Shown in pieces: positions 1-64,000 of a stretch of DNA of 64,000 nt. Where the stretch lies: contig NZ_FNJC01000001.1 of NCBI RefSeq assembly GCF_900104305.1, positions 610,543-674,542 on the forward strand, written 5' to 3'. Each line of letters begins with the position of its first letter. Position 1 is the stretch's first letter. Below the pieces are notes generated by a model. That model was given only the letters and a program-made list of their open reading frames with translations, was not told where the DNA came from and did not search any database. This DNA comes from Filomicrobium insigne (GTDB lineage: Bacteria > Pseudomonadota > Alphaproteobacteria > Rhizobiales > Hyphomicrobiaceae). The position numbers and the translations under genes are program-made.

Positions 1-5
1 AGGGG

Positions 6-399
6 GGTTCCTCCGCCCACGCGGAGGTCGTCCCTGCTTTGATGAAGTTGTCCGCGTCGCGCGCACGGTTCCTCCGCCCACGCGGAGGTCGTCCCGAGCG
101 AAGCCGCAGCCGTTCAAGCGGCGGCACGGTTCCTCCGCCCACGCGGAGGTCGTCCCAATATCATCGGCGCAGTGACGTTTGAAAGTGCGGTTCCTCCGCC
201 CACGCGGAGGTCGACCCATGCTGTTTGACCCAAGCGAGTTTACGTCTCGGGCTCCTCCGCACACGCGGAGATGGTCCCATCAGGCCACGCTTGACAAAAG
301 TGCACCAATTGGTTCCTCCGCCCATGCGGAGATCGACCCTCTCGTTGCTCGTACCGAAGCGCTCTCAGCTGGGCTCCTCCGCCAGCGGGAGATTGACCC
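6..399 (+). CRISPR. Type I-E-like CRISPR array, leader-distal end (7 repeats, 6 spacers)
   Basis: Seven repeats start at 6, 67, 128, 189, 250, 311 and 372. Six are 29 nt and the last is 28 nt. All six spacers are exactly 32 nt (35-66, 96-127, 157-188, 218-249, 279-310, 340-371). The repeat carries the inverted arms CCTCCGC/GCGGAGG and ends in GTCGTCCC, resembling the I-E repeat class with 29/32 spacing. Repeats 1-3 are identical, repeat 4 has one change, and repeats 5-7 are increasingly degenerate with a base lost in the last. That decay places the trailing end at the right, so the leader, newer spacers and any cas genes should lie left of the window. Short ORFs across the array are artefacts. 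No spacer target was identified. Confidence 0.96.
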
Positions 400-627
400 T
401 CCGTGCGTCAGGCGAATAATTCCGAGATCAAAACAAAAACGATAAATTGAAAGCCGGAAAACGTGCACTTTATGCGGTGCCGCGCCCCGCAAGGGGTGGT
501 AGGGGCTAGGAAGGACCCAGAGGGTAACCCCCCCCTCGCTCGGTTGCGGCGCGCACTGGCGCGATGGCAGGGGCCCAGTACCAACGCCGACTGTCATCCT
601 GACGGCTCGAGCGCCCGCGATGGCGCG

Positions 628-1482
628 TCAGTGCGTCAGCGCACCCCCCAAAGGGGGTGCTGGGCTGACGCTTTCTGCTGACGTTACGCCGCCTTCACGC
701 TCTGCTGGTTCGCCTCGCTCATCAGCGACGCGCTCCACCCGCAACGCGGAACAGTCTGCAACGATGTGCAACGGTATGGGCTTCGACATCTCGTGGTCGC
801 GCTGCTTAAGGCAAATGAGCCGCTTACAGCCGGACTTCTCGGTGATGGCGAATGCGGCCGTTGCATCGGCTATAACCGATGAATGTCCCCTGACGTTGGC
901 GTCGCCCGACTTGCCCGTGTGAGCCAGCACGATAACCGTGACGTTCTTCTTCTCGACAAGATCGAGCAACACGCCCATGACGCGCGTCATATCTCTAGCC
1001 GCGTTCTCGTCAGCGCCACGCATGGAACTGGCGAGGGCATCTAGGACGACGATCTCGATCGGAACTCCAAGACGCTTCGAGACCGCGTCTATGGCAGTAC
1101 TGATCGCTTCGAAGGCGTCCTCGTCCAGAAGGTTAGGAACCGGAGACGCGATCGAGATCGGCAGGGTCCGGGACCCAGTGTCGGCCAGCGCGCGGAGGCG
1201 TCGCTCAGTGCTCGCCGCCGCTTCAGCGGCGAGCCACAAGGTCGGCCCGCCGTTCACTGGGATGTCAAGCCATGAGCCACCCGTGCATCCAGCTACTACG
1301 AGGTTGGTGACAAGAGCCGTCTTTCCGCAACCTGCAGCGCCCGCCACAACTGTGACGCAGCCCTTGGGGAATAGTCCGTGAACCAGCCATTCCTGCGGCG
1401 GTGGTGGTGGATCGTCTAGGAACCGGAGGTGCATCGGCGCACCTCCCTTGTTCCGGCGAGTGGACTTGTCTGCTTGGGTCAC
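628..1482 (-). CDS. RepA-like AAA ATPase of a mobile element
   Basis: This 284-residue protein is a RecA/DnaB-fold ATPase of the RepA/AAA_25 type found in plasmids, prophages and integrated islands. A Walker A motif GAAGCGKTA lies near residues 52-60, a Walker B-like strand IEIVVLDALAS near 140-150, and the arginine- and histidine-containing VIVLAHTGKSGDANVRGHS segment of the family follows. The start is GTG, and its first bases overlap the stop of the upstream gene (GTGA), indicating translational coupling. An 8-bp perfect GC-rich hairpin (641-660) covers the last codons. The 400-627 stretch downstream of it holds no recognisable gene. The exact substrate is unknown; replication initiation helicase is the family role. 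Confidence 0.75.
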   Translation of the reverse strand: MTQADKSTRRNKGGAPMHLRFLDDPPPPPQEWLVHGLFPKGCVTVVAGAAGCGKTALVTNLVVAGCTGGSWLDIPVNGGPTLWLAAEAAASTERRLRALADTGSRTLPISIASPVPNLLDEDAFEAISTAIDAVSKRLGVPIEIVVLDALASSMRGADENAARDMTRVMGVLLDLVEKKNVTVIVLAHTGKSGDANVRGHSSVIADATAAFAITEKSGCKRLICLKQRDHEMSKPIPLHIVADCSALRVERVADERGEPAEREGGVTSAESVSPAPPLGGALTH

Positions 1483-1751
1483 CAGCGCACCTCGCGCAGA
1501 AGAGCTGCCAGGGCGGCCGGAACGGTCGCGTGGTAGTCTCCCAGCAGCCGCAGCCCTTCAGGCTTCTGGCGGTAGACTGAGAAACCCTTGGCACCTGATG
1601 ATATAAGGACAGCCAGCCGTTGAAGCCCCAAGAAGACTATCCACATGCCTGTTCGCAATGGCTCGTACCTGAGATGAGCGACGGTACCTAGGTTAGTGTC
1701 TTTCAGCCCCGGAGCGGTGTTCCCCAGCCGATGCGTGTTGCACTTTGCCAT
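1479..1751 (-). CDS. Small hypothetical protein of the island operon
   Basis: A 90-residue ORF lies between the HTH gene and the ATPase gene, on the same strand, with 10 nt to the first and a 4-nt overlap with the second. It has no motif that I recognise; its C-terminal half is mildly hydrophobic and basic, with no clear membrane segment. The tight spacing and overlap support it as a real member of the operon rather than a chance ORF. Function unknown. Confidence 0.5.
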   Translation of the reverse strand: MAKCNTHRLGNTAPGLKDTNLGTVAHLRYEPLRTGMWIVFLGLQRLAVLISSGAKGFSVYRQKPEGLRLLGDYHATVPAALAALLREVRW

Positions 1752-1761
1752 TCCGCACCTC

Positions 1762-1950
1762 CTACGCTTGAGCCGACAGGCGCGGCAGAGTGGTCAGCCA
1801 CGTCTGCTCCGCCGACGCGGTAATCAGTGTCTTGCGGCCAACTTTGATGGCCTCCAAGCGACCGGCCTTGATCTCGGCGTAGAGTGTCGTCTTCCCGATG
1901 CCGTTACGACGGCAAATCTCAGCAGGTGAGTAGGCGTTCTTTTCTGTCAT
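1762..1950 (-). CDS. Excisionase-family helix-turn-helix DNA-binding protein
   Basis: This is a 62-residue MerR-like/excisionase-type winged helix (HTH_17 class). The pattern YSPAEICRRNGIGKTTLYAEIKAG, centred on residues 6-28, followed by RLEAIKVGRKTLIT, is the classic 'recognise helix, then write basic wing' layout. The ORF is open to 2049, but the start at 1950 is preferred because AGGAGG sits four bases upstream of the ATG. Proteins of this kind serve as excisionases or as small regulators in integrated elements. It lies between an unknown protein and the RepA-like ATPase, which fits a mobile-element origin. No integrase is present in the window to pair it with. Confidence 0.8.
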   Translation of the reverse strand: MTEKNAYSPAEICRRNGIGKTTLYAEIKAGRLEAIKVGRKTLITASAEQTWLTTLPRLSAQA

Positions 1951-2036
1951 GGGTCCTCCTAGTTCACGCCTGCCCGTTGCAGGACGTGGGAGGACCTTGA
2001 CGTTTCCGGTCCAAGCTTTTGTGGACAGAAATCGCG

Positions 2037-2744
2037 CTAGCGTGTCCAAGGCGGTAAGGGGTCGCCCCGGTTCAGCTCGTCCAGGACAGTGCGGACGCTT
2101 CGAGCAATGCTGCCCCGGCCGCCCGCATCCTGGAAAGCAGCCTCCACAAACTCAAGAAATGTCACGGGCCGTCTGCGCGTCCGATCCGCCCGAGCCGAAA
2201 CGGCACTCGTGCGGCCGTTCGGCCGCCTGTGTGTCTGGCGCCACCACCAATTCGCCAAGCTCTCAATGAAGGCCCGGACGTCCGCTGCCTCGGCTCGACC
2301 AGAGCCTGAGCGGCCTGCCTCCCTGACCCGCGCAGCGAAGCTTGCGGCATCCTCGTCGGGACGCCTCGTGACGCCCAGCGCAGCCGCGAGGTCGCCACCC
2401 GCGACGGTCGTATAGGTGCTTTCTTCGCCTCGCTCTAGAGCGGCGACAGGATCGCGCAAGTTCAATGGGCCATAGCGCGCCATATGTTCTCGTTCGCGTC
2501 TACCGCGTACCCTGTTGAGAGCGGCACGTGCGTCTTCATGGGCTCGGAGAACAGCCAGCCCTGCGTACAAGCTTGCTTCGTTGACTGAGATGGGGATACG
2601 CCAGGGGATTTTTGCTGCCAGCCCCTCGACACGCCACGGCTGCCCCGGCGCCGGCATGCGGTCGAGTTCGATGCGGTGACGGAGCACCCCATGCGCGTCG
2701 ATGTGCAGGAGGTGGAGGTCGTCTGGAGGGTCGTCGTGAGCCAT
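2037..2744 (-). CDS. Hypothetical protein, first gene of the island operon
   Basis: About 235 residues, basic and rich in Arg, Ala and Glu, with a striking WWWRQTHRRPNGR segment in the C-terminal third and a helical end (FLEFVEAAF...IARSVRTVLDELNRGD). I do not recognise the family. The frame is open up to 2849; I chose the internal ATG at 2744 because the stretch upstream is AT-rich and promoter-like, but no clear ribosome binding site supports either start. It precedes the HTH gene by 86 nt on the same strand and is probably co-transcribed. Similar proteins often accompany RepA-like genes in alphaproteobacterial islands, which is an inference from context. Confidence 0.5.
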   Translation of the reverse strand: MAHDDPPDDLHLLHIDAHGVLRHRIELDRMPAPGQPWRVEGLAAKIPWRIPISVNEASLYAGLAVLRAHEDARAALNRVRGRREREHMARYGPLNLRDPVAALERGEESTYTTVAGGDLAAALGVTRRPDEDAASFAARVREAGRSGSGRAEAADVRAFIESLANWWWRQTHRRPNGRTSAVSARADRTRRRPVTFLEFVEAAFQDAGGRGSIARSVRTVLDELNRGDPLPPWTR

Positions 2745-2807
2745 TGTCACGACGTAGCCAGAACCACTCGAACGAGCAAGGCCGTTGACGGAGGACGTAC
2801 CCAGAAA

Positions 2808-2831
2808 GTTGGTACAATGGTTGGTATTGGA
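2808..2831. promoter_or_regulatory. Tandem GTTGGTA repeats in the island promoter region
   Basis: GTTGGTA occurs at 2808-2814 and again at 2820-2826, a 12-nt period, just upstream of the first island gene. On the minus strand an AT-rich stretch (about 2835-2885) precedes it. The spacing is compatible with an operator for the island's own HTH protein, but nothing proves binding. Confidence 0.25.
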
Positions 2832-2885
2832 TCGCGACGCCAAGAACATAATCTAATAATAACAATAGCTAAGACCATTAATTAA

Positions 2886-3505
2886 ATGCCTCTCCTGGCA
2901 CCATCACTTTCTTCAGGGTCTGCAACGCCGTACGATTTTAGCATCATTGAGAAATCGGTCGCCCCACTGCTACACAGGGGTGCTGCTTATGGCGCGGCCA
3001 ACGAGCGTTCAGACCCATCCAGTTATCAGTTCAGAAAGCGTGTTTCAGCTGCCGTTTGAAGATCAATCGGAGCCCGCGCATTGCTCTACTGCCTCCGTCT
3101 TCAAAGAGTAGCGACGATCCTATACTCGCGCCTGTCACGCTCAACGATGAGGTACACTGGAGAGACCGCGGTAGGGATCTTGCGGAGGGCTCGGCGTAGC
3201 ACGCTGTCCGCCCAACAGGGAATGACCTCCAGCGGCTTCGGATAGATCGGCTTCGGTCAACAAGCTCGACCAGCTGCTCGGCTCGATCACCACGTTACGG
3301 GCAAAATTTCAGCCCTGCCCCTTCGCGCCCATCTCGCCTTGAACGGCAAGCCGAACTCCAAATTCTATCGACGCCTGAGGTCTTTTGATCGTTTGGCTGA
3401 CGCGCCTAACAGCCTCGGTCAGCCAGATGACTCGTGATTTCGGGCGTTCGGCGACGAGCCGCAACGAGATCAAACTCGCCGCAGCACAAGCCAGCATCCC
3501 TGAGT
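2886..3505. other. Gene-poor, probably decayed region between the island and ogt
   Basis: About 620 bases with no intact gene. A minus-strand fragment at 3101-3256 reads like the end of a real protein, and another short minus-strand frame (3309-3509) has protein-like composition but no recognisable family. The rest contains stops in all frames. This looks like an old junction where genes have been eroded after insertion or deletion events. Confidence 0.5.
3101..3256 (-). pseudogene. Possible remnant of a protein-coding gene (C-terminal fragment)
   Basis: The minus strand encodes about 51 residues ending at a TGA (3101-3103), including PLEVIPCWADSVLRRALRK and VYLIVERDRREYRIVATL, which has the alternating hydrophobic pattern of a folded beta-strand protein. 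The frame is closed upstream by a stop at 3257-3259 and has no ATG, so it cannot be a normal gene. I do not recognise the parent family. Chance coding-like sequence cannot be excluded. Confidence 0.3.
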
Positions 3506-3997
3506 TCAAATTAAGAACCGGTAGCCCTCGAGAGCGAGAAGGAATCTCTTTGCATCGAGACCGCCCGCAAAGCCGGTCAATGAGCCGTCGGAGCCGATGG
3601 CTCTATGGCACGGCGTAATGATCGACACAGGATTTTTGCCGATGGCTGCACCGACAGCGCGCGACGCTTTGGGACTGCCAATAATTTTCGCGAGGTCCGC
3701 GTATGTTTGTGTTTCTCCGAATGGGATACCTTGAAGTGCACCCCAAACTTTTTTCTGAAAATCAGTACCAACCAGATCGAGCGGAACGGAAAACGCTGTC
3801 CGCTTCCCGTTAAAATATTCGGTCAGCTCAGCCTCTGCTTGTAACAGGAGTGGGTGATCAACACGCTCGGAAAGCTCTCCGAGCTTGACCCGATGAGGAT
3901 CGTCGTTTTCCCAAAGAACCGCAGCCAAGCCATCATCGCTTGCGACCAGCTTGAGCTGTCCGACAGGCGAACCCATAATCTTGTAAGCGCAGCCCAT
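3506..3997 (-). CDS. ogt: Methylated-DNA--protein-cysteine S-methyltransferase
   Basis: This 163-residue protein repairs O6-alkylguanine (and O4-alkylthymine) by moving the alkyl group to its own cysteine, a one-turnover suicide reaction in the cytoplasm. The acceptor motif PCHRAIG is present, with the nucleophile at Cys130, preceded by the helix-turn-helix region YADLAKIIGSPKASRAVGAAIGKNP that inserts into the minor groove. The N-terminal ribonuclease-H-like domain (residues 1-80) and total length match Ogt. There is no fused Ada regulatory domain. It is on the same strand as the amidase upstream, but a strong hairpin between them suggests separate transcription. Confidence 0.95.
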   Translation of the reverse strand: MGCAYKIMGSPVGQLKLVASDDGLAAVLWENDDPHRVKLGELSERVDHPLLLQAEAELTEYFNGKRTAFSVPLDLVGTDFQKKVWGALQGIPFGETQTYADLAKIIGSPKASRAVGAAIGKNPVSIITPCHRAIGSDGSLTGFAGGLDAKRFLLALEGYRFLI

Positions 3998-4019
3998 GTT
4001 TCACAAACGCGTTGGAGGT

Positions 4020-4047
4020 GGGGAAGGCGCTTGGTGTCGCCTTCCCC
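4020..4047 (-). terminator. Strong hairpin after the amidase gene
   Basis: GGGGAAGGCG (4020-4029) and CGCCTTCCCC (4038-4047) form a perfect 10-bp stem with an 8-nt loop, 48 nt beyond the amidase stop. There is no T-tract on the minus strand, so it is either a non-canonical terminator or an mRNA 3'-end stabiliser. Confidence 0.45.
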
Positions 4048-4094
4048 CAAAGTATACCGCTAGCTAAGCATCAACGGGTCGATAAAAATTCCAC

Positions 4095-5630
4095 TCAAGC
4101 TTCAAAGAAGATAGGCGGGCGACGCTTGTGAAACGCAGTGGCATCCTCGAACGCCGCAGCCATCCGGAGCAACAGCGCTTCCTGGAAGTGATTGCCGACG
4201 AGCTGCATGCCAATAGGAAGCCCCTCCGGCGAGAAACCGCAAGGAATGGCGACCGACGGCAGAGCTGTGTAGCTGAAGGGGATCGTGAACTGGCGTCCAC
4301 GTCCAAAGTCCTTAGCCGCGGCTTTGAGCAGCGGTGCGGTTGTCGGTAGGGAAGGCGTCAGAAATGCATCGACAGATCGGAAGGCTTCTTTGACTTCCGC
4401 GATCACGAAGGGACGCTCGCGAATCCGGCTTTCGTATTGCTCGGCCGTAACCTTTGATCCCTTCGCGATGTTGTCGGTGACGATCGGCCCGAAGAGCCGT
4501 TCCGCGTCCGGTGTGGAGCGAAACTGATCGCCAAGGATCTGATTGAACTCATAGAGAAGGATTTCGCTGAAGAGTTTTGCGTAATCGAGTTGCCCCTCCA
4601 GAGGCTTGACCTTGATAGGCACGATTTCGGCGCCTAGGTCCTTGAACGTCTTCTCTGCCTCCTTGACTGCAGCAGCGACCGGTTCGTCGATGTCCGCATA
4701 GGTATAGTTGTCAACGATACCGATACGCAGGCCCTTCACGCCATCCTTCAATGCCGCCGTGTAGCTGACCCGAGGCTGCGCGAGCGCCGAGTTCTTGTCT
4801 TCAGGATCGAAGCCCACCATTGCGTCCATGAATATCGCGAGGTCGCGCACATTACGCGCAAGTGGCCCCGTCGTGTCGAGGCTGTGCGAGCGCGGATAGA
4901 GCCCCTTCAGGCTGACCAGCCCGAACGTTGGCCGGATACCCGCTATGCCAACCCAAGAGGCCGGCACGCGGATCGATCCGCCGGTATCGGTGCCAGGTCC
5001 GCCAAGGCAGAGATTGGCGGCGATGGCGGCACCGGTTCCACTGGAGGAACCACCCGGCGAACGATCAAGATCCCAAGGGTTGTGAGCATCGCCGAATGTT
5101 GTGTTCGTTCCTGAAACGCCTGCCGCGAAGGCGTTCATGTTCGTCTTTCCAAGGAGGATGCAACCGGCTTCCTTCAATTTGCGAACGACAGTGGCGTCAG
5201 ACGTCGACTGGCGATCCTTAAATGCCTCGGACCCGACCGTTGTCTTGGTCCCCTCGACATCCATGAGATCCTTGATGACAATCGGAATGCCGTGCAGTGG
5301 CCCGCGGTCTTTGCCATTCTTAAGTTCTTCATCGCGTTCCGCGGCAGTGCGGAGCGCTTCCTCCTTCAGGACCGAGATGAACGCGTTCAACTGCGGCTCA
5401 AGTTTTTCGATGCCGCTAAGGTAGGCTTTTGTGAGCTGCTTCGATGTCAGAGAGCCGGAACGGAAGCGTTTTCCAGCCTCAACCACCGAGTTCGGAAGAC
5501 CTTCATTCCCGGCTGATGCACCCGCAAGCGCTCGCGTGCTCGTTCCTGCAACCGCAAGGATGCCAGCCGCAGCAGTCGCCCCGGCAAGCACGTCTCTCCG
5601 ATTTAGGCCCTTGTTTTTATTAGCGTCCAT
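4095..5630 (-). CDS. Tat-exported amidase (amidase signature family)
   Basis: This 511-residue enzyme hydrolyses a carboxamide to acid and ammonia. The amidase-signature Ser-cisSer-Lys triad is visible as Lys120 (VIKDLMD), Ser196 (PGGSSSGT) and Ser219 (GTDTGGSIR). Residues 1-37 form a twin-arginine signal (NRRDVLAG then a hydrophobic stretch ending RALAG), so the enzyme is predicted to fold in the cytoplasm and act in the periplasm. A good AGGAGG precedes the ATG. It is the last gene of the TRAP/HAD cluster, which suggests that its substrate or product is what the TRAP system carries. The exact amide cannot be read from sequence; Glu-tRNA amidotransferase GatA is excluded by the signal peptide and lack of GatB/C. 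Confidence 0.9.
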   Translation of the reverse strand: MDANKNKGLNRRDVLAGATAAAGILAVAGTSTRALAGASAGNEGLPNSVVEAGKRFRSGSLTSKQLTKAYLSGIEKLEPQLNAFISVLKEEALRTAAERDEELKNGKDRGPLHGIPIVIKDLMDVEGTKTTVGSEAFKDRQSTSDATVVRKLKEAGCILLGKTNMNAFAAGVSGTNTTFGDAHNPWDLDRSPGGSSSGTGAAIAANLCLGGPGTDTGGSIRVPASWVGIAGIRPTFGLVSLKGLYPRSHSLDTTGPLARNVRDLAIFMDAMVGFDPEDKNSALAQPRVSYTAALKDGVKGLRIGIVDNYTYADIDEPVAAAVKEAEKTFKDLGAEIVPIKVKPLEGQLDYAKLFSEILLYEFNQILGDQFRSTPDAERLFGPIVTDNIAKGSKVTAEQYESRIRERPFVIAEVKEAFRSVDAFLTPSLPTTAPLLKAAAKDFGRGRQFTIPFSYTALPSVAIPCGFSPEGLPIGMQLVGNHFQEALLLRMAAAFEDATAFHKRRPPIFFEA

Positions 5631-5788
5631 AAGGAACGTTTCCTCCTGCCATTTTTTTATGCAGCATTACTCTTGCAGTTATTGAGACAATGTGTCCAGT
5701 TTTTTGATGGAAAAACCGTGGATGGCGGAACATGCGTTCGCATCAACGTTTTCCGCCACCCAGCATTATGGATAGCCACACTCTGAGC

Positions 5789-6058
5789 TTATTGTGCGGA
5801 GCCAAGGAGTATCCGTATGCGCTCGCGGATAAACGGCGCCACAATAGGGCGGCCGTCGACCACGTCGACATTGAGCGCATAGACATTGTCGACAATCTGC
5901 GCGTCACAGTCCTTCTGCGCGGCTTCTTTTATTTTGAGGAGATCGGCTCGGTTCCGGGCCAGCGCGGCTTCACGTATGTCGCGCACCCAATCGCCCGTCC
6001 CTGCGTAGTACACGACGTATCGGGAACCGGTTGGTCTGGAAAAAATGATGCTTGTCAT
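5789..6058 (-). CDS. Small hypothetical protein in the TRAP cluster
   Basis: This 89-residue protein begins with strand-like segments (SIIFSRPTGSRYVVYYA) and has a charged helix (ALARNRADLLKIKEAAQKD). It carries no signal peptide or membrane segment. It follows the NrtS-like gene by 14 nt and has AGGTGG upstream of its ATG, so it is probably translated as part of the operon. I do not recognise the family; a small cytoplasmic binding or accessory protein is possible. Confidence 0.5.
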   Translation of the reverse strand: MTSIIFSRPTGSRYVVYYAGTGDWVRDIREAALARNRADLLKIKEAAQKDCDAQIVDNVYALNVDVVDGRPIVAPFIRERIRILLGSAQ

Positions 6059-6072
6059 GAACAGATAACCAC

Positions 6073-6396
6073 CTAGCCCAGGTCTTCGTGCGACATAGTC
6101 ACGTCACGAAGGCGACCCTCGCACTGAACGTCACCCTGCGCGGCGTAAGCACCTAACGTGGCGGAAAAAAATGGGACGCAGAACGTGAGGATCAGTTTGC
6201 CCCATTCCACCTCTGCGTTGCCGGCAATAGCGTCCCCCTGATTGATGAGGTTGAGAACTGTCCCAACCGCTGTAGCGATGAGAAGAGACCGCTTCACCAC
6301 ATGCCAGGAGAAGGCCGAACGAAGTGCCGATCCGTGAGCCGCCGGACGACTGGGAGCACCACGTTTACCTCTCTCCGTTTCAACATCCCACGCCAT
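6073..6396 (-). CDS. NrtS-like small membrane protein
   Basis: About 107 residues with two likely membrane helices (LLIATAVGTVLNLINQGDAI and LILTFCVPFFSATLGAYAA). The GTxLNLINQGD segment before the loop and a VPFxxxxxGAxxA second helix match, from memory, the NrtS family of small nitrate/nitrite transporters described in cyanobacteria. I chose the ATG at 6396; the frame is open to a TTG at 6405, and a GGGGGGA tract lies just upstream. It sits directly after the TAXI protein gene, an unusual place for a nitrate carrier, so the substrate may differ. The family call rests on motif resemblance only. Confidence 0.55.
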   Translation of the reverse strand: MAWDVETERGKRGAPSRPAAHGSALRSAFSWHVVKRSLLIATAVGTVLNLINQGDAIAGNAEVEWGKLILTFCVPFFSATLGAYAAQGDVQCEGRLRDVTMSHEDLG

Positions 6397-6425
6397 GCGA
6401 AGCAAATCCCCCCCGCTTCCACCGC

Positions 6426-7451
6426 CTATCGCACTGCCGTTTCCATGAGGCCGAGCTCACGGAACGCACGAAGCGACCCGGGATGAAAAGCGTCTGGATT
6501 TTCGGAAGCGCCATAGGCGAGCGTCGCGGGCGTCCATGCCTTCGTGAACGCGTTATACTGGGCGATCTTGTCGTAGTTCTTGACCATCACCCGGATCAGT
6601 TCCGCTGCGAGTTCCTCTGGAAAGGAAACATGCGCTTCCAGCAATAGCAGGTCCCCAAAAGTAACGAGGGGATCGGGTTGATTTGGCAGAACATTGGGTT
6701 CGTATTTAACGATGCGGAAGGGTGCGCCGGTTTTCTTATTGTACTCTTCCGTCATCTCAGCCGGCACCTGTACATAGCGCCAGTCTCGGTTCGACGCTTC
6801 GATCTGCCGGTGCGGACCGCTGACCACGGTATGCTTGCCATCCGCGCTGGTTACACCGAACAGCGTTCCGACGTCCGTCCGTCCATCGAGTAGAGCTTCG
6901 ATATTCGGGCTCGTACCGAGCGTATCCAAGCTCGTGAGCTTGGGCGTCAGCTTCCATCCGTCGAGTAGCATGCGTTGGTGCATGCCCCATTCGTTTTGCG
7001 TGAGAAGTCCGATTCCGACCCGACGTCCGACGAAATCCGAAGGGGTGCGAATCTCCGGATTGAGCGTGACCCACACATTGTAGGAAAGGCCCAGCACCGC
7101 AACGATACGGAAGTCTTCAGCGTTGGGAAGCGGCTTCAGGTAGAAGGGCGCCAACCCTGTCTTCGCTGCCCAATCCAGAACGCTACCGGACCCAAACAGC
7201 GTATCCTTGTGACGATTAGGTTGTGTCGCCATTGCCTTGACGTTGAAATTGAAGCCGGACGTCTCTTCCACTTTGAGACGCAGGGTCTTTGAAAATTGCT
7301 CCATGTGGGTCTGGATAGCGGCGAAGGCGTTGTAGGGGCCTGAGCCACTGGGGGACGTCATAATTCGGACTGTTTGTTGAGCGGTCGCCGGAGCGGCGAC
7401 AAGCAAAAGCGCAGCCGCAGAGAGTAGCGTCCGCAGGGTCACCTGTTTCAT
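6426..7451 (-). CDS. TAXI-family TRAP transporter solute-binding protein
   Basis: The 341-residue periplasmic receptor captures an organic anion and delivers it to the TRAP membrane protein. It has a Sec signal peptide (residues 1-24, ending APATAQ) and the TAXI-type core: VRIMTSPSGSGPYNAFAAIQ at the N-terminus, an internal FVGRRVGIG strand and a DGRTDVGTLFG segment. GGAGG lies eight bases before the ATG. It is separated from the fused permease gene by the HAD gene, an uncommon insertion that links the HAD enzyme to the imported compound. TAXI receptors often bind glutamate or other carboxylates; the ligand here is unknown. Confidence 0.88.
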   Translation of the reverse strand: MKQVTLRTLLSAAALLLVAAPATAQQTVRIMTSPSGSGPYNAFAAIQTHMEQFSKTLRLKVEETSGFNFNVKAMATQPNRHKDTLFGSGSVLDWAAKTGLAPFYLKPLPNAEDFRIVAVLGLSYNVWVTLNPEIRTPSDFVGRRVGIGLLTQNEWGMHQRMLLDGWKLTPKLTSLDTLGTSPNIEALLDGRTDVGTLFGVTSADGKHTVVSGPHRQIEASNRDWRYVQVPAEMTEEYNKKTGAPFRIVKYEPNVLPNQPDPLVTFGDLLLLEAHVSFPEELAAELIRVMVKNYDKIAQYNAFTKAWTPATLAYGASENPDAFHPGSLRAFRELGLMETAVR

Positions 7452-7534
7452 AACGTCTTCCTCCCAAATTGATTTTTGATTGTTTGGTCGTGCGTGAGCA
7501 GGCGCCCGGTAAAGCCGGGCACCTGCTTTTGGGG

Positions 7535-8230
7535 TTAAGCTACCTTTCTGGATTCCTGGGCGAGCGTGTCAGCCAGTTCCTGGAGGTTCGCGGTGATGTA
7601 GGTCGGCTGTACGCCGATCTGCAGCATGGGCTGACGGGCTCTATTGGTCCAAGCGCAGCGCAGGCCCTGACGCATGGCTCCAACCACTTCCCAGAAGTGG
7701 CCCGTGACCCACAGAATGTCTTCCTTGGCGCATCCGGCACGCTCAATTCCAAGTTGGAAAACCCTTGGTGAAGGCTTGAACGCGCGGGCCTCCTCGCCGG
7801 AGCTTATGATCTCATCGATGTAGTCGATCGTTCCCGCGAAGCGACTGTGATCTTCGATCATCTTCTTGGTCGGGTTGGCGACGATCTTGACCGTCAGGCC
7901 CTGCTCCTTGAACGACTTGAGGGCGCCAATGACATCCGGGTAGGCCCGCAGCCGGTGATACTCGCCGTTGATTTCTTTGATCGTGGCGCAGCTGAGCTTT
8001 ACGCCCTGATGTTCCAGAGCCCAGCGGAGACAAGCTTCGGTAAGGTCTGGGTGGGGGACGAAGTTGTCGGCCAGGGTCGTGTAGAACATCGCCCATTTCT
8101 GTTGGAAGCGCCAATCAGCAGCGATCCGATGGGCCAAGTGGGATTCTTGGACGTACTGTTCGATGACATCGGCGATCGAGTAGTTATCGACGAGGGTACC
8201 CCAGGTATCGAAGAGAAGTGTCTTAGTCAT
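7535..8230 (-). CDS. HAD hydrolase of the haloacid dehalogenase type II family, altered active site
   Basis: This 231-residue cytoplasmic HAD enzyme resembles L-2-haloacid dehalogenases: nucleophile Asp8 in LFDTWGTL, Arg41, and Lys152 in FKPSPRVFQ are conserved, and the total length matches. Other positions differ. The usual Ser-Asn-Gly motif is Ala118-Asn119-Pro120, and the Ser-x-Asn-x-x-Asp loop reads TGHFWEVVGA, putting His178 and Glu181 where Asn and Asp are typical. The gene has GGAG before its ATG and lies 9 nt after the permease gene, so it is firmly in the transporter operon. Dehalogenation of an imported haloacid is possible, but the changes leave the reaction open. Confidence 0.8.
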   Translation of the reverse strand: MTKTLLFDTWGTLVDNYSIADVIEQYVQESHLAHRIAADWRFQQKWAMFYTTLADNFVPHPDLTEACLRWALEHQGVKLSCATIKEINGEYHRLRAYPDVIGALKSFKEQGLTVKIVANPTKKMIEDHSRFAGTIDYIDEIISSGEEARAFKPSPRVFQLGIERAGCAKEDILWVTGHFWEVVGAMRQGLRCAWTNRARQPMLQIGVQPTYITANLQELADTLAQESRKVA

Positions 8231-8239
8231 ATTAGTCTC

Positions 8240-10186
8240 CTATGGTTTGAGTGAACTGGGTTTGGAAATCGAGTAGGGGCCGAGAGCGACCGGCGACGAA
8301 CCGACCTCTTTGCGGCGCTGTTCCTGCCAGGTACGGAGGATCAGAACGATCGCAGCAGCGATGACGATGGCTGCGACGAGAACCCACTGAGTCGCCAGGT
8401 AGGCGCAGTGCAGCGCGGGGCCGAGGAGCAGAGCCAGACGCTCGATCCGACGCAACGGCCGTCCCATGACCCCATAAATCGCGGCGCCCCACATCACGAT
8501 TGCTGCCATCAGTGACAGGCAGGCAAACGTGGCTCTCAGCCCGACATCGGGGAATGCCAGGATCGAGGGGAAGACGACGAACGTGTAGGGGATCAGGATC
8601 GCGACAAGCGACATACGGGCTGCTTCACGTACGGTGGCGTAGAACCCGGCTCCCGAAATCCGGGTCGCCGCCAGAACGCCGACGGCGACCGGCGGTGTAA
8701 CAGCGGAGAAGATCGCGAAGTAGAACCCGAAGAAGTGCGCGGCCATTGCCGGGACGCCGAGATCAATCAAGAACGGGATCATCACGATGGCGATCAGCGC
8801 ATAGGCTGCGGGCGTCGGCAGGCCGAGGCCGATAAGCATGGACAAGACCATGCCAAGAAGCAGTCCGAGCGCCACGTTATCGCCCGCCGCGACCATGATC
8901 GTGCGGCCCAACTCGAAGCCCGCTCCGGTCGTGATCAGGACCTGCACCAGAATACCGATGCCTGCCATGATCAGACCAAGCTGCAGAGCGGAAATCGTAC
9001 CGTAAGTCGCGCCAGCCCAAAGCTCTGTCCAACTGGGGCGATACTGCGCCGGCCGCAGGAAAGAGAGCGTAAGCAATAGCCCGAGCGCCCAGAACGCTGC
9101 ATAACCAGCCGAATAGCGCAGGTAGAGAAGGGTAACGAGCACGCCGAACGAAATCAGGAATGACGGCAGCGTCCACAAGATCCCTGCGACATCGACCGGC
9201 TCGTTGGAGCGCTCGAGGCCTGGCGTGGCTTCCGCCAGGAAATAGGCCGCGATGAAGACCGTCAGAACGAACAAGAACGCGGGTATGATCGCAGCTGCAG
9301 CGACTTCGACGTAAGGAACACCAAGATTGACGGCGATTAGAAATCCGCCCAAGCCCATGATGGGTGGAATGAGCTGACTGCCGAGCGACGAGACAACTTC
9401 AACTGCACCCGCCGCGGCCCCGCTTAGCCCTCGTTGCTTCATCGAGGTGATCGTGACCGGGCCTGACAAGGCGACATTGGCGACTGCTTGTCCCGTGACC
9501 ATGCCGATAGCCGAACTGGCCAGGATACTCGAATAGCAAATCCCGCCGCGGCTTACGCTGAGGAGCAGCTTCCCGACCTCGTTGAACATGTCGAGAATAC
9601 GCGTTCCCTTCAGCAGTCCACCGAAGAGGATGATCAGGAACAACGTATCGGCGGAAACGGGAATCCCCCAGAGCACGCCACGCGCGCCGCCCATGCCAGC
9701 GAGGTAGCTCATGATGACGTCGCTACTGGGGGATTCGTAGTTGAACGCACCAGGTAGCAGATCCCCGAATGCGAAATAGAGCGTGGACAGGAATATCAAA
9801 CCTGCCAGGACACTGCCCCAGACGAGATAGACCAACACAATAACGGCTGCGAGTACGCAAAAGCCGGCAATGAAGTCCGTCTGGGTGATGAAGGGCTGGC
9901 GCAGTTCTAACTCGCCAACGATCAGGTGAAGATAGGCGGTGGCCGCCAAGCCAATGATAAGGACAGCGATGAGCGGCCATCGCCCCAAGCGTGCTTTGGG
10001 GGAAGCGTCGGAAGCTGACCACTCCGTCAGGAGCGATAGCCCCACGACTGCGAGCACCAGTCCGAGATGGAAGTAGTAAAATTCGAGGGCGCCATGGATT
10101 GGATAGATAATAATAGCAAGTTGATATGCTATTGCCAGGGCTATGGTCGCGTCTCGAAGCAGTCGAATAGACGTATAGCCGAGCAC
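8240..10186 (-). CDS. TRAP transporter fused permease (DctQ-DctM type)
   Basis: This 648-residue inner-membrane protein combines the small (4-helix, residues about 1-170) and large (about 170-580) TRAP subunits, the form that pairs with TAXI receptors. Family landmarks include the repeated glycine-rich transport segments (LLLGMVLSMLIGLGLPTPAAYALIA and a GGLLKGTRILDMFNEV region) and a C-terminal extension with extra helices. Import is driven by an ion gradient and not by ATP. The start is GTG with AGGAG nine bases upstream. It is the first structural gene of the cluster, 138 nt after the Crp-family regulator stop, with a Crp-type palindrome in between. Confidence 0.9.
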   Translation of the reverse strand: MLGYTSIRLLRDATIALAIAYQLAIIIYPIHGALEFYYFHLGLVLAVVGLSLLTEWSASDASPKARLGRWPLIAVLIIGLAATAYLHLIVGELELRQPFITQTDFIAGFCVLAAVIVLVYLVWGSVLAGLIFLSTLYFAFGDLLPGAFNYESPSSDVIMSYLAGMGGARGVLWGIPVSADTLFLIILFGGLLKGTRILDMFNEVGKLLLSVSRGGICYSSILASSAIGMVTGQAVANVALSGPVTITSMKQRGLSGAAAGAVEVVSSLGSQLIPPIMGLGGFLIAVNLGVPYVEVAAAAIIPAFLFVLTVFIAAYFLAEATPGLERSNEPVDVAGILWTLPSFLISFGVLVTLLYLRYSAGYAAFWALGLLLTLSFLRPAQYRPSWTELWAGATYGTISALQLGLIMAGIGILVQVLITTGAGFELGRTIMVAAGDNVALGLLLGMVLSMLIGLGLPTPAAYALIAIVMIPFLIDLGVPAMAAHFFGFYFAIFSAVTPPVAVGVLAATRISGAGFYATVREAARMSLVAILIPYTFVVFPSILAFPDVGLRATFACLSLMAAIVMWGAAIYGVMGRPLRRIERLALLLGPALHCAYLATQWVLVAAIVIAAAIVLILRTWQEQRRKEVGSSPVALGPYSISKPSSLKP

Positions 10187-10277
10187 GGTTACTCGCTCCT
10201 CTTTGCGTTTCCTCTATGCGCTCATTTCAGCGCTTATGTTTTGGCAAAGAAAAGCTAGCAGATGGCGCGGTATGCTC

Positions 10278-10295
10278 CTGTCAATTGGATGACAG
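10278..10295. promoter_or_regulatory. Crp/Fnr-type palindrome upstream of the TRAP operon
   Basis: CTGTCA-N6-TGACAG is a perfect inverted repeat with the arm spacing typical of Crp-family sites. It lies between the Crp-family regulator gene and the first TRAP gene, about 92 nt before that gene's start, so the neighbouring regulator is the natural candidate to bind it. No experimental evidence is available. Confidence 0.5.
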
Positions 10296-10324
10296 CTGCA
10301 TGAATTCGTCGAAAAAGAAACGCG

Positions 10325-11044
10325 CTAGAGGCAGGGGCCGTCGTCGGCTTCGATGAGGTCTTGCAGACCTTCGATATCGATCACGATGATGTGCCGATCC
10401 TGAATATCGATCAGTCCCACGCGCCGGAAATCCTGGAGTCCCCGGTTTGTCCATTGACGTGACGACCCAATGAGCGTCGCGATATCGCCTTGGTTCACCC
10501 AGTAACGGATGAGAGTGCCTTGACCGCATTGCTCGCCGTAGGATTCACACAGGAGCAATAGCAACCGCGCGAGCCGCTCTCGGACGTTTTCAGTGCCGAG
10601 TAGCTGATACAGGATCGATACCCAACGCAGCTTTGCTGTCAGGCTGCGATGAAACCACCAGAGAACTTCCGGGTGGGCCCGCGCCACACTCCCTGCCCTT
10701 TCACCGCTGATCGACAATAGTCGCGTGCGGCTGAGGGTTTTTCCTGACCAGACGTGCCCCGCCCTCTCGAATAGGTCCGGCCCACCGACAAGATCTCCTG
10801 CGCTCCAATAGGACAGCGTCGATTCTTTCCCAGATGGGGAGACGTAGTAGACCCGCACGAGCCCATCTAGGATCAAGGAGGTATGGGTATGGGTAGATTC
10901 CTGCTCGAATAGCTGACTTCCTGCAGGGAGGATGCGCAGTTCTCCGGCGCGGAATAGCGCTTCCCGAGCCTCAACGCTCAGGTCAGGCAGAACCGCAATG
11001 TCCTGAGGATCGATCGAAATGGTTTTCTCGTCACGATCCAACAT
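10325..11044 (-). CDS. Crp/Fnr-family transcriptional regulator
   Basis: This 239-residue regulator has an N-terminal cyclic-nucleotide-binding-like beta barrel (about 20-140, with GELRILPAGSQLFEQ and the SLILDGLVRVYYVSPSGKE turn) and a C-terminal winged helix (about 165-235, recognition region IATLIGSSRQWTNRGLQDF). It lacks the N-terminal cysteine cluster of Fnr, so oxygen sensing through an iron-sulfur cluster is unlikely. The cAMP-binding arginine motif is not evident either, which leaves the effector unknown. It is transcribed toward the TRAP/amidase cluster and probably regulates it, activating or repressing in response to the substrate. Confidence 0.88.
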   Translation of the reverse strand: MLDRDEKTISIDPQDIAVLPDLSVEAREALFRAGELRILPAGSQLFEQESTHTHTSLILDGLVRVYYVSPSGKESTLSYWSAGDLVGGPDLFERAGHVWSGKTLSRTRLLSISGERAGSVARAHPEVLWWFHRSLTAKLRWVSILYQLLGTENVRERLARLLLLLCESYGEQCGQGTLIRYWVNQGDIATLIGSSRQWTNRGLQDFRRVGLIDIQDRHIIVIDIEGLQDLIEADDGPCL

Positions 11045-11203
11045 TTGGGGTTTGCAATTCCAGTTGCTGACAAAGCCTAGGCGTTCCTAATCTAGAGACA
11101 AATCGCCTTTGAGGGGAGCCCCCTTGTAAAGAGCTTCTCCAGCTCCGTAGTTTTCTCAAGCGGGCTTCTTGATCGCCCGTAACATGGGATGACTGTTCGG
11201 CCT

Positions 11204-11239
11204 AAAGAAAGCGTCCAGACACGTGCCGTGTCCAGACGC
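11204..11239 (-). terminator. Rho-independent terminator of the cus operon
   Basis: On the minus strand, ten nt after the cusF stop, the 29-nt sequence 11211-11239 can fold into a 13-bp stem (two G-U pairs) with a 3-nt loop, and it is followed by TTTCTTT (11210-11204). Position and shape fit termination of the copper operon. Confidence 0.8.
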
Positions 11240-11248
11240 TTGTTGGCG

Positions 11249-11599
11249 CTACTTCGCGGGCAGAATCTCGATTGCGCGGTATTGCTTGTCCCGGCCAAGC
11301 TTTACTTTGAAATCGACCTTGTCTCCCGCTTTGATGCCGCCGAGTTCCACATGCTTGGTTACAGGTAGGTCCATCGTCATGGTCGGCCAGCCTACGTCCG
11401 GCATCGGTTCGTGAGTCAAGTTGATGAGGCCTTTGTCAGCATCAACCGAATTGATAACACCAACGCCAGAAGCTTCCGTGCCCGGCTTCACCTCCATTTG
11501 ACCATGGACGGAATGATCCATTTTCATGTCTTGCGATGCGACAGGGCTCGTACTGATGAAGAGGCCCAGTACCGCAGCGGAAACGAACGTTCTAACCAT
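11249..11599 (-). CDS. cusF: CusF-like periplasmic copper/silver-binding protein
   Basis: This 116-residue protein has a Sec signal (1-22, ending PVASQ) and a CusF OB-fold domain (about 40-115). The metal-binding residues are visible in the THEPMPDVGWPTMTMDL segment: one His, one Trp and the Met-x-Met pair that hold Cu(I) or Ag(I) by a cation-pi and thioether arrangement. A Met/His-rich linker (DMKMDHSVHGQM) precedes it. It hands the metal to the CusB adaptor in the periplasm. The gene starts right after the cusA stop and ends the operon before a terminator. Expression is likely coupled to cusBA. Confidence 0.93.
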   Translation of the reverse strand: MVRTFVSAAVLGLFISTSPVASQDMKMDHSVHGQMEVKPGTEASGVGVINSVDADKGLINLTHEPMPDVGWPTMTMDLPVTKHVELGGIKAGDKVDFKVKLGRDKQYRAIEILPAK

Positions 11600-14500
11600 T
11601 TAAACTTCCTCCTTTGGATTGAGACGAGCTGGAAATCCGCCGTGCTGTTCAGCGGGATGTGCGAGAGGACGGACCTCAGTGCTATCGCGCTGAATGTCGT
11701 TGGATTTCGTGTTGAAACGCCGCCCCTCCCAAATGAGATAGACGACTGGAATGACGAACATCGTGAGGAGCGTGGTGGAGGCCATGCCGCCGAGCATGGG
11801 CAACGCGATGCGCCGCATAACGTCGGCGCCCAGTCCCTCAGTGAAAAAGATCGGCGCGAGACCTGCCACGATTGTGAGGACCGTCATTAGTTTGGGGCGC
11901 ACACGCATGGCGGCACCGGCAATGACCGCGTCCTGAAGTTCAGCGAAGCTTTTCGGTGGGCGCTCGCGCATCTGCTGATCAATGTACAGCAACATCACAA
12001 CGGCTGTTTCGACCGCGATCCCGCCAAGCGCGATGAACCCGACGGCAACGGCGACCGAGAAATTATAGCCTGCGAGATAAACGGCCCAGAGGCCGCCGAT
12101 CAGCCCGAACGGCAACGACAGCATGATGATGAGCGTCCGGTCGAGCTTACCGAAGTGCAGCATCAGCAGGACGAAGATAATGAGCACCACAGCCGGGATC
12201 GCGATCGTCAGCCGTTCACGCGCCTCCTGCATTTGCTCAAACTGACCGGACCAGGATATCGCATAGCCGGGCGGCAGATCGATCGAACCCGCAATGATGC
12301 TTTGAGCTTCCGCTACGTATCCGCCGATATCGCGATCCGCGATGTCGACAAAGACCCAGCCAGTCAGTCGCGCATTCTCGGAGCGGATGAGCGGCGGGCC
12401 GTCGACGTACGCAATTTCAGCGAGTTCCGCGAGTGGAATGTGATGTCCAGCAGGTGTGGGCACGAGAATGTCGCCAATCTGCTCAGTCGTCTCGCGGAAC
12501 GGGCGATCGTAGCGAAGGATAATGTCGTAGCGTTCACGTCCTTGGACACTTTCGGCGAGCTTCATCCCGCCCAGCGCCGTCTGGATAACGGATTGGAAGA
12601 CGGCAAGATCAATATTACGGCGGGCGAGTTCTCGTCGGTCCGGCCGGATCTCAAGGTACTTTCCACCCTGCACGCGATCAGCAAATGCGGAGCGCGTGCC
12701 CGGCACATCCTTGACGGCACTCTCAATTGCCAAGGCGAGACGCTCAATCGTCTGCAGATTGTCGCCTGAGATTTTGATGCCAATCGGTGTACGAATCCCG
12801 GTTGAGATCATGTCCATCCGGATCTTGATCGGGTATCCCCAGGAATTGACGAGGCCGGGAAGTTTCGTCCGTTGATCAAGCTCAGCGATAAGATCGTTCT
12901 TCGTCAGGCCCGGCCGCCATTCGTCCTGTGGTTTGAGCTTGATCCAGGTCTCGATCATGGAGATCGGCGCTGGATCTGTTGCCGTGTCGGCGCGGCCGAG
13001 TTTTCCGAAAACACGCTCCACTTCAGGAACCGTTTTGATCAATCGGTTGGTCTGAGCCAGCACCTCCTTCGCCTTTGTGATTGAAACGCCAGGAAGCGTC
13101 GTCGGCATATAAAGCAACTCACCCTCATAGAGCGCGGGCATGAACTCGCTGCCTGTGTTCCAGATCGGATACGCAATCGACACCGTGGCCGCCAACGTAA
13201 GCAGGATCACAAGCCAGCGTGCTTTGAGTGCAATCGACAAGAGCGGCCGATAGGCTGAAACGAACACCCAGTTCAGCGGATTACGCATCTCGGGAAGGAG
13301 GCGCCCGCGCACGAGCCACAACATCAACACTGGGACCAGCGTCACGGAGAGGAACGCGGCAAAAGCCATGGCATAAGTCTTGGTGTAGGCGAGGGGTGCA
13401 AAGAGACGATAGCTTTGCCCCGTGAGTGCGAAGACAGGCAGGAAGGATACGGTGATGATCAGAAGTGAGAAGAACAGCCCCGGCCCCACTTCCTTTGCCG
13501 CCAGAACGAGAGCGTCTCTGCGTTCTCGCGCAGATGTCTCTTGAGGGAGTGCCGACAGTTTCCGGTGGGCGTTTTCCACCATGACGATAGACGCATCAAC
13601 CATCGCACCTATGGCGATCGCGATACCCCCAAGTGACATGATGTTCGCTGTGATGCCCTGCTCTGCCATGACGATGAATGCAGCAAGTACACCGAGCGGC
13701 AGCGTGATGATCGCGACGAACGCCGAGCGGACGTGAAGCAGGAACAGGAAGCAGACGATTGCGACGACGATGCCCTCTTCGACCAACTTCGTCGTCAGGT
13801 ATTTCACGGCACCTTGGATGAGCGGTGCGCGGTCGTAGACCGTGACAATCTCCACGCCTTTTGGAAGGCCGGCCTGAAGGGTGGCCAACTTCTTCTTTAC
13901 CCCCTCAATCACGTCGAGGGCGTTTTCACCTGAGCGCATGACGATGATACCGCTGACGACTTCTCCGTCACCGCCAAGCTCAACAACACCACGTCGAAGT
14001 TCCGGACCTTCCACCACGTTGGCGATATCAGACAGAAGAACCGGCGTGCCCCTTGCCGAATAAACGACCACGTCCTTCAACTGATCGAGGTTCTGGATGT
14101 AGCCCGTCGAACGAATGATCAGCTCAGTTTCCGCCTGCTCGATCACCCGGCCGCCAACCTCACTGGATGCAGCTTTAACCGCCTCCCGAATGCGGGAAAG
14201 AGGCACGTCGTAAGCACGGAGCCGGTTGGGGTCGACAAGGACTTGGTATTCCTTCACAAACCCGCCGACGGACGCCACTTCCGATACGCCAGGGACCGTC
14301 GCCAATTCGTACTTCAAGAACCAATCCTGAAGTGTGCGCAACTGCGCCAGGTCGCGCGTGCCGGTGTGGTCAACAAGCGCATATTGAAAGATCCAGCCGA
14401 CGCCAGTCGCGTCGGGCCCGAGTTGTGGATTGGCGTTTTCCGGGAGCGATCCTTGAACCGACGATAAGGCTTCGATGACGCGGGAGCGCGCCCAGTACTG

Positions 14501-14854
14501 GTCCACATCGTCTTCAAAAATGACGTAGACAAAACTTGTTCCGAACAGCGAGAAGCCACGTACGGCCTTGGTGCGCGGCAGTCCGAGCAGTGTTGTTGAG
14601 AGTGGGTATGTAACGAGATCCTCAACGATTTGAGGCGACTGGCCGGCAAACTCCGTGCGAATAATGACTTGCGTATCGGTGAGGTCGGGGATTGCATCGA
14701 GCGGCGATTTCTCTATTGCAAGCCATCCCATGATGATGAGCGCCAATGCCCCCACCAGAACGAGGAGTTGGTTATTGACGGACCAATCAATGACCCGCGC
14801 GACCGCAGACTCCGTCGGATCATGGCCTGTAAAATCGTCAGGTCGCGTGGTCAT
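11600..14854 (-). CDS. cusA: CusA-type heavy-metal RND efflux pump
   Basis: This 1084-residue protein is the trimeric inner-membrane pump that expels Cu(I)/Ag(I) using the proton gradient. It has the RND layout: one N-terminal helix (VIDWSVNNQLLVLVGALALI), a large periplasmic domain, five helices, a second periplasmic domain and five more helices. Heavy-metal-type features include ETWIKLKPQDEWRPGLTKN in the porter domain and the charged helix-4 region (GAMVDASIVMVENAHRK). The ATG at 14854 is chosen over an open start at 14887 because GGAGG lies seven bases before it. It lies between cusB and cusF with near-zero spacing. Whether zinc or cobalt is also exported cannot be told, but CusF next door points to copper/silver. 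Confidence 0.95.
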   Translation of the reverse strand: MTTRPDDFTGHDPTESAVARVIDWSVNNQLLVLVGALALIIMGWLAIEKSPLDAIPDLTDTQVIIRTEFAGQSPQIVEDLVTYPLSTTLLGLPRTKAVRGFSLFGTSFVYVIFEDDVDQYWARSRVIEALSSVQGSLPENANPQLGPDATGVGWIFQYALVDHTGTRDLAQLRTLQDWFLKYELATVPGVSEVASVGGFVKEYQVLVDPNRLRAYDVPLSRIREAVKAASSEVGGRVIEQAETELIIRSTGYIQNLDQLKDVVVYSARGTPVLLSDIANVVEGPELRRGVVELGGDGEVVSGIIVMRSGENALDVIEGVKKKLATLQAGLPKGVEIVTVYDRAPLIQGAVKYLTTKLVEEGIVVAIVCFLFLLHVRSAFVAIITLPLGVLAAFIVMAEQGITANIMSLGGIAIAIGAMVDASIVMVENAHRKLSALPQETSARERRDALVLAAKEVGPGLFFSLLIITVSFLPVFALTGQSYRLFAPLAYTKTYAMAFAAFLSVTLVPVLMLWLVRGRLLPEMRNPLNWVFVSAYRPLLSIALKARWLVILLTLAATVSIAYPIWNTGSEFMPALYEGELLYMPTTLPGVSITKAKEVLAQTNRLIKTVPEVERVFGKLGRADTATDPAPISMIETWIKLKPQDEWRPGLTKNDLIAELDQRTKLPGLVNSWGYPIKIRMDMISTGIRTPIGIKISGDNLQTIERLALAIESAVKDVPGTRSAFADRVQGGKYLEIRPDRRELARRNIDLAVFQSVIQTALGGMKLAESVQGRERYDIILRYDRPFRETTEQIGDILVPTPAGHHIPLAELAEIAYVDGPPLIRSENARLTGWVFVDIADRDIGGYVAEAQSIIAGSIDLPPGYAISWSGQFEQMQEARERLTIAIPAVVLIIFVLLMLHFGKLDRTLIIMLSLPFGLIGGLWAVYLAGYNFSVAVAVGFIALGGIAVETAVVMLLYIDQQMRERPPKSFAELQDAVIAGAAMRVRPKLMTVLTIVAGLAPIFFTEGLGADVMRRIALPMLGGMASTTLLTMFVIPVVYLIWEGRRFNTKSNDIQRDSTEVRPLAHPAEQHGGFPARLNPKEEV

Positions 14855-14883
14855 TGCTGCGCCTCCATTTCGCGTCGACGCGA

Positions 14884-16635
14884 TCAATGCTGATGACCCG
14901 GCATGGTCTTGGGTTTGGTGGACGGCATTTCTTCCGCAGCGGCATTCGCCGATGCCGCTCCCTCTTCAGGTGCAGGCTGAGAGTAGGAAATCATTGACGA
15001 TGAACCTTTGCCGTAAGGGTTCAACTCGCGCCCTTCGAGTTGAAGCCACATGCGGGCAGATCCGTCGTCTTTCCAGAGCGCGATCTTCTTTTCGCGATAA
15101 TGGTCCGGCGCCCCTTCGCGTATCCAGGGCGCAACAGCGTCGACAAGCGTTGCGAGCGCCGCTTTCACCTCGCTGTCTGTTTTGGCTGCCTGCGCATCGC
15201 GGATCGCCTTCACGGCATCTTCCATAACGAAGGCGAGCCTCGTGTGCTGGAAAGCTGGCCACAGAAGCGTCTTCACTTCGATCGCTGGATCTAGAAACTT
15301 CGGCTCAACCTGGTAGCCATCCGTTAGCGTCTCATGGAGATAGAGCGCGGCATCGACAAAATGATCGACCATCGCAAATTGCGCTGAATCGAGCTTGAGT
15401 AGGGACAGTGGCAGTTGCAGCCGCTCAAGTTTCCGGAAACTTTCACGCAGGGCACTTTCGGAATCGATGAGGAATTGCCCTGATACGACGATATCGTCGC
15501 CGGCTTCGATCTCGCCGCCGATCTCCGTCCAACGTCCCGAAATGAGCCCCGTCGTCACGGTGCGCGGTTCAAATCGTCCTCCGCCAAGGGACGCTACGAC
15601 ATATCGTGCACCGCCACTCTTCAGAATGGCCTCCGACGGAACCGCGAGCCGCTGCTCAGTTCCAACTTCAAAGGCGACATCGGCATAGGCTCCCGGCCGT
15701 AACTGCCCGTCCTTGTTATCAAGAACGAGGCGCACCTGCCCTGTCCGGGTCGCTGGATCAATCGTCGGGTAGACGTACTCGACTTTGGCGAAAACTTCGC
15801 GCCCCGGAATGTTGGGAAAGGTCACGCGCGCTGGAATGCCAGGCTCGATAAAGGAGAGGTCTTTCTCCGACACGCTGACCATTAGCCAGACCTGCGAATA
15901 ATCCTGAATTCTGGTGAGTATCGTGCCGCGCTTCACGTAACTTCCTGGGCGCAAATCGATCATTGTCACCGTGCCGTCACGGTCGGCATAAAAGGGCACA
16001 AACTCCATCACCTCGCGGCTGTGTCTGAGTTCGGCGATGGTGCGCTTCTGCATGCCGAACGCTTTAAGGCGGGTCTCTACAGATTGGATCCGCGTGCGGC
16101 TTTGGCCGCTCAGGGCTTCGAGATAGTCTCGCTGAGATACGATGAACTCCGGTGCGTACAGCGTAAACAGAAGGTCGCCTTTCCTCACGGCATCGCCGAT
16201 GGCCCGGATGCGCAGATCCTCTATCCAGGCCTCGGTACGCGCAGACATTTCCGTTTGCAGCCGTTCATTCTCGGAGATGCGGCCGAAGCTCCGGACGATT
16301 CGTCCGAAGCTCGTTTGCTCGGCCTTCGCTATCCGGACACCCATGGTTTGAAGTGTCTCTGGAGCCACCACGATCGCCGTCCGCTGCTGACCTTCGGAAG
16401 CCGCTTCGGCTGCACCATCACTTTCAAGTTTGACCAGATCCATGCCGCAGATAGGACAAGCACCGAATTCGGACGCGATGTAGTGGGGGTGCATCGGGCA
16501 CGTCCATTTGACGTCACCCTTCTTTGCGTCCGACGGTTGGCTACCCGGGGTTTCCGTCGCGTACGTTGGTAAGCCGCTGGAGAGCGGGAGCAACATGACC
16601 AGAAAGGCTGCGATCACAAGCCGATGGTATTTCAT
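14884..16635 (-). CDS. cusB: CusB-type periplasmic adaptor with N-terminal metal-binding and C-terminal helical domains
   Basis: This 583-residue membrane-fusion protein links the pump to an outer-membrane channel. After a signal peptide (1-26) comes a heavy-metal-binding domain, residues 45-70 (WTCPMHP...GACPICGMDLV), then the hairpin, lipoyl and beta-barrel parts (RPGSYVKRGTILTRI region), and finally a roughly 170-residue helical domain (VDHFVDAALYLHETL... onward) of the DUF3347 type. The C-terminal domain is not in E. coli CusB. ATG 16635 follows AAGGAA at good spacing; the longer open frame to 16674 lacks a site. No CusC outer-membrane channel gene is found in the window. Confidence 0.93.
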   Translation of the reverse strand: MKYHRLVIAAFLVMLLPLSSGLPTYATETPGSQPSDAKKGDVKWTCPMHPHYIASEFGACPICGMDLVKLESDGAAEAASEGQQRTAIVVAPETLQTMGVRIAKAEQTSFGRIVRSFGRISENERLQTEMSARTEAWIEDLRIRAIGDAVRKGDLLFTLYAPEFIVSQRDYLEALSGQSRTRIQSVETRLKAFGMQKRTIAELRHSREVMEFVPFYADRDGTVTMIDLRPGSYVKRGTILTRIQDYSQVWLMVSVSEKDLSFIEPGIPARVTFPNIPGREVFAKVEYVYPTIDPATRTGQVRLVLDNKDGQLRPGAYADVAFEVGTEQRLAVPSEAILKSGGARYVVASLGGGRFEPRTVTTGLISGRWTEIGGEIEAGDDIVVSGQFLIDSESALRESFRKLERLQLPLSLLKLDSAQFAMVDHFVDAALYLHETLTDGYQVEPKFLDPAIEVKTLLWPAFQHTRLAFVMEDAVKAIRDAQAAKTDSEVKAALATLVDAVAPWIREGAPDHYREKKIALWKDDGSARMWLQLEGRELNPYGKGSSSMISYSQPAPEEGAASANAAAEEMPSTKPKTMPGHQH

Positions 16636-16737
16636 GAGAAATTCCTTGAAGAGGGTCCTGCCCCAGGCGTGCAAACGCCAAGGCTCGACCGCCCCATCGC
16701 TTCATCGAGGGCGGCGCAATGAACTCTTCAAAGGTTC

Positions 16738-17226
16738 TTAAATTCGCAGGCGGGCGTTGAACGCGACAAGCCGCTCGGTGCCGGTTCTTGTGAGGCCGCC
16801 GAAGTTTGGCGGACCGGCAGGCCAGTAAGCGTTGATCTGGCATCCGTCCGCGCACACTGCCTGGATGCGTAACGGATGGACTGCGACCACTTTCCAGTCC
16901 AGTCGCGGTTCGGTGTCAGATATTTTAGGGACGAGTTTGTCCGAGATCCGGTCGAGGCATGTCGCTACGCAGTCTGCCTCATTATCGGATTGGTGGTGGG
17001 AAACCTCCTGCACCACGTAGCTATGATCGTGTAGGCCAGCCGATCCCGCGTGGGCGTGATGGATCGTTTCAGCGGTGGTCGCCGCGTTGTGCGCTGTGTG
17101 GTCGGCGTGCGCGGTCACCGCCGGGAACAGCCCAGCGATGGCATTCATCCAAATCAGGATGGCACAGCACACGCATCCCAGGATTTTTTTGCGTCCGCGC
17201 ATCGTTGCAAGACTAGTCCGTTTCAC
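16738..17226 (-). CDS. His-rich exported protein at the head of the cus operon
   Basis: A 162-residue protein with an N-terminal hydrophobic segment (IWMNAIAGLFPAVTAHA) that could be a signal peptide, followed by a His-rich region (HADHTAHN, TIHHAHAGSAGLHDHSY, VSHHQSDNEADC) and four cysteines toward the middle and end. I do not know the family. The composition and its position upstream of cusB suggest a metal-sequestering or sensing role in the periplasm. A start ATG with a good site is not obvious, and a shorter form is possible. The 190-nt gap upstream to the solute-binding protein gene may hold the operon promoter. Confidence 0.7.
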   Translation of the reverse strand: MKRTSLATMRGRKKILGCVCCAILIWMNAIAGLFPAVTAHADHTAHNAATTAETIHHAHAGSAGLHDHSYVVQEVSHHQSDNEADCVATCLDRISDKLVPKISDTEPRLDWKVVAVHPLRIQAVCADGCQINAYWPAGPPNFGGLTRTGTERLVAFNARLRI

Positions 17227-17375
17227 CGGGCGCTAGTTGATCCAGACTGTGGCGTGCGGTCAAGCCTCAAAGTATGATGCGTCATTACGAAATGGTGATC
17301 GGGACGTCGTTGGGATGAGGAAGTCCTTTTTCCGGTTTCGACAAGCGACTTCAAGCTCATCCGAATATAGGGACA

Positions 17376-17398
17376 GCGCGGACCAAGGCAGTCCGCGC
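17376..17398 (-). terminator. Hairpin terminator of the liv-type operon
   Basis: GCGCGGAC and GTCCGCGC (17376-17383 and 17391-17398) form a perfect 8-bp stem with a 7-nt loop, 21 nt beyond the stop of the substrate-binding gene. The T-tract downstream is weak, so termination strength is uncertain. Confidence 0.5.
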
Positions 17399-17418
17399 CT
17401 GCTGTCTGCGGCGCGAAA

Positions 17419-18753
17419 TCAGAGTTCCTGCTTGGAGAAGTCGTAGCGCGGGGTCAGCATGGAAGCCATGTCTTCCTTAGCAACTGTCTTCTTGACGTGG
17501 AATTCGTCGTTTTCGATGCGGCTGATGTAGCAGTCGATCATGCCGCTATGGTCCTCCTTACGGAGTGTCTTGGCGCCCTGCGGAAAGCCGAGCGAGTTCG
17601 CCATCTGGAGGCCTTCAAGGGCTTCGATAACACCCTGGTCATCGCTCTTCTGCTTCCAGCCGCTCCCTTCAATCGCTTGCTTCAGCGCGAAGAGATTTTC
17701 CCAGCTCTGCCATGAGTGGCTCTTGGCATTGACTTTGTCAGAACCTTCTTCGCGCGCGTTTACGCCGTCGATGCCAATCTGCTTGATGAACTCCTTATGG
17801 AATTCATCGTCCTTGTACTTCAGCATGCGCGGGAAGTTCTCGACAATATAAACACCCTCAGCGGCGCCCTTCAGATCCGCTGGCGCAATCGCCTCGATGG
17901 TGCCCGAGACGGAGTACATCTTCATCGTCTTCTCAAGACCCATGGACTTGGCCTGCGTGTAGAAGGCGACCGAGAGCGCACCGAAGAACACCGAGAAGAG
18001 CACTTCCGTGTCTTCGGGGATGCGCGCAAGATAAGGAACCAGATCCTTGGCATCGAGCGGGACGTAGATCGGCTCATGGACTTTGCCGCCGAGCTTCTCG
18101 ATGACGGCTTTGTGCTCTTTGTAGTGGCTATGACCCCAGGCATAATCCGGCGAGATGATCGTCCATGTCTTGCCGAGGTTCTCATAAGCCCACGGCGCAC
18201 CGGCCGCAGCTAGACCATACGTGTCCGTCCCGGTACGGAAGCTGTAGCGCGTCCCCTTCTCGCCGGTCGCCTCGGTCGCCTCGCCCGTTGAGAAGTAGAC
18301 TGTCTTCATTTCACTTGCGACGGGAATCGACGCGAGCATCACGCCGGAATGCACAGAGCCGGTGATGAACGACGCGCGGCTACGCTGAATGAGCGAACGC
18401 AGCTTGCGTGCACCGGCAGCAGGATTGGATTCCGTATCCTCGGTCACAAGCTCAAGCTTGCGGCCGGCGATACCGCCTGCCTCGTTGATCACCTTCGTCG
18501 CGGCGAGCGCGCACTTGTTGTGCCAGTAGCCCCATGACGCAAAGCCGCCCGTCAGTTCGCAGTGATGCCCGATCACGATCGGCCCGCTCGCCTGGGCGAA
18601 CGCCGACATGTCGCGGCCGAGGCTGATATAGGCACCGGCAGCCGTCCCGCCGGCTAGCGCGACTTGCAGAAAACTGCGACGTGTCACGCCGCTTGTGGTG
18701 CCTTTGTCGGAAGCAGTCTTCTTGGGGCGGACCTTCGGGGGGTGCTTAGTCAT
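17419..18753 (-). CDS. ABC transporter substrate-binding protein (branched-chain/amide type)
   Basis: The 444-residue periplasmic receptor has a twin-arginine signal (TRRSFLQVALAGG, residues about 23-45) and the type I periplasmic-binding fold of the Leu/Ile/Val and amide/urea receptors (GPIVIGHHCELTGGFASWGYWHNKCALAATKVINEAGGIAGRKLELV). An ORF extension to 19017 is rejected because it overlaps livF in an unlikely frame; the ATG at 18753 has AAGGAG upstream. It is the last gene of livHMGF and supplies specificity. With a nitrilase and isonitrile hydratase divergent from this operon, a nitrile, amide or carboxylate ligand is plausible but unproven. Confidence 0.9.
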   Translation of the reverse strand: MTKHPPKVRPKKTASDKGTTSGVTRRSFLQVALAGGTAAGAYISLGRDMSAFAQASGPIVIGHHCELTGGFASWGYWHNKCALAATKVINEAGGIAGRKLELVTEDTESNPAAGARKLRSLIQRSRASFITGSVHSGVMLASIPVASEMKTVYFSTGEATEATGEKGTRYSFRTGTDTYGLAAAGAPWAYENLGKTWTIISPDYAWGHSHYKEHKAVIEKLGGKVHEPIYVPLDAKDLVPYLARIPEDTEVLFSVFFGALSVAFYTQAKSMGLEKTMKMYSVSGTIEAIAPADLKGAAEGVYIVENFPRMLKYKDDEFHKEFIKQIGIDGVNAREEGSDKVNAKSHSWQSWENLFALKQAIEGSGWKQKSDDQGVIEALEGLQMANSLGFPQGAKTLRKEDHSGMIDCYISRIENDEFHVKKTVAKEDMASMLTPRYDFSKQEL

Positions 18754-18778
18754 AACTGAAGACTCCTTCCTGATGAAC

Positions 18779-19483
18779 CTAGAGAGAAACGCCAAGGTAG
18801 CGGTGGATAGTCGAAGGATCGGCACGCAACGCGGCCGGCGTCGCTTCGTGTACGATGGTGCCGCGCTCCATGAGATAGACGCGGTTGGCAAGGCGCAGCG
18901 CCGTACGCAGGTTCTGTTCAACAAGCAGCACGGAGATACCGCGCTTTGCGATCTCATCGATCTCGTGACGGATCTGGGAGACGAGCTTAGGCATGATGCC
19001 TTCCGTCGGCTCATCAAGCATAATGAGAGAGGGTTTCATGACGAGGCAGCGCGCGAGCGCAAGCATCTGTTGCTCCCCGCCGGAGAGTGTGCCAGCCGGC
19101 TGAGAAAGACGTTCTTCGAGGCGGGGAAAGCGGCGGAATACGTCAGCAATGATTTCCGGATCTGGAGTACCGGTCAGGCCGAGTGTGAGATTTTCCTTCA
19201 CCGTGAGCAGCGGGAACATGCCGCGCCCTTGGGGAACATACCCGAGACCAAGCGCGGCCAGTTTATGGGGCGCGACGCTTTCGAGATTGACCCCGTTGTA
19301 GCTGGCGGTACCGCCGGTGCGTTTCAAAAGGCCAAGAATTGCGCGAAGTGTCGAGGTCTTGCCGACGCCATTGCGCCCGAGCAGCGCTACGGTCTCGCCG
19401 GGTTCGACTCTGAGACTGACGCCGCGCAGTACCGGAACCTTGCCAATGTTGGCTTTGAGATCATCAATCGCGAGCGCCGTCAT
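18779..19483 (-). CDS. livF: LivF-type ABC transporter ATPase
   Basis: The 234-residue ATPase has Walker A GRNGVGKTS, the signature LSGGEQQMLALARC and Walker B LIMLDEP, all in the expected order, and it ends in a short MERGTIVHEATPAALRADPS tail typical of LivF. It forms the second half of the LivG/LivF heterodimer that powers import. The start ATG at 19483 overlaps the livG stop (ATGA) and has AGGAGG upstream; an extended frame to 19540 is ignored. Translation coupling with livG is likely. Confidence 0.92.
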   Translation of the reverse strand: MTALAIDDLKANIGKVPVLRGVSLRVEPGETVALLGRNGVGKTSTLRAILGLLKRTGGTASYNGVNLESVAPHKLAALGLGYVPQGRGMFPLLTVKENLTLGLTGTPDPEIIADVFRRFPRLEERLSQPAGTLSGGEQQMLALARCLVMKPSLIMLDEPTEGIMPKLVSQIRHEIDEIAKRGISVLLVEQNLRTALRLANRVYLMERGTIVHEATPAALRADPSTIHRYLGVSL

Positions 19484-20253
19484 AGGTCCTCCTCCTCCGG
19501 CGCGCCGAGGTAGGCTTCCTGAACATCGGGCGAATTGCAAATTTCATCGGGCGTCCCACGGGCGAGTAGACCGCCCTGCGCCATGACGATGATTTCGTCC
19601 GCGATGGCGAATACGACCTCCATGTCGTGCTCGATGAGCACGATATCGACAGTTCGCGCGATGTTGCGGATGGTGGCGACGGTCTCTTCGGTCTCTCGCG
19701 GGCCCATCCCGCAAACCGGCTCGTCGAGTAGGAGGAGCCGCGGCTCGTTGGCGAGGGCCAGGGCGATCTCAAGAAGCGCGATATCACCATATGAGAGCGT
19801 CGAGGCACATGTCTGCAAATGCGCCGAAAGACCGACCTGCGCAGCGAGCTCTTCGACGCGGCGATTGACGGCGACGTAGGAGGAGGCGGGCCGGAACGGT
19901 GAAGCGAGGCCCTCATGAACCATGACCGCCGTGCGTATGTTTTCCGCGACGGTGAGGCCAGAAAACACGCTTTTGATTTGAAGCGTGCGCGAGACACCGC
20001 GACGCACGATCTGATGCGGTTTGAGCCCCGTGATCTCCCGGCCGTGCACGCGTACGCGGCCAGCGTCTGGTCTGATCTCGCCGGTTATGAGATTGAAGAG
20101 CGTGGTCTTGCCAGCACCATTCGGCCCGATAATCGCGTTCAAACGCCCCGCTGGCAGCTCGAAGCTCACGTTATCGACGGCAACGAGTCCGCCGAACCGC
20201 CGGGTCAATCCTGCTACGCTCAAGGCGACGATGTCTTCTCCCCCACTGCGCAC
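19480..20253 (-). CDS. livG: LivG-type ABC transporter ATPase
   Basis: This 257-residue ATPase carries Walker A GPNGAGKTT, signature LSYGDIALLEIALAL and Walker B LLLLDEP, with the LivG-specific C-terminal segment (TPDEICNSPDVQEAYLG). The LSYGD signature replaces the usual LSGGQ and is common in LivG. The start is a GTG one base after the livM stop. It works with LivF, LivM and LivH at the inner membrane. The operon is one continuous minus-strand set with overlaps, so the stoichiometry is probably coordinated. Confidence 0.92.
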   Translation of the reverse strand: MRSGGEDIVALSVAGLTRRFGGLVAVDNVSFELPAGRLNAIIGPNGAGKTTLFNLITGEIRPDAGRVRVHGREITGLKPHQIVRRGVSRTLQIKSVFSGLTVAENIRTAVMVHEGLASPFRPASSYVAVNRRVEELAAQVGLSAHLQTCASTLSYGDIALLEIALALANEPRLLLLDEPVCGMGPRETEETVATIRNIARTVDIVLIEHDMEVVFAIADEIIVMAQGGLLARGTPDEICNSPDVQEAYLGAPEEEDL

Positions 20254-20254
20254 G

Positions 20255-21292
20255 TCAGCCCCCCAACTTGGTGTCCGCGGCCGGCTTTGACAGGCCCGGA
20301 TTGGAAGTTGGCGTCTCGGCGGGTTTGTTACGCCCGATCACCTTCATGAAGTCGCTCCAAGCACCAGCGAGACCGCGCGGCGCAAACATGACAACGAGAA
20401 CAGTGATGGCCCCGACGACAAACAGGTAATGCTCCCAGACGGTGGAGATGAGCTCCCGGAATATGATCAGCAAACCGGTGCCGAACAGGGGACCGAGCAG
20501 GCTTCCAGCACCGCCAACGATCGCCCAGACCACGGCCTCACCCGAGACGTGGTAGAACATGTACGATGCCGACGCATAGCGCCCGAAGAAGGCGAAGAGC
20601 GCGCCAGAAGCGCCGGCGAGTCCACCGGCGAGAACGAATGCGAGATAGCGCGTCAGGTAGACATTGATTCCGACGAGCGCGGCACGCCGGTCGTTCTCAC
20701 GCACAGCCATGAAGCGCACCCCCAACGGGCTGCGGACAATGAGGCCAAAAAGCCCGTAGCAAGCAGCGACGACGAGCAGGATCGTGTAGTACTGGACGGA
20801 CTGGTCGGCGAGGGAGAGTTCCAGGTCGCCGAAGGAAAAGACTTTGGGCGTGCTGAACGAAATACCATCATCGCCACCCGTGATCGGCTTCGCGCTCATG
20901 GCCGCAAAGTACAGGATGAGCGAAAAGACCACGGTGATAATTGCAAAGTAGTGCCAGGTCAGGCGCACGGCGACGCTACCTGCTATGGCGGCCATGAGCA
21001 TTGCAGCAACGATGCCGACGGCAAGTCCGCCCCAGAAGTCAGCACCCCAATGAATAACTGACAACGCAGCTCCATACATGCCGACGCCGAAGAAAAGCGC
21101 TTGTCCGAAAGAGAGCAGGCCGACGTACCCGAGCAGAAGATTTACACTCGCGGCGAGCAGCGACCAGATCAGGATCTCGGCAATAATGTCGATCCAAAAC
21201 GGGCTGACGAACATCGGCATAACGACGGGAACAGCCAACAAGAGGCCGGCGAAGACCACGAGCGCAACACGAGAGATATTTGTTGCTGTCAT
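20255..21292 (-). CDS. livM: LivM-type ABC transporter permease
   Basis: This 345-residue permease has eight to ten predicted membrane helices, beginning with ISRVALVVFAGLLLAVPVV, and the cytoplasmic coupling segment (GINVYLTRYLAFVLAGGLAGASGALFAF) characteristic of LivM. The last 30 residues are a charged tail. It pairs with LivH to form the membrane channel. It overlaps livH by four bases and ends one base before the livG start. Confidence 0.9.
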   Translation of the reverse strand: MTATNISRVALVVFAGLLLAVPVVMPMFVSPFWIDIIAEILIWSLLAASVNLLLGYVGLLSFGQALFFGVGMYGAALSVIHWGADFWGGLAVGIVAAMLMAAIAGSVAVRLTWHYFAIITVVFSLILYFAAMSAKPITGGDDGISFSTPKVFSFGDLELSLADQSVQYYTILLVVAACYGLFGLIVRSPLGVRFMAVRENDRRAALVGINVYLTRYLAFVLAGGLAGASGALFAFFGRYASASYMFYHVSGEAVVWAIVGGAGSLLGPLFGTGLLIIFRELISTVWEHYLFVVGAITVLVVMFAPRGLAGAWSDFMKVIGRNKPAETPTSNPGLSKPAADTKLGG

Positions 21293-22239
21293 CGCGTCGC
21301 CCCTGAAAAGAGCCCGTTGGGTCGAACGAGCAGCACCACGCTCATGAACGCGAGCGAAATAATTCTAGCGATCGTCGGATCGGTGACGCTTGTGACCAGT
21401 CCTTCCAGAACCGCAAGCAATACGGCAGCGGCGACGGTGCCCTGCAAATTGCCCAGTCCGCCGATGATCACCGCCATGAAGCAGAACGGTAGGATGTCGA
21501 CACCCGTGCGGAATTCGACGGTCGTGATGGGCGCTGCGATCACCCCGCCCAGAAACGCCATAGCCGTGCCCAGACCGAACGTTATGGCGCAGATGCGCGC
21601 AACAGGCACACCGAGCGCCGTCGCCGTCTCCGGATCATGACGCACGGCGCGGATCCAAGTGCCGAGCTTCGTGCGCGTAAGAAAAGCGAAGAATGCGATC
21701 AGGCACAGTGCGGCGAATGCCGCGGCAAACAGGCGGTAGACATCGTAATCGATGCCGAACAGCGGAAGGGTGCCTTCGATCGGCGCCTCCATCCGCCGCG
21801 GCTGCGCTCCGTAGATCGCACGCACACCCTCCTGAAGCATCATCGAGAGGCCGAACGTCGTGACGATAGTGAGCGAGGCCTGGCGGATCGTCGGTCGGAT
21901 AACCAGGCGCTCAAGCACGATGCCGACAGCAAAGCCAATAATCGGCACAAGTAAGAGGGCAATCCAGTACGAGCCGCTCGCCACCGTCAGCGTGAGCGCC
22001 GCCACGGTGCCCAGCATGAAGAAGTCGCCATGCGCAACGTTGATGATGTCGAGAAGCCCAAAGATGATGGAGAGGCCAAGCGCAATCAGCGCAATAATCA
22101 ACCCCCAAACTAGGCCGTTCACGGCAAGTGCCAGCACGAGTTCGATAACAGAAACTCCCCCGACCGATCGCAGCGCGCCGCGAACAATTAACAGAGGCTT
22201 TGCAGCCAGATGCCGATAAAGTTCAACACGAATTGACAC
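21289..22239 (-). CDS. livH: LivH-type ABC transporter permease
   Basis: A 316-residue permease with about eight helices; VIELVLALAVNGLVWGLIIALIALG opens the family core, with IIFGLLDIINVAHGDFFMLG after it, matching LivH. The reading frame is open to a GTG at 22239, but LivH proteins usually begin near residue 30 of this frame, so the true start is uncertain and the coordinate is the upstream limit. It is the first gene of the liv operon and is divergent from the TrmB-like regulator gene; the 159-bp gap carries a palindrome (22290-22316). Confidence 0.85.
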   Translation of the reverse strand: MSIRVELYRHLAAKPLLIVRGALRSVGGVSVIELVLALAVNGLVWGLIIALIALGLSIIFGLLDIINVAHGDFFMLGTVAALTLTVASGSYWIALLLVPIIGFAVGIVLERLVIRPTIRQASLTIVTTFGLSMMLQEGVRAIYGAQPRRMEAPIEGTLPLFGIDYDVYRLFAAAFAALCLIAFFAFLTRTKLGTWIRAVRHDPETATALGVPVARICAITFGLGTAMAFLGGVIAAPITTVEFRTGVDILPFCFMAVIIGGLGNLQGTVAAAVLLAVLEGLVTSVTDPTIARIISLAFMSVVLLVRPNGLFSGATR

Positions 22240-22289
22240 TCAATGCAACACGAGTTTTTGCTGATAATAACGGCATTACTAGCGAATTT

Positions 22290-22316
22290 TTGAGGCAATT
22301 ATCGAATTGCTGTCAA
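22290..22316. promoter_or_regulatory. Inverted repeat in the divergent liv/regulator intergenic region
   Basis: TTGAGGCAATT (22290-22300) and AATTGCTGTCAA (22305-22316) form an imperfect inverted repeat around a 4-nt centre, in the gap between livH and the TrmB-like gene. The site is AT-rich and could act as an operator for the adjacent regulator or as part of the divergent promoters. Confidence 0.45.
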
Positions 22317-22398
22317 TCTTATTCGACAGTTCATCTAGGTTGTGGCATGGTGTTCCCGGCCCAAAAAAGCGGGCCTTGCGATACGGAAAAATCTCACG

Positions 22399-23199
22399 AT
22401 GGCTATTGATCGCGTTTTGATGGACATAGGTCTGCACGAGACGGAAGTGCGCTTTTATCTGGCGGCGCTCGAACTCGGGCAGGCGCCCATGCGCGACATC
22501 GCGCGCAAGGCCGGGATCAGTCGTACGAATGCCTATGACGTCTTCTCACGCCTGCTGGCGCAGCGGCTCGTCAACGAGATTCCACAGCCGACAGATCGTT
22601 CGATGCTGATCATGGCGGAGTCACCGGAGCGCGTGCTGGAGATTGTCGATGAGCGCCGGAAAAAGCTCGACGCGGTGATGCCGGAATTACTCTCATTACA
22701 CAATCGCACGCCAGCCAAACCCAAGGTGCGCTATTTCCAGGGGCCGGATGGCATAAAGGCCGTGCTTGACGAGACACTGACGTGCCGCAGCAAGGTGCTT
22801 CTTGGCATACTCTCTATGAGCGATCTCTATGAGGTGCCGGGACGCGAGTGGATGGACGACAACGTCCGTCGCCGCATCGAAGCCGGCGTTACCCTGCGGG
22901 TTGTGCGCTCGCCGACGAAAGACTTGCATCCCTTCTGGGCGGACAATCCAGCCGACCTGCGTATTGTGCGCTACGCTCCAGATGATTTCACTTTCTCGAT
23001 GACGACGTACATCTACGACGACAAAGTGGCGCTCATCTCCTCACGCAAGGAGAACTTCGCCATGACCATCGAGAGCGCCGAGTTCGCTGCCATGCAGACG
23101 GGCCTTTTCGAAACGCTCTGGGCGGCGAGCCGCCCAACGGCAGCGGCGGGAAAGCGATCCGGCCGCGGCAAGATCATCGACCTTCAACGAAAGAAATAA
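22399..23199 (+). CDS. TrmB-family transcriptional regulator
   Basis: The 266-residue protein has an N-terminal winged helix-turn-helix (IGLHETEVRFYLAALELGQAPMRDIARKAGISRTNAYDVFSRL, residues about 9-52), followed by a coiled linker and a phospholipase-D-like effector domain ('FQGPDGIKAVLDETL', 'VPGREWMDDNVRRRIEAGVTLRVV'), the TrmB arrangement. TrmB proteins sense sugars or related small molecules in archaea and bacteria and control transporters. ATG 22399 is chosen over an open frame to 22342. It is divergent from the liv operon and upstream of the nitrilase and isonitrile hydratase genes, so it likely regulates both directions. The effector is unknown. Confidence 0.8.
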   Translation: MAIDRVLMDIGLHETEVRFYLAALELGQAPMRDIARKAGISRTNAYDVFSRLLAQRLVNEIPQPTDRSMLIMAESPERVLEIVDERRKKLDAVMPELLSLHNRTPAKPKVRYFQGPDGIKAVLDETLTCRSKVLLGILSMSDLYEVPGREWMDDNVRRRIEAGVTLRVVRSPTKDLHPFWADNPADLRIVRYAPDDFTFSMTTYIYDDKVALISSRKENFAMTIESAEFAAMQTGLFETLWAASRPTAAAGKRSGRGKIIDLQRKK

Positions 23200-23221
23200 C
23201 TTAACCAACTGGGACACGCGT

Positions 23222-24256
23222 ATGCCACTAAGTTACCCGCGCTTTAAGGCTGCTGCCTGCCACATCGCGCCCGTCTTCCTCGACAGTACGGCCACTGTGG
23301 AGAAGGGGATTTCCTATATCAGCGAGGCGGCCCGTAACGGCGCGTCACTGGTTGCGTTTCCCGAGAGCTTTATCCCGGGATTTCCGGTGTGGGCTGCGCT
23401 GCGCCCGCCGATCGAGAACCATGACTTCTTTCGTGCGCTCGCCACTCAGTCCATACGGCGAGACGGCCCTGAGATCGCGCGGCTCGCGGCGGCGGCGCGC
23501 GATCACGGCGTATACGTCTCCGTCGGCATCAGTGAGGGCACGGATGCAAGCGTCGGCTGCCTGTGGAACGCGAACCTGTTGATTGGTCCTGATGGCAGCA
23601 TCCTTAATCACCATCGCAAGCTTGTTCCCACGTTCTATGAGAAGCTGGTCTGGGCGAACGGCGATGCTCGAGGCCTGCGGGTTATCCCGACTGACATTGG
23701 CCGCATCGGCATGCTGATTTGCGGTGAGAACACAAATCCGCTCTCGCGCTACGCGCTCATGGCTGAAGGTGAGCAGGTTCATATTTCGACTTACCCGCCG
23801 GTGTGGCCGACACGCCCACCAACCGACAATGGCGCATATGATCTGCGCCGCGCTATCGAAATCCGGGCGGGCGCGCACGCTTTTGAGGCGAAAGTCTTCA
23901 ATATCGTCTCATCAGCCTTTGCCGACGAGGCATTGATCGCAGCGGTCTCTAAGGAGGACAAGCGAATCCGCGAGATTATCGAACGGTCTCCGAAGAGCGT
24001 GTCCATGTGCCTTGATCCCACGGGCTCGGTCATCAGTTCCGTGCTCAGTGACGAGGAAGGCATCGTTTATGCCGACATCGATACGGCGCTCTCCGTCGAG
24101 CCGAAGCAATTTCACGACGTCGTCGGTTATTACAATCGCTTCGACATCTTCGATCTCGAGATTGATCGCTCTCCGCGCGAGCCCGCGAGATACATTGAGG
24201 TAGCGTCCCCTTCGCTCGCCGCTGAGGGTGACGAACCGACCTCAGAAAGAGCGTAG
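23222..24256 (+). CDS. Nitrilase (carbon-nitrogen hydrolase family)
   Basis: This 344-residue cytoplasmic enzyme is predicted to hydrolyse organic nitriles to carboxylic acids and ammonia. The catalytic triad is clear: Glu48 (AFPESFIPGFP), Lys133 (HRKLVPTFYEKLVW) and Cys167 (LICGENTNPL), with the CGENTNP pattern typical of bacterial nitrilases and distinct from amidase-type branches (CYD). Length and the HISTYPPVWP strand also match. It starts 22 nt after the regulator gene and precedes the isonitrile hydratase by 19 nt, forming one likely operon. A cyanide hydratase/dihydratase is an alternative within the same family. Confidence 0.92.
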   Translation: MPLSYPRFKAAACHIAPVFLDSTATVEKGISYISEAARNGASLVAFPESFIPGFPVWAALRPPIENHDFFRALATQSIRRDGPEIARLAAAARDHGVYVSVGISEGTDASVGCLWNANLLIGPDGSILNHHRKLVPTFYEKLVWANGDARGLRVIPTDIGRIGMLICGENTNPLSRYALMAEGEQVHISTYPPVWPTRPPTDNGAYDLRRAIEIRAGAHAFEAKVFNIVSSAFADEALIAAVSKEDKRIREIIERSPKSVSMCLDPTGSVISSVLSDEEGIVYADIDTALSVEPKQFHDVVGYYNRFDIFDLEIDRSPREPARYIEVASPSLAAEGDEPTSERA

Positions 24257-24275
24257 TTAGGGTAAGGGAAATGTC

Positions 24276-25010
24276 ATGGATGACACCAAGCACCAGATTG
24301 GCCTCATTCTCTTTCCGCAACTGACGCAACTCGACCTAACGGGTCCCTTCGAAGTGCTGGCGCGGCTTCCCGACGCCCAGGTGCATCTCATCTGGAAGGA
24401 CCTAGATCCGGTCCTGAGCGATGTCGGCCTGCGGATCTTACCGACCACGACATTCACGGACTGTCCGGATCTCGATGTGATCTGCATTCCTGGCGGTCCA
24501 GGAATGAATGACCTGCTTAATGATGAGGAAGTACTTGCGTTCGTGCGCCGTCAAGGAGCCAATGCGCGCTTTGTCACCTCAGTATGCACCGGTGCGTTAG
24601 TACTGGGAGCCGCTGGTCTTCTTCAGGGCTACAAGGCAGCGACGCACTGGGCATCCATGCATTTTCTTGAGTCGTTCGGTGCCACGCCAGTCAACACGCG
24701 CGTCTGCATCGATCGCAACCGCATAACGGGCGGTGGAGTTACCGCAGGCATTGATTTTGGATTGCTCCTGGCGGAAGCGCTTTCCGACCGCATGACCGCC
24801 GAAAAGATTCAACTCTATATGGAGTACAACCCTGAGCCGCCCTTCACTGCAGGCTCCCCAGACACAGCCCCGCCTGCCGTCGTTAGTGAGTTCCGTAGCT
24901 ACGCCGAGGGCATGCTGAAGCGAAGGGGCGAGGCGGTCGCGCAGGCCGCGCAACGCCTTAAGGAGACTGCATCGGAGCAGGCTTCGTTCAAGCAACCTCT
25001 ACCGAGGTAG
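24276..25010 (+). CDS. inhA: Isonitrile hydratase-like DJ-1/PfpI protein
   Basis: This 244-residue cytoplasmic protein belongs to the DJ-1/PfpI superfamily and closely resembles the Pseudomonas putida isonitrile hydratase (InhA), which turns an isonitrile into an N-substituted formamide. Features are QLDLTGPFEVLA near the N-terminus with an acidic residue at Asp20, the active-site elbow SVCTGALVLG with nucleophile Cys104, and the THWASMHFL segment. The length fits. It follows the nitrilase with a purine-rich AAGGGAA upstream. The last 12 bases overlap the converging WD40 gene. The alternative is a general DJ-1 hydrolase, but the D-L-T-G and neighbour evidence favour InhA. Confidence 0.85.
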   Translation: MDDTKHQIGLILFPQLTQLDLTGPFEVLARLPDAQVHLIWKDLDPVLSDVGLRILPTTTFTDCPDLDVICIPGGPGMNDLLNDEEVLAFVRRQGANARFVTSVCTGALVLGAAGLLQGYKAATHWASMHFLESFGATPVNTRVCIDRNRITGGGVTAGIDFGLLLAEALSDRMTAEKIQLYMEYNPEPPFTAGSPDTAPPAVVSEFRSYAEGMLKRRGEAVAQAAQRLKETASEQASFKQPLPR

Positions 25011-25919
25011 GTTCATGGCGTCTGGTGCTTTCTGAGACATCACCCAGCCTTCTTCCCAAGAGCCGAGAACTAATACATCGCCGCGAAGCGAATATGCCAG
25101 ATCGCTCGGACAGGCCAACTCAATCTCATGGCATTTCGCAAGGCTTGGCCACGCGTAGAACACGACTACATTGTCCTGAACAGATCCGATAAGCTGACCA
25201 TCGGCCGACCATCCAATTGCGTGTCCCGTACCACCGCTCTGAATGGCAACCGTTTCCACACACGCACCGTCGCTTAGCTGAAATACAGAGAGATTTTCAG
25301 GTGGCGCACCGTGAACGACTGCTAATAATGATCCGTCAGGCAAAAGGGACGACGTGCGCGAGAAAGCTACGCGCTCGGGCAGCACTCGAAATTCTCCAGA
25401 GCGGAACGGCCATGACCAAAGGGAGAAATAGTCGGGCGCCGGCGGCGCATCGTCTGATATCGCCTTGCAAGCGTGTACGATAACCCACATCTTCCCGTCC
25501 GCAGATCGGTGGATGCTCTGGATCATCTCATCGGGAAAATCCTGCGCAAACTCGGTACACCCCGATTTCGCAGTTCTTACCATCAGACGTCCATTCCAAG
25601 TGGCGTCCACGATGTATTCACCGCAAGTCGAATAGCGAAGGTTCGATCCCTCGCCATCTGTCATATTATTAAAATCGACAAGACGTCTTCCCGACTTCAC
25701 GTCGGCGACGATGATGTGTCCTGATGAACCTTTCACAGCCAAGGTGCTCCCGTCCGGAGAGAAGACTGTGCAAGCAGGATCGGCGAGCGGGGAGGCTCGC
25801 CATATCTTTGATCTCGTCCGCAAATCCCACATGGACACATCTCGCCCGACCGTCGAAAGTCGTTGTCCATCTGGCGAAATGGCGACGGCGTAGCTTGTGC
25901 CAATCTTCCAAGGCTTCAT
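24999..25919 (-). CDS. WD40/beta-propeller-like protein of unknown role
   Basis: This 306-residue protein consists of blade-like repeats (AVAISPDGQRLSTVG, CTVFSPDGSTLAVKG, AIGWSADGQLIGSVQ, YSLRGDVLVLGS) with SPDG/SADG turns, typical of WD40-like propellers. There is no signal peptide or enzymatic domain. Such proteins serve as scaffolds or binding platforms. Its 3' end overlaps the isonitrile hydratase gene by 12 nt, tail to tail. It does not obviously belong to the nitrile genes; the partner is unknown. Confidence 0.7.
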   Translation of the reverse strand: MKPWKIGTSYAVAISPDGQRLSTVGRDVSMWDLRTRSKIWRASPLADPACTVFSPDGSTLAVKGSSGHIIVADVKSGRRLVDFNNMTDGEGSNLRYSTCGEYIVDATWNGRLMVRTAKSGCTEFAQDFPDEMIQSIHRSADGKMWVIVHACKAISDDAPPAPDYFSLWSWPFRSGEFRVLPERVAFSRTSSLLPDGSLLAVVHGAPPENLSVFQLSDGACVETVAIQSGGTGHAIGWSADGQLIGSVQDNVVVFYAWPSLAKCHEIELACPSDLAYSLRGDVLVLGSWEEGWVMSQKAPDAMNLPR

Positions 25920-26167
25920 CTGACGTCCGTTTTTAACGAAACGGTTTGGGTGGAGCAGGATTGAATGGCTCTTGATGCGTTGAGCTCACGCTTAACTGCG
26001 GAGTACTGCCTAAGCCATTGAAACTGTATATCATGGGTGATACATACGTGGCCGTTGCGCAAAATTTTCTTCGATAATCAAGAGCTTGCCACCCCATACC
26101 CCTCGTTCCTTCGTTAGAAGGACGTTTGATCTGGGATGTGCAGTGCGAAGCATGGCGGGGTGGCGGT

Positions 26168-26788
26168 ATGGCTGACAGCAAAATCAAACTGCATAAAGGC
26201 GATCTGCCTGCGGGTGTGACTTTCGGCTCAAGCGTTGCGATCGATACCGAAACTCTCGGCCTCAACCCTCATCGCGACCGCCTCTGCGTGGTACAGCTCT
26301 CGGCGGGCGACGGCACCGCGCATCTTGTCCAGTTTGACGGCAAGGATTATTCGGCACCACACCTCAAGGCGCTGCTCGCGGACCAGGACGTCCTCAAAAT
26401 CTTTCATTTCGCGCGCTTCGATGTCGCCGTGCTTGCCAAATATCTCGGCGTGGTGGTGACGCCCATCTACTGCACCAAAATCGCATCCAAGCTCGTGCGG
26501 ACATATACGGATCGCCATGGGCTCAAGGACATCACCTCAGAACTTCTCGGCGTTGAATTGTCTAAACAGCAGCAGAGTTCAGATTGGGGAGCTCCAACCC
26601 TCACGCAGCAACAGATGGCCTATGCGGCCTCCGACGTGCTGCACCTGCATGCGTTAAAGTCGCGACTTGACGAGATGCTCGCACGGGAAGGGCGCACGCA
26701 CTTCGCGTCGGCCGCCTTCGGCTTTCTTCCTATCCGGGCGCAGCTCGACCTCGCTGGTTATGGGGAGATGGACATCTTCTCACATTGA
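26168..26788 (+). CDS. Ribonuclease D-like 3'-5' exonuclease
   Basis: A 206-residue DEDD-type exonuclease: motif I AIDTETLGL supplies the first Asp and Glu, motif II HFARFDVAVL the second Asp, and motif III YAASDVLHLH the Tyr and last Asp that bind two metal ions. It lacks the HRDC domains of E. coli RNase D, so it is the short form seen in alphaproteobacteria, involved in RNA 3' trimming. Start ATG at 26168 chosen because the family begins there; an upstream ATG at 26126 adds an unrelated tail. It stands alone between the WD40 gene and the lpt cluster. Confidence 0.9.
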   Translation: MADSKIKLHKGDLPAGVTFGSSVAIDTETLGLNPHRDRLCVVQLSAGDGTAHLVQFDGKDYSAPHLKALLADQDVLKIFHFARFDVAVLAKYLGVVVTPIYCTKIASKLVRTYTDRHGLKDITSELLGVELSKQQQSSDWGAPTLTQQQMAYAASDVLHLHALKSRLDEMLAREGRTHFASAAFGFLPIRAQLDLAGYGEMDIFSH

Positions 26789-27116
26789 CGCTCGCTCGCG
26801 GCGTAAAGTTGCAACACCCTCCTGGCAACGCAGCGCGTTAAGCACAATTTTGAGTAAAACTACCTAATCAGGCGCCTTACGTCCTTCGATCAGTCCCAAT
26901 ATCACCCCAATTCATTGACACTTTCGCGCAGCTGGCTGGCGGAATGCCGGCTGGATCCTGGCGCATGTCAGGGCGCTCTTCACCCTCGGTGTTTGGGTTT
27001 CTTCTGTGGCGCCCAGGTTGCGTCGGGGAAATCGATGATGCCGAAGATTGATTTTCTTTGCCCGTACCCCACGTAAGCGCGCGGACCCGTCCTAAGCTCT
27101 AGCGGCCTCTTAGCGA
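26789..27116 (+). other. Intergenic region upstream of lptCA
   Basis: A 328-bp gap with no ORF of coding character. TTGACA occurs around 26915-26920 and could be a -35 element for the lpt/rpoN operon, but no matching -10 was recognised. No hairpin terminator for the RNase D gene is evident. Confidence 0.35.
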
Positions 27117-29126
27117 ATGTCACTCGACCACCCCTTCGACGCGACTACCAAGCCCCGGCGCCGATCGGAACGTCCGGTCACGGGACCGGTGGATAGCAGC
27201 CGGCAGTTTGCGCGTGCACGTCGTCACACTTGGATGGTGCGTACGCTGCGTGTGATGTTGCCTGTGGTCACCGTTGCCGTCGTTGGGTTGTACGTAGCCT
27301 CAGCCATGACATCTCTCGATCTCGTCGAGAAACTGGCACAGCTGCCCGTGCCAACGATAACCGCCGAAAACGTGACGATGGATAATCCACGTTACGAGGG
27401 TTTCACAAAAGACGGCGGGTCCTATGTCGTACAAGCCCGCACCGCTCGACAAGACTTCAAGCAGACTGAGCTGATCCACCTCAACGAAATTTCCGGCGAA
27501 ATGCTCAGCGCCAAGAAGGTGAAAACAGAGCTGACCGCCGCTCGCGGCATCTTCCACACCAAGACCAACGAATTGAACCTCCTTGACGGCATCAAGATCA
27601 ACTCGACCGATGGCATGGCAGCTCAATTGAAAAGTGCCAGCATTTTCGCGAAACGCGGCGTCATTCTCAGCAAAGAGCGCTCCGTTGTGAACGTTCGCCA
27701 AGGTGAGATTTCTGCGGACCGTCTCATGATTTGGCAGAAGAAGCGCAAGGTCACGTTTGTCGACAACGTCAAGACACGCCTCACGCCGCAACCGGGCGAA
27801 GAGAAAGCCGCCTCTCCTCAGAAGGAAGGCTCCTCCGCTCTGATAGGAAGCTCCAACGGTCCCGTAGATATCACGTCAAACATACTGAGGGTCGAGGATC
27901 TCAAGAACACTGCGAGCTTCGTTGGAGACGTTCAAGCCGTGCAGGGCGACCAGGCCCTGCACAGTCAGCGGCTCGACGTCTTCTATCAAAGCAACGACGC
28001 AGACAGCGGCTCGGCTCCGTCTGCCAGCGATGCTGCGACCTCGGCGCAAGTCACCCGAATGGTGTCTGAAACACCGATTGTCATCACACGCGGCGACAGC
28101 GAAAGGATTACGGCGGAGCGTCTGGATGTGGACGCGATCAATGAGGTCGCTTTGCTGACAGGCAACGTCGAAATGGTGTCCGGTCTCACGCGCAGCGCAC
28201 GCAGCGATGCGGCCCAGATCAATGCGCAAAACGATACGGCTCTGCTTACCGGCAATGTTATTGTCACCCAGGGCGAAAATCAGATCAAAGGCGAACGGCT
28301 TTTGATCGACCGGAAGCACGGCACAAGTCATCTGACGAGCCCTGCTCAAACGGCTGGCACGGAAGACGGCCGCATCTTTGCCAAGCTCCAACGGCAGGCG
28401 GACCCGGCGAAACCAAAAGCAGCCGCAGCACCGGAGGCTGAAAAGAACGCGGTTTCCGGCCTCACTGCCGTCACCTTCAAGACCGACCCGGACGCACCAA
28501 TCGCTCTGGAGGCCGATGAACTGACCGTCAACGATGCCGTAAAGACGGCGGAGTTTCGCGGCAACGTGCACGCCGTCCAAGGTGGCTTTTCAATCCGAAC
28601 TGCGAAACTGATCGCGCACTACTCGGGGAACGGCGGCCTGCTCGACCCAGCCTCGAACGACAAGACCGGCGGCGACCAAGGATCGAACACTCAACTCACA
28701 AGGATATCCGCGCGAGGCAAAGTGCTCGTTGCTTCGTCGGGCGGACAGAGCGCGACGGGAGACTGGGCCGAGTTCGACGTGGCTGGGAACAGCGTGACAC
28801 TCGGTGGCGATGTGGTTCTCACCCAGGGGAAGAATATTGTTCGCGGTACCCGCTTGAAGATCGATATGACGAGCGGCAATAGCATTATCGAGACTGCACC
28901 GGAAGCTGCAGGCGCGGGGTGGGCCTCCACAATGAAGCCCGATGGTGGATCCGCGGCGTCAGTCCCGATTCCCGGCGGGGTTGGAGCACGCGGCGGAAGA
29001 CCCAGCGCCGTATTTTATCCAACTCAGTTCAAACAATCCGGCAAAAACGGCGGCACCTCAAAACGCGAGAGTGGCTCGAGCCCGTCGTCAAGCAGCTGGG
29101 GCGCGACGACTGCTCCAGGCAATTAG
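27117..29126 (+). CDS. LptC-LptA fusion protein (LPS transport)
   Basis: This 669-residue protein joins two normally separate LPS transport proteins. Residues about 40-62 are a membrane anchor (LRVMLPVVTVAVVGLYVASA), followed by an LptC-type periplasmic beta-jellyroll (about 70-235) that begins NVTMDNPRYEGFTKDGGSY. From about 245 there are repeated OstA/LptA-type stretches (VDITSNILRVEDLKNTASFVG, IVITRGDSERITAERLDV, IALEADELTVNDAVKTAEFRG) and a Gly/Ser-rich tail. LptC draws lipopolysaccharide from LptBFG and LptA bridges it to the outer membrane. No separate lptA is seen between it and lptB, which supports the fusion. It precedes lptB on the same strand and may share a promoter with rpoN. Confidence 0.85.
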   Translation: MSLDHPFDATTKPRRRSERPVTGPVDSSRQFARARRHTWMVRTLRVMLPVVTVAVVGLYVASAMTSLDLVEKLAQLPVPTITAENVTMDNPRYEGFTKDGGSYVVQARTARQDFKQTELIHLNEISGEMLSAKKVKTELTAARGIFHTKTNELNLLDGIKINSTDGMAAQLKSASIFAKRGVILSKERSVVNVRQGEISADRLMIWQKKRKVTFVDNVKTRLTPQPGEEKAASPQKEGSSALIGSSNGPVDITSNILRVEDLKNTASFVGDVQAVQGDQALHSQRLDVFYQSNDADSGSAPSASDAATSAQVTRMVSETPIVITRGDSERITAERLDVDAINEVALLTGNVEMVSGLTRSARSDAAQINAQNDTALLTGNVIVTQGENQIKGERLLIDRKHGTSHLTSPAQTAGTEDGRIFAKLQRQADPAKPKAAAAPEAEKNAVSGLTAVTFKTDPDAPIALEADELTVNDAVKTAEFRGNVHAVQGGFSIRTAKLIAHYSGNGGLLDPASNDKTGGDQGSNTQLTRISARGKVLVASSGGQSATGDWAEFDVAGNSVTLGGDVVLTQGKNIVRGTRLKIDMTSGNSIIETAPEAAGAGWASTMKPDGGSAASVPIPGGVGARGGRPSAVFYPTQFKQSGKNGGTSKRESGSSPSSSSWGATTAPGN

Positions 29127-29337
29127 CACTCTCGACGCGTCATCGTCGTGGGTGCGAAAACGTTGTGACTTGTCGAAGCGACCAATCGGCTGCATTCGAT
29201 ATGAGTCAAAAATACTGGTGGGCTAGCGGGAAGCACAGCCTTGGGAATGAGGATGAGCGTTGGTTAAGTTTTTGCCATTTGGATCGCGCACGGGGAACGA
29301 TGCCCCTCCGCCGCACTCGCGGGCGGATCGTGCAAAC

Positions 29338-30147
29338 ATGCGCGATCACCGAAACGGCGCCGTCCGCGGTGCGCGTGCTAACAGCGCTGAGCACTATCCT
29401 GCCCCTATCGTCGGTGCATCTGGCTGGCTGACGGTAACTGACGTCAAAAAAACCTATAAAAAGCGACCCGTCGTTAAGGGTGTCAGCCTCAATGTTCGAC
29501 GTGGAGAATCCATCGGCCTGCTAGGCCCGAACGGTGCGGGTAAGACGACCGTCTTCTACATGATCACCGGCCTCGTCCCGGCAGACTCCGGTCAAATAAC
29601 TATCGACGGGAAGGATGTTACACGCCTGCCGATGTACCGGCGTGCACGTCTCGGCATCGGTTATTTGCCCCAGGAAGCATCGATCTTCCGTGGGCTGTCT
29701 GTTGAAGACAACATTATGGCCGTTCTGGAAATCGTCGAGCCGAACCGGAAGAAACGCCATGAACAGCTCGATCAGCTTCTCGACGAATTCAACATTACCC
29801 GCTTGCGGAAATCGCCCTCCGTCGCCCTGTCAGGTGGTGAACGCCGGCGCTGCGAAATCGCCAGAGCACTAGCCTCGCGACCGTCGTTCATGCTACTCGA
29901 CGAGCCGTTTGCTGGTGTGGACCCGAAGGCGGTCAGCGACATTCAGGAATTGGTGCGGCACTTGACGCAGCGCGGTATCGGCGTTCTCATCACGGATCAT
30001 AACGTTCGTGAAACTTTAAGCCTCGTCGAGCGAGCTTATGTCATTCACGAGGGTCAAGTTCTGACAGAGGGTAACCCTCAAGAAATCATAACGAACGAAG
30101 ACGTCCGTCGCCATTATCTCGGGGATATGTTCGTTAATGGGCGTTGA
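29338..30147 (+). CDS. lptB: LPS export ABC transporter ATPase LptB
   Basis: This ATPase of about 269 residues energises LPS extraction from the inner membrane with LptF and LptG. Walker A GPNGAGKTTVFY, signature LSGGERRRCEIARAL and Walker B MLLDEPFAGVDP are all present, and LITDHNVRETL and the C-terminal DVRRHYLGDMF motif are typical of LptB. I chose ATG 29338; an in-frame TTG at 29260 would add 26 residues unlike the family. It lies between lptCA and rpoN, the usual alphaproteobacterial order. A 211-bp gap separates it from lptCA. Confidence 0.94.
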   Translation: MRDHRNGAVRGARANSAEHYPAPIVGASGWLTVTDVKKTYKKRPVVKGVSLNVRRGESIGLLGPNGAGKTTVFYMITGLVPADSGQITIDGKDVTRLPMYRRARLGIGYLPQEASIFRGLSVEDNIMAVLEIVEPNRKKRHEQLDQLLDEFNITRLRKSPSVALSGGERRRCEIARALASRPSFMLLDEPFAGVDPKAVSDIQELVRHLTQRGIGVLITDHNVRETLSLVERAYVIHEGQVLTEGNPQEIITNEDVRRHYLGDMFVNGR

Positions 30148-30184
30148 GTATACCCAACCTCGGAACGCATTCGAAGGTTAGGGC

Positions 30185-31717
30185 ATGGCGCTGACGGCCA
30201 AATTAGAGCTGAGACAAGGCCAGCAGCTGGTGATGACACCCCAGCTGCAGCAGGCCATTAAGCTCTTGCAGCTGTCTAATCTTGAACTCGAACAGTATGT
30301 TGACGGCGAACTGGAGCGCAATCCGCTGCTTGAGCGCGAAGAGGGCGCTTCTGGGGACGCGAACGGTGAAAGCCCCGGAAGTGATGGCGATCAGGTTAAC
30401 GGCGCCAGTCTCGACGATGATTGGCTCGACCTCGATAAACCTCGCTCCGACCCTGATGGGACGTTCGACACCGACCTCGACAACGTTTATCCGGACGCCT
30501 CAGCAGCCGACGTCAGTCAGGACATGTTCGGTTCCGGTTGGGCCGGGCTCAAAGGTCGTGGGCCAGGTAGCATGTCGGATGACGATGCCAACATTGAAGC
30601 GTTCGTCTCCAGCAGTATTTCACTGAAAGACCATCTCAGCCAGCAGTTGCCGCTCGCACTTACCGAGCCAGCGCATCGGATCATTGGCCAATATCTCATC
30701 GATCTTGTCGATGATGCCGGGTACCTCAACGCGGATCTCGATGAGTTGTCCGAAAAACTTGGCGCGCCCGAATCTATGGTCGAAGAGGTTCTCGAGGCGT
30801 TGCAGAAATTCGATCCTCCCGGTGTTTTTGCGCGTTCACTCGGTGAGTGTCTGGAGCTGCAGCTTAAAGAGCTCAACCGCTACGATCCTCAGATCGCCGC
30901 CTTGCTCGATAACCTTGGGCTAGTGGCAACGCACGATTTTGCCAAGCTCAAGCGCGTCGTGGGCGTCGATATGGACGAACTCACGGATATGATAACTGAG
31001 ATCAAGGGGTTAAATCCAAAACCCGGTCTCATGTTTGGGTCTGTCCAGGTTCAACCTGTCGTTCCAGATGTGCTCGTTCGATCGGCAGCCGACGGGAGCT
31101 GGCTTGTTGAGCTCAACTCCGACACCCTCCCGCGTGTGCTCGTCAATAGAAGTTACTATGCGCGGGTCGCAAAAGCGGCCTCTACGGGTGATGACAAGGA
31201 ATATCTCAGCGACTGCCTACAAACGGCAAACTGGCTTGTGAAGAGCTTGGATCAGCGCGCTCGCACCATTCTCAAGGTGGCACAGGAGATCGTCCGCCAG
31301 CAGGACGGCTTTTTCACCTACGGTGTTCAATATCTGCGCCCCCTCAATCTCAAAACCGTCGCTGAAGCGATCTCGATGCATGAATCGACGGTGTCGCGCG
31401 TTACGTCCAACAAGTATATGGCGACGTCACGCGGCATCTTCGAGCTCAAGTATTTCTTTACCTCCTCCATCTCAGCTGCCGACGACGGAGAGGCACATTC
31501 GTCCGAAGCCGTTCGCTTCCGGATCAAGCAATTGATCGATGGCGAAACGTCAAACCTGATCTTATCTGACGATAAAATCGTGGATCTGCTGCGCAGTGAC
31601 GGCATCGACATCGCCCGGCGCACCGTCGCCAAATACCGGGAAGCGATGCGAATCCCTTCGTCGGTGCAGCGGCGGCGTGAAAAAAGGCTGAGCGGAGTTA
31701 CCGCACGTGCGACGTGA
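30185..31717 (+). CDS. rpoN: RNA polymerase sigma-54 factor
   Basis: The 510-residue RpoN directs RNA polymerase to -24/-12 promoters controlled by enhancer-binding proteins, commonly for nitrogen and carbon use. The glutamine-rich region I (LRQGQQLVMTPQLQQAIKLLQL) is at the N-terminus, followed by an acidic linker, the core-binding domain and the C-terminal RpoN box ARRTVAKYR near residues 477-485 in the promoter-recognition HTH. Length is standard. It follows lptB by 37 nt and precedes hpf and ptsN in the usual order. Confidence 0.97.
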   Translation: MALTAKLELRQGQQLVMTPQLQQAIKLLQLSNLELEQYVDGELERNPLLEREEGASGDANGESPGSDGDQVNGASLDDDWLDLDKPRSDPDGTFDTDLDNVYPDASAADVSQDMFGSGWAGLKGRGPGSMSDDDANIEAFVSSSISLKDHLSQQLPLALTEPAHRIIGQYLIDLVDDAGYLNADLDELSEKLGAPESMVEEVLEALQKFDPPGVFARSLGECLELQLKELNRYDPQIAALLDNLGLVATHDFAKLKRVVGVDMDELTDMITEIKGLNPKPGLMFGSVQVQPVVPDVLVRSAADGSWLVELNSDTLPRVLVNRSYYARVAKAASTGDDKEYLSDCLQTANWLVKSLDQRARTILKVAQEIVRQQDGFFTYGVQYLRPLNLKTVAEAISMHESTVSRVTSNKYMATSRGIFELKYFFTSSISAADDGEAHSSEAVRFRIKQLIDGETSNLILSDDKIVDLLRSDGIDIARRTVAKYREAMRIPSSVQRRREKRLSGVTARAT

Positions 31718-32023
31718 CGTCGCGAATTTCAGAATATATTCATATTTTTCAATACGGTATTGATATTTTGTATCTTTCTAGGACCGCCTAGATCGGATTA
31801 ATCAAAAGCAATTTTCTTTTAATGTTGCATTGCAAAAAAGCGAACCGTCCTCCACATTGACACGTTTTGATGGTGGCTCTACCGTCACTTCTGTTCTGCT
31901 TAAATCAGAGTAGACCTGGGGAAGACGTTAGGGGATATTGGTCAGTTCATAACTTCGAACCGAATGGCAGATGTCTTCGGCCGAACGGCTGGGGTTGTCT
32001 AAAGAAAAGTCGAAGGCGACAGA
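31718..32023 (+). other. AT-rich intergenic region between rpoN and hpf
   Basis: A 306-bp gap, clearly more AT-rich than its surroundings, with no ORF. A short perfect inverted repeat (TCTAGG-ACCG-CCTAGA, 31777-31792) lies in it, without a T-tract. It probably carries the hpf promoter and 5' leader; no riboswitch was recognised. Confidence 0.4.
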
Positions 32024-32650
32024 ATGATACTGCAAGTCACCGGCAAAAACGTCGATGCAGGGGATGCATTCCAGACCTATATCTACGATAAGATAGCGTC
32101 CGTTTTGGACAAGTATATAGGACCTGAGTTTTCTGGGCATGTTCGTCTGGAGAAGGAAAAAAGCCACTTTCGGACGGATTGCTCGATACGCTTGCGCACA
32201 GGTTTGATTGTTGAAGCCCATGGAACCGGGGCAGATGCTTATGCCAGCGCAGACATGGCCGTGGATCGTTTGGATAAGCGCGTACGGCGCTACAAACGTC
32301 GCTTGAAAGATCATCATCAGCGTCGGAATGATGGCAACGGTGCGTTGCCAGCTGAAGTCATGGCGCGAGATTACGTACTGCAGGTTACCGACGAAGAAGC
32401 CATTTCGGCTGTGGACGCCGATCACCCGGTTATCATCGCGGAAAACCAGCGCGGCATACGAGAGTTAACAGTGAGTGACGCCGTTATGCATTTGGACCTC
32501 GCTGAAAGTCCCTTCTTCATTTTCCGAAATGCGGGAAATGGCCAACTGAATGTTGTTTACCGACGTCCCGATGGAAATGTCGGCTGGGTCGACCCAAGTA
32601 CGGACTCATCGAAACAGTCCTTAAACGGGACCGGACACGCTCTCCGATAA
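32024..32650 (+). CDS. hpf: Ribosome hibernation promoting factor, long form
   Basis: The 208-residue protein binds the 30S subunit and pairs 70S ribosomes into inactive 100S dimers in stationary phase. The S30AE domain (residues about 1-105: LQVTGKNVDAGDAFQTYIYDKI, then acidic-basic alternation ending DKRVRRYKRRLKDHH) comes first and the C-terminal dimerisation domain (about 150-200: ADHPVIIAENQRGIRELTVSDAVMHLDL) second. Length is that of the long form. GAAGG lies nine bases before the ATG. The position after rpoN is conserved in Proteobacteria. Confidence 0.95.
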   Translation: MILQVTGKNVDAGDAFQTYIYDKIASVLDKYIGPEFSGHVRLEKEKSHFRTDCSIRLRTGLIVEAHGTGADAYASADMAVDRLDKRVRRYKRRLKDHHQRRNDGNGALPAEVMARDYVLQVTDEEAISAVDADHPVIIAENQRGIRELTVSDAVMHLDLAESPFFIFRNAGNGQLNVVYRRPDGNVGWVDPSTDSSKQSLNGTGHALR

Positions 32651-32756
32651 GTTGTCGGAGTGTATAAACCAGTGAGTTAACAGCCTTTGGCCTTAGAGCG
32701 GCACGATTTGTGCTTAAAGGTTCAACGGACGTCATATGACACGGTGGGATAGAACC

Positions 32757-33221
32757 ATGGATCTGGGTGATCTACTCGCGCCGAACGGGATTATTCCTGA
32801 TTTGGCGGCAAAGAGTAAAAAGCAGGCTTTGCAAGAGCTTGCTGCACGCGCCGCAGATGTGACCGGCCTTGAGGCACGGGACATTTTTGACACGCTGTTG
32901 CAGCGTGAACGTTTAGGCTCCACCGGCCTCGGCCGCGGAATCGCAATCCCGCACGTCAAATTCCGGGCGCTCAATGAGATCGTGGCGTTATTCGCTCGGC
33001 TCCCCGAGCCAATCCCCTTCGATTCTCATGACGACGAGCCCGTCGACCTCATCTTCTTGCTGCTGGCCCCGGAGCATGCCAGCGGAGATCATTTGAAGGC
33101 CCTGGCTCGCATTTCTCGGCTTGTGCGCGAACCCACCATGCTGGAGCGCCTGCGGCACGCCAAAGATGCAGCCGCCATCCGCGAAATCCTGACGACACCG
33201 GCCGCGTCACACGCAGCCTGA
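32757..33221 (+). CDS. ptsN: Nitrogen-regulatory PTS IIA protein (PtsN)
   Basis: This 154-residue IIA-Ntr protein accepts phosphate from the nitrogen PTS phosphocarrier and controls potassium transport and other functions. The active His is His66 in IAIPHVKF; the fold is the EIIA mannitol/fructose type (LGSTGLGRGIAIPHVK, VDLIFLLLAPEH). The ATG at 32757 is preferred; an in-frame ATG at 32736 would add seven residues. It closes the rpoN cluster and is followed by a strong terminator. Confidence 0.94.
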   Translation: MDLGDLLAPNGIIPDLAAKSKKQALQELAARAADVTGLEARDIFDTLLQRERLGSTGLGRGIAIPHVKFRALNEIVALFARLPEPIPFDSHDDEPVDLIFLLLAPEHASGDHLKALARISRLVREPTMLERLRHAKDAAAIREILTTPAASHAA

Positions 33222-33277
33222 AAGAAAGTCTAGGCTTAAGACTTCGTCCGCAGCCAAGAGGATGGCGCGGAGACATA

Positions 33278-33307
33278 GGCGACAAACCTGAGATTTGTCG
33301 CCTTTTT
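33278..33307 (+). terminator. Rho-independent terminator of the rpoN-hpf-ptsN operon
   Basis: GGCGACAAA (33278-33286) and TTTGTCGCC (33294-33302) form a perfect 9-bp stem with a 7-nt loop, followed by TTTTT at 33303-33307. It lies 56 nt after the ptsN stop and before the convergent uppP gene. Confidence 0.93.
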
Positions 33308-33320
33308 GGTGGCCAGCCTT

Positions 33321-34124
33321 TTAACCGAGTACGAGAAGAGCGCCGAGGCCCAGGCCGCCCACAATCAGCCGCCACCACCCAAACAGCGCATAGCCATGGC
33401 GGCTTACAAAAGCCAAGAGATATCGCACAACGAAGACGGCCGAGATGAACGCCGTCACGAAACCTATTGCGATGCTCGTTACATCTGCGGTGTCGATGAC
33501 AGACCAATTCTTATAGAGGTCGTAGGCAAAGGCGCCTGCCATCGTTGGCATGGCAAGGAAGAACGAAAATTCGGCAGCTGATCGCTTGTCCGTGCCCATT
33601 AAAAGAGCTCCGACGATCGTCGCTCCGGACCGCGATACGCCGGGGACCATGGCCAGGCATTGGAACAAGCCGATTTTCAAGGCCAGTGACGGTGGAAAGT
33701 CCATGACGTCGTGATAGCGCGGCTCCAGATCCAACCGATCGACGTACAAAAGAATTATTCCACCAATAATCAGCATCACGCAGATCAGCATCGGGCTCTC
33801 AAACAGAACGCCTTTGATGATTGAATGCGCTGAGGCCCCGATCACAGCGGCGGGCAGAAAAGCAATCAGGATACCCAATACAAAGCGCTGTGTTTTCCGA
33901 TCGCGCGGCAAGTCATAGAGAATTTGCAGAATGCGCGCGAAGTAAACGCTGAGGATGGCCAGGATTGCGCCAAGTTGAATGAGCACTTCAAAGGTTTTGC
34001 CCGGTGAATCAAAGCCAATGAAATGCCCGACAAGCAGAATGTGTCCCGTGGATGAGACCGGAATGAATTCGGTCAGCCCCTCGATCAACCCGAGCAGGAC
34101 CACTTGCCATGTGGACATGATCAC
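33321..34124 (-). CDS. uppP: Undecaprenyl-diphosphatase
   Basis: This 267-residue inner-membrane enzyme (BacA/UppP) recycles undecaprenyl pyrophosphate to the monophosphate carrier for cell-wall synthesis and gives bacitracin resistance. The two motifs [14 protein letters not shown] (residues 15-28) and PGVSRSGAT (about 160) are both intact, and there are eight predicted helices. A start at the next Met (position 3) is equally possible. It is convergent with the ptsN terminator. Confidence 0.95.
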
Positions 34125-34511
34125 GAACTCCAGTTATGGCGCCGAAGAGGTCTCTGCTGATGGGGTGCCCATCCGCTGGCTATTCACCTTACAAAGATGC
34201 TCTTGGAGCCGGGCCCTTAAGAGCACATCCGTACGGATCGGAACTCCAGCAGGGAAGAATGTGGGGATCTTTCGTCGTCTTCAGGGCAATGACCACGAGC
34301 TGGGCGGCTTCTGCAAGACAAATGGCAGAGAGATGAACAGGAAGCTTTCTAGGCTGCCGCACCTTGGCCACACTGGCATTCGTTCGCGAGATGCGGTACC
34401 GCCAACTGCTTGTCCTTGATGCAATCAAGGCTCCAGAATTTGAAGGAAGCGAACCGACGCGGAGGAGAAGCTCTGTGAATTTCCTGCCACGGCGAGATGT
34501 AGGCGAACACT
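34125..34511. other. Intergenic region between uppP and the GST-like gene
   Basis: A 387-bp gap separates two divergently transcribed genes. It contains no ORF with convincing coding features; a minus-strand frame ending at 34349 has a Cys-rich tail (ANECQCGQGAAA), but runs into the GST coding region and has no start site. Promoters for both neighbours are expected here, but no clear boxes were identified. Confidence 0.35.
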
Positions 34512-35207
34512 ATGCATAGGCTCTGGCACTTCAGGCTTTGCCCGTTGTCCCGTTCCATTCGTATTACGCTGGCGGAACTCGGCCTCCAAGTTGAGGTCGT
34601 GGAAGAACAGCCGTGGGATGTAAGCGATGATCTGTTACAGCTAAACCCGGCCGGCGAGCTTCCCGTATTGGAAATCGATGCAGGCCCGGTGTTGTGCGGC
34701 ACGTATGCGATTTCAGAGTACATCGCAGAAGAACTGAAGCGGCATCCTGTAGATGGGCTCGAAGTTCCCCTCTTTCCCGGCAACCGTGAAGAACGCGCCG
34801 AAGTCCGGCGGCTTGTCGACTGGTTCCATGGGAAGTTCAATCGCGAGGTAACCAAAGAGCTCCTCTTTGAGAAGGTCTATGCGCGCCTTAAAGGTAACCC
34901 GTCATCAGGACCCGACGCCGATATCGTGCGGGCAATTCGCGGTAATCTGCGTTATCATCTAAGTTATATCAGCTATCTCGCCCACGGGCGGCGCTGGCTT
35001 GCCGGCGAAGATTTGTCGTTTGCCGACATAGCCGCAGCTGCGCATTTGTCCTCCGTCGACTACCTCGGTGAAGTCGCTTGGGACGAGTTTCCGCAAGCCA
35101 AGGAGTGGTATGCGCGTGTCAAATCGCGACCGGCATTTCGAGCGATCCTCAGCGACCGCGTCCCCGGCGCTGCTCCCCCCGCGCACTACACAGACCTCGA
35201 TTTCTAA
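34512..35207 (+). CDS. Glutathione S-transferase family protein, possibly FzlA-like
   Basis: The 231-residue protein has an N-terminal thioredoxin-like domain (RLWHFRLCPLSRSIRITLAE) and a C-terminal all-helical domain, the GST layout. An ELPVLEID strand carries the cis-Pro. The C-terminal end PPAHYTDLDF and the position beside queG resemble, from memory, the FzlA group that binds FtsZ and controls cell division in Caulobacter; that is only a likeness. The alternative is an ordinary detoxifying GST. Its last 98 bases overlap the queG start. Confidence 0.75.
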   Translation: MHRLWHFRLCPLSRSIRITLAELGLQVEVVEEQPWDVSDDLLQLNPAGELPVLEIDAGPVLCGTYAISEYIAEELKRHPVDGLEVPLFPGNREERAEVRRLVDWFHGKFNREVTKELLFEKVYARLKGNPSSGPDADIVRAIRGNLRYHLSYISYLAHGRRWLAGEDLSFADIAAAAHLSSVDYLGEVAWDEFPQAKEWYARVKSRPAFRAILSDRVPGAAPPAHYTDLDF

Positions 35208-36351
35208 GCAAACTGACGTTGCGCCTGCCGAAGCGGTCGCTCTGAAGGAGGCGGTTAGCAAGCGAGCACGTGAGCTTGGTTTCGACGCGTTCGGCGTAAG
35301 CCGTCCCGACGCTATCGCTCTCGCCGGAGCGCGACTTGAGACCTATGTTGCGGCGGGACACCACGGCGACATGGCATGGATGGAAACGACGCTTGAACGT
35401 CGCCGCGACCCCAAAGCCCTCATGCCCAACGCACGCTCCGTCATTGCTGTGGCCATGAGCTATGCGCCCGACACAAATCCTATGGAGGCGCTCTCCCAGA
35501 CATCCCGCGGACTTATCTCAGTTTATGCCAAGGGCCGTGACTACCACGATGTCCTTAAGGGGCGCTTGAAACAACTCGCGGGCTATCTGGCCTCGCGCAG
35601 CGGGGAAGACGTGAAAGTCTTTGTCGACACTGCGCCGCTCATGGAGAAGCCTTTGGCTGCGGCTGGCGGTATTGGCTGGCAAGGCAAACACACCAATCTC
35701 GTATCGCGCGAACATGGCTCGTGGCTTTTTCTAGGGGCGATTTTAACAGCTGCGGAGCTCCCCCCCGACACGGCTGGTCGCGACAATTGCGGACGCTGCC
35801 AACGCTGCCTCGATGTGTGTCCGACAGCAGCCTTTCCAGCTCCCTACCAACTCGACGCGCGGCGATGCCTTGCCTACTTAAGCATCGAGTCGAAGGCGCA
35901 TATCCCAGTTGAGTTTCGCAAGCCGATGGGCAACCGCGTCTACGGATGCGACGACTGCTTGGCGGTATGCCCATGGAATAAATTCGCCTCGGCCGCACGG
36001 GAGGCAAAGTTCGCCGCGCGCGTTGAAACAGACAATCCACCCATTGCGGAATTGATCGCGATTGATGACCGCGCATTTCGCGAGAGGTTTGCGGGCACGC
36101 CTGTAAAACGGACGGGGCGTGACCGGATCGTGCGCAACGCCCTTATCGCAGCCGGCAATTCCCAAGACCGGACGATGATCCCGCTTGTCGAGGAACGCTT
36201 AAAAGACGAATCAGAACTCGTGCGTGCGATGGCCGTCTGGGCTTTGTCTCAGCTTGCAGATCCCGATCACTTTGCCGATCTACGCAAAGCGTATTTGCCG
36301 CGAGAAGCTGATCCTGATGTCCGAAACGAGTGGGAGGCACAATCCGCATGA
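35110..36351 (+). CDS. queG: Epoxyqueuosine reductase QueG
   Basis: This 413-residue iron-sulfur, cobalamin-dependent enzyme makes queuosine from epoxyqueuosine in tRNA wobble position 34. It has two [4Fe-4S] motifs, CGRCQRCLDVCPT and CDDCLAVCPWN, and a C-terminal HEAT-like helix pair (ESELVRAMAVWALSQLADP). The frame has no ATG or GTG between the GST stop and an Asp-Met beyond the N-terminal core, so translation must begin within the GST gene; ATG 35110 has AAGGAG (35099-35104) five bases upstream. The 98-nt overlap is unusual, and the extra N-terminal residues are poorly conserved. The next gene overlaps its stop by 4 nt. Confidence 0.9.
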   Translation: MRVSNRDRHFERSSATASPALLPPRTTQTSISKQTDVAPAEAVALKEAVSKRARELGFDAFGVSRPDAIALAGARLETYVAAGHHGDMAWMETTLERRRDPKALMPNARSVIAVAMSYAPDTNPMEALSQTSRGLISVYAKGRDYHDVLKGRLKQLAGYLASRSGEDVKVFVDTAPLMEKPLAAAGGIGWQGKHTNLVSREHGSWLFLGAILTAAELPPDTAGRDNCGRCQRCLDVCPTAAFPAPYQLDARRCLAYLSIESKAHIPVEFRKPMGNRVYGCDDCLAVCPWNKFASAAREAKFAARVETDNPPIAELIAIDDRAFRERFAGTPVKRTGRDRIVRNALIAAGNSQDRTMIPLVEERLKDESELVRAMAVWALSQLADPDHFADLRKAYLPREADPDVRNEWEAQSA

Positions 36352-37235
36352 AACACCTCGTCTGTCTTGGCATGGGTTTTTCGGCCAGCACGCTTGCCCA
36401 CGAGATGGCGCGCGAAGGCTGGAAGATCAGCGGGACGGCGCGAAGTGCCGAAAAGGTGGCCGCACTGATAGCACGCGGCTGGCACGGTGAGATCTTCGAT
36501 GCTGAGCGGGGTGGGGACGTTCTGCGCGCAGAGCCAGCAGGTGCATTTAGCGACGTCACGCATCTCCTCATTTCAATTCCGCCCGGTGAGACCGGGGACG
36601 GCATCCTCCATCATCACGCTGAGGACATCGCGCGGTTCAAACATCTCGAATGGATCGGGTATCTCTCGACCATCGGCGTCTATGGCAATCATGACGGTGA
36701 TTGGGTCGATGAAACGACGCCCCCGGCACCGTTGTCGCGTAGATCAAAACTGCGGGTCGAAGCCGAACATGCCTGGGAAAAGTTCGCACGCGCCAAACCC
36801 TGGCGTTTGCAGATTTTCCGACTCGCCGGGATCTACGGTCCCGGTCGCAGTGCAATCGACCAGATTGAGGCAGGCAAGGCCCGGCGTATCATCAAGAAGG
36901 ATCAGGTCTTCAACCGGATCCATGTCGGTGATATCGCCACAATTGTTAAAGCCGGAATGACTGGCGCTGGCAGTCACGTCGTCTACAACGTCGCCGATGA
37001 CGAACCGGGGCCACCACAAGACGTCGTCGCCTACGCTGCAGAATTGCTGGGCGTACAACCGCCACCGGAAGTTCCCTTTGAAGACGCAGAGCTTTCGCCA
37101 ATGGCGCGGAGTTTCTATGACGAGCGCAAACGCGTGCGCAACGGCCGGGTCAAGAATGATCTGGGTATCCATCTCTCCTACCCCAATTATCGGACAGGTC
37201 TCGAAGCCGTTCTTGCTGCGCGCCGATACAAGTGA
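36348..37235 (+). CDS. NAD(P)-binding epimerase-like protein
   Basis: The 295-residue cytoplasmic protein starts with a Rossmann fold (LVCLGMGFSASTLAHEMA) where NAD(P) binds, and continues with a typical extended-SDR body (LEWIGYLSTIGVYGNHDG, FRLAGIYGPGR). The YxxxK catalytic pair is not in the standard place, so it may be an atypical SDR rather than an active epimerase. Similar proteins are annotated as 'SDR family, NAD-dependent epimerase/dehydratase' beside queG. The start overlaps the queG stop (ATGA). Substrate unknown. Confidence 0.8.
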   Translation: MKHLVCLGMGFSASTLAHEMAREGWKISGTARSAEKVAALIARGWHGEIFDAERGGDVLRAEPAGAFSDVTHLLISIPPGETGDGILHHHAEDIARFKHLEWIGYLSTIGVYGNHDGDWVDETTPPAPLSRRSKLRVEAEHAWEKFARAKPWRLQIFRLAGIYGPGRSAIDQIEAGKARRIIKKDQVFNRIHVGDIATIVKAGMTGAGSHVVYNVADDEPGPPQDVVAYAAELLGVQPPPEVPFEDAELSPMARSFYDERKRVRNGRVKNDLGIHLSYPNYRTGLEAVLAARRYK

Positions 37236-37417
37236 ACTTGTTCAGGCGCCGTTCAATCAGAGAACGTGATAATGCCGAAATCGAGGCCTATTTTCACCGT
37301 CATCCAGGCTAGGCCATGGCCGAGGTGTTGAGCTCCGGAATTATTGCGTCGGAGTTCAGGAGGCTGTCAGGCTTGCTGGGTGAGAGATGCCGGACATGCA
37401 GGATTGGTTTTAAAACG

Positions 37418-38890
37418 ATGTCGTTTATTGCTGAGCGAATTTTCAATGGAGCGGCGCTGGCCGCATGTGTGAGTGCTGCTCTGACATTCGGGTTCCCGGT
37501 ACAGGCCGAGGATGCAGCACACACCATCGCCAACAAGTTCGCAGAAGACACCGCATCCAATGAGGAGCACGCGAAACAAAAAGAGCTTCAGCGCACGATG
37601 GCGGAACTCAAAAAGAAAGCTGATGAGGCCCGTGCGCGCGCGAACGCCCAACGCCAAGCAGAAGAGACTGAAAGCCGCCGCCTGTACGAGCAGGAGTTAC
37701 TAGAGCGGGCGCGCGAAGAATCGGAAGCGACCCGGCGGGCGGCAGCTGAAGAAGGCGCTCAGGCCAAAGCACGCGCGGAAGCACAGGCTAAGGCCAAGGC
37801 TGACGAAGTCGCCCGTGTCGCTCAGGAGAAAGCCGCGCGTGAACAGAAGCGCGCCGCAGAAGTCGAGGCTGCGCGCCGCGCAAAGGAAATCGCCCAAGCC
37901 AAAGCGCGTGCGGAGGCTGAGGCGAAAGCCAAGGCTGACGAAGTTGCCCGCGTCGCTCAGGAGAAAGCTGCGCGTGAAAAGAAGCGCGCCGCAGAAGTCG
38001 AGGCTGCGCGCCGCGCAAAGGAAGTCGCCCAAGCCAAAGCGCGTGCGGAGACTGAGGCGAAAGCCAAGGCTGACGAAGTTGCCCGCGTCGCTCTGGAGAA
38101 AGCTACCCGTGAAACGAAGCGCGCCGCACAGGCGGAAGCGGACCGTCGGATCCGCGAAGCTGCGCGATGGGCAGCCGAGGCAACAGCAAAAGAGGCAGAA
38201 GCTGAACTGGCCGCACGCGAGCCAATCCACGCCAATCATAGCAGCGACCGCGAGGCGCAAGAGTTAGCAGAGCGGCTTCGAGAGGCGCGACACAAGTACA
38301 GCGCTCTCGGCGGGCCTACCGTTCAGTCGGTACCGGCCAGGGCCAAGCCGGTGACGGTGACACCTGCCGCAATCAGAATGGAAACCAAACCGTCTAAGCC
38401 AACCGCGCGCGCCGAGCAGCATGTCACCATCTTGCTGATCATGGATGTTGGCAAAAGAGGCTGGCGACGTCTCAGCAAAACGGCTGATCCAATGCTCTGC
38501 TTGCATGAGCATTGTTTCTTGAGCCGTGGATCGGATTTGCCCGCCGAAAAGCTCTCTCGGCATGCCGCCTTTGGCCCGACCGTGGCGCTCGTCAAACGGG
38601 GCGTTTCGTGCCGTTCTTCACCATCGTGCATTTTCCGGGATATTGATTTGGAAACTGCTGAGGCGATCCTGCAACCAGTCGATCTGCGGGTCCTGCGTCA
38701 CGATCGTCGGGAAACCCAATTGATCCGAGCCGACAAAACGTGCGATCTGATCCGAGGCGAACTAGTCTGCGGGCATACGGTCGGCACCACCGACTGGCGC
38801 GCGTGGATCGTACCCGAGAGCGTCGCCAAGCGAGCCGGGCCGGCCGCGCTGGAAATGGCGCTCGAATCTGGGTTGGAGGGTTTGGATTGA
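37418..38890 (+). CDS. Exported coiled-coil protein with 45-residue tandem repeats
   Basis: About 490 residues: a signal peptide (IFNGAALAACVSAALTFGF...VQAEDA), a long Ala/Lys/Glu/Arg-rich coiled coil with three tandem 45-residue repeats, a Pro-rich linker, and a C-terminal Cys-containing domain (LCLHEHCFL, CRSSPSCIF, CDLIRGELVC) of about 120 residues that looks globular. The rod resembles TolA, and the whole may span the periplasm, but no TolA domain III or TonB-like end is recognised. The upstream ATG at 37316 is rejected because the segment before 37418 lacks signal character. The mobA start overlaps its stop. Family not recognised. Confidence 0.7.
   Translation: MSFIAERIFNGAALAACVSAALTFGFPVQAEDAAHTIANKFAEDTASNEEHAKQKELQRTMAELKKKADEARARANAQRQAEETESRRLYEQELLERAREESEATRRAAAEEGAQAKARAEAQAKAKADEVARVAQEKAAREQKRAAEVEAARRAKEIAQAKARAEAEAKAKADEVARVAQEKAAREKKRAAEVEAARRAKEVAQAKARAETEAKAKADEVARVALEKATRETKRAAQAEADRRIREAARWAAEATAKEAEAELAAREPIHANHSSDREAQELAERLREARHKYSALGGPTVQSVPARAKPVTVTPAAIRMETKPSKPTARAEQHVTILLIMDVGKRGWRRLSKTADPMLCLHEHCFLSRGSDLPAEKLSRHAAFGPTVALVKRGVSCRSSPSCIFRDIDLETAEAILQPVDLRVLRHDRRETQLIRADKTCDLIRGELVCGHTVGTTDWRAWIVPESVAKRAGPAALEMALESGLEGLD
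37763..38167 (+). repeat. Three tandem 135-bp repeats inside the coiled-coil gene
   Basis: Units at 37763-37897, 37898-38032 and 38033-38167 each encode 45 residues of the form AKARAE-x-x-AKAKADEVARVA. The first two are nearly identical and the third more diverged. This implies past in-frame duplication and possible copy-number variation between strains. Confidence 0.93.
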
Positions 38891-39555
38891 ACGAACCTGC
38901 GCAAAGCGCGGTAAAATACGCTGGTATTACACAATCAGTGACGGGCGTGCTGCTTGCTGGCGGCCAGTCCCGACGCATGGGGGGCGGTGACAAGGGTTTG
39001 CTGGAGTTGGCGGGCAAGCCGATGCTCGCCCACGTCCTGGCGCGTCTTGAGGGTCAGGTTGACCGCGTCGTCATTAACGCCAACGGCGATCCCGGCCGTT
39101 TCGACGCCTTTAACCTTCCCGTATTCGCCGACACAATCGAAGGACATGCCGGGCCTTTGGCCGGCGTCCTCGCGGGGATGCGTTGGGCTGCGGCCAACGT
39201 CGGTGGCGACGGATACATCGTCACCGCTTCGACCGATGCGCCACTCATACCCGCCGACTTGGTTACCCAGCTCGCAGCGAAACTGCGAGATGATCCTGAT
39301 GCCGCCATTGCTCTAGCCGCCTCAGGTGGAAACCTGCACCCCGTCATTGGTCTCTGGCCGGTTGCACTGGCTGATGATCTCGAACAGTCGCTCCGGGACG
39401 GCGTCCGCAAGGTGCTGCACTGGACGGATCAACATGGTACGGTCATTGTAGATTTTGCATATTTCCGCATTGGAGAACGCGAAATCGATCCATTCTTCAA
39501 CGCCAACACGCCCGATGAACTAGACGAAGCCCGCTTGATTTTGGGTGAGCTCTGA
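38887..39555 (+). CDS. mobA: Molybdenum cofactor guanylyltransferase
   Basis: This 222-residue enzyme joins GMP to molybdopterin, giving the guanine dinucleotide form (bis-MGD) needed by formate dehydrogenase. The nucleotidyltransferase signature LLAGGQSRRMGGGDKG is near residues 20-36, with TASTDAPLIP and GIWPV-type strands following. The chosen start is TTG at 38887, overlapping the previous stop (TTGA) and preceded by GGAGG; an ORF extension into the preceding gene is a shadow. mobB follows by 8 nt. The role supports FdhA in the same region. Confidence 0.92.
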   Translation: MNEPAQSAVKYAGITQSVTGVLLAGGQSRRMGGGDKGLLELAGKPMLAHVLARLEGQVDRVVINANGDPGRFDAFNLPVFADTIEGHAGPLAGVLAGMRWAAANVGGDGYIVTASTDAPLIPADLVTQLAAKLRDDPDAAIALAASGGNLHPVIGLWPVALADDLEQSLRDGVRKVLHWTDQHGTVIVDFAYFRIGEREIDPFFNANTPDELDEARLILGEL

Positions 39556-39563
39556 GACGCATC

Positions 39564-40166
39564 GTGCGAATTCAAGATGACCACCACGCCATGCTGCGCG
39601 CACCAAACGGAACACCGATCATCGGAATTGTCGGCTGGAAGAAGTCGGGGAAGACAACCTTGACCGTTCGTCTCGTCGAGGAATTCGTGAAGCGCGGTCT
39701 AAAGCTGGCGACAGTTAAACACGCGCATCACGCATTCGATGTCGACAATGGAGAAACGGATTCGGCGCGTCACCGTCGTGCCGGTGCCTCGCAAGTTGCC
39801 GTTGTTTCTGGGCGACGCTGGGCCATGGTGACAGAACTCCGCGGCGCGCCGGAGCCCAACTTCGAGGAAATCATCGCGGCTCTGGAGCCAGCCGACCTCA
39901 TCATTGTCGAAGGCTACAAATCATCTCCTATCGCAAAGATCGAAGCGCGGCGTGTCAAATCCCTGACAACGAAGCCCCTCGCCGACGATGATCCGCTCGT
40001 TATCGGGATCGCTACCGATCATGCGATCGATGGCAAGGGGTTGCCCGTCTTTGATCTCGACGATATCGAAGCGATTGCCGACTTGATTGAACGGATACTC
40101 GGCCCACTGCCGAGGCAGGCCAACAGCGAAAGCTCCGCCGGAGCGCAGATGCAGGACCCTGAATGA
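39564..40166 (+). CDS. mobB: Molybdopterin-guanine dinucleotide biosynthesis adaptor MobB
   Basis: A 200-residue GTPase that assists MobA. Walker A GWKKSGKTT is at the N-terminus, then HAHHAFDVDNGETDSARHRRAGA, a conserved MobB block. The likely start is GTG at 39564; an ATG at 39591 is the other option. Its stop overlaps the next gene's start (ATGA), which argues for coupled translation. Function in bis-MGD insertion is supported by family membership and by mobA next to it. Confidence 0.92.
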   Translation: MRIQDDHHAMLRAPNGTPIIGIVGWKKSGKTTLTVRLVEEFVKRGLKLATVKHAHHAFDVDNGETDSARHRRAGASQVAVVSGRRWAMVTELRGAPEPNFEEIIAALEPADLIIVEGYKSSPIAKIEARRVKSLTTKPLADDDPLVIGIATDHAIDGKGLPVFDLDDIEAIADLIERILGPLPRQANSESSAGAQMQDPE

Positions 40167-41044
40167 ACGGGCATATTTCTCTGAGATCTCTCGCCGCTTC
40201 CATCTTCTCGGTTGTTACATTTGCCTGCGGATCGGCGCTGGCTCAGAATCCTGCAGCGCCCGCAGCGCTTGATCCCGGAGGACCTGCAATTGCGCTAATC
40301 TCTACCGGCGTCGATTATACCGATCCTGCGATCGCTTCACGTTTGGCACGCGATGGCGAGGGCGAACCCATCGCGTGGGACTTCGTCGACAACGATCTCA
40401 AACCCTTTGCAGCTCCCTCCGACCGTACCGACGATGGGACCCGACTCGCGAAGCTGATCCTAGCGACCGATGATAAGGCGCGCCTCATCGTTGTGCGCGT
40501 AACGCGAAACGAGCCAGACTCCCTGGCGAAGGCCGTAATGTTCATCGCGCGCACGCCGGCAACCGTTGCCGTTGTCGGGACATTTCCGCAGAAACAGGAT
40601 GGATGGGATCGCTTCGGTGGAGCAGCCAGCGCTGCGGCGAAAAATGTGCTGTTCTTTGTCCCCGCCGGGATGCCGGATGAAGCGCTCGGCGGCCAGGCTT
40701 ATCCCGTTGGGCTCAATCTAGAGAATATCCTGACCGTGGCTCCGCTGACGCCCAGTTCCGCAGAAAATGATACGGCGGAAGGCGCGGCCCCGGCCGATGT
40801 CTGGGTCAAGACGCGCGAAACGCAGGTCAACGACCAACCCGTTGTCGTACCGTCAGACGGATTGCAGGCGGCTGCGCTTCTTGGCGGCTATACGACCTGT
40901 GTGCTTCGCGGTCGCGAATTTACTCAGGTCGCCGCTGCGAAGGCGGCCCTCCAGGAGTTCGCATCATCGGTTGGAGATAACGGCCCGAAGAACGTGTACG
41001 ATACCGTTTGCGAACAAAACAACGAGCCCAAGCCATCACCGTAA
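40163..41044 (+). CDS. Secreted degenerate subtilase-like protein
   Basis: A 293-residue exported protein (signal peptide 1-28, ending SALAQ) whose body resembles the S8 subtilisin fold: ALISTGVDYTDPAIASRL, DDGTRLAKLI, VGTFPQKQDGW, SAAAKNVLFFVPAG, YPVGLNLENILTVAP, DGLQAAALLGGY. The catalytic positions are changed: the Asp motif has Ser47, the His motif DDGTRLA has Asp91 for His, and the Ser motif position is Leu. The oxyanion Asn is Met. It is probably not a peptidase and may act as a binding protein. It overlaps mobB by 4 nt. The call is from motif alignment by eye. Confidence 0.65.
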   Translation: MNGHISLRSLAASIFSVVTFACGSALAQNPAAPAALDPGGPAIALISTGVDYTDPAIASRLARDGEGEPIAWDFVDNDLKPFAAPSDRTDDGTRLAKLILATDDKARLIVVRVTRNEPDSLAKAVMFIARTPATVAVVGTFPQKQDGWDRFGGAASAAAKNVLFFVPAGMPDEALGGQAYPVGLNLENILTVAPLTPSSAENDTAEGAAPADVWVKTRETQVNDQPVVVPSDGLQAAALLGGYTTCVLRGREFTQVAAAKAALQEFASSVGDNGPKNVYDTVCEQNNEPKPSP

Positions 41045-41081
41045 GAAAGCCGTATAGATGGCCAGCCGCGGAGGAAGCGTG

Positions 41082-41390
41082 ATGGACGAAGACAATATGA
41101 ATCGCAAAGAGCGTCGCGCTGCACGTAAAGCCGGTCATCTCGACAGCGCCGCTTTTCTCAAGGTCGCCGACAAGTTCATCGATCTCGCCAACCGTGAAAA
41201 TGCGCGCGTCAAGGCTACTGACCTGCACAATGCGTTCCTCTATGCAGCCGCGCGTTATAACGCCTTCGTCGCTAATACGGTCCTCGAAGTCGAGAACCAT
41301 GAGGAATTTGTCCAGACCATGGTGAAGCAGTACGCCGAAATGCTACGGCAGAATCTGGCCGATCCAAACCTCGCAGCAAAGCCAGAGTGA
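41082..41390 (+). CDS. DUF3144-like small protein
   Basis: About 102 residues, helical and charged, with AAFLKVADKFIDLANRENARV, the FLYAAARYNAFVAN segment and KQYAEMLRQNLADPNL, a pattern that matches, from memory, the DUF3144 family. No function is known. The ATG at 41082 has GGAGG seven bases upstream; an upstream ATG at 41058 lacks a site. It is the last plus-strand gene of the mob block, 37 nt after the subtilase-like gene. Confidence 0.7.
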   Translation: MDEDNMNRKERRAARKAGHLDSAAFLKVADKFIDLANRENARVKATDLHNAFLYAAARYNAFVANTVLEVENHEEFVQTMVKQYAEMLRQNLADPNLAAKPE

Positions 41391-41416
41391 CCTTCCTTCG
41401 TACAGCGTAGGCACGA

Positions 41417-42124
41417 TTACGATTTTTGCGACGGAGGTAACGCGGTGCTTTCGGTGTCCGCAGTCTCGTCAGCGGCCTCAGCTTCCGCTTCTTCCGCCTT
41501 CAACGCCGCTGCGCAAGCCGCCCCTGATGTGGCCGCTGTATCAGACCAGTCGTCCTGGGAGGTTTTTGAGGCGACTGCTTCCTCTGCCCCTTGCTTAGCC
41601 TCGGGATCAACCGCTGTAACTTCCGTCTCTTCGACAGGCTTGCCCAACGCCTCCCACTCCGCCACCTCTTCGTCCGAGAGGAACCCTCGGCCAAACCGAT
41701 AAGCCGTCTTCATCATCCCCTTTGGCAGACAAACGGCGGCATCAGTATAGTCCTCGCAGTAGTCATCAAGACCATCCATATTCGCGAGGACAGGGTTGGA
41801 GACCCACAATTTGCGAAGCGCGGTATTGCGAACGTCATCCGGGACGTCGGCTTCCATGAATTGCTCGTAGTCGGAATCGTAGCCGAGCGAGTCGAAATCG
41901 AATTTCGAGAAGTCCCGGACTTCCGGCTTTTGTGCCTCTGCTTCCCCGCGGACCTCACCCTCTGAGGGGGCAGCTGAAGTCTGCTGGTCAATTTCGGAAG
42001 CAGGGGATTTACGTCCGGCCTCGGCCTCAGAGATATCAGCATCTACCTGAGCTTCGCCGGTCCTGTCCGCCTGCTTTAATCGTGACCAGCGTCCGAGAAA
42101 GCCCTCGATCCGTTCCTGGCTCAT
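41417..42124 (-). CDS. DUF3306 formate dehydrogenase accessory protein
   Basis: This 235-residue acidic, cytoplasmic-looking protein contains DFDSLGYDSDYEQFMEADVPDDVRNTALRKLWVSNPVLANMDGLDDYCEDYTD, the DUF3306 core, and a low-complexity Glu/Ala-rich C-terminal end. DUF3306 genes are usually found with DUF3305 and formate dehydrogenase genes, and the same is seen here. Function unknown; a role in maturation is a guess. The start overlaps the DUF3305 stop (ATGA). Confidence 0.75.
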   Translation of the reverse strand: MSQERIEGFLGRWSRLKQADRTGEAQVDADISEAEAGRKSPASEIDQQTSAAPSEGEVRGEAEAQKPEVRDFSKFDFDSLGYDSDYEQFMEADVPDDVRNTALRKLWVSNPVLANMDGLDDYCEDYTDAAVCLPKGMMKTAYRFGRGFLSDEEVAEWEALGKPVEETEVTAVDPEAKQGAEEAVASKTSQDDWSDTAATSGAACAAALKAEEAEAEAADETADTESTALPPSQKS

Positions 42125-42708
42125 TCGTTTTCCGTCTTTCCTTGCTTGGCACCCTTTGCACCATTCACCTTGCCCATCATGGCACGCCGCTCGCTCAAAG
42201 CGAATATCGGCTCTTGTCCAAAGAGATGCTTTTCCGGCTCAAGGTGCGGCTCACGTCGACGTTTCTTGAACGTCTCTTCAACGTGGTGCTTATCAATGAA
42301 ATCCCGGATGATGAAGACCAACCGCTCCGGCATCGCCACGCAGTCTACGGAATCGAGCCCCATGCTCGCATGCGGTTGCGCCTCGAAAGGCGAGGCCGTG
42401 ACCAAGTGAACGTCCAGCGGGTGTTCGCTTCCGGATTCTGGATCTTCCCGCGTCACCACGTACACAGACGGTTCGCCGTTGGCCAGGTTTACGCAGTAGG
42501 CGGTCGTTTCCTTCCGATGTAATTCAAGTGGAAGGGTCGCAGCGTGGTAATGCACCACATCATCCGTACGACGAAGCTCGCGCCAATCGTCAATTGACGG
42601 CGCGTCGAGAAATACGCTGATCGGGCGCCAACGATATTCCTGCCATGGATGCGAAATGCGCTCTCGCGCGATCACAACCCCTAGGGGAATGGAGACCGCA
42701 AGGCTCAT
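42121..42708 (-). CDS. DUF3305 formate dehydrogenase accessory protein
   Basis: The 195-residue protein opens with SLAVSIPLGVVIARERISHPWQEYRWRPISVFLDAP and has the HRKETTAYCVNLANGEPSVYVV middle typical of DUF3305, plus a basic C-terminus. No signal peptide. It precedes DUF3306 on the minus strand and is divergent from the poly-ferredoxin gene (134-bp gap). Family association with formate dehydrogenases is from remembered gene neighbourhoods; function is unknown. Confidence 0.75.
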   Translation of the reverse strand: MSLAVSIPLGVVIARERISHPWQEYRWRPISVFLDAPSIDDWRELRRTDDVVHYHAATLPLELHRKETTAYCVNLANGEPSVYVVTREDPESGSEHPLDVHLVTASPFEAQPHASMGLDSVDCVAMPERLVFIIRDFIDKHHVEETFKKRRREPHLEPEKHLFGQEPIFALSERRAMMGKVNGAKGAKQGKTENE

Positions 42709-42842
42709 TTATTCGACAGCTCCCTACGCTCCTAGACAAAAGAAATTGTATATTGCCAATTGAACCTTCCGCAAGTGCACTTTACAGCAGTTAAGGTCAT
42801 AATTGCTGCTCCTTGCCACATAACATACGGCGGTGCCCCCAT

Positions 42843-44897
42843 ATGACGCAAAAAACCAACGATTCCAAGCTGCTGGTCTGCAACTGCCAGCGCTCGATGG
42901 ACATCGATGCGGCAGGCTTGAGCAAGGCTTTGGGGTTCTCGGATAAAATAGTGGTTCACCAGGAACTGTGCCGCTCCGGAATTTCCGCATTCGAATCCGG
43001 TCTCGCCAGTGGCCACCCCCTCCATGTTGCATGCACGCAGGAAGCACCCCTTTTTCTCGAAATCGCATCCGAACATGAATCCGAAGCGGAATTGCGATTT
43101 ATAAATATTCGGGAAACGGCTGGGTGGTCGGAAGCAAAAAGTTCTGTCATGCCGAAAATGGCAGCGCTACTTGCCGATGCCAGCTACGAACCAGAGCCGG
43201 CGACAACGCTCACCCTTGAATCCAAGGGTATGTGCCTCGTTTACGGTTCCGGACAGGCGGCACTTGATACGGCTGCCAGTCTCGAAGGCCGGCTATCGGT
43301 TACCGTTCTCTTGAGCGATGCTGATGATGCGATACCACCGAACGTCGTTGCCCAACCGATTTACAAGGGCAAGATCCGGGCGGCACGAGGTGCGTTGGGC
43401 CGTTTTGAAGTGGTCGTCGATGGTTATGCGCCGGTGCTGCCGTCTTCGCGTGGCTCGCTTGAGTTTGCGATGCCGCGAGACGGAGCTTCCGCAAAGTGTG
43501 ATCTGATCCTAGACATATCCGGAGGGCACCCACTCTTTACAGGTCACGGACGCCGCGACGGCTACATCAGTGCAGATCCGAACAACCCAGGTGCTGTCGC
43601 ACGCGCGATGTTTGAAATTTCGGATCTGGTCGGCGATTTTGAAAAGCCGCGCTACATTGCGTACGACGCCAGTATCTGTGCGCATGCCCGCTCCGGCAAG
43701 GTCGGCTGCTCCAATTGCTTGGACGTCTGCCCACTGGGAGCAATTTCTCCGAACGGTGACAGCGTTTTGATCGATCCAGCCGTATGTGGCGGCTGTGGCA
43801 ACTGTGCGGCTGCGTGTCCGACCGGTGCCGCGAGCTACGCGGTTCCACGGCGCGGTGATCTCGTGAACCGCCTTGGGATCATTCTCGACACCTATATCGG
43901 CGCCGGGGGAACGCATCCCAGGATCATGTTTCATGATGAGAAACACGGGACTGAATTGATTGGCGCCATAGCCCGCTTCGGTCGTGGCTTGCCGGCCAAT
44001 GTAATACCGGTTCGTGTCAATTCCACACTCATGATCGGACACGATACGATTGCGGCTGCGTTGGCGCTCGGCGCCGATCAGGTCGCCATTCTTTGTTCAC
44101 CTGAGCATCCAGAGGAATTGGAAACACTCCGTGCGCAGTGCCAGCTGGCTCGCACGATTGTTTCGGCACTCGGCTACGAGGGCGACCGTATCGTTATGAT
44201 CGACGAGCATGATCCCGACTCGCTCGAGAATAGCTTGCATGACCAGACCGAGCTTACCGCGATGACGCGGAATGCTTTCTCGGCACTCGGTAGCAAACGC
44301 GAAGTCGCCCGCATCGCGCTCACCAAGCTTCACGAAAGGGCACCGACACCAACCCAGCTCGTGGCGCTTCCAGAAGGCGCTCCATATGGCCGCATCGTGG
44401 TGGATGTTAGCGGCTGTACGCTCTGTCTGTCGTGCGTGGGTGCATGCCCCGCCAATGCCCTCGGTGATAATCCGGAACGTCCGGAACTCAGCTTCACCGA
44501 AGCTGCGTGCGTGCAATGCGGCGTCTGCGTTGCCACATGCCCGGAAAAGGTCATTTCACTCGAGCCGCGTTATGACTTCTCGCCGCAAGCCCTAACCCCG
44601 ACGGTGGTCAAATTCGAGGAACCGTTCAATTGCATTCGCTGCGGAACCCCCTTCGGCGCCCGTTCTTCTGTTGAGCGGGTTGTCGAGCGCTTGAAAGGGC
44701 ACTCGATGTTCCGCGATGCTGGGCAACTTGACCTCATCCAGATGTGCGATACGTGCCGCATCGAAACCCTCGCCAACTCCGGGAATGATCCGTTTGCCGG
44801 AGGTGAACGGCCACGAGTTCGCACAACGGACGATTATCTATCAGCCGAGGCTGAGGCGGCACGGACCGGCAAAGCGCCAGAAGACTTCCTTAATTAG
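42843..44897 (+). CDS. Poly-ferredoxin-like 4Fe-4S electron-transfer protein
   Basis: This 684-residue protein has two tandem pairs of [4Fe-4S] motifs: CSNCLDVCPLG with CGGCGNCAAACPTG (about 285-335) and CTLCLSCVGACPA with CVQCGVCVATCPE (about 525-575). The N-terminus has further cysteines (LVCNCQRSMD, HQELCRS, ACTQE) and the C-terminus two pairs (CIRC, CDTC). It is a cytoplasmic-type redox protein with no signal. It is found beside DUF3305/3306 in formate dehydrogenase clusters, so it may carry electrons to or from FDH. I chose ATG 42843 (frame open to 42813). A terminator follows. Confidence 0.85.
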   Translation: MTQKTNDSKLLVCNCQRSMDIDAAGLSKALGFSDKIVVHQELCRSGISAFESGLASGHPLHVACTQEAPLFLEIASEHESEAELRFINIRETAGWSEAKSSVMPKMAALLADASYEPEPATTLTLESKGMCLVYGSGQAALDTAASLEGRLSVTVLLSDADDAIPPNVVAQPIYKGKIRAARGALGRFEVVVDGYAPVLPSSRGSLEFAMPRDGASAKCDLILDISGGHPLFTGHGRRDGYISADPNNPGAVARAMFEISDLVGDFEKPRYIAYDASICAHARSGKVGCSNCLDVCPLGAISPNGDSVLIDPAVCGGCGNCAAACPTGAASYAVPRRGDLVNRLGIILDTYIGAGGTHPRIMFHDEKHGTELIGAIARFGRGLPANVIPVRVNSTLMIGHDTIAAALALGADQVAILCSPEHPEELETLRAQCQLARTIVSALGYEGDRIVMIDEHDPDSLENSLHDQTELTAMTRNAFSALGSKREVARIALTKLHERAPTPTQLVALPEGAPYGRIVVDVSGCTLCLSCVGACPANALGDNPERPELSFTEAACVQCGVCVATCPEKVISLEPRYDFSPQALTPTVVKFEEPFNCIRCGTPFGARSSVERVVERLKGHSMFRDAGQLDLIQMCDTCRIETLANSGNDPFAGGERPRVRTTDDYLSAEAEAARTGKAPEDFLN

Positions 44898-44934
44898 CCC
44901 CGCGGGCCTCATCAGATACGGCTCAATTGCACGC

Positions 44935-44974
44935 CCTCTCACGTCCGCTCAACAGGCCGTGAGAGGGCCTTTCC
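44935..44974 (+). terminator. Probable terminator of the poly-ferredoxin gene
   Basis: GCCCTC-ACG (44935-44943) pairs with CGTGAGAGGGC with a small bulge, and AGGCC/GGCCT (44954-44958/44966-44970) gives a tight alternative hairpin followed by TTTCC. It lies 38 nt after the stop. The fold is plausible, the T-tract short. Confidence 0.5.
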
Positions 44975-45033
44975 ATTGGCGCTTGACGTGTGCATTTAAG
45001 GCAAGATGAGAAATCGCCTCGGAGACAAGTCAG

Positions 45034-45156
45034 ATGGCTTCCAAACTGCTTATCTTGTCTGCTGGGTTGCTGCTGATCGCTGGCGTTATTGCCGCAATCG
45101 ATCCGGAGCGCGGAAACAACCAGCCGCAAACGCGGCTCGTCGGCAATGCATGGTGA
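45034..45156 (+). CDS. Small single-span membrane protein, 40 residues
   Basis: A short ORF encodes MASKLLILSAGLLLIAGV followed by a polar tail ending in GNAW: one hydrophobic helix (LLILSAGLLLIAGVIAAI). GGAG lies nine bases before the ATG. It is the only plus-strand gene between the poly-ferredoxin terminator and the convergent minus-strand DUF6352 gene, and could share that region's function. No known family. Confidence 0.4.
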   Translation: MASKLLILSAGLLLIAGVIAAIDPERGNNQPQTRLVGNAW

Positions 45157-45235
45157 GGCGAAGCCCAACACAGGAAACATGAGAAACGACGTCGGCCTTC
45201 TCTCCCCCTCCCCCCGAGCCGGCGTCCAACGGGTA

Positions 45236-45268
45236 GAGGTCTCAGTGAGCAGCACCAACTGGGACCTC
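45236..45268. other. Stable hairpin between the small ORF and DUF6352
   Basis: GAGGTCTCAGT and ACTGGGACCTC (45236-45246 and 45258-45268) form an 11-bp stem with one G-T pair and an 11-nt loop. No T-tract follows on either strand. It may insulate the two convergent transcripts. Confidence 0.4.
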
Positions 45269-45306
45269 TCCCCGATCCCTTGATCAGAGATTTCTTACGT
45301 CGAAGA

Positions 45307-46323
45307 TCAAACGGAGGTGAGAAGGGGTAAATTCGTGATAAGATTCTGCGGCTTCATCTTGACCCGATCTTGAGCGGTCTGAGCCAATGCCAGATAAATG
45401 GGTCGCCCCTTCACGCGCTCGATAACCAAGCGCTCGTCCGGTATTTTCATCCGGAACAAACCGATCAGGCGTGTCATACTGTCGGCCGGAGGCGCATTTC
45501 CCTCATAGAGCGCATTGAGAATCTCCGTAGCCTCGCGGTCTAGGCCGATATGCCAACGCCAATCGCTATCCTCGATACGCGGACGCGGTTCGACTGTGAC
45601 TTCGATACGGACAAGGTGGTTCAACCACCCTTCGATCACACGGGCGAACGCATCCAACGCTGGCTGTTCAAAGCGAAAATCGACGACGGTATCGAAACGG
45701 TCGGATCGGCCCCAGTAGATGTCCTTATTGTCCTCGCTCAGAACGTCGAGCGTGACACTCTTCATCTGAGTGCCCGTTTCAGCCAAAAGCTGCCCGAGAC
45801 CCGTGTCCGTGCCAGTGCGCGCATGCATGTCGACGATCTCTTCATCGGCCAGCATTAAACGGCCATCGTCAGTCGAGACTGATTGTTCGCGGAAAAAAAT
45901 CTCCGCAGCACGCAGTCGGATCGGATCACGCACATCCTTCAAGATATTGCGCAGAATGAGATGCACCATCTGATCGACGAAGACGGGCGGGACGACCGGC
46001 GTGGGATGGCGCATCAACGCGAGGTAAGCCCCCTCGATCGTGCGCGCACTCTTCAGCAGGTCACGATAAGCGAGAACGACAGCATAGTTCTCCGCTGCAT
46101 CACGATCGGCGAGAGTCGCAAGACGCGCATCGGAAACGACCAGGAAGGGATCTTCCATAAGCTCGTCGTGGAGCTTGACCTCCTCGGCGCAGCTTTCATC
46201 AATCGGATGAATCTCGGGGCGCGTCAGATAGGCCCGAATGAAATCTGGTGTGACTTCCAACCAGCCTTCTTCACCTACGTTCAGCAGGTGCATTCCGGCT
46301 GATTTCCAAAAATCACGTTTCAT
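45307..46323 (-). CDS. DUF6352 family protein of the formate dehydrogenase cluster
   Basis: This 338-residue cytoplasmic protein contains FWKSAGMHLLNVGEEGWLEVTPDFIRAYLTRPEIHP at the N-terminus and a C-terminal half rich in Arg/Glu helices (EPRPRIEDSDWRWHIGLDREATEILNALYEG). I link it to DUF6352 from memory of the cluster; no catalytic motif is seen. The ATG at 46323 lies within the last 11 bases of the upstream gene, indicating tight coupling. It is the last gene of the long minus-strand series. Confidence 0.7.
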   Translation of the reverse strand: MKRDFWKSAGMHLLNVGEEGWLEVTPDFIRAYLTRPEIHPIDESCAEEVKLHDELMEDPFLVVSDARLATLADRDAAENYAVVLAYRDLLKSARTIEGAYLALMRHPTPVVPPVFVDQMVHLILRNILKDVRDPIRLRAAEIFFREQSVSTDDGRLMLADEEIVDMHARTGTDTGLGQLLAETGTQMKSVTLDVLSEDNKDIYWGRSDRFDTVVDFRFEQPALDAFARVIEGWLNHLVRIEVTVEPRPRIEDSDWRWHIGLDREATEILNALYEGNAPPADSMTRLIGLFRMKIPDERLVIERVKGRPIYLALAQTAQDRVKMKPQNLITNLPLLTSV

Positions 46324-46810
46324 CAGGCTCAACTTTCCAGACACGGGCGTGCAAAGGTTTGTCCGTCGGCGGGCGAATGGTGCGGAACTCTTCTTTTATG
46401 GCTCCGTCGGCATCCAGAACGCGACGCACAGTGAATACCGTGTTTATCGGCGCATCCTGTACGAGGTCGGTTATGAAAAACAGTTCTCCGCGTGCCGCTG
46501 GAAGCGCCGCTTCGATGTCGGGCGCACCGTATCGGGTAACGAAATGCTGCGCGAGCCGATACTCAGCTTCATCATAGTCCGAGCTTTGCGCCTGGGCTAC
46601 GACCGCGAATGTGGAACGGCCAAAACTTGTCAGACCGAGGAAGCCATTCGCGAAAGCCTGGCGAAGCTTCCCGGCAATCGCACTTTTGTCGAGATCAGCG
46701 AACTCAAACGCTCCCGAGATCGCCCATTCGTCTGGTTCGGCGGCTTTTTCGAACACGTGCGCATCACTCATGTCGAAGTTGATGGTACGCAGCAGTTTGT
46801 GGCCGCTCAT
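46313..46810 (-). CDS. DUF6505 family protein of the formate dehydrogenase cluster
   Basis: This 165-residue cytoplasmic protein reads HKLLRTINFDMSDAHVFEKAAEPDEWAISGAFEF at the N-terminus and TFAVVAQAQSSDYDEAEYRLAQHFVTRYG in the middle, the latter a compact alpha/beta pattern. I connect it to DUF6505 from its position beside DUF6352 and a ligase-like gene. Start overlaps the upstream stop (ATGA). Function unknown. Confidence 0.7.
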   Translation of the reverse strand: MSGHKLLRTINFDMSDAHVFEKAAEPDEWAISGAFEFADLDKSAIAGKLRQAFANGFLGLTSFGRSTFAVVAQAQSSDYDEAEYRLAQHFVTRYGAPDIEAALPAARGELFFITDLVQDAPINTVFTVRRVLDADGAIKEEFRTIRPPTDKPLHARVWKVEPDET

Positions 46811-47559
46811 CCTGTTAAATCCATCCCAGCTGCCGGTGCGCCCGCTTCGCTTTCAAGCGCTATTGTCTTGCCGTCAGCGAGCCGAACAAGCAATTGCATC
46901 TCATCTGACATACCTAATGCGCGCCCGCGAACCAGCCGGCCGCCAATACTAAAAGCGGCTTCGTGTTCATAGCCCTCGACGCGGCCGATGAACGGACCCG
47001 CGACAGCTTTGAAACCGTCATCCTGCCAAACCTGCAACCACGAAAGCATATGCGCACTCAGGGAACGCAGAATCTGGGTACGGTCGACATCCCCGCCCCC
47101 TTCATCAAAGACTGATGTCAGTTGCTCTGCTTCTCCTGGTTCACGGTCTATGTGTGGGCTTGCGACCTGAATGCTCGCGCCGACGACCAGCCAATCGGGA
47201 ACATCATCCGGACCAGATTGCGCGAGCGCGAATTTCACTTGTCCGACAAATGCACCGTTGAGCAGGATGCTATTGGGCCAGCGCAGGTGGACTGCAGTCT
47301 TCGGCGGCATCAGTGTGCCGAGGCTGTCTGCAATGGCCGAAAAAAACAGCGGCTTGATCTGTAATGCCACACGGCGCGAAACCTCTGGCTCCAAAATTAA
47401 AGCCATTTCGGCCCGTTGCGTACTTCTCGCCCAAACGATGTCCGCCGCGCCAAGCTCGCCACTAGCGGCGCGACGGCAGGCTGTCTCGAATGCTTCGGCC
47501 GGTGCCTTGATGGCATGGCCCGTCAAGATCGGGGGAAATTCTGGATCCGGCAAATGCAT
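46807..47559 (-). CDS. Biotin/lipoate protein ligase-like protein with DUF4444-type end
   Basis: The 250-residue protein has a biotin/lipoyl ligase-type catalytic core: IVWARSTQRAEMALILEPE, LRWPNSILLNGAFVGQVKFALAQ (a ligase-like strand with the Lys that contacts the adenylate), WLVVGASIQV, and an SH3-like C-terminal part (GRVEGYEHEAAFSIGGRLVRGRALG). An RWPNSI/D pattern stands in place of the usual KWPND, so the substrate could differ. It is embedded in the formate dehydrogenase cluster, where no lipoate-bearing protein is evident. A role in cofactor attachment is possible. Confidence 0.75.
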   Translation of the reverse strand: MHLPDPEFPPILTGHAIKAPAEAFETACRRAASGELGAADIVWARSTQRAEMALILEPEVSRRVALQIKPLFFSAIADSLGTLMPPKTAVHLRWPNSILLNGAFVGQVKFALAQSGPDDVPDWLVVGASIQVASPHIDREPGEAEQLTSVFDEGGGDVDRTQILRSLSAHMLSWLQVWQDDGFKAVAGPFIGRVEGYEHEAAFSIGGRLVRGRALGMSDEMQLLVRLADGKTIALESEAGAPAAGMDLTG

Positions 47560-47603
47560 GTCTCTTCTCGCGCGGTGGGACGTGCTCCGGATAAGGCCAT
47601 CGA

Positions 47604-47795
47604 TCAGCCTAGATCGATCTCACCCTCAACAACGTGATTGAGATCGGTATTCTCCGAAGTCAAAACAACACGAACCTTCAACTTGCCACTTGTCAATCCG
47701 CGCTCGCGAACGAGCGCTTCGATCTCGTGTTGTGACGTTACGCCAACCTGCTTGAGGAACTTGCGCATCGATAGGTTGAACTTTTCTTCGTCCAT
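47604..47795 (-). CDS. DUF6494-like small protein
   Basis: A 63-residue protein with a charged helix (NLSMRKFLKQVGVTSQHEIEALVRERGL) and a strand (KLKVRVVLTSENTDLNHVVEGEIDLG). The ATG at 47795 has AGAGGA upstream; the longer frame to 47984 is rejected because the extension is not conserved-looking. I associate it with DUF6494 from the same cluster in other genomes. Function unknown. Confidence 0.7.
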   Translation of the reverse strand: MDEEKFNLSMRKFLKQVGVTSQHEIEALVRERGLTSGKLKVRVVLTSENTDLNHVVEGEIDLG

Positions 47796-47980
47796 TTCAC
47801 ATCCTCTTATACGTAGAGATCGGGACTTGTCTCTCATTTGCATGATTGAGACACTGCGCCTTATCGGCACGCGGGAACGACGGGCTTTCTCGCGTATGAT
47901 GTCTTTGACATCATCTCGATGGCCTGCTGCGCAGTGACGATACGCGGGGTCAGGCATTTGTCCGGTCCAGATAATCAGCC

Positions 47981-48103
47981 TCACAAACGAACGTTGCGAT
48001 CCGCGTAGGCATCCGATGAGGAGACGCGTGTGTAATTCAACGTCACTGCGGCCGCAGCTGCAATGACCGCAAGGATAACGAGGCTCGAAAGAAATGCCTT
48101 CAT
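47981..48103 (-). CDS. Small membrane protein of the formate dehydrogenase cluster, 40 residues
   Basis: A short ORF encodes MKAFLSSLVILAVIAA followed by AAAVTLNYTRVSSSDAYADRNVRL: one N-terminal membrane helix and a short polar, probably periplasmic, tail. Its ATG overlaps the stop of the WD40-cytochrome gene (ATGA). A short protein of this pattern (SS-x-AY near the end, NVRL at the C-terminus) seems to recur in alphaproteobacterial clusters of this type, from memory. It may be a structural subunit of the membrane FDH. Confidence 0.6.
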   Translation of the reverse strand: MKAFLSSLVILAVIAAAAAVTLNYTRVSSSDAYADRNVRL

Positions 48104-49665
48104 GGCTTGTCTACTCCCAATTCGTTTGCTGGCGCACTCGGCTTCTTCGGATCGCTATTTTTCTCGTCAAGCTTATCCGATCCGCCGGGGCGGGTCGCTT
48201 CTTTAAGATATGAAATTAGATCATCGCGCTGTTCAGGGTCGGTCATCTTCTGCAGCGGCATTTTTGAGCCCGGCGTGAAGACATCCGGTCCGAGTTCAAA
48301 AAGCTTGGAGACGGTTTCCTCGGTCCAGATGATGTCGAGGTCCTTCAAGGGCTCCGAGTACGGGTATCCCGGGAGCGCTGCGATCTTTCTCCCAAATATG
48401 CCGTAGAGCGTTGGACCAGCGCGATTTTTGCCATCAGGTTTCAGCGTGTGGCAGACGCTGCATTTCCGCGCGAATTGAATACGGCCGCGGGCAAGAGGAT
48501 CGTCGCTGGCTTCGCTCAACTGAAACCGCCGCGGATAGGGACTGTCGATGGGCTCGAAGGGTTGACGCGGCGTGATCTGCCAAGCCGTCACAAAATCATC
48601 CAGACCGCCCAGATATATTCTCTTTCCATCGGACGCGAAATTCATGGCCCAGATTGGACCGTAGGGGTTTTGATATTCCTCGATCAACGTGAAGTCCGCT
48701 GAGCGATAGACCCGGACAGTGCCGTCAGCGCCCCCCGTCGCCAAAAGGCCGGGCTTGTCTGTCGCAGCAAGAGACAGGATCGGGCGTTCGGAGCTCTTTA
48801 ATTCTGCAACGACTTCCCCTGTGCGCGCCGATACGACGCCAGCGGTGCCGTTCAGACCGCCAAAGGCCAGATTCTCAGTGCCGGGAAGACGCGCGAGAAC
48901 ATTGATCCCCCAGCCCAGCCTGTAGATGGGACGCTGGTACGCGCCGTCCGTGACCTTGAAAAGGCGGATCTCGCCATCATAGCCAGCCGTATAGACGTCT
49001 GCGCCGTTCGCGGAGAATTCGACATCGTTGACTGGCCCGCGATGCCCCTCGAGCACGGGGCCGGGCACGAGCCGCTCCAGATCCCAAAGCCGGGCCGTAT
49101 GGTCCCAACTCGCCGTCGCCGCCCAGCGGCCACCCGGCGAGACTGCAAGCCCCACGATTTTTCCCTTGTGACCAGAAAAGCGATGCAACGCCTTACCGTT
49201 TTCGAGGTCCCACAGGACGAGCACACCGTCGTCGCCCGCAGCGAGCGCCTTTTTGCCCTCTTCTCCTACGAAGGCAACGGCATTGACGGCACCGTCGTGT
49301 TCGTCGAACCGCCGTCCCTCGTCAACCTTCTCGCCGGAGACATCCCACAGCATCATCGCGTAGTCGAAGCTACCCGTAAGGACGCGTTCATGCGCTCGGT
49401 CGACGCTTATGGCTTTGACGGGACCGCCATGTCCGACCAGATTGCCATGCGCGGATCGGCGTTCCGATGCATCTGGCAACCCTTTTGGAGCCGGAGCCTG
49501 CATAGCCTTCGCGGAGGATGTACCTGTTGCGGGAGAGTCGGCGGCCCCGCCCGTTGCGACGGCCGGTCCTGCCAACGTTCCCAGCGCCACCAGCATCCAA
49601 ACGGCCGACCAAATGGCCAGCCGTTTGCTGCGCAGGACGCGCGCTTGCAGGCTATTGTGCCTCAT
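48100..49665 (-). CDS. WD40 propeller fused to a c-type cytochrome domain
   Basis: This 521-residue exported protein begins with a signal-like segment (to about residue 38), continues with a WD40 beta-propeller of about seven blades (80-370, e.g. AKISVDRAHERVLTGSFDYAMMLWDV and HRFSGHKGKIVGLAVSPGGRWAATASWD) and ends with a cytochrome c domain: heme-binding CSVCH at 402-406 with axial Met at GSKMP (469). A charged tail follows. In the periplasm it could pass electrons from FDH to the respiratory chain, with the propeller as a binding face. It follows fdhC by 6 nt. Confidence 0.9.
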   Translation of the reverse strand: MRHNSLQARVLRSKRLAIWSAVWMLVALGTLAGPAVATGGAADSPATGTSSAKAMQAPAPKGLPDASERRSAHGNLVGHGGPVKAISVDRAHERVLTGSFDYAMMLWDVSGEKVDEGRRFDEHDGAVNAVAFVGEEGKKALAAGDDGVLVLWDLENGKALHRFSGHKGKIVGLAVSPGGRWAATASWDHTARLWDLERLVPGPVLEGHRGPVNDVEFSANGADVYTAGYDGEIRLFKVTDGAYQRPIYRLGWGINVLARLPGTENLAFGGLNGTAGVVSARTGEVVAELKSSERPILSLAATDKPGLLATGGADGTVRVYRSADFTLIEEYQNPYGPIWAMNFASDGKRIYLGGLDDFVTAWQITPRQPFEPIDSPYPRRFQLSEASDDPLARGRIQFARKCSVCHTLKPDGKNRAGPTLYGIFGRKIAALPGYPYSEPLKDLDIIWTEETVSKLFELGPDVFTPGSKMPLQKMTDPEQRDDLISYLKEATRPGGSDKLDEKNSDPKKPSAPANELGVDKP

Positions 49666-49671
49666 AGCCGG

Positions 49672-50829
49672 CTACTCGGCGGGTACTGGCTGACCTGACG
49701 GACGGTGCGCTTTTCCGGCTGCCAGTTCCTCTTCCGCCCAAACGCTGTGGTGTTCCTTGGCCCAATTTGTATCCACCTGTCCGGTTCCCATGGCATCGAA
49801 CGCACCCTCCATGCCAAGCGTTCCGATATAGATGTGGGCGAAGATCACGCAGATCAGGAACAGCGCCATGATCGCGTGCCACAACGAGGCCAATTGCTGC
49901 TCCTCATTAGCGGTCAACTGCGTCGGCAAATCGAAGCCGATCATGTTCAATGCCGCAAACGTCTTTGAGAACATCGGCATGTCGAACGGGAACATCAACG
50001 AGAGGCCCGAAAGCGTAATTGATATGCCGCTCAACATGATGAGCCAGAAGAGAATTTTCTGACCTGCATTGAACTTGCGGGCCGGTGGATGCACGCCGCG
50101 CGAGAACATACCGCCGCCCTTGGCCAGCCAAATGAAGTCTTCCTTGCTTGGGAAGTTATGGCGCAACCAGAGGACGAACGTGATTAGGAGGCCGGCCATG
50201 AATGCGAAGGCGACATAGTTGTGCAACCACTTGGCGACGATCGACATGCTTGCGAACGCTTCTTTACCCATGACAGGGATCAGTACGTAGCGCCCGTACA
50301 GCACGTTCAGGCCGGTCAACGCCAGAATGATAAATGACGTCGCTAGAAGCCAATGGCCTGTACGCTCGAGATAGTTGAAGCGCTCGATCGTGGCACCCGA
50401 CTTGCCATGTTCGATACGGATACGGCCACGGATGAGGAAAAACAGCGCCAGAAGGCCCAGGATTCCGGCCATCGCGTAGGCACCATAAGTGGGCAACGGG
50501 CCATTACGTACGGCACGCCAAGTTTCGCCAGAGGAATCGACCAGCACGCCGGCCTTCTTGTCCATGATCGAGACCTGACCCTGAACGCCCTGGCGTAGTT
50601 TCGTCCAAAGCTCGATGTCGTAGCTTCCACCTTTTTCAGGAACGACCATAGGAGCTGTGGCGCCACCGTTTACTGCTCCGGCCGGCGGGCGCACGTTGGG
50701 ATTGCCCGAGGAGGATTGGGCAAAAGCCGGTTGCGCGGCCACGATGAATAGTGCCAGCAGAGCGATCAGCGCATTCCACAATGCCCAACGCTCAGCCCCA
50801 CGCTCCCCGTTATTTTTCAACTCAGCCAT
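49672..50829 (-). CDS. fdhC: Formate dehydrogenase gamma subunit (cytochrome b)
   Basis: A 385-residue inner-membrane cytochrome b of the FdnI/FdoI type that anchors the enzyme and moves electrons from the iron-sulfur subunit to quinone. After a signal-like start (1-37) come a periplasmic stretch and an extra N-terminal helix (YGAYAMAGILGLLALFFLI), then the four core helices beginning RFNYLERTGHWLLATSFIILALTG, with His residues (TGHW, WLHNYVAF, VIFAHIYIG) as heme b ligands. Total length is longer than E. coli FdnI because of the N-terminus. It lies downstream of the small lipoprotein gene. Confidence 0.9.
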   Translation of the reverse strand: MAELKNNGERGAERWALWNALIALLALFIVAAQPAFAQSSSGNPNVRPPAGAVNGGATAPMVVPEKGGSYDIELWTKLRQGVQGQVSIMDKKAGVLVDSSGETWRAVRNGPLPTYGAYAMAGILGLLALFFLIRGRIRIEHGKSGATIERFNYLERTGHWLLATSFIILALTGLNVLYGRYVLIPVMGKEAFASMSIVAKWLHNYVAFAFMAGLLITFVLWLRHNFPSKEDFIWLAKGGGMFSRGVHPPARKFNAGQKILFWLIMLSGISITLSGLSLMFPFDMPMFSKTFAALNMIGFDLPTQLTANEEQQLASLWHAIMALFLICVIFAHIYIGTLGMEGAFDAMGTGQVDTNWAKEHHSVWAEEELAAGKAHRPSGQPVPAE

Positions 50830-50937
50830 GGCTGTCTCCCTAGAGCCTTCTCCACCTATTCCTCAGACCAAGCTGCGCAGCCGCTGAATTATTCTTGTTC
50901 TCGCAGCCGGCTGTTGGCCTGCGCTCCTTCACACCCC

Positions 50938-51132
50938 TCAATTTCCCCGTAGGTTCTGAGCACGTGCCCGCAGTTCTTCGACCTGCTGCTTGCTCAGCTT
51001 CTCATCCTTCTTGCCGGCATAAACGCCAGGCGTGTGCATGAGGGGGCGGTTCTGCTCCGCCTCGCGGCACGCAGTTAACGACAGCGCGAGCCCTGCCGCA
51101 ATAAATGGTGCCAAATACGTCGCCGACTTCAT
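50938..51132 (-). CDS. Small lipoprotein in the formate dehydrogenase cluster
   Basis: A 64-residue protein with a lipoprotein signal (YLAPFIAAGLALSLTAC, lipobox LTAC with the lipidated Cys22) and a charged mature part (PGVYAGKKDEKLSKQQVEELRARAQNL). It is predicted to sit at a membrane surface. GGGGGAA precedes the ATG. It lies between FdhB and FdhC genes after a hairpin; its function is unknown. Confidence 0.65.
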   Translation of the reverse strand: MKSATYLAPFIAAGLALSLTACREAEQNRPLMHTPGVYAGKKDEKLSKQQVEELRARAQNLRGN

Positions 51133-51321
51133 TGCCGAATTCCCCCACGCTCAATGTCGTTCATGATGGGTCATACCGATCGGCTGCGAGCGATATTGGG
51201 CTTTCCATAGATCGCTCTGCTTCATGATCGCGCAAGCGTTCAGGAATTTCCATAGTTGTGTGCGCGGGCGGCCAGATCAAAAAGTATGATCCCGTAATGT
51301 TTCTGGTTTCGGGCACGAAAC

Positions 51322-51341
51322 GGGGCGGCTTATGCCGCCCC
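51322..51341 (-). terminator. Hairpin terminator after fdhB
   Basis: GGGGCGGC and GCCGCCCC form a perfect 8-bp stem with loop TTAT, 34 nt past the fdhB stop, with GTTTCG following on the minus strand. It probably separates or attenuates the fdhAB transcript from the downstream lipoprotein-fdhC genes. Confidence 0.6.
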
Positions 51342-51375
51342 GATCGTTACTTCGATGCTGTCGGATGGGCACGAC

Positions 51376-51969
51376 CTATCCTTGAGGACCAGGATAAGCC
51401 TTACCCCAACCCCAGGCGCCGGAACCGAACCCGCGGGCCACGACACGTTCGCGATAAATATCGGAGACGATATCGCCATCACCTGCGAGCAGCGCTTTGG
51501 TCGAACACATCTCTGCGCAGAGCGGCAGCTTGCCTTCGGCGAGACGGTTGCGGCCGTACTTCTTGAACTCGATGTCCGAATTCGCCTTCTCCGGCCCACC
51601 TGCGCAGAACGTGCACTTGTCCATCTTGCCGCGTGATCCGAAGTTAGACGCCTGAGGATATTGGGGCGCACCGAACGGGCACGCGTAGAAGCAATAGCCG
51701 CAGCCGATGCACAGGTCCTTGTTATGCAGAACGACGCCTTCGTCGGTCTGGTAGAAGCAGTCGACGGGGCAGACGGCCATGCACGGTGCATCAGAGCAGT
51801 GCATGCACGCGACCGAAATCGACCGCTCACCCGGTTTGCCGTCGTTGATTGTGACGACACGCCGACGGTTTACGCCCCACGGCACTTCGTGCTCGTTCTT
51901 ACAAGCGGTGACGCAAGCGTTGCACTCGATGCAGCGTTCAGCGTCGCAGAGAAACTTCATACGTGCCAT
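51376..51969 (-). CDS. fdhB: Formate dehydrogenase beta (iron-sulfur) subunit
   Basis: The 197-residue FDH3-type beta subunit carries four [4Fe-4S] clusters bound by CIECNACVTACKNE, CMHCSDAPCMAVCPVDC, CIGCGYCFYACPFG and CTFCAGG...CAEMC, the order expected for this electron-wire subunit. It has no signal peptide and is exported with FdhA by 'hitch-hiking' on the Tat pathway. The start is 3 nt after the fdhA stop. It links the molybdenum site to FdhC. A hairpin terminator follows. Confidence 0.95.
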   Translation of the reverse strand: MARMKFLCDAERCIECNACVTACKNEHEVPWGVNRRRVVTINDGKPGERSISVACMHCSDAPCMAVCPVDCFYQTDEGVVLHNKDLCIGCGYCFYACPFGAPQYPQASNFGSRGKMDKCTFCAGGPEKANSDIEFKKYGRNRLAEGKLPLCAEMCSTKALLAGDGDIVSDIYRERVVARGFGSGAWGWGKAYPGPQG

Positions 51970-51972
51970 GGA

Positions 51973-54909
51973 TCAGGCCCTCCAGATCTTGCAGAGCGTG
52001 GTCTTTGATTCCTGCATCTGCGTGACGGCGTCATAGCCGTAGGTTTGCGCTGTATTGCTGGCTTCACCCAATACGTAGGGATCTGCACCCGGAGGATACT
52101 TCGACCTGAGGTCTTCACCCTGGAAGTGACCACCGAAGTGGAAGGGCATGAAGGCGACGCCAGACCCGACCCTTTCGGTGACCAAAGCCATAACCTTGAC
52201 CTTGCCCTTTTCAGGGCCCTCCACCCAAACAGTCTCGCCGTCCTTGATGCCGAGATTGTTGGCGTCCTTGGGATTGATTTCGACGAACATGTTTTGCTGG
52301 AGCTCGGCCAACCACGGGTTCGAACGGGTCTCGTCGCCGCCGCCCTCGTACTCGACGAGGCGCCCTGAGGTGAGGACGATCGGATAGCTGTCGTAGAGCT
52401 TTTCCTCCATCGCCTTCTTCTGGATGGTCTCAAACAGGACCGGTAGGCGATGCAGCTTACGATCCGTGAACGTTGGATAAGAGGCGACAAGATCTGGCCG
52501 CGGTGAATACAGTGGCTCGCGGTGAAGCGGAACAGGGTCGGGGAAGGTCCAAACCACTGTGCGGGCCTTAGCGTTCCCGAACGGCGCCAAGCCGTGCTTG
52601 ATTGCAACGCGCTGGAGGCCACCGGACATATCCACCTTCCAGTTGACCTTGCCCATAGCTTCCGGATCGCTGCTTCCGGCCACCTTTTCGATGGCAGCTC
52701 TTTCCTCTGCCGTCAGGTCACCTGCCCAGCCGAGCTTGTCGATCATGGCATAGGTAATCTCCGGATACCCATCCTTGATCTCCGAGCCTTCGGGGTAAGA
52801 TTCGACTGCGAGCAAGTTGTCGGCGTCGGGGTTCCCCTTCGCCCACTTCTCTGGCGCAGCAACACCGAACCGGGCGCGGAAGCAGAGGCCACCTTCGGCA
52901 ACCGGCTTCGAGGTGTCATAGAGCACCGGCGTGCCAGGATGCTTCAGCTCGGCGGTGCCCCAGCATGGCCATGGCAGACCGTAGTAATCGCCGTCGCATG
53001 GGCCACCATTGGCCTTCAACGTTCGTTTGTCGAAGGTGTGCTGGTTGGCCATGTGCAGTTTCAGCCGGTCAGGGGACTGGCCCGTGTAACCAATGGTCCA
53101 CATGCCTTTGTTGAACTCGAGAGTCGTGTCTTCGACATTCGGCTCGTTGTTTTCGACTTTGATGTTTTTGAACATCTCTTTGTCGAATGCGAACTTCTTG
53201 GCGAAGAGATACATGATCTCGTGATCGACCTTGGATTCGAAGAGTGGCTCAAAAACCTTTTCGCGCCATTGCAGCGAGCGGTTTGACGCGGTCACGGAAC
53301 CCGACGTTTCAAGCTGCGTGGCTGCCGGCAGGACATAAACGTTGTCGCTGCGGCCATGCATCACTGCTGTTACCGTCGGATAGGGGTCAACTACGACGAG
53401 GAGATCAAGCTTCTCCATCGCTTTCTTCATATCCGGCCCGCGCGTTTGCGAGTTGGGAGCATGACCCCAGAAAACCATCGCACGGACCTTGTCGCGTTGC
53501 TCGATGTTCTCCTTATCTTCGAGTACACCGTCGAACCACCGGCTGACGGGGATACCCTTGGCCTCCATCATCTCCTTATTTTCGAAACGTGAGAGGAGGT
53601 AGTTGTAATCGGTATCCCAGACTCGGGCCCAGTGTTTCCAGGATCCTGTCGCCAGACCGTAGTAGCCCGGCAAGCTGTCCATCAGCACGCCGAAGTCGGT
53701 TGCACCTTGCACGTTATCGTGGCCGCGGAAGATGTTGGCGCCACCGCCTTCGACACCGATGTTGCCCAGCGCCAGCTGGAGCACGCAGTAAGCGCGTGTG
53801 TTGTCGTTGCCGTTCGCGTGTTGTGTACTGCCCATACACCAGACCAACGTGCCGGGTTTGTTTGTGGCGAGTGTCCGCGCGACGCGATGCAACTGCGAGC
53901 CGGGAACGCCGGTCACCTTTTCGGTTTCTTCCGGGGTCCACTTCTTCACTTCTTCGCGAACGGAATCCATGCCCCAGACGCGTTTGCGGATGTACTCCTT
54001 ATCTTCCCAGCCATTTTCGAAGATATGATACAGGATACCCCAGATCAGAGCGACGTCCGTACCGGGGCGGAACCTGACATATTCGGTGGCGTGTGCCGCG
54101 GTGCGGGTAAAGCGCGGGTCGCAGACGATCAGCGGCGCATTGTTCTGTTCCTTGGCCTTCAAGATGTGCTGCATCGCGACGGGATGCGCTTCGGCGGCGT
54201 TACTGCCGATGAAGAACATCGCCTTCGAATTCAACATATCGTTGTAGGAGTTGGTCATCGCGCCATAGCCCCAGGTGTTGGCAACACCTGCGACCGTGGT
54301 CGAGTGGCAGATGCGCGCCTGGTGGTCGACGTTGTTCGTGCCCCAATAGGCCGCGAACTTGCGCATCAAGTAAGCTTGCTCGTTAGAATGTTTCGCGGAA
54401 CCCAGCCAGTAGACAGAATCTGGACCCGACTCTTCACGGATCTTCATCATCTGATCACCGATCTCGTCGATCGCCTGATCCCATGTGATCCGCTTCCACT
54501 TTCCGCCTTCCAACTTCATTGGATACTTCAAGCGTCGTTCGCCGTGAGCATGCTCACGTATCGACGCGCCTTTGGCGCAGTGCGAGCCGAGGTTGAACGG
54601 GCTGTCCCAACCGGGCTCCTGCCCGATCCAAACACCATTTGAGACTTCAGCAATTACCGTGCAGCCCACCGAGCAGTGGGTGCAAACAGATTTACGCGTT
54701 TCAAGTTTGCCGGCTGCTTTTGGAGCAGCCGCGTGCGCGCGCTGAACGCGCCCTCCGACAAACGAAGTCGCGGCCGCAACGCCCCCAACGGCAAGTCCAG
54801 AATTGCGGAGGAAGGACCGACGGTCGATCGCGCCACCGGGAACGGCATCACGCAGCACCGCAGTAATACCTTGGCGAGGCGTTACACCGGAAACCTTTTT
54901 CCTGAGCAT
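51973..54909 (-). CDS. fdhA: Formate dehydrogenase alpha (catalytic, bis-MGD) subunit
   Basis: This 978-residue enzyme oxidises formate to CO2. A Tat signal (DRRSFLRNSGLAVGG, twin Arg30-31, to about residue 60) directs it to the periplasm with its partner subunit. One [4Fe-4S] cluster is bound by Cys76, Cys79, Cys83 and Cys111, and the active-site residue is Cys201 followed by His202 (ARICHSTTV), where E. coli FdnG has selenocysteine, so no Sec insertion is needed. Tungsten or molybdenum can be used. It is translated just before fdhB and after the Tat-signal peptide gene. Confidence 0.96.
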   Translation of the reverse strand: MLRKKVSGVTPRQGITAVLRDAVPGGAIDRRSFLRNSGLAVGGVAAATSFVGGRVQRAHAAAPKAAGKLETRKSVCTHCSVGCTVIAEVSNGVWIGQEPGWDSPFNLGSHCAKGASIREHAHGERRLKYPMKLEGGKWKRITWDQAIDEIGDQMMKIREESGPDSVYWLGSAKHSNEQAYLMRKFAAYWGTNNVDHQARICHSTTVAGVANTWGYGAMTNSYNDMLNSKAMFFIGSNAAEAHPVAMQHILKAKEQNNAPLIVCDPRFTRTAAHATEYVRFRPGTDVALIWGILYHIFENGWEDKEYIRKRVWGMDSVREEVKKWTPEETEKVTGVPGSQLHRVARTLATNKPGTLVWCMGSTQHANGNDNTRAYCVLQLALGNIGVEGGGANIFRGHDNVQGATDFGVLMDSLPGYYGLATGSWKHWARVWDTDYNYLLSRFENKEMMEAKGIPVSRWFDGVLEDKENIEQRDKVRAMVFWGHAPNSQTRGPDMKKAMEKLDLLVVVDPYPTVTAVMHGRSDNVYVLPAATQLETSGSVTASNRSLQWREKVFEPLFESKVDHEIMYLFAKKFAFDKEMFKNIKVENNEPNVEDTTLEFNKGMWTIGYTGQSPDRLKLHMANQHTFDKRTLKANGGPCDGDYYGLPWPCWGTAELKHPGTPVLYDTSKPVAEGGLCFRARFGVAAPEKWAKGNPDADNLLAVESYPEGSEIKDGYPEITYAMIDKLGWAGDLTAEERAAIEKVAGSSDPEAMGKVNWKVDMSGGLQRVAIKHGLAPFGNAKARTVVWTFPDPVPLHREPLYSPRPDLVASYPTFTDRKLHRLPVLFETIQKKAMEEKLYDSYPIVLTSGRLVEYEGGGDETRSNPWLAELQQNMFVEINPKDANNLGIKDGETVWVEGPEKGKVKVMALVTERVGSGVAFMPFHFGGHFQGEDLRSKYPPGADPYVLGEASNTAQTYGYDAVTQMQESKTTLCKIWRA

Positions 54910-54984
54910 ATCTCTTCTCCCATGAGCGGAAGCCCGCGCGTTCGCGATAGGGTTCGCGCGACGCGTGCTCCCGAGCTCAATTCA

Positions 54985-55191
54985 TCACATGAATTTTGCG
55001 AGTTCGTAGTAGCGCTTTACGTGTTCGCTCTCACGGTAGGTCTGGCCGGGCTTTGGTTCAGCCTCGACCTCAGCTGCCAGTGCTGGACTTGCCGCAGCCA
55101 CTGCTGCCGCGCCACCACCGACCACGCTCGCGCCGGCAAGTTTAAGAAAACTACGCCGGTCGGCTGCCGCGGCCTTCTTGTCATTTTGCAT
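54985..55191 (-). CDS. Tat-signal peptide protein of formate dehydrogenase region (TIGR02811-like)
   Basis: A 68-residue protein that is little more than a Tat signal (ADRRSFLKLAGASVVGGGAAAVAAASPALA) and a short mature end (PGQTYRESEHVKRYYELAKFM). AGGAGG precedes the ATG at 55191; an open extension to 55350 is rejected because it overlaps torD. It matches the 'formate dehydrogenase region TAT target' type. It may be a small structural subunit or assembly factor, upstream of fdhA. Confidence 0.8.
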   Translation of the reverse strand: MQNDKKAAAADRRSFLKLAGASVVGGGAAAVAAASPALAAEVEAEPKPGQTYRESEHVKRYYELAKFM

Positions 55192-55321
55192 CGTCCGCTC
55201 CTCCTTTTGCCCGGTCCGACAACCGGGCCTCCTTCGTGCATTGCGTGCCTCTCGACGCCCAGAGGCATCAGGGTTGAAGCTGCAGAGACACTGGTCAGCT
55301 TCGGCCTTAGGAAAAAGCGCG

Positions 55322-55942
55322 TTAGACGTACTCAAACGCGCGTTTTTCAATCTCCATAAACTCGACGCCTATGCGGCCCAGGGCGGCATAGAACGAAGAC
55401 TGATCTGTCTCAGAGAGATCCTTGAAGAAATATGGCGCCCAAGACACCACATGCGTTTCGAAGAACTTCCGCTGACGCTCCAAGTCGACTGGACCTACGA
55501 GCGATCCGTCGACGAGACCTGCCATAATTTCGAGGACACTCGCGATATGGTCCTCCGGCTCCTTGACCGACGGATCGCGCTCGATGCCGAGCGCAGCCAT
55601 ATCCAGACGCAGTCTGGCAAGTGGCTTTTCATGTAGAAAGCCGGTCAAATAGTAGGAGGCGAATGGAACCAGTACGCCGCGACCAAGACCGATAAACAAG
55701 TCGTGGAAGTCGTCATCGGCAGCGACTTCATCCGTCGCAGCAGCCGCCTTAGCAAACTTTGATATTGCCTGACCTAATGGGCTCTCGTCGCCAGTCAGTT
55801 GTGCTGCGTGCTGAAGTTCCGATTTCTTGACTGTTTGCGTCAAGTATGCACATATGAGCCGGTACAGATCGGCTCGCAGGTCCTCCTCGGATCTGTCTGC
55901 GAAATCTTGTTGCCTATCCCTGGGCAGCGGTTTCGCGACCAA
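55322..55942 (-). CDS. TorD/DmsD-family molybdoenzyme chaperone
   Basis: This 206-residue all-helical cytoplasmic protein binds Tat signals of molybdoenzymes and guards cofactor insertion. Typical elements are the ADLYRLICAYL N-terminal helix, DDFHDLFIGLGRGVLVPFASYYLTGFLHEKPL in the middle (an E/D-x-x-x-L-F-V-G-like segment in altered form) and the ETHVVSWAPYFFKDLSETDQSSFY C-terminal part. It is the first gene of the fdh series, so FdhA is the likely client. It is divergent from moaA. Confidence 0.9.
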   Translation of the reverse strand: MVAKPLPRDRQQDFADRSEEDLRADLYRLICAYLTQTVKKSELQHAAQLTGDESPLGQAISKFAKAAAATDEVAADDDFHDLFIGLGRGVLVPFASYYLTGFLHEKPLARLRLDMAALGIERDPSVKEPEDHIASVLEIMAGLVDGSLVGPVDLERQRKFFETHVVSWAPYFFKDLSETDQSSFYAALGRIGVEFMEIEKRAFEYV

Positions 55943-56392
55943 CGCGACCCCTCCCTTGCGCCTGCATTAGGTGTGTGAACAATTCCGCTTCAGACTGCGA
56001 CGAAATATGCCGATCTGCAAGGCAGATTCATTGGTATGCCAGGAACCAAAGCACTGATTTTTCAAAGCTATCTCGCATCACAGCATGCATAAATTATGCT
56101 CTGTTTGCTGTTTTTTTCGTCGTATTCTAAGGTCTGGTAAATTTATCAATTGAACGCGCAAATTTGCATTTTCACATTGCTGCAGCGCATTCATGCTGAG
56201 GCTTGCACTTGCGGCGTGCACCGATAGGCTGAGGTACGGTCGCCTAAACGGTGCGCAGACCCTGCTTCTGACATTCTGCGCTGACCATATAGCAAACGGC
56301 CAATTGGATCGCCGATCATGCTCGCTGGATGCGTTCAATCTAGGATCAAAATCATGCGCCGGATCGGCAAGTAGGGAAAGAAATATCTCAAG
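55943..56392. other. Divergent intergenic region between torD and moaA
   Basis: 450 bp without a believable gene; short ORFs exist but lack coding character. The central part is AT-rich and probably contains both promoters. A short hairpin (GATCTGC-aag-GCAGATT) is present near 56013-56030. No molybdenum-cofactor riboswitch could be recognised by eye, but this is the place where one would act on moaA. Confidence 0.4.
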
Positions 56393-57436
56393 ATGGCTGC
56401 CGAAAGTCACAATCAGCATGTGCCCGCGCTTGAAAAAACTGCGCCGATGATCGACCCCTTCGGTCGTCACGTCTCCTACTTGCGCGTCTCGGTTACAGAC
56501 CGTTGCGACTTCCGATGTGTCTATTGCATGTCGGAGCATATGACGTTTTTGCCGAAGAAGGATTTGCTGACGCTCGAAGAACTCGACCGGCTGTGCTCCG
56601 CATTTGTATCGAAGGGTGTCCGCAAGCTTCGGATCACAGGTGGCGAACCCTTGGTCCGTAAGAACATCATGTGGTTGTTTCGAGCTTTGTCACGCCATCT
56701 GGACGCAGGCGACCTCGAAGAATTGACCCTGACAACCAACGGTAGCCAGCTCGCTAAATTCGCGACTGAGCTTTATGACTGCGGCGTGCGCCGGATCAAC
56801 GTTTCACTCGATACGCTGAGCCCGGACAAGTTCAAGGCCATCACCCGCTGGGGGGACTTAGAAACGGTCTTGAAAGGTATCACCGCCGCGGAACGCGCCG
56901 GGATCAAGATCAAGATCAATGCGGTCGCCCTGAAAGGCGTCAACGACGAAGAGATCGACGATCTGATGCGGTTCGCGCATGGCCGTGGTGCCGACCTCAC
57001 GCTCATCGAAACGATGCCAATGGGCGATATCGAAGGCGATCGCACGGACCAATACTTGCCGCTTTCACTCGTACGCGCTCAGCTCATGGACCGCTGGACG
57101 ATGCATGACATCCCCTACAAGACTGGCGGCCCGGCTCGCTACGTCGCTGTCGAGGAAACCGGTGGGCGGCTCGGTTTTATCACTCCGATGACGCACAATT
57201 TTTGCGAAAGCTGCAACCGCGTACGTCTGACCTGCACGGGCACGCTCTATATGTGCTTAGGACAGGACGACGCGGCAGATCTTCGCGCGCCGCTACGGGC
57301 CAGCGATGACAATGACGTCCTCAGCGCAGCTATCGACGAAGCCATCGCGCGCAAACCGAAGGGGCATGATTTCATTATCGACCGGCGCACAAAACGCCCA
57401 GCCGTATCACGTCATATGAGCGTGACCGGCGGCTAG
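56393..57436 (+). CDS. moaA: GTP 3',8-cyclase MoaA
   Basis: This 347-residue radical SAM enzyme starts molybdenum cofactor synthesis by converting GTP to 3',8-cyclo-H2GTP, processed by MoaC. The SAM cluster motif is CDFRCVYC (Cys38, Cys42, Cys45); the C-terminal second cluster is [19 protein letters not shown]; the C-terminus ends in the conserved VTGG pair of glycines. TGGEP-like [10 protein letters not shown] is also present. A start at Met19 (56447) is possible. It is divergent from torD-fdh genes and provides cofactor for FdhA. Confidence 0.95.
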
Positions 57437-57482
57437 AAATGGATGGGCCGGGAGCGGGTTTGGCTTTGCGCGGCTCAATCTA

Positions 57483-57842
57483 TCAGCTTAAGAGCCGCTG
57501 GACGGCAGCACGCATATCCTCAAGCGCAAACGGTTTGAGTAAAAACTCGTAACGTGCGTTGCTCAATCCGTTAACGCGTTCCAATTCTGCGTGATGCGCC
57601 GACATCAAGAGGATCGGCATATCGGCTGCGAAAGTAGCAGCACGCTGGCATAATGTGATCCCGTCCAAGCCAGGCATATCAACATCCGCGATCAGCAATG
57701 CGAAGGTCGCACCGGGCGCTGTAAGTTGTTCGAGCGCTACGTTGCCATCCTCAGCTACCGATACATCGTGGCCATCACCCTGAAGCGCGTGCTTTAAAAA
57801 ATTTAGCGTCGCGGTGTCGTCGTCGGCCAACAGGATCTGCAT
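57483..57842 (-). CDS. CpdR-like single-domain response regulator
   Basis: The 119-residue protein is a lone receiver domain: QILLADDDTAT with the acidic pocket, phospho-Asp in LIADVDMPGLDG, and Lys in LLKPFALEDM. Size and location beside hpt and ftsEX resemble CpdR, which controls ClpXP proteolysis of cell-cycle regulators in alphaproteobacteria. Its sequence is divergent (the usual LLLTDIVMPEMDG is LLIADVDMPGLDG), so the role is only inferred. The ATG at 57842 is chosen over an open frame to 57944. Confidence 0.75.
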   Translation of the reverse strand: MQILLADDDTATLNFLKHALQGDGHDVSVAEDGNVALEQLTAPGATFALLIADVDMPGLDGITLCQRAATFAADMPILLMSAHHAELERVNGLSNARYEFLLKPFALEDMRAAVQRLLS

Positions 57843-57906
57843 CTTCGGACACCTCAGGACGCTAATATTTACCATATGGGATAGGGCACCAGGGCGCGCG
57901 CCAGCT

Positions 57907-58470
57907 TCATCCACGTGCCATCCTGGCGACATAGGGAAGTTCACGGTAGCGATGCGCTAGATCCATACCGTAGCCGACGACAAATTCGTTGGGACACTGG
58001 AAAGCGCGAAAATCGACCTCGAGTTGCACCGCCCTGGGAATGAGCTTTTCCAACAGAACACAGGTCAGAATATTGCGCGCGGCGCGCGCACTCATCAGGT
58101 CTTTTGCGAACGCCAGCGTGCGACCGGAATCCAGGACGTCGTCGACAATCAGAACATTGCGTCCGCGAACGTCCAATTCTACGTCACGCAGGATGTCAAC
58201 GGTGCCCGATGAAACCTTGCTCTTGCGATAGCTCGACAGGGTTATGAAATCGACTTCCGGCTCAATGCCGACGGCGTTTAATGCGCGGATCAGGTCAGCC
58301 GCAAAAACGAAACTGCCTTTCAAAACCGCGACGACGATTAGATTTTCAAGCTTGCGCGCGGCAATTTCCACCGCAAGCGACTGAAGGCGGGTTGCAATTT
58401 GGTCAGAGGTGAGGACAACCTCGAGATTGGTGGCCGTCTGGTTTTTGGTCGCGGACGTGGGTTGGCTCAT
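57907..58470 (-). CDS. hpt: Hypoxanthine phosphoribosyltransferase
   Basis: A 187-residue purine salvage enzyme converting hypoxanthine (or guanine) and PRPP to IMP/GMP. The PRPP-binding loop VLIVDDVLDSGRTL (about 107-120) and the flexible-loop SSYRKSKVSSG segment are intact, along with LKGSFVFAADL. Length is normal. It is divergent from ftsE; two direct repeats lie in the gap. The response-regulator gene follows 64 nt downstream. Confidence 0.92.
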   Translation of the reverse strand: MSQPTSATKNQTATNLEVVLTSDQIATRLQSLAVEIAARKLENLIVVAVLKGSFVFAADLIRALNAVGIEPEVDFITLSSYRKSKVSSGTVDILRDVELDVRGRNVLIVDDVLDSGRTLAFAKDLMSARAARNILTCVLLEKLIPRAVQLEVDFRAFQCPNEFVVGYGMDLAHRYRELPYVARMARG

Positions 58471-58576
58471 TTTCTCGTTGCCTTGTCTTCAGAAACTGTG
58501 GTCTGGGCTGTTGCACAGACCTGCGGTTCGCTTCTATCCAGTCTCTAGGTATCGACGGAATATGATAGTCACGCAA

Positions 58577-58631
58577 TTGCGTACACAATGGGGGCCCACA
58601 TTAACACTTGCGTACACGAGGTGGCCACATT
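58577..58631. repeat. Two direct repeats in the hpt-ftsE divergent promoter region
   Basis: TTGCGTACAC begins at 58577 and 58608, each followed by a related CC(C)ACATT end, so two roughly 25-nt copies lie 31 bp (about three helical turns) apart. They could be protein-binding sites for ftsE or hpt expression. No known consensus was matched. Confidence 0.55.
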
Positions 58632-58725
58632 CCTCCTTGATTGAACGCTAGCCTAGTCTGGCGCGCCTTGCGCCAAGCCTTTTCAATGCATGCAACCTTC
58701 TTGCAGAACTGACTGAGCACAGCAC

Positions 58726-59382
58726 GTGATCCGACTGAACAATGTTGCTTTGCGCTATGATCGTGGACCTGACATCCTGACGGACGTCAATTTTCACCTG
58801 CGTCCAGGTTCGTTCCACTTCCTCACTGGTCCTTCCGGCGCCGGGAAGTCTTCCCTATTGCGGCTCCTGTTCATGTCCATCCATCCGACGCGGGGTCAAA
58901 TTCATCTTTTCGGCCAGGATGTCAGTAAGATTACGACAGCCAAGCGCGCGCAACATCGGCGCCGCATCGGCATCGTGTTTCAGGATTTTCGTCTGCTCGA
59001 TCACTTGACCACCTGGGAAAATATCGCACTTCCTTTGCGCGTCGTCGGCAAACGGATCGACGATTATCGCGAGGACGTGACGGATCTTTTGCAATGGGTC
59101 GGGCTCGGCGATCGCATGCATGCCTATCCCTCGATTCTGTCGGGCGGTGAAAAGCAGCGTGCCGCTATTGCCCGCGCCGTCATCGGCAAGCCGGAACTGC
59201 TTCTGGCCGACGAACCGACGGGTAACGTCGACCCGCAGATGGCCCGCCGGCTTCTGCGGCTGTTTATCGAACTCAACCGGCTTGGGACATCGGTCGTGAT
59301 TGCAACGCACGACCATCAACTCATGCGCCAGTTCAAGGCGCCAAGATTGGAATTGCACGACGGTCATGTCAGGATCGTTTGA
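58726..59382 (+). CDS. ftsE: Cell division ATPase FtsE
   Basis: A 218-residue ABC ATPase that, with FtsX, activates peptidoglycan hydrolases at the septum. Walker A is GPSGAGKSS, signature LSGGEKQRAAIARA, Walker B LLLADEPTGNVD. The start is a GTG. It overlaps ftsX by 17 nt, as is usual for this pair. No nucleotide-independent change is visible. Confidence 0.94.
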   Translation: MIRLNNVALRYDRGPDILTDVNFHLRPGSFHFLTGPSGAGKSSLLRLLFMSIHPTRGQIHLFGQDVSKITTAKRAQHRRRIGIVFQDFRLLDHLTTWENIALPLRVVGKRIDDYREDVTDLLQWVGLGDRMHAYPSILSGGEKQRAAIARAVIGKPELLLADEPTGNVDPQMARRLLRLFIELNRLGTSVVIATHDHQLMRQFKAPRLELHDGHVRIV

Positions 59383-60448
59383 CACCACAGGAGGCCGACC
59401 GGCTCGTCAGCGGTTCTCGGACGCTGACGCGCTGGATGATGTCGTGACAGGTCCGCCCACACGGACGGCGCGGCCACGCCTCATACCACAGCGACGCCGC
59501 GAACCGTCCGGCGGTCCGTCGCGCAGTATCCGGATCGATAAGAACGGCGGCCAGGGTGCGGTCGTACCTGCCGGGTCGGTGACGGGTAGCTCACTCAACC
59601 TCGTTATTACGATCATGTGCTTCCTTGCGTGCCTGACAGCAGGCGCCGTTTACATGATCAATCAATCTGCGGATGCATGGCTGCGTGATGTCGCCAGCGA
59701 AGTTACCGTTCAGGTAGAGCCCCGCGAGGGCAGCGACATCAACAAGGTCGTGGATGACGTGGCTGCTTATCTACGTGCTCAGCAGGGTATCGCAGCCGCC
59801 ACGGTATTGAGCCTTGATAACGCAACACATTTGCTTGAGCCCTGGCTTGGAAAGTCCGACGCACTGGAATCCCTGCCCGTGCCAAGGCTCATCGCTGTCG
59901 AACTGAATCGCGGCGCTCCACCCAACTTTGAAGCCCTATCGCGCGAACTCCAGACGCGGTTCACAGGCGTCACACTCGACGACCATCGCCAGTGGCAGAC
60001 ACAGATCCGGACGGTGACTCGCTCTCTGGCTCTTGGCGGGATCGCCATCCTGCTTCTTGTTGCCGCCGCCACGACAGCGATCATTGTCTCAGCAACGCGC
60101 AGCGCCATGGCTTCAAACAGGGAGATTGTCGAAGTTCTTCACTTTGTTGGCGCTACCGACGGCTTTATCGCGCGTGAGTTTGAAAAGCACTTCCTTCGTC
60201 TGGGCATTCGTGCCGGCGTCGTTGGCGCCGGGTGCGCCATGCTCGTGTTTTTGCTGATGCCCATCGTGACGCTGCTCTTGGGCGGCGGCTCCATGACCAT
60301 GGTGGAACTCAACCGGCTGATCGGCACCGGCACGCTCGATGCTGCTGGTTACGTTCTGTTAGGCATCGTCATCGTCGTGATTGCCGCGCTTTGCATGCTG
60401 ACGTCACGTTTCGGGGTCTATCGCATTCTCAACAGCCGCAACGATTAG
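59366..60448 (+). CDS. ftsX: Cell division permease FtsX
   Basis: The 360-residue inner-membrane partner of FtsE has a cytoplasmic N-terminal tail of about 70 residues (basic, disordered), four helices (LNLVITIMCFLACLTAGAV at the start; IRTVTRSLALGGIAILLLVAAATTAI; the C-terminal pair) and an extracytoplasmic domain between helix 1 and 2 that interacts with hydrolases or activators. SREIVEVLHFVGAT-like 'NREIVEVLHFVGATDGFIAREF' is the cytoplasmic coupling element. ATG 59366 lies in the last 17 bases of ftsE; a frame to 59300 is a shadow. Confidence 0.93.
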   Translation: MSGSFDTTGGRPARQRFSDADALDDVVTGPPTRTARPRLIPQRRREPSGGPSRSIRIDKNGGQGAVVPAGSVTGSSLNLVITIMCFLACLTAGAVYMINQSADAWLRDVASEVTVQVEPREGSDINKVVDDVAAYLRAQQGIAAATVLSLDNATHLLEPWLGKSDALESLPVPRLIAVELNRGAPPNFEALSRELQTRFTGVTLDDHRQWQTQIRTVTRSLALGGIAILLLVAAATTAIIVSATRSAMASNREIVEVLHFVGATDGFIAREFEKHFLRLGIRAGVVGAGCAMLVFLLMPIVTLLLGGGSMTMVELNRLIGTGTLDAAGYVLLGIVIVVIAALCMLTSRFGVYRILNSRND

Positions 60449-60592
60449 TAACGCCGGAGAGCGCGTGCTTGCCGCAACACTGCCAGCTTCGTATTCTGGC
60501 ACTCAGAAGCGTGGCGGGACGGGGCGGTTGCAGGCTCGGCACGTTTCGGGGGATAAGGGGCGACGCCCAAGAGCGAAGTCAATGAACCGAAT

Positions 60593-60620
60593 GGACCCGG
60601 GTCTTCAGACGACCGGGCCC
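60593..60620 (+). terminator. Probable terminator after ftsX
   Basis: GGACCCGG (60593-60600) pairs with CCGGGCCC (60613-60620) apart from one mismatch, followed by GATTGTTGTTTGG. It lies 145 nt past the ftsX stop and 55 nt before the next gene. The T-rich tail is interrupted, so strength is uncertain. Confidence 0.4.
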
Positions 60621-60675
60621 GATTGTTGTTTGGCATCATCACTGGGCGCTTTCGATTTGCAGGTGGCCTGACAGA

Positions 60676-61323
60676 ATGACCCGCGGGTTGAAATGGCTAA
60701 TCGGGTTGTTTGCGATGAGCGCGGGGCTCGTCGTGTTCGGCTTCGTGTTGTTTGCCAGCATCGTGATGCGCGACCCGGAGCCAGACAATCAAAAGGCCGA
60801 TGCCATCGTCGTGCTGACTGGCGGTGAATCCCGCATTCGCGAAGCGGCGAAGCTATTGCGCCAAGGCCGGGCCGGCCGTCTGCTGATCACCGGCGTCAAT
60901 CCGAAGACGGGCAGCCGCGACATCGGCCGACTGAGCGGGCTGACCGAGGAGGAACTCGACTGTTGCGTCGATCTTGGCTACGAGGCGCTCAATACCAAGG
61001 GCAACGCCGAAGAAACTGCAGGCTGGACGCGTGCGCGCGGATACACTTCGCTGATCATAGTGACAGCCAGCTATCACATGCCACGCAGCCTGCTTGAGTT
61101 GTCGCGCGAACTTCCGAATGTCACGTTGCTGGCGCACCGAGTCATGCCGAAAAGCTTGCAGCAGAACGAGTGGTGGCTTAACCCGCGTACCGCGCGCGTC
61201 CTGCTTTCCGAATACGTCAAATTAATCCCGGCCGCGATGCGCCTTGCGGTTACACGTGTCCTTTCAGGATGGGAGGATGGCTCTGTCGCTCAGAGCCAGC
61301 CTGAAACTCCCGCCAAAATCTAA
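60676..61323 (+). CDS. YdcF/ElyC-like DUF218 protein
   Basis: The 215-residue protein has one N-terminal membrane helix (LIGLFAMSAGLVVFGFVLFASIV) and a DUF218 domain (ADAIVVLTGGESRIREAAKLL, LLITGVNPKTGSRD, VTASYHMPRSLLEL, LNPRTARVLLSEYVKL). DUF218 members such as ElyC and SanA affect envelope integrity and lipid-carrier handling. It follows ftsX and precedes plsC, an arrangement with envelope functions. Activity is not known. Confidence 0.85.
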   Translation: MTRGLKWLIGLFAMSAGLVVFGFVLFASIVMRDPEPDNQKADAIVVLTGGESRIREAAKLLRQGRAGRLLITGVNPKTGSRDIGRLSGLTEEELDCCVDLGYEALNTKGNAEETAGWTRARGYTSLIIVTASYHMPRSLLELSRELPNVTLLAHRVMPKSLQQNEWWLNPRTARVLLSEYVKLIPAAMRLAVTRVLSGWEDGSVAQSQPETPAKI

Positions 61324-61335
61324 ACCGGTTCTCTC

Positions 61336-62103
61336 ATGTTCCGATCGATCCTGTTTACCGGGGTGTTCTACCTGAACACTGCTGTGTTCCTCATTCTGGG
61401 CTCACCGCTGCTCTTCGGCCCGCGCCGATGGGCGATGATGGGCCTGAAAGCGCATGCGCGCGCTTCCCTCTGGTGGATGCGGGTGATTGTCGGAACCAAG
61501 CTCGAAGTGCGGGGGCTCAAACGCCTGCCGTCCGGGCCTGTCCTTGTTTGCGCCAAGCATCAATCTGCGTGGGATACCTTCGCGCTGATCCCATTGTTTC
61601 GCGACCCCGCGATGGTAATGAAGGCGGAACTCGGCAATATCCCACTTTACGGGTGGTTTTCCCGCAAGTTCGAACACGTCCTCATACAGCGCGAGCGCGG
61701 CCCGGCGGCATTACGCCAGATGATCCGGGATGCCAAAGCCCGCGCCGAAGAGGGGCGGGAGATCGTTATTTTTCCCGAAGGAACACGTCGCGCACCGGGA
61801 GCTGCGCCTGACTACAAGCCGGGGGCTCTGGCACTTTACGACGGCCTGGACCTTCCTTGTGTTCCCTTGGCGCTCAACTCCGGCCTGTACTGGCCCCGCC
61901 GCTCTATGATCCGGTATCCCGGCACAATCATTGTGGAGATTTTAGACCCTATTCCGCCGGGCCTCCCACGCTCCGAGTTTCGTCAACGGCTTATCTCCGA
62001 CATTGAAACAGCATCGGAGCGGCTGATGGCTGAAGCGGCTGAAAGCGCTACGCCCCGCCTATCCCAAATCCAACCACAGCAGAAACAAAATAAGAATATT
62101 TAG
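61336..62103 (+). CDS. plsC: 1-acyl-sn-glycerol-3-phosphate acyltransferase PlsC
   Basis: This 255-residue membrane-bound enzyme makes phosphatidic acid from lysophosphatidic acid. The catalytic H-x4-D motif is in KHQSAWDTF, and the acyl-acceptor FPEGTR motif follows near residue 150; an N-terminal helix (ILFTGVFYLNTAVFLILG) anchors it. The substitution of Lys for Asn before the His is uncommon but known. It starts 12 nt after the YdcF-like gene. Other acyltransferases of the family cannot be excluded. Confidence 0.9.
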   Translation: MFRSILFTGVFYLNTAVFLILGSPLLFGPRRWAMMGLKAHARASLWWMRVIVGTKLEVRGLKRLPSGPVLVCAKHQSAWDTFALIPLFRDPAMVMKAELGNIPLYGWFSRKFEHVLIQRERGPAALRQMIRDAKARAEEGREIVIFPEGTRRAPGAAPDYKPGALALYDGLDLPCVPLALNSGLYWPRRSMIRYPGTIIVEILDPIPPGLPRSEFRQRLISDIETASERLMAEAAESATPRLSQIQPQQKQNKNI

Positions 62104-62207
62104 AGAACATTTATTGACGCGCGTACAGAGCGACCTTATTTTAACGGGAGTTCTCGCGCGGCTGTTTCGGTCGCACGCTATATGAGTTGGACCGACAGTA
62201 AAAACCG

Positions 62208-64000
62208 ATGCCTCACGCCAAGACACCGGGTTTTTTTGCAGCAATCGCCGAAGCGATCTGGAACGGCAAATACCGTCTGATAGATGCGGACGGCGCAGCG
62301 GTCGACAAATCGCTCGCCGATACCTTTGCGCGGGTAGCTCGCGCGGCAGCGTCCGTCGAAAAGGGCGGTGCGCAGCAGCGCCAACGCTGGGAGAAGCGCT
62401 ACTTTGAGGCGCTCGCCGACTTCGGCTTTCTGCCAGCTGGACGCATCCTCGCGGGTGCAGGATCGCAACGCGAGGTCACGCTTTTCAACTGCTTTGTCAT
62501 GGGCACGGTGCCCGACGATCTCAGGGGCATCTTTGATAGCGTCAGAGATGGTGCGCTCACCATGCAAATGGGTGGCGGCATCGGCGTCGATTTCTCAACG
62601 CTCCGACCCAAGGGGGCGCTTGTCAAAAGCATCGGCGCAGACGCCTCAGGTCCGGTGAGTTTTATGGAAGTCTGGGACGCCATGTGCCGGACGATCATGT
62701 CAGCTGGGGCCCGTCGCGGCGCAATGATGGCAACGCTGCGTGATGATCACCCCGACATCGAAGACTTTATCGAAGCAAAGTCCACAGCTGGGCGCCTGAC
62801 AAACTTCAATTTGTCGGTTCTGGTCAGTGACAAACTCATGCAGGCTGTCGCTGACGATGCAGAGTGGGATCTGGTTTTTGACGGGAAGGTTTACCGACGC
62901 CTACCGGCGCGGGACCTGTGGCAGCGCATTATGCGCGCCACGTACACTCAAGCCGAACCGGGCGTCATTTTCATTGATCGCGTCAACGCACGGAACAACC
63001 TTTCCTATTGCGAGACGATCCGGGCGACGAACCCTTGCGGTGAGCAGCCGCTGCCGCCATTCGGCGCATGCCTGCTTGGCTCTTTGAACCTGACGCAGTT
63101 CATCCGCGATCCGTTCACGGCAGACGCCCATCTCGACATCGATAGTCTGCAAGAACGCGTTGCTGTCGCGGTGCGCTTCCTCGACAACATGATCGATGTT
63201 ACCCGCTATCCCCTGACCGCCCAAAAGCAGGAGGCGAAGGCGAAGCGGCGCATGGGCCTTGGCGTTACTGGGCTTGCCGACGCGCTGATCATGTGCCGAG
63301 AGACCTACGGCAGTACGCGCGCCCTGAAACTGGCCGAAAGCTGGCTGCGGACCATCGAGGTTACGGCCTATCGCACGAGCGTTAATTTGGCCCGAGAACG
63401 CGGATCGTTTCCACTTTGCGATGCGAAGGCGCTCCTACAAAGCCCCAACATCATCGGGCTCCCTGACGATATCAAACGCGGGATTGAAGCTCACGGCCTA
63501 CGGAATGGCTGCCTGACATCGGTGGCACCAACCGGTACGATTTCATTGCTCGCTGGGAACGTTTCGAGCGGCATCGAGCCGGTGTTCGATTTTATCTACC
63601 AGCGCAATGTGCTTGACCGGCATGGCGGGACCCGCAGCGAAACCATCGAAGACTACGCCCACGCTGTCTTCCGGCGCCAATTCGGCGAGGATGTAGGGCT
63701 TCCGGACTATTTCGTACGTGCCGACCAGTTGACTCCGAGAGCACATCTGGAAATGCAGGCTGCCATCCAGCGCCATGTCGACAGCTCTATCTCAAAAACC
63801 ATCAATTGCCCCGCGGAGATGACGTTCGAAGCCTTCAGCGATGTTTATTCGATAGCCTATGAGCTGGGGCTTAAGGGTTGCACGACATACCGGCCCAGCG
63901 CATTGCGTGGTGCCGTTTTGAGCCGCAGCGTGGAACAGTCACCGCCAGCACCAACCGAGACCGAAGTCAGCGGGTCGACTGCCAGGACCGGGGCACCACA
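62208..64000 (+). CDS. nrdJ: Adenosylcobalamin-dependent ribonucleotide reductase, 5' part
   Basis: The first 597 codons of a class II ribonucleotide reductase, which makes deoxyribonucleotides using coenzyme B12 in place of an iron or oxygen-dependent radical subunit. The disulfide Cys is at Cys95 (LFNCFVMG), and the active-site block NPCGEQ is at 275-280, with the thiyl Cys277 and Glu279. Other motifs are MGGGIGVDFSTLRPKG, GLGVTGLADAL and SVAPTGTISLLAGNVSSGIEP. An in-frame TAA at 62199-62201 makes ATG 62208 the first start. The frame is open at the window end, so the C-terminal redox cysteines are outside. Confidence 0.93.
   Translation, partial: MPHAKTPGFFAAIAEAIWNGKYRLIDADGAAVDKSLADTFARVARAAASVEKGGAQQRQRWEKRYFEALADFGFLPAGRILAGAGSQREVTLFNCFVMGTVPDDLRGIFDSVRDGALTMQMGGGIGVDFSTLRPKGALVKSIGADASGPVSFMEVWDAMCRTIMSAGARRGAMMATLRDDHPDIEDFIEAKSTAGRLTNFNLSVLVSDKLMQAVADDAEWDLVFDGKVYRRLPARDLWQRIMRATYTQAEPGVIFIDRVNARNNLSYCETIRATNPCGEQPLPPFGACLLGSLNLTQFIRDPFTADAHLDIDSLQERVAVAVRFLDNMIDVTRYPLTAQKQEAKAKRRMGLGVTGLADALIMCRETYGSTRALKLAESWLRTIEVTAYRTSVNLARERGSFPLCDAKALLQSPNIIGLPDDIKRGIEAHGLRNGCLTSVAPTGTISLLAGNVSSGIEPVFDFIYQRNVLDRHGGTRSETIEDYAHAVFRRQFGEDVGLPDYFVRADQLTPRAHLEMQAAIQRHVDSSISKTINCPAEMTFEAFSDVYSIAYELGLKGCTTYRPSALRGAVLSRSVEQSPPAPTETEVSGSTARTGAP

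Follow-up and report, generated by a model that had tools for sequence, protein, structure and literature searches.

A recurrent gene set joining an isonitrile hydratase and a nitrilase to an ABC importer in Filomicrobium insigne

The natural role of isocyanide (isonitrile) hydratase (ICH) is given in the available text of two papers only as a likelihood, namely defence against isocyanide natural products (PMC10792529, PMC10971408). The stretch of DNA analysed in this study (the window, 64,000 nucleotides from the 3.85 Mb, 10-contig genome of Filomicrobium insigne) carries an ICH gene beside a nitrilase gene and divergent from the genes of an importer, which raises the question of what such a combination is for. 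Analysis of positions 17419-25010 revealed eight genes in two divergent, tightly packed units. The features are listed below; the start codons are our choice.

17419-18753, minus strand: receptor (SBP) of the importer, Peripla_BP_6 (PF13458, 200 bits; fold closest to UrtA, 4f06 and AmiC, among others)
18779-19483, minus strand: importer ATPase, LivF/UrtE type (UrtE model 238.6 bits, cut-off 285.8; LivF 170.3)
19480-20253, minus strand: importer ATPase, LivG/UrtD type (UrtD model 233.1 bits, cut-off 304.1; LivG 207.7)
20255-21292, minus strand: importer permease, LivM/UrtC type (PF02653, 132.2 bits)
21289-22239, minus strand: importer permease, LivH/UrtB type (UrtB model 183.9 bits; LivH 69.2; PF02653)
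22240-22398, no strand: divergent control region, 159 bp between the units, aligned with three relatives
22311-22328, no strand: candidate operator TGTCAATCTTATTCGACA, an imperfect dyad with a variant in the same spacer of TrmB-regulator loci
22399-23199, plus strand: TrmB-type helix-turn-helix regulator (PF01978, 42.6 bits)
23222-24256, plus strand: nitrilase of the 'CGEN' clade (PF00795, 139.8 bits; E48, K133 and C167 invariant; AlphaFold model matches cyanide dihydratases and nitrilases)
24276-25010, plus strand: isocyanide (isonitrile) hydratase, ICH (PDB 3non, 283 bits; C104, D20, T105)

Transcription of the minus-strand unit runs from the LivH-type and LivM-type permease genes through the LivG-type and LivF-type ATPase genes to the receptor gene. 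Its spacings, counted from the receptor end, are 25, -4, 19 and -4 bp, the value of 19 shrinking to 1 with GTG 20253 as the start of the LivG-type gene. In the other unit the regulator and nitrilase genes are 22 bp apart and the nitrilase and ICH genes 19 bp. The spacer between the units measures 159 bp if LivH starts at 22239. The real spacer is probably longer and LivH may begin some 30 codons deeper in the frame, because the LivH reading frame of one relative (G028) has 286 amino acids against 316 here and because a DNA block conserved in four genomes spans position 22239. The initial annotation had described a Liv-type five-gene importer divergent from a TrmB-like regulator, a nitrilase and an ICH. 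The eight genes and their layout were found as described; the receptor, however, scores higher with UrtA (90.6 bits) than with the branched-chain model (32 bits), both values lying far under the cut-offs.

Alignment of the window ICH with PDB 3non is gapless over residues 7-228 (222 residues, 283 bits). In a 55-row tree the protein groups with 3non InhA in a clade of 40 rows (support 100/99), apart from distant DJ-1 proteins, which we take from their length to be AraC/GlxA-like. Duplicates and most small loci were left out of this tree, and stop-containing sequences (L190, L191, L165, L097, L031) and one short match were dropped. The earlier reading of this DJ-1 protein as an ICH had been staked on its place in the ICH clade, and that is where it falls. 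Residues C104, D20 and T105 are in register with 3non, the catalytic cysteine, aspartic acid and threonine being retained; Asp17 and Thr102 are presumably the further catalytic residues of Pseudomonas ICH. C104 corresponds to Cys101 of the Pseudomonas enzyme, its nucleophilic cysteine according to the available part of one report (PMC10971408). Clade and catalytic residues are thus common to the window protein and Pseudomonas InhA/ICH (3non and others), whereas the window gene is tied to a nitrilase and an importer, partners that are not mentioned for known ICH in the available text of two papers (PMC10792529, PMC10971408). From its family membership the enzyme would be expected to hydrate isonitriles. 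PHROG 18258 (unknown function) matches the window ICH at 285 bits, and a search for phage copies of ICH found no INPHARED record matching at E 1e-20.

The best sequence matches of the window nitrilase are nitrilases; nitrilases and cyanide-degrading enzymes score 123-173 bits and the next sequence (3ivz) 45 bits. Foldseek analysis of its AlphaFold model (pLDDT 76, medium confidence) placed nitrilases or cyanide-degrading enzymes at ranks 1-25. The catalytic triad of branch-1 nitrilases is Glu-Lys-Cys, and E48, K133 and C167 are kept in every row of two alignments, one of 20 rows and one of 21. Fold, triad positions and about 30% identity are common to the window protein, the branch-1 nitrilases Nit6803 (3wuy) and NitA (6zby) and a cyanide dihydratase (9odt). 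It differs in being linked to an importer and in having CGEN around the cysteine, compared with CWE or CAE in these enzymes, CWE being the usual motif at the catalytic cysteine; it also scores below the curated cut-off for Nit6803 (TIGR04048, 213.5 versus 502.6 bits). The earlier call of a nitrilase is thus supported and can be narrowed by sequence and fold to a branch-1 nitrilase, some relatives of which stand beside aldoxime dehydratases. Hydrolysis of nitriles by the window enzyme would follow from its family.

This nitrilase is widespread. A scan with the nitrilase alignment found at least 546 encoding stretches in public genomes, the best 80 loci of which constitute the public nitrilase set used below. 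Plasmid records with relatives at E 1e-60 number 109, including 37 from Burkholderia and 34 from Rhizobium by name. The importer-linked clade could supply new biocatalysts. The same genome carries a second CGEN-clade nitrilase, 50% identical (L085, G000:C10:559000-578000, 9197-10135), which has genes of a TRAP-type transporter (NMT1-like receptor, DctM) on one side and urease genes on the other.

Analysis of the importer revealed that every subunit scores below the curated Urt cut-offs (UrtA 90.6/492.75, UrtB 183.9/250.3, UrtC 125.3/296.2, UrtD 233.1/304.1 and UrtE 238.6/285.8 bits) and below the curated Liv cut-offs (receptor 32/477, LivH 69.2/379, LivM 100.7/366, LivG 207.7/362 and LivF 170.3/441 bits). 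The receptor, which by eye has a twin-arginine type signal (RRSFLQ), gave a model of medium confidence (pLDDT 73) whose nearest structures are urea receptors and Rhodopseudomonas receptors, some of them with aromatic acids, AmiC following at rank 18. The five-gene make-up is that of Urt and Liv ABC importers and the receptor fold is that of these importers and AmiC, whereas the window importer belongs to a rare clade of its own. Judged by scores and model, the importer is 'Liv' only in a loose sense, its receptor coming nearest to those that bind urea, aromatic acids or amides. The earlier view of a Liv importer in the sense of an amino-acid importer did not hold, all subunits being under the Liv cut-offs and the receptor being nearer the UrtA type in scores and folds. 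At E 1e-70, with at most four first-look candidates scored per genome, a draw of 385 genomes from the class gave the receptor clade in three non-own genomes, all of one genus, and a draw of 398 from the phylum gave it in no non-own genome. One plasmid record, from Bosea vestrisii, also carries it; neither nitrilase nor ICH lies within 12 kb of that importer, and a nitrilase lies about 46 kb away.

Comparison of 20 fetched neighbourhoods, all found through the nitrilase, revealed the window layout at 81-91% protein identity in three genomes of the same family, complete in G028 and without an intact ICH in G044 and G055. The parts are therefore separable, two close relatives having no intact ICH at the locus. 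In G044 ICH is absent beside the nitrilase. In G055 a 58-codon remnant of ICH follows the intact nitrilase (L069, 9232-9408), and the genome retains another ICH copy, unlinked, at a different place (L188). In two further genomes (G001 and G256) a single strand carries importer, receptor, nitrilase and ICH in that order, together with an intervening gene that is LysR-like by eye in G001; in another two (G176 and G266) the importer and the nitrilase are present but ICH is missing. This importer clade is lacking in the remaining 13 of the 20 neighbourhoods; three of them (G429, G271 contig 1 and G459) have a 48-52% ICH match.

Among the best 80 of the at least 546 nitrilase loci, with ICH counted at 44% identity or more, the importer clade was found in 16, ICH in 14, both in seven and neither in 57. 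ICH is present in 7 of the 16 importer-bearing loci versus 7 of the 64 importer-less loci (Fisher p 0.005, the rows not being independent). It is missing from the other nine of the 16, four of which have less than 6 kb on one side. ICH is thus an accessory and not an obligate part of the module. Other gene orders were also identified: ICH-importer-receptor-nitrilase (L118, L147 and L165) and receptor-importer divergent from nitrilase-ICH (L107). The receptor-first class search found ICH in front of the importer in all three non-own genomes (one genus), where a nitrilase was absent from the 19.5-kb stretch; nitrilase and ICH may therefore act on different substrates. In total, 25 importer loci outside the window were collected, 21 of them through the nitrilase; L091 and L092 coincide with L067 and L068 and were not counted again. 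Nitrilase occurs in 21 of these loci, ICH in 12 and at least one of the two in 24. In two of them (L203, 13768-17914, and L204, 14380-18528) an RND-like pump gene in the same orientation lies ahead of the ICH gene that precedes the importer, within about 0.25 kb of it.

A search starting from ICH gave 24 non-own matches that cover most of the protein with an identity of at least 46%, of which 22 were examined; two of the 22 lie in such a locus and most are unlinked. On the tree the importer-linked ICHs do not form one clade, with seven label changes, at least four of which are forced by well supported branches. They are also more clustered than chance (1 of 500 label shuffles was as low), so their independence is limited. 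The tree is consistent either with repeated origin of the importer-ICH linkage or with fewer origins, perhaps one, followed by several losses and reshuffling. Because the layout is kept in G028, G044 and G055 and the partners recur rearranged elsewhere, the locus is more than a chance association. The search for nitrilase, ICH and importer in other neighbourhoods that the initial annotation had proposed thus revealed linkage well beyond this genome, and its gene identities and its idea of a dedicated importer proved right as to families and linkage.

Gene content, gene families, linkage and conservation of the locus were observed directly, and the purpose of the module would seem to be nutritional rather than purely protective. 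On balance we favour, with slightly more belief than doubt, an inducible uptake-and-hydrolysis module for (polar) nitrile or isonitrile compounds. The receptor and ABC importer would take up a polar compound of the nitrile or isonitrile type or a precursor of it; the nitrilase would convert the nitrile to acid and ammonia, and the ICH would convert the isonitrile to an N-substituted formamide. Control of both units would lie with the TrmB-type protein, acting in the divergent spacer and probably on the TGTCAAT-N3-ATTCGACA dyad.

This dyad or a variant of it is present in all four TrmB-regulator loci (window included), always in the divergent spacer, and in none of the 14 other loci among the 18 scanned. 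The exact pattern, which was derived from the site itself, occurs once in the window (0.14 expected), and a relaxed pattern has four sites in the genome. A promoter scan of the region found no promoter-like site, and terminator-like sites did not exceed those in shuffled sequences. The dyad may serve as an operator, and co-regulation of the two units is suggested.

Hints at the substrate come from related loci. Clusters of the aldoxime-nitrile pathway consist of aldoxime dehydratase and nitrilase. Aldoxime dehydratase matches were found in seven of the best 80 of at least 546 nitrilase loci (PF13816 confirmed for L114), and this position of sister nitrilases supports a nitrile as substrate. 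None of these seven loci has this importer clade or ICH, and five (L094, L106, L111, L113 and L114) have another Liv-type importer. The window differs in having ICH instead, and a PF13816 search found no aldoxime dehydratase in its own genome (G000), the control search being positive in 3 of 3 genomes. Sequence of 6 kb or more was available on either side of 58 nitrilase loci; 54 of these have a Liv-type permease, an SSF symporter or an NrtAB-like or TctC-like importer part within 6 kb, compared with 0 of 17 unlinked ICH loci, a contrast inflated by the origin of the probes in the window and the nitrilase loci. Small nitriles and isonitriles can pass through membranes and do not obviously need an importer. 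Since importers of four types accompany the nitrilase loci, the natural substrates may be too polar to diffuse into the cell. Related nitrilases on conjugative rhizobial or Bosea plasmids (L088, L089 and L090) stand beside a molybdopterin-dependent oxidoreductase in all three, an aminotransferase in one and a malonyl-CoA decarboxylase in one; their importers are of other types and need not inform on the window locus. The oxidoreductase cluster (PF00174 in the tested member) occurs in 12 of the best 80 of at least 546 nitrilase loci.

Of the other explanations, defence survives best, although we consider it unlikely: nitrilase and ICH would detoxify nitriles and isonitriles of competitors or plants, and the importer, only co-regulated with them, would serve a urea- or amide-like nitrogen source. 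The available text on ICH deems a defensive role likely (PMC10792529, PMC10971408), the receptor resembles UrtA and AmiC, and the parts of the locus are separable. Yet importing a toxin is no defence, four kinds of importer accompany the nitrilase clade (with the biased probes described), and this importer clade accompanies ICH even without nitrilase. It is improbable that the nitrilase acts like a cyanide dihydratase while the ICH hydrates related one-carbon species. Cyanide dihydratases do fill the top ten places among the fold matches of the nitrilase model, but their identity of only about 30% is like that of true nitrilases, and by sequence the protein matches nitrilases best. The aldoxime dehydratase partners of sister nitrilases suggest organic nitriles, and HCN needs no importer. 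Quite improbable, too, is a linear route in which ICH makes an N-formamide from an imported isonitrile and the nitrilase-family enzyme then deformylates it. The nitrilase superfamily includes amidases, and the two genes adjoin in the window and in G028; against this, the nitrilase is nearest to nitrilases and cyanide-degrading enzymes and not to formamidase (25.9 bits, cut-off 406), and nitrilase without ICH is common. That the genes are chance neighbours, as the many unlinked ICH genes of relatives might suggest, is very improbable and already contradicted by their recurrence in several gene orders and lineages.

The gene set itself is real and recurrent, and its parts are of known kinds. No description of a nitrilase-ICH-importer locus was found in the covered part of the open-licence full-text literature, subscription papers aside. 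In the available part of one paper nitrilase-superfamily genes and an isonitrile hydratase are tabulated, apparently on different contig numbers (PMC6544191). A wider proposal, which we put forward tentatively and regard as doubtful, is that ICH, its dedicated importer and in many cases a nitrilase make up a recurrently assembled catabolic system with which Proteobacteria import and use natural isonitrile or nitrile metabolites, beyond shielding. If true, this catabolic reading gives ICH a physiological context. The recurrent set with its own receptor makes the role of ICH testable, and the receptor ligand would reveal the natural substrates.

The initial annotation had expected the acid and the formamide to need further enzymes. 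The amidase that it had offered for this step exists (4095-5630, PF01425). Some 12 kb, with Cus-type efflux and TRAP-transporter genes, separate it from the receptor gene, and nothing matching it was found in the 19-kb stretches of G028, G044 and G055, which end less than 12 kb beyond the receptor; being distant and unlinked, it was rejected as a pathway partner. Amidase matches at 29-35% identity occur in 4 of the 25 importer loci (L105, L116, L121 and L123); in L116, the only one of the four inspected, a PF01425 amidase directly follows the nitrilase. Amidohydro_3, which we take to be the family of N-formamide deformylase, has seven matches in the genome and none inside the window range.

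Beside the importer, positions 11600-17226 hold Cus-type RND efflux genes (PF16576 and a heavy-metal binding domain in 14884-16674) and a gene for a small histidine-rich protein. Isonitriles can act as chalkophores according to the available text of one paper (PMC10792529). A copper link was rejected, as the 25 importer loci show only weak CusA matches (22-24%) in three (L077, L203 and L204) and no match to the window's CusB-type neighbour in any. Positions 4095-10186 carry the PF01425 amidase together with an NMT1-like receptor, a HAD hydrolase and a TRAP DctM, possibly an uptake-and-hydrolysis unit of its own.
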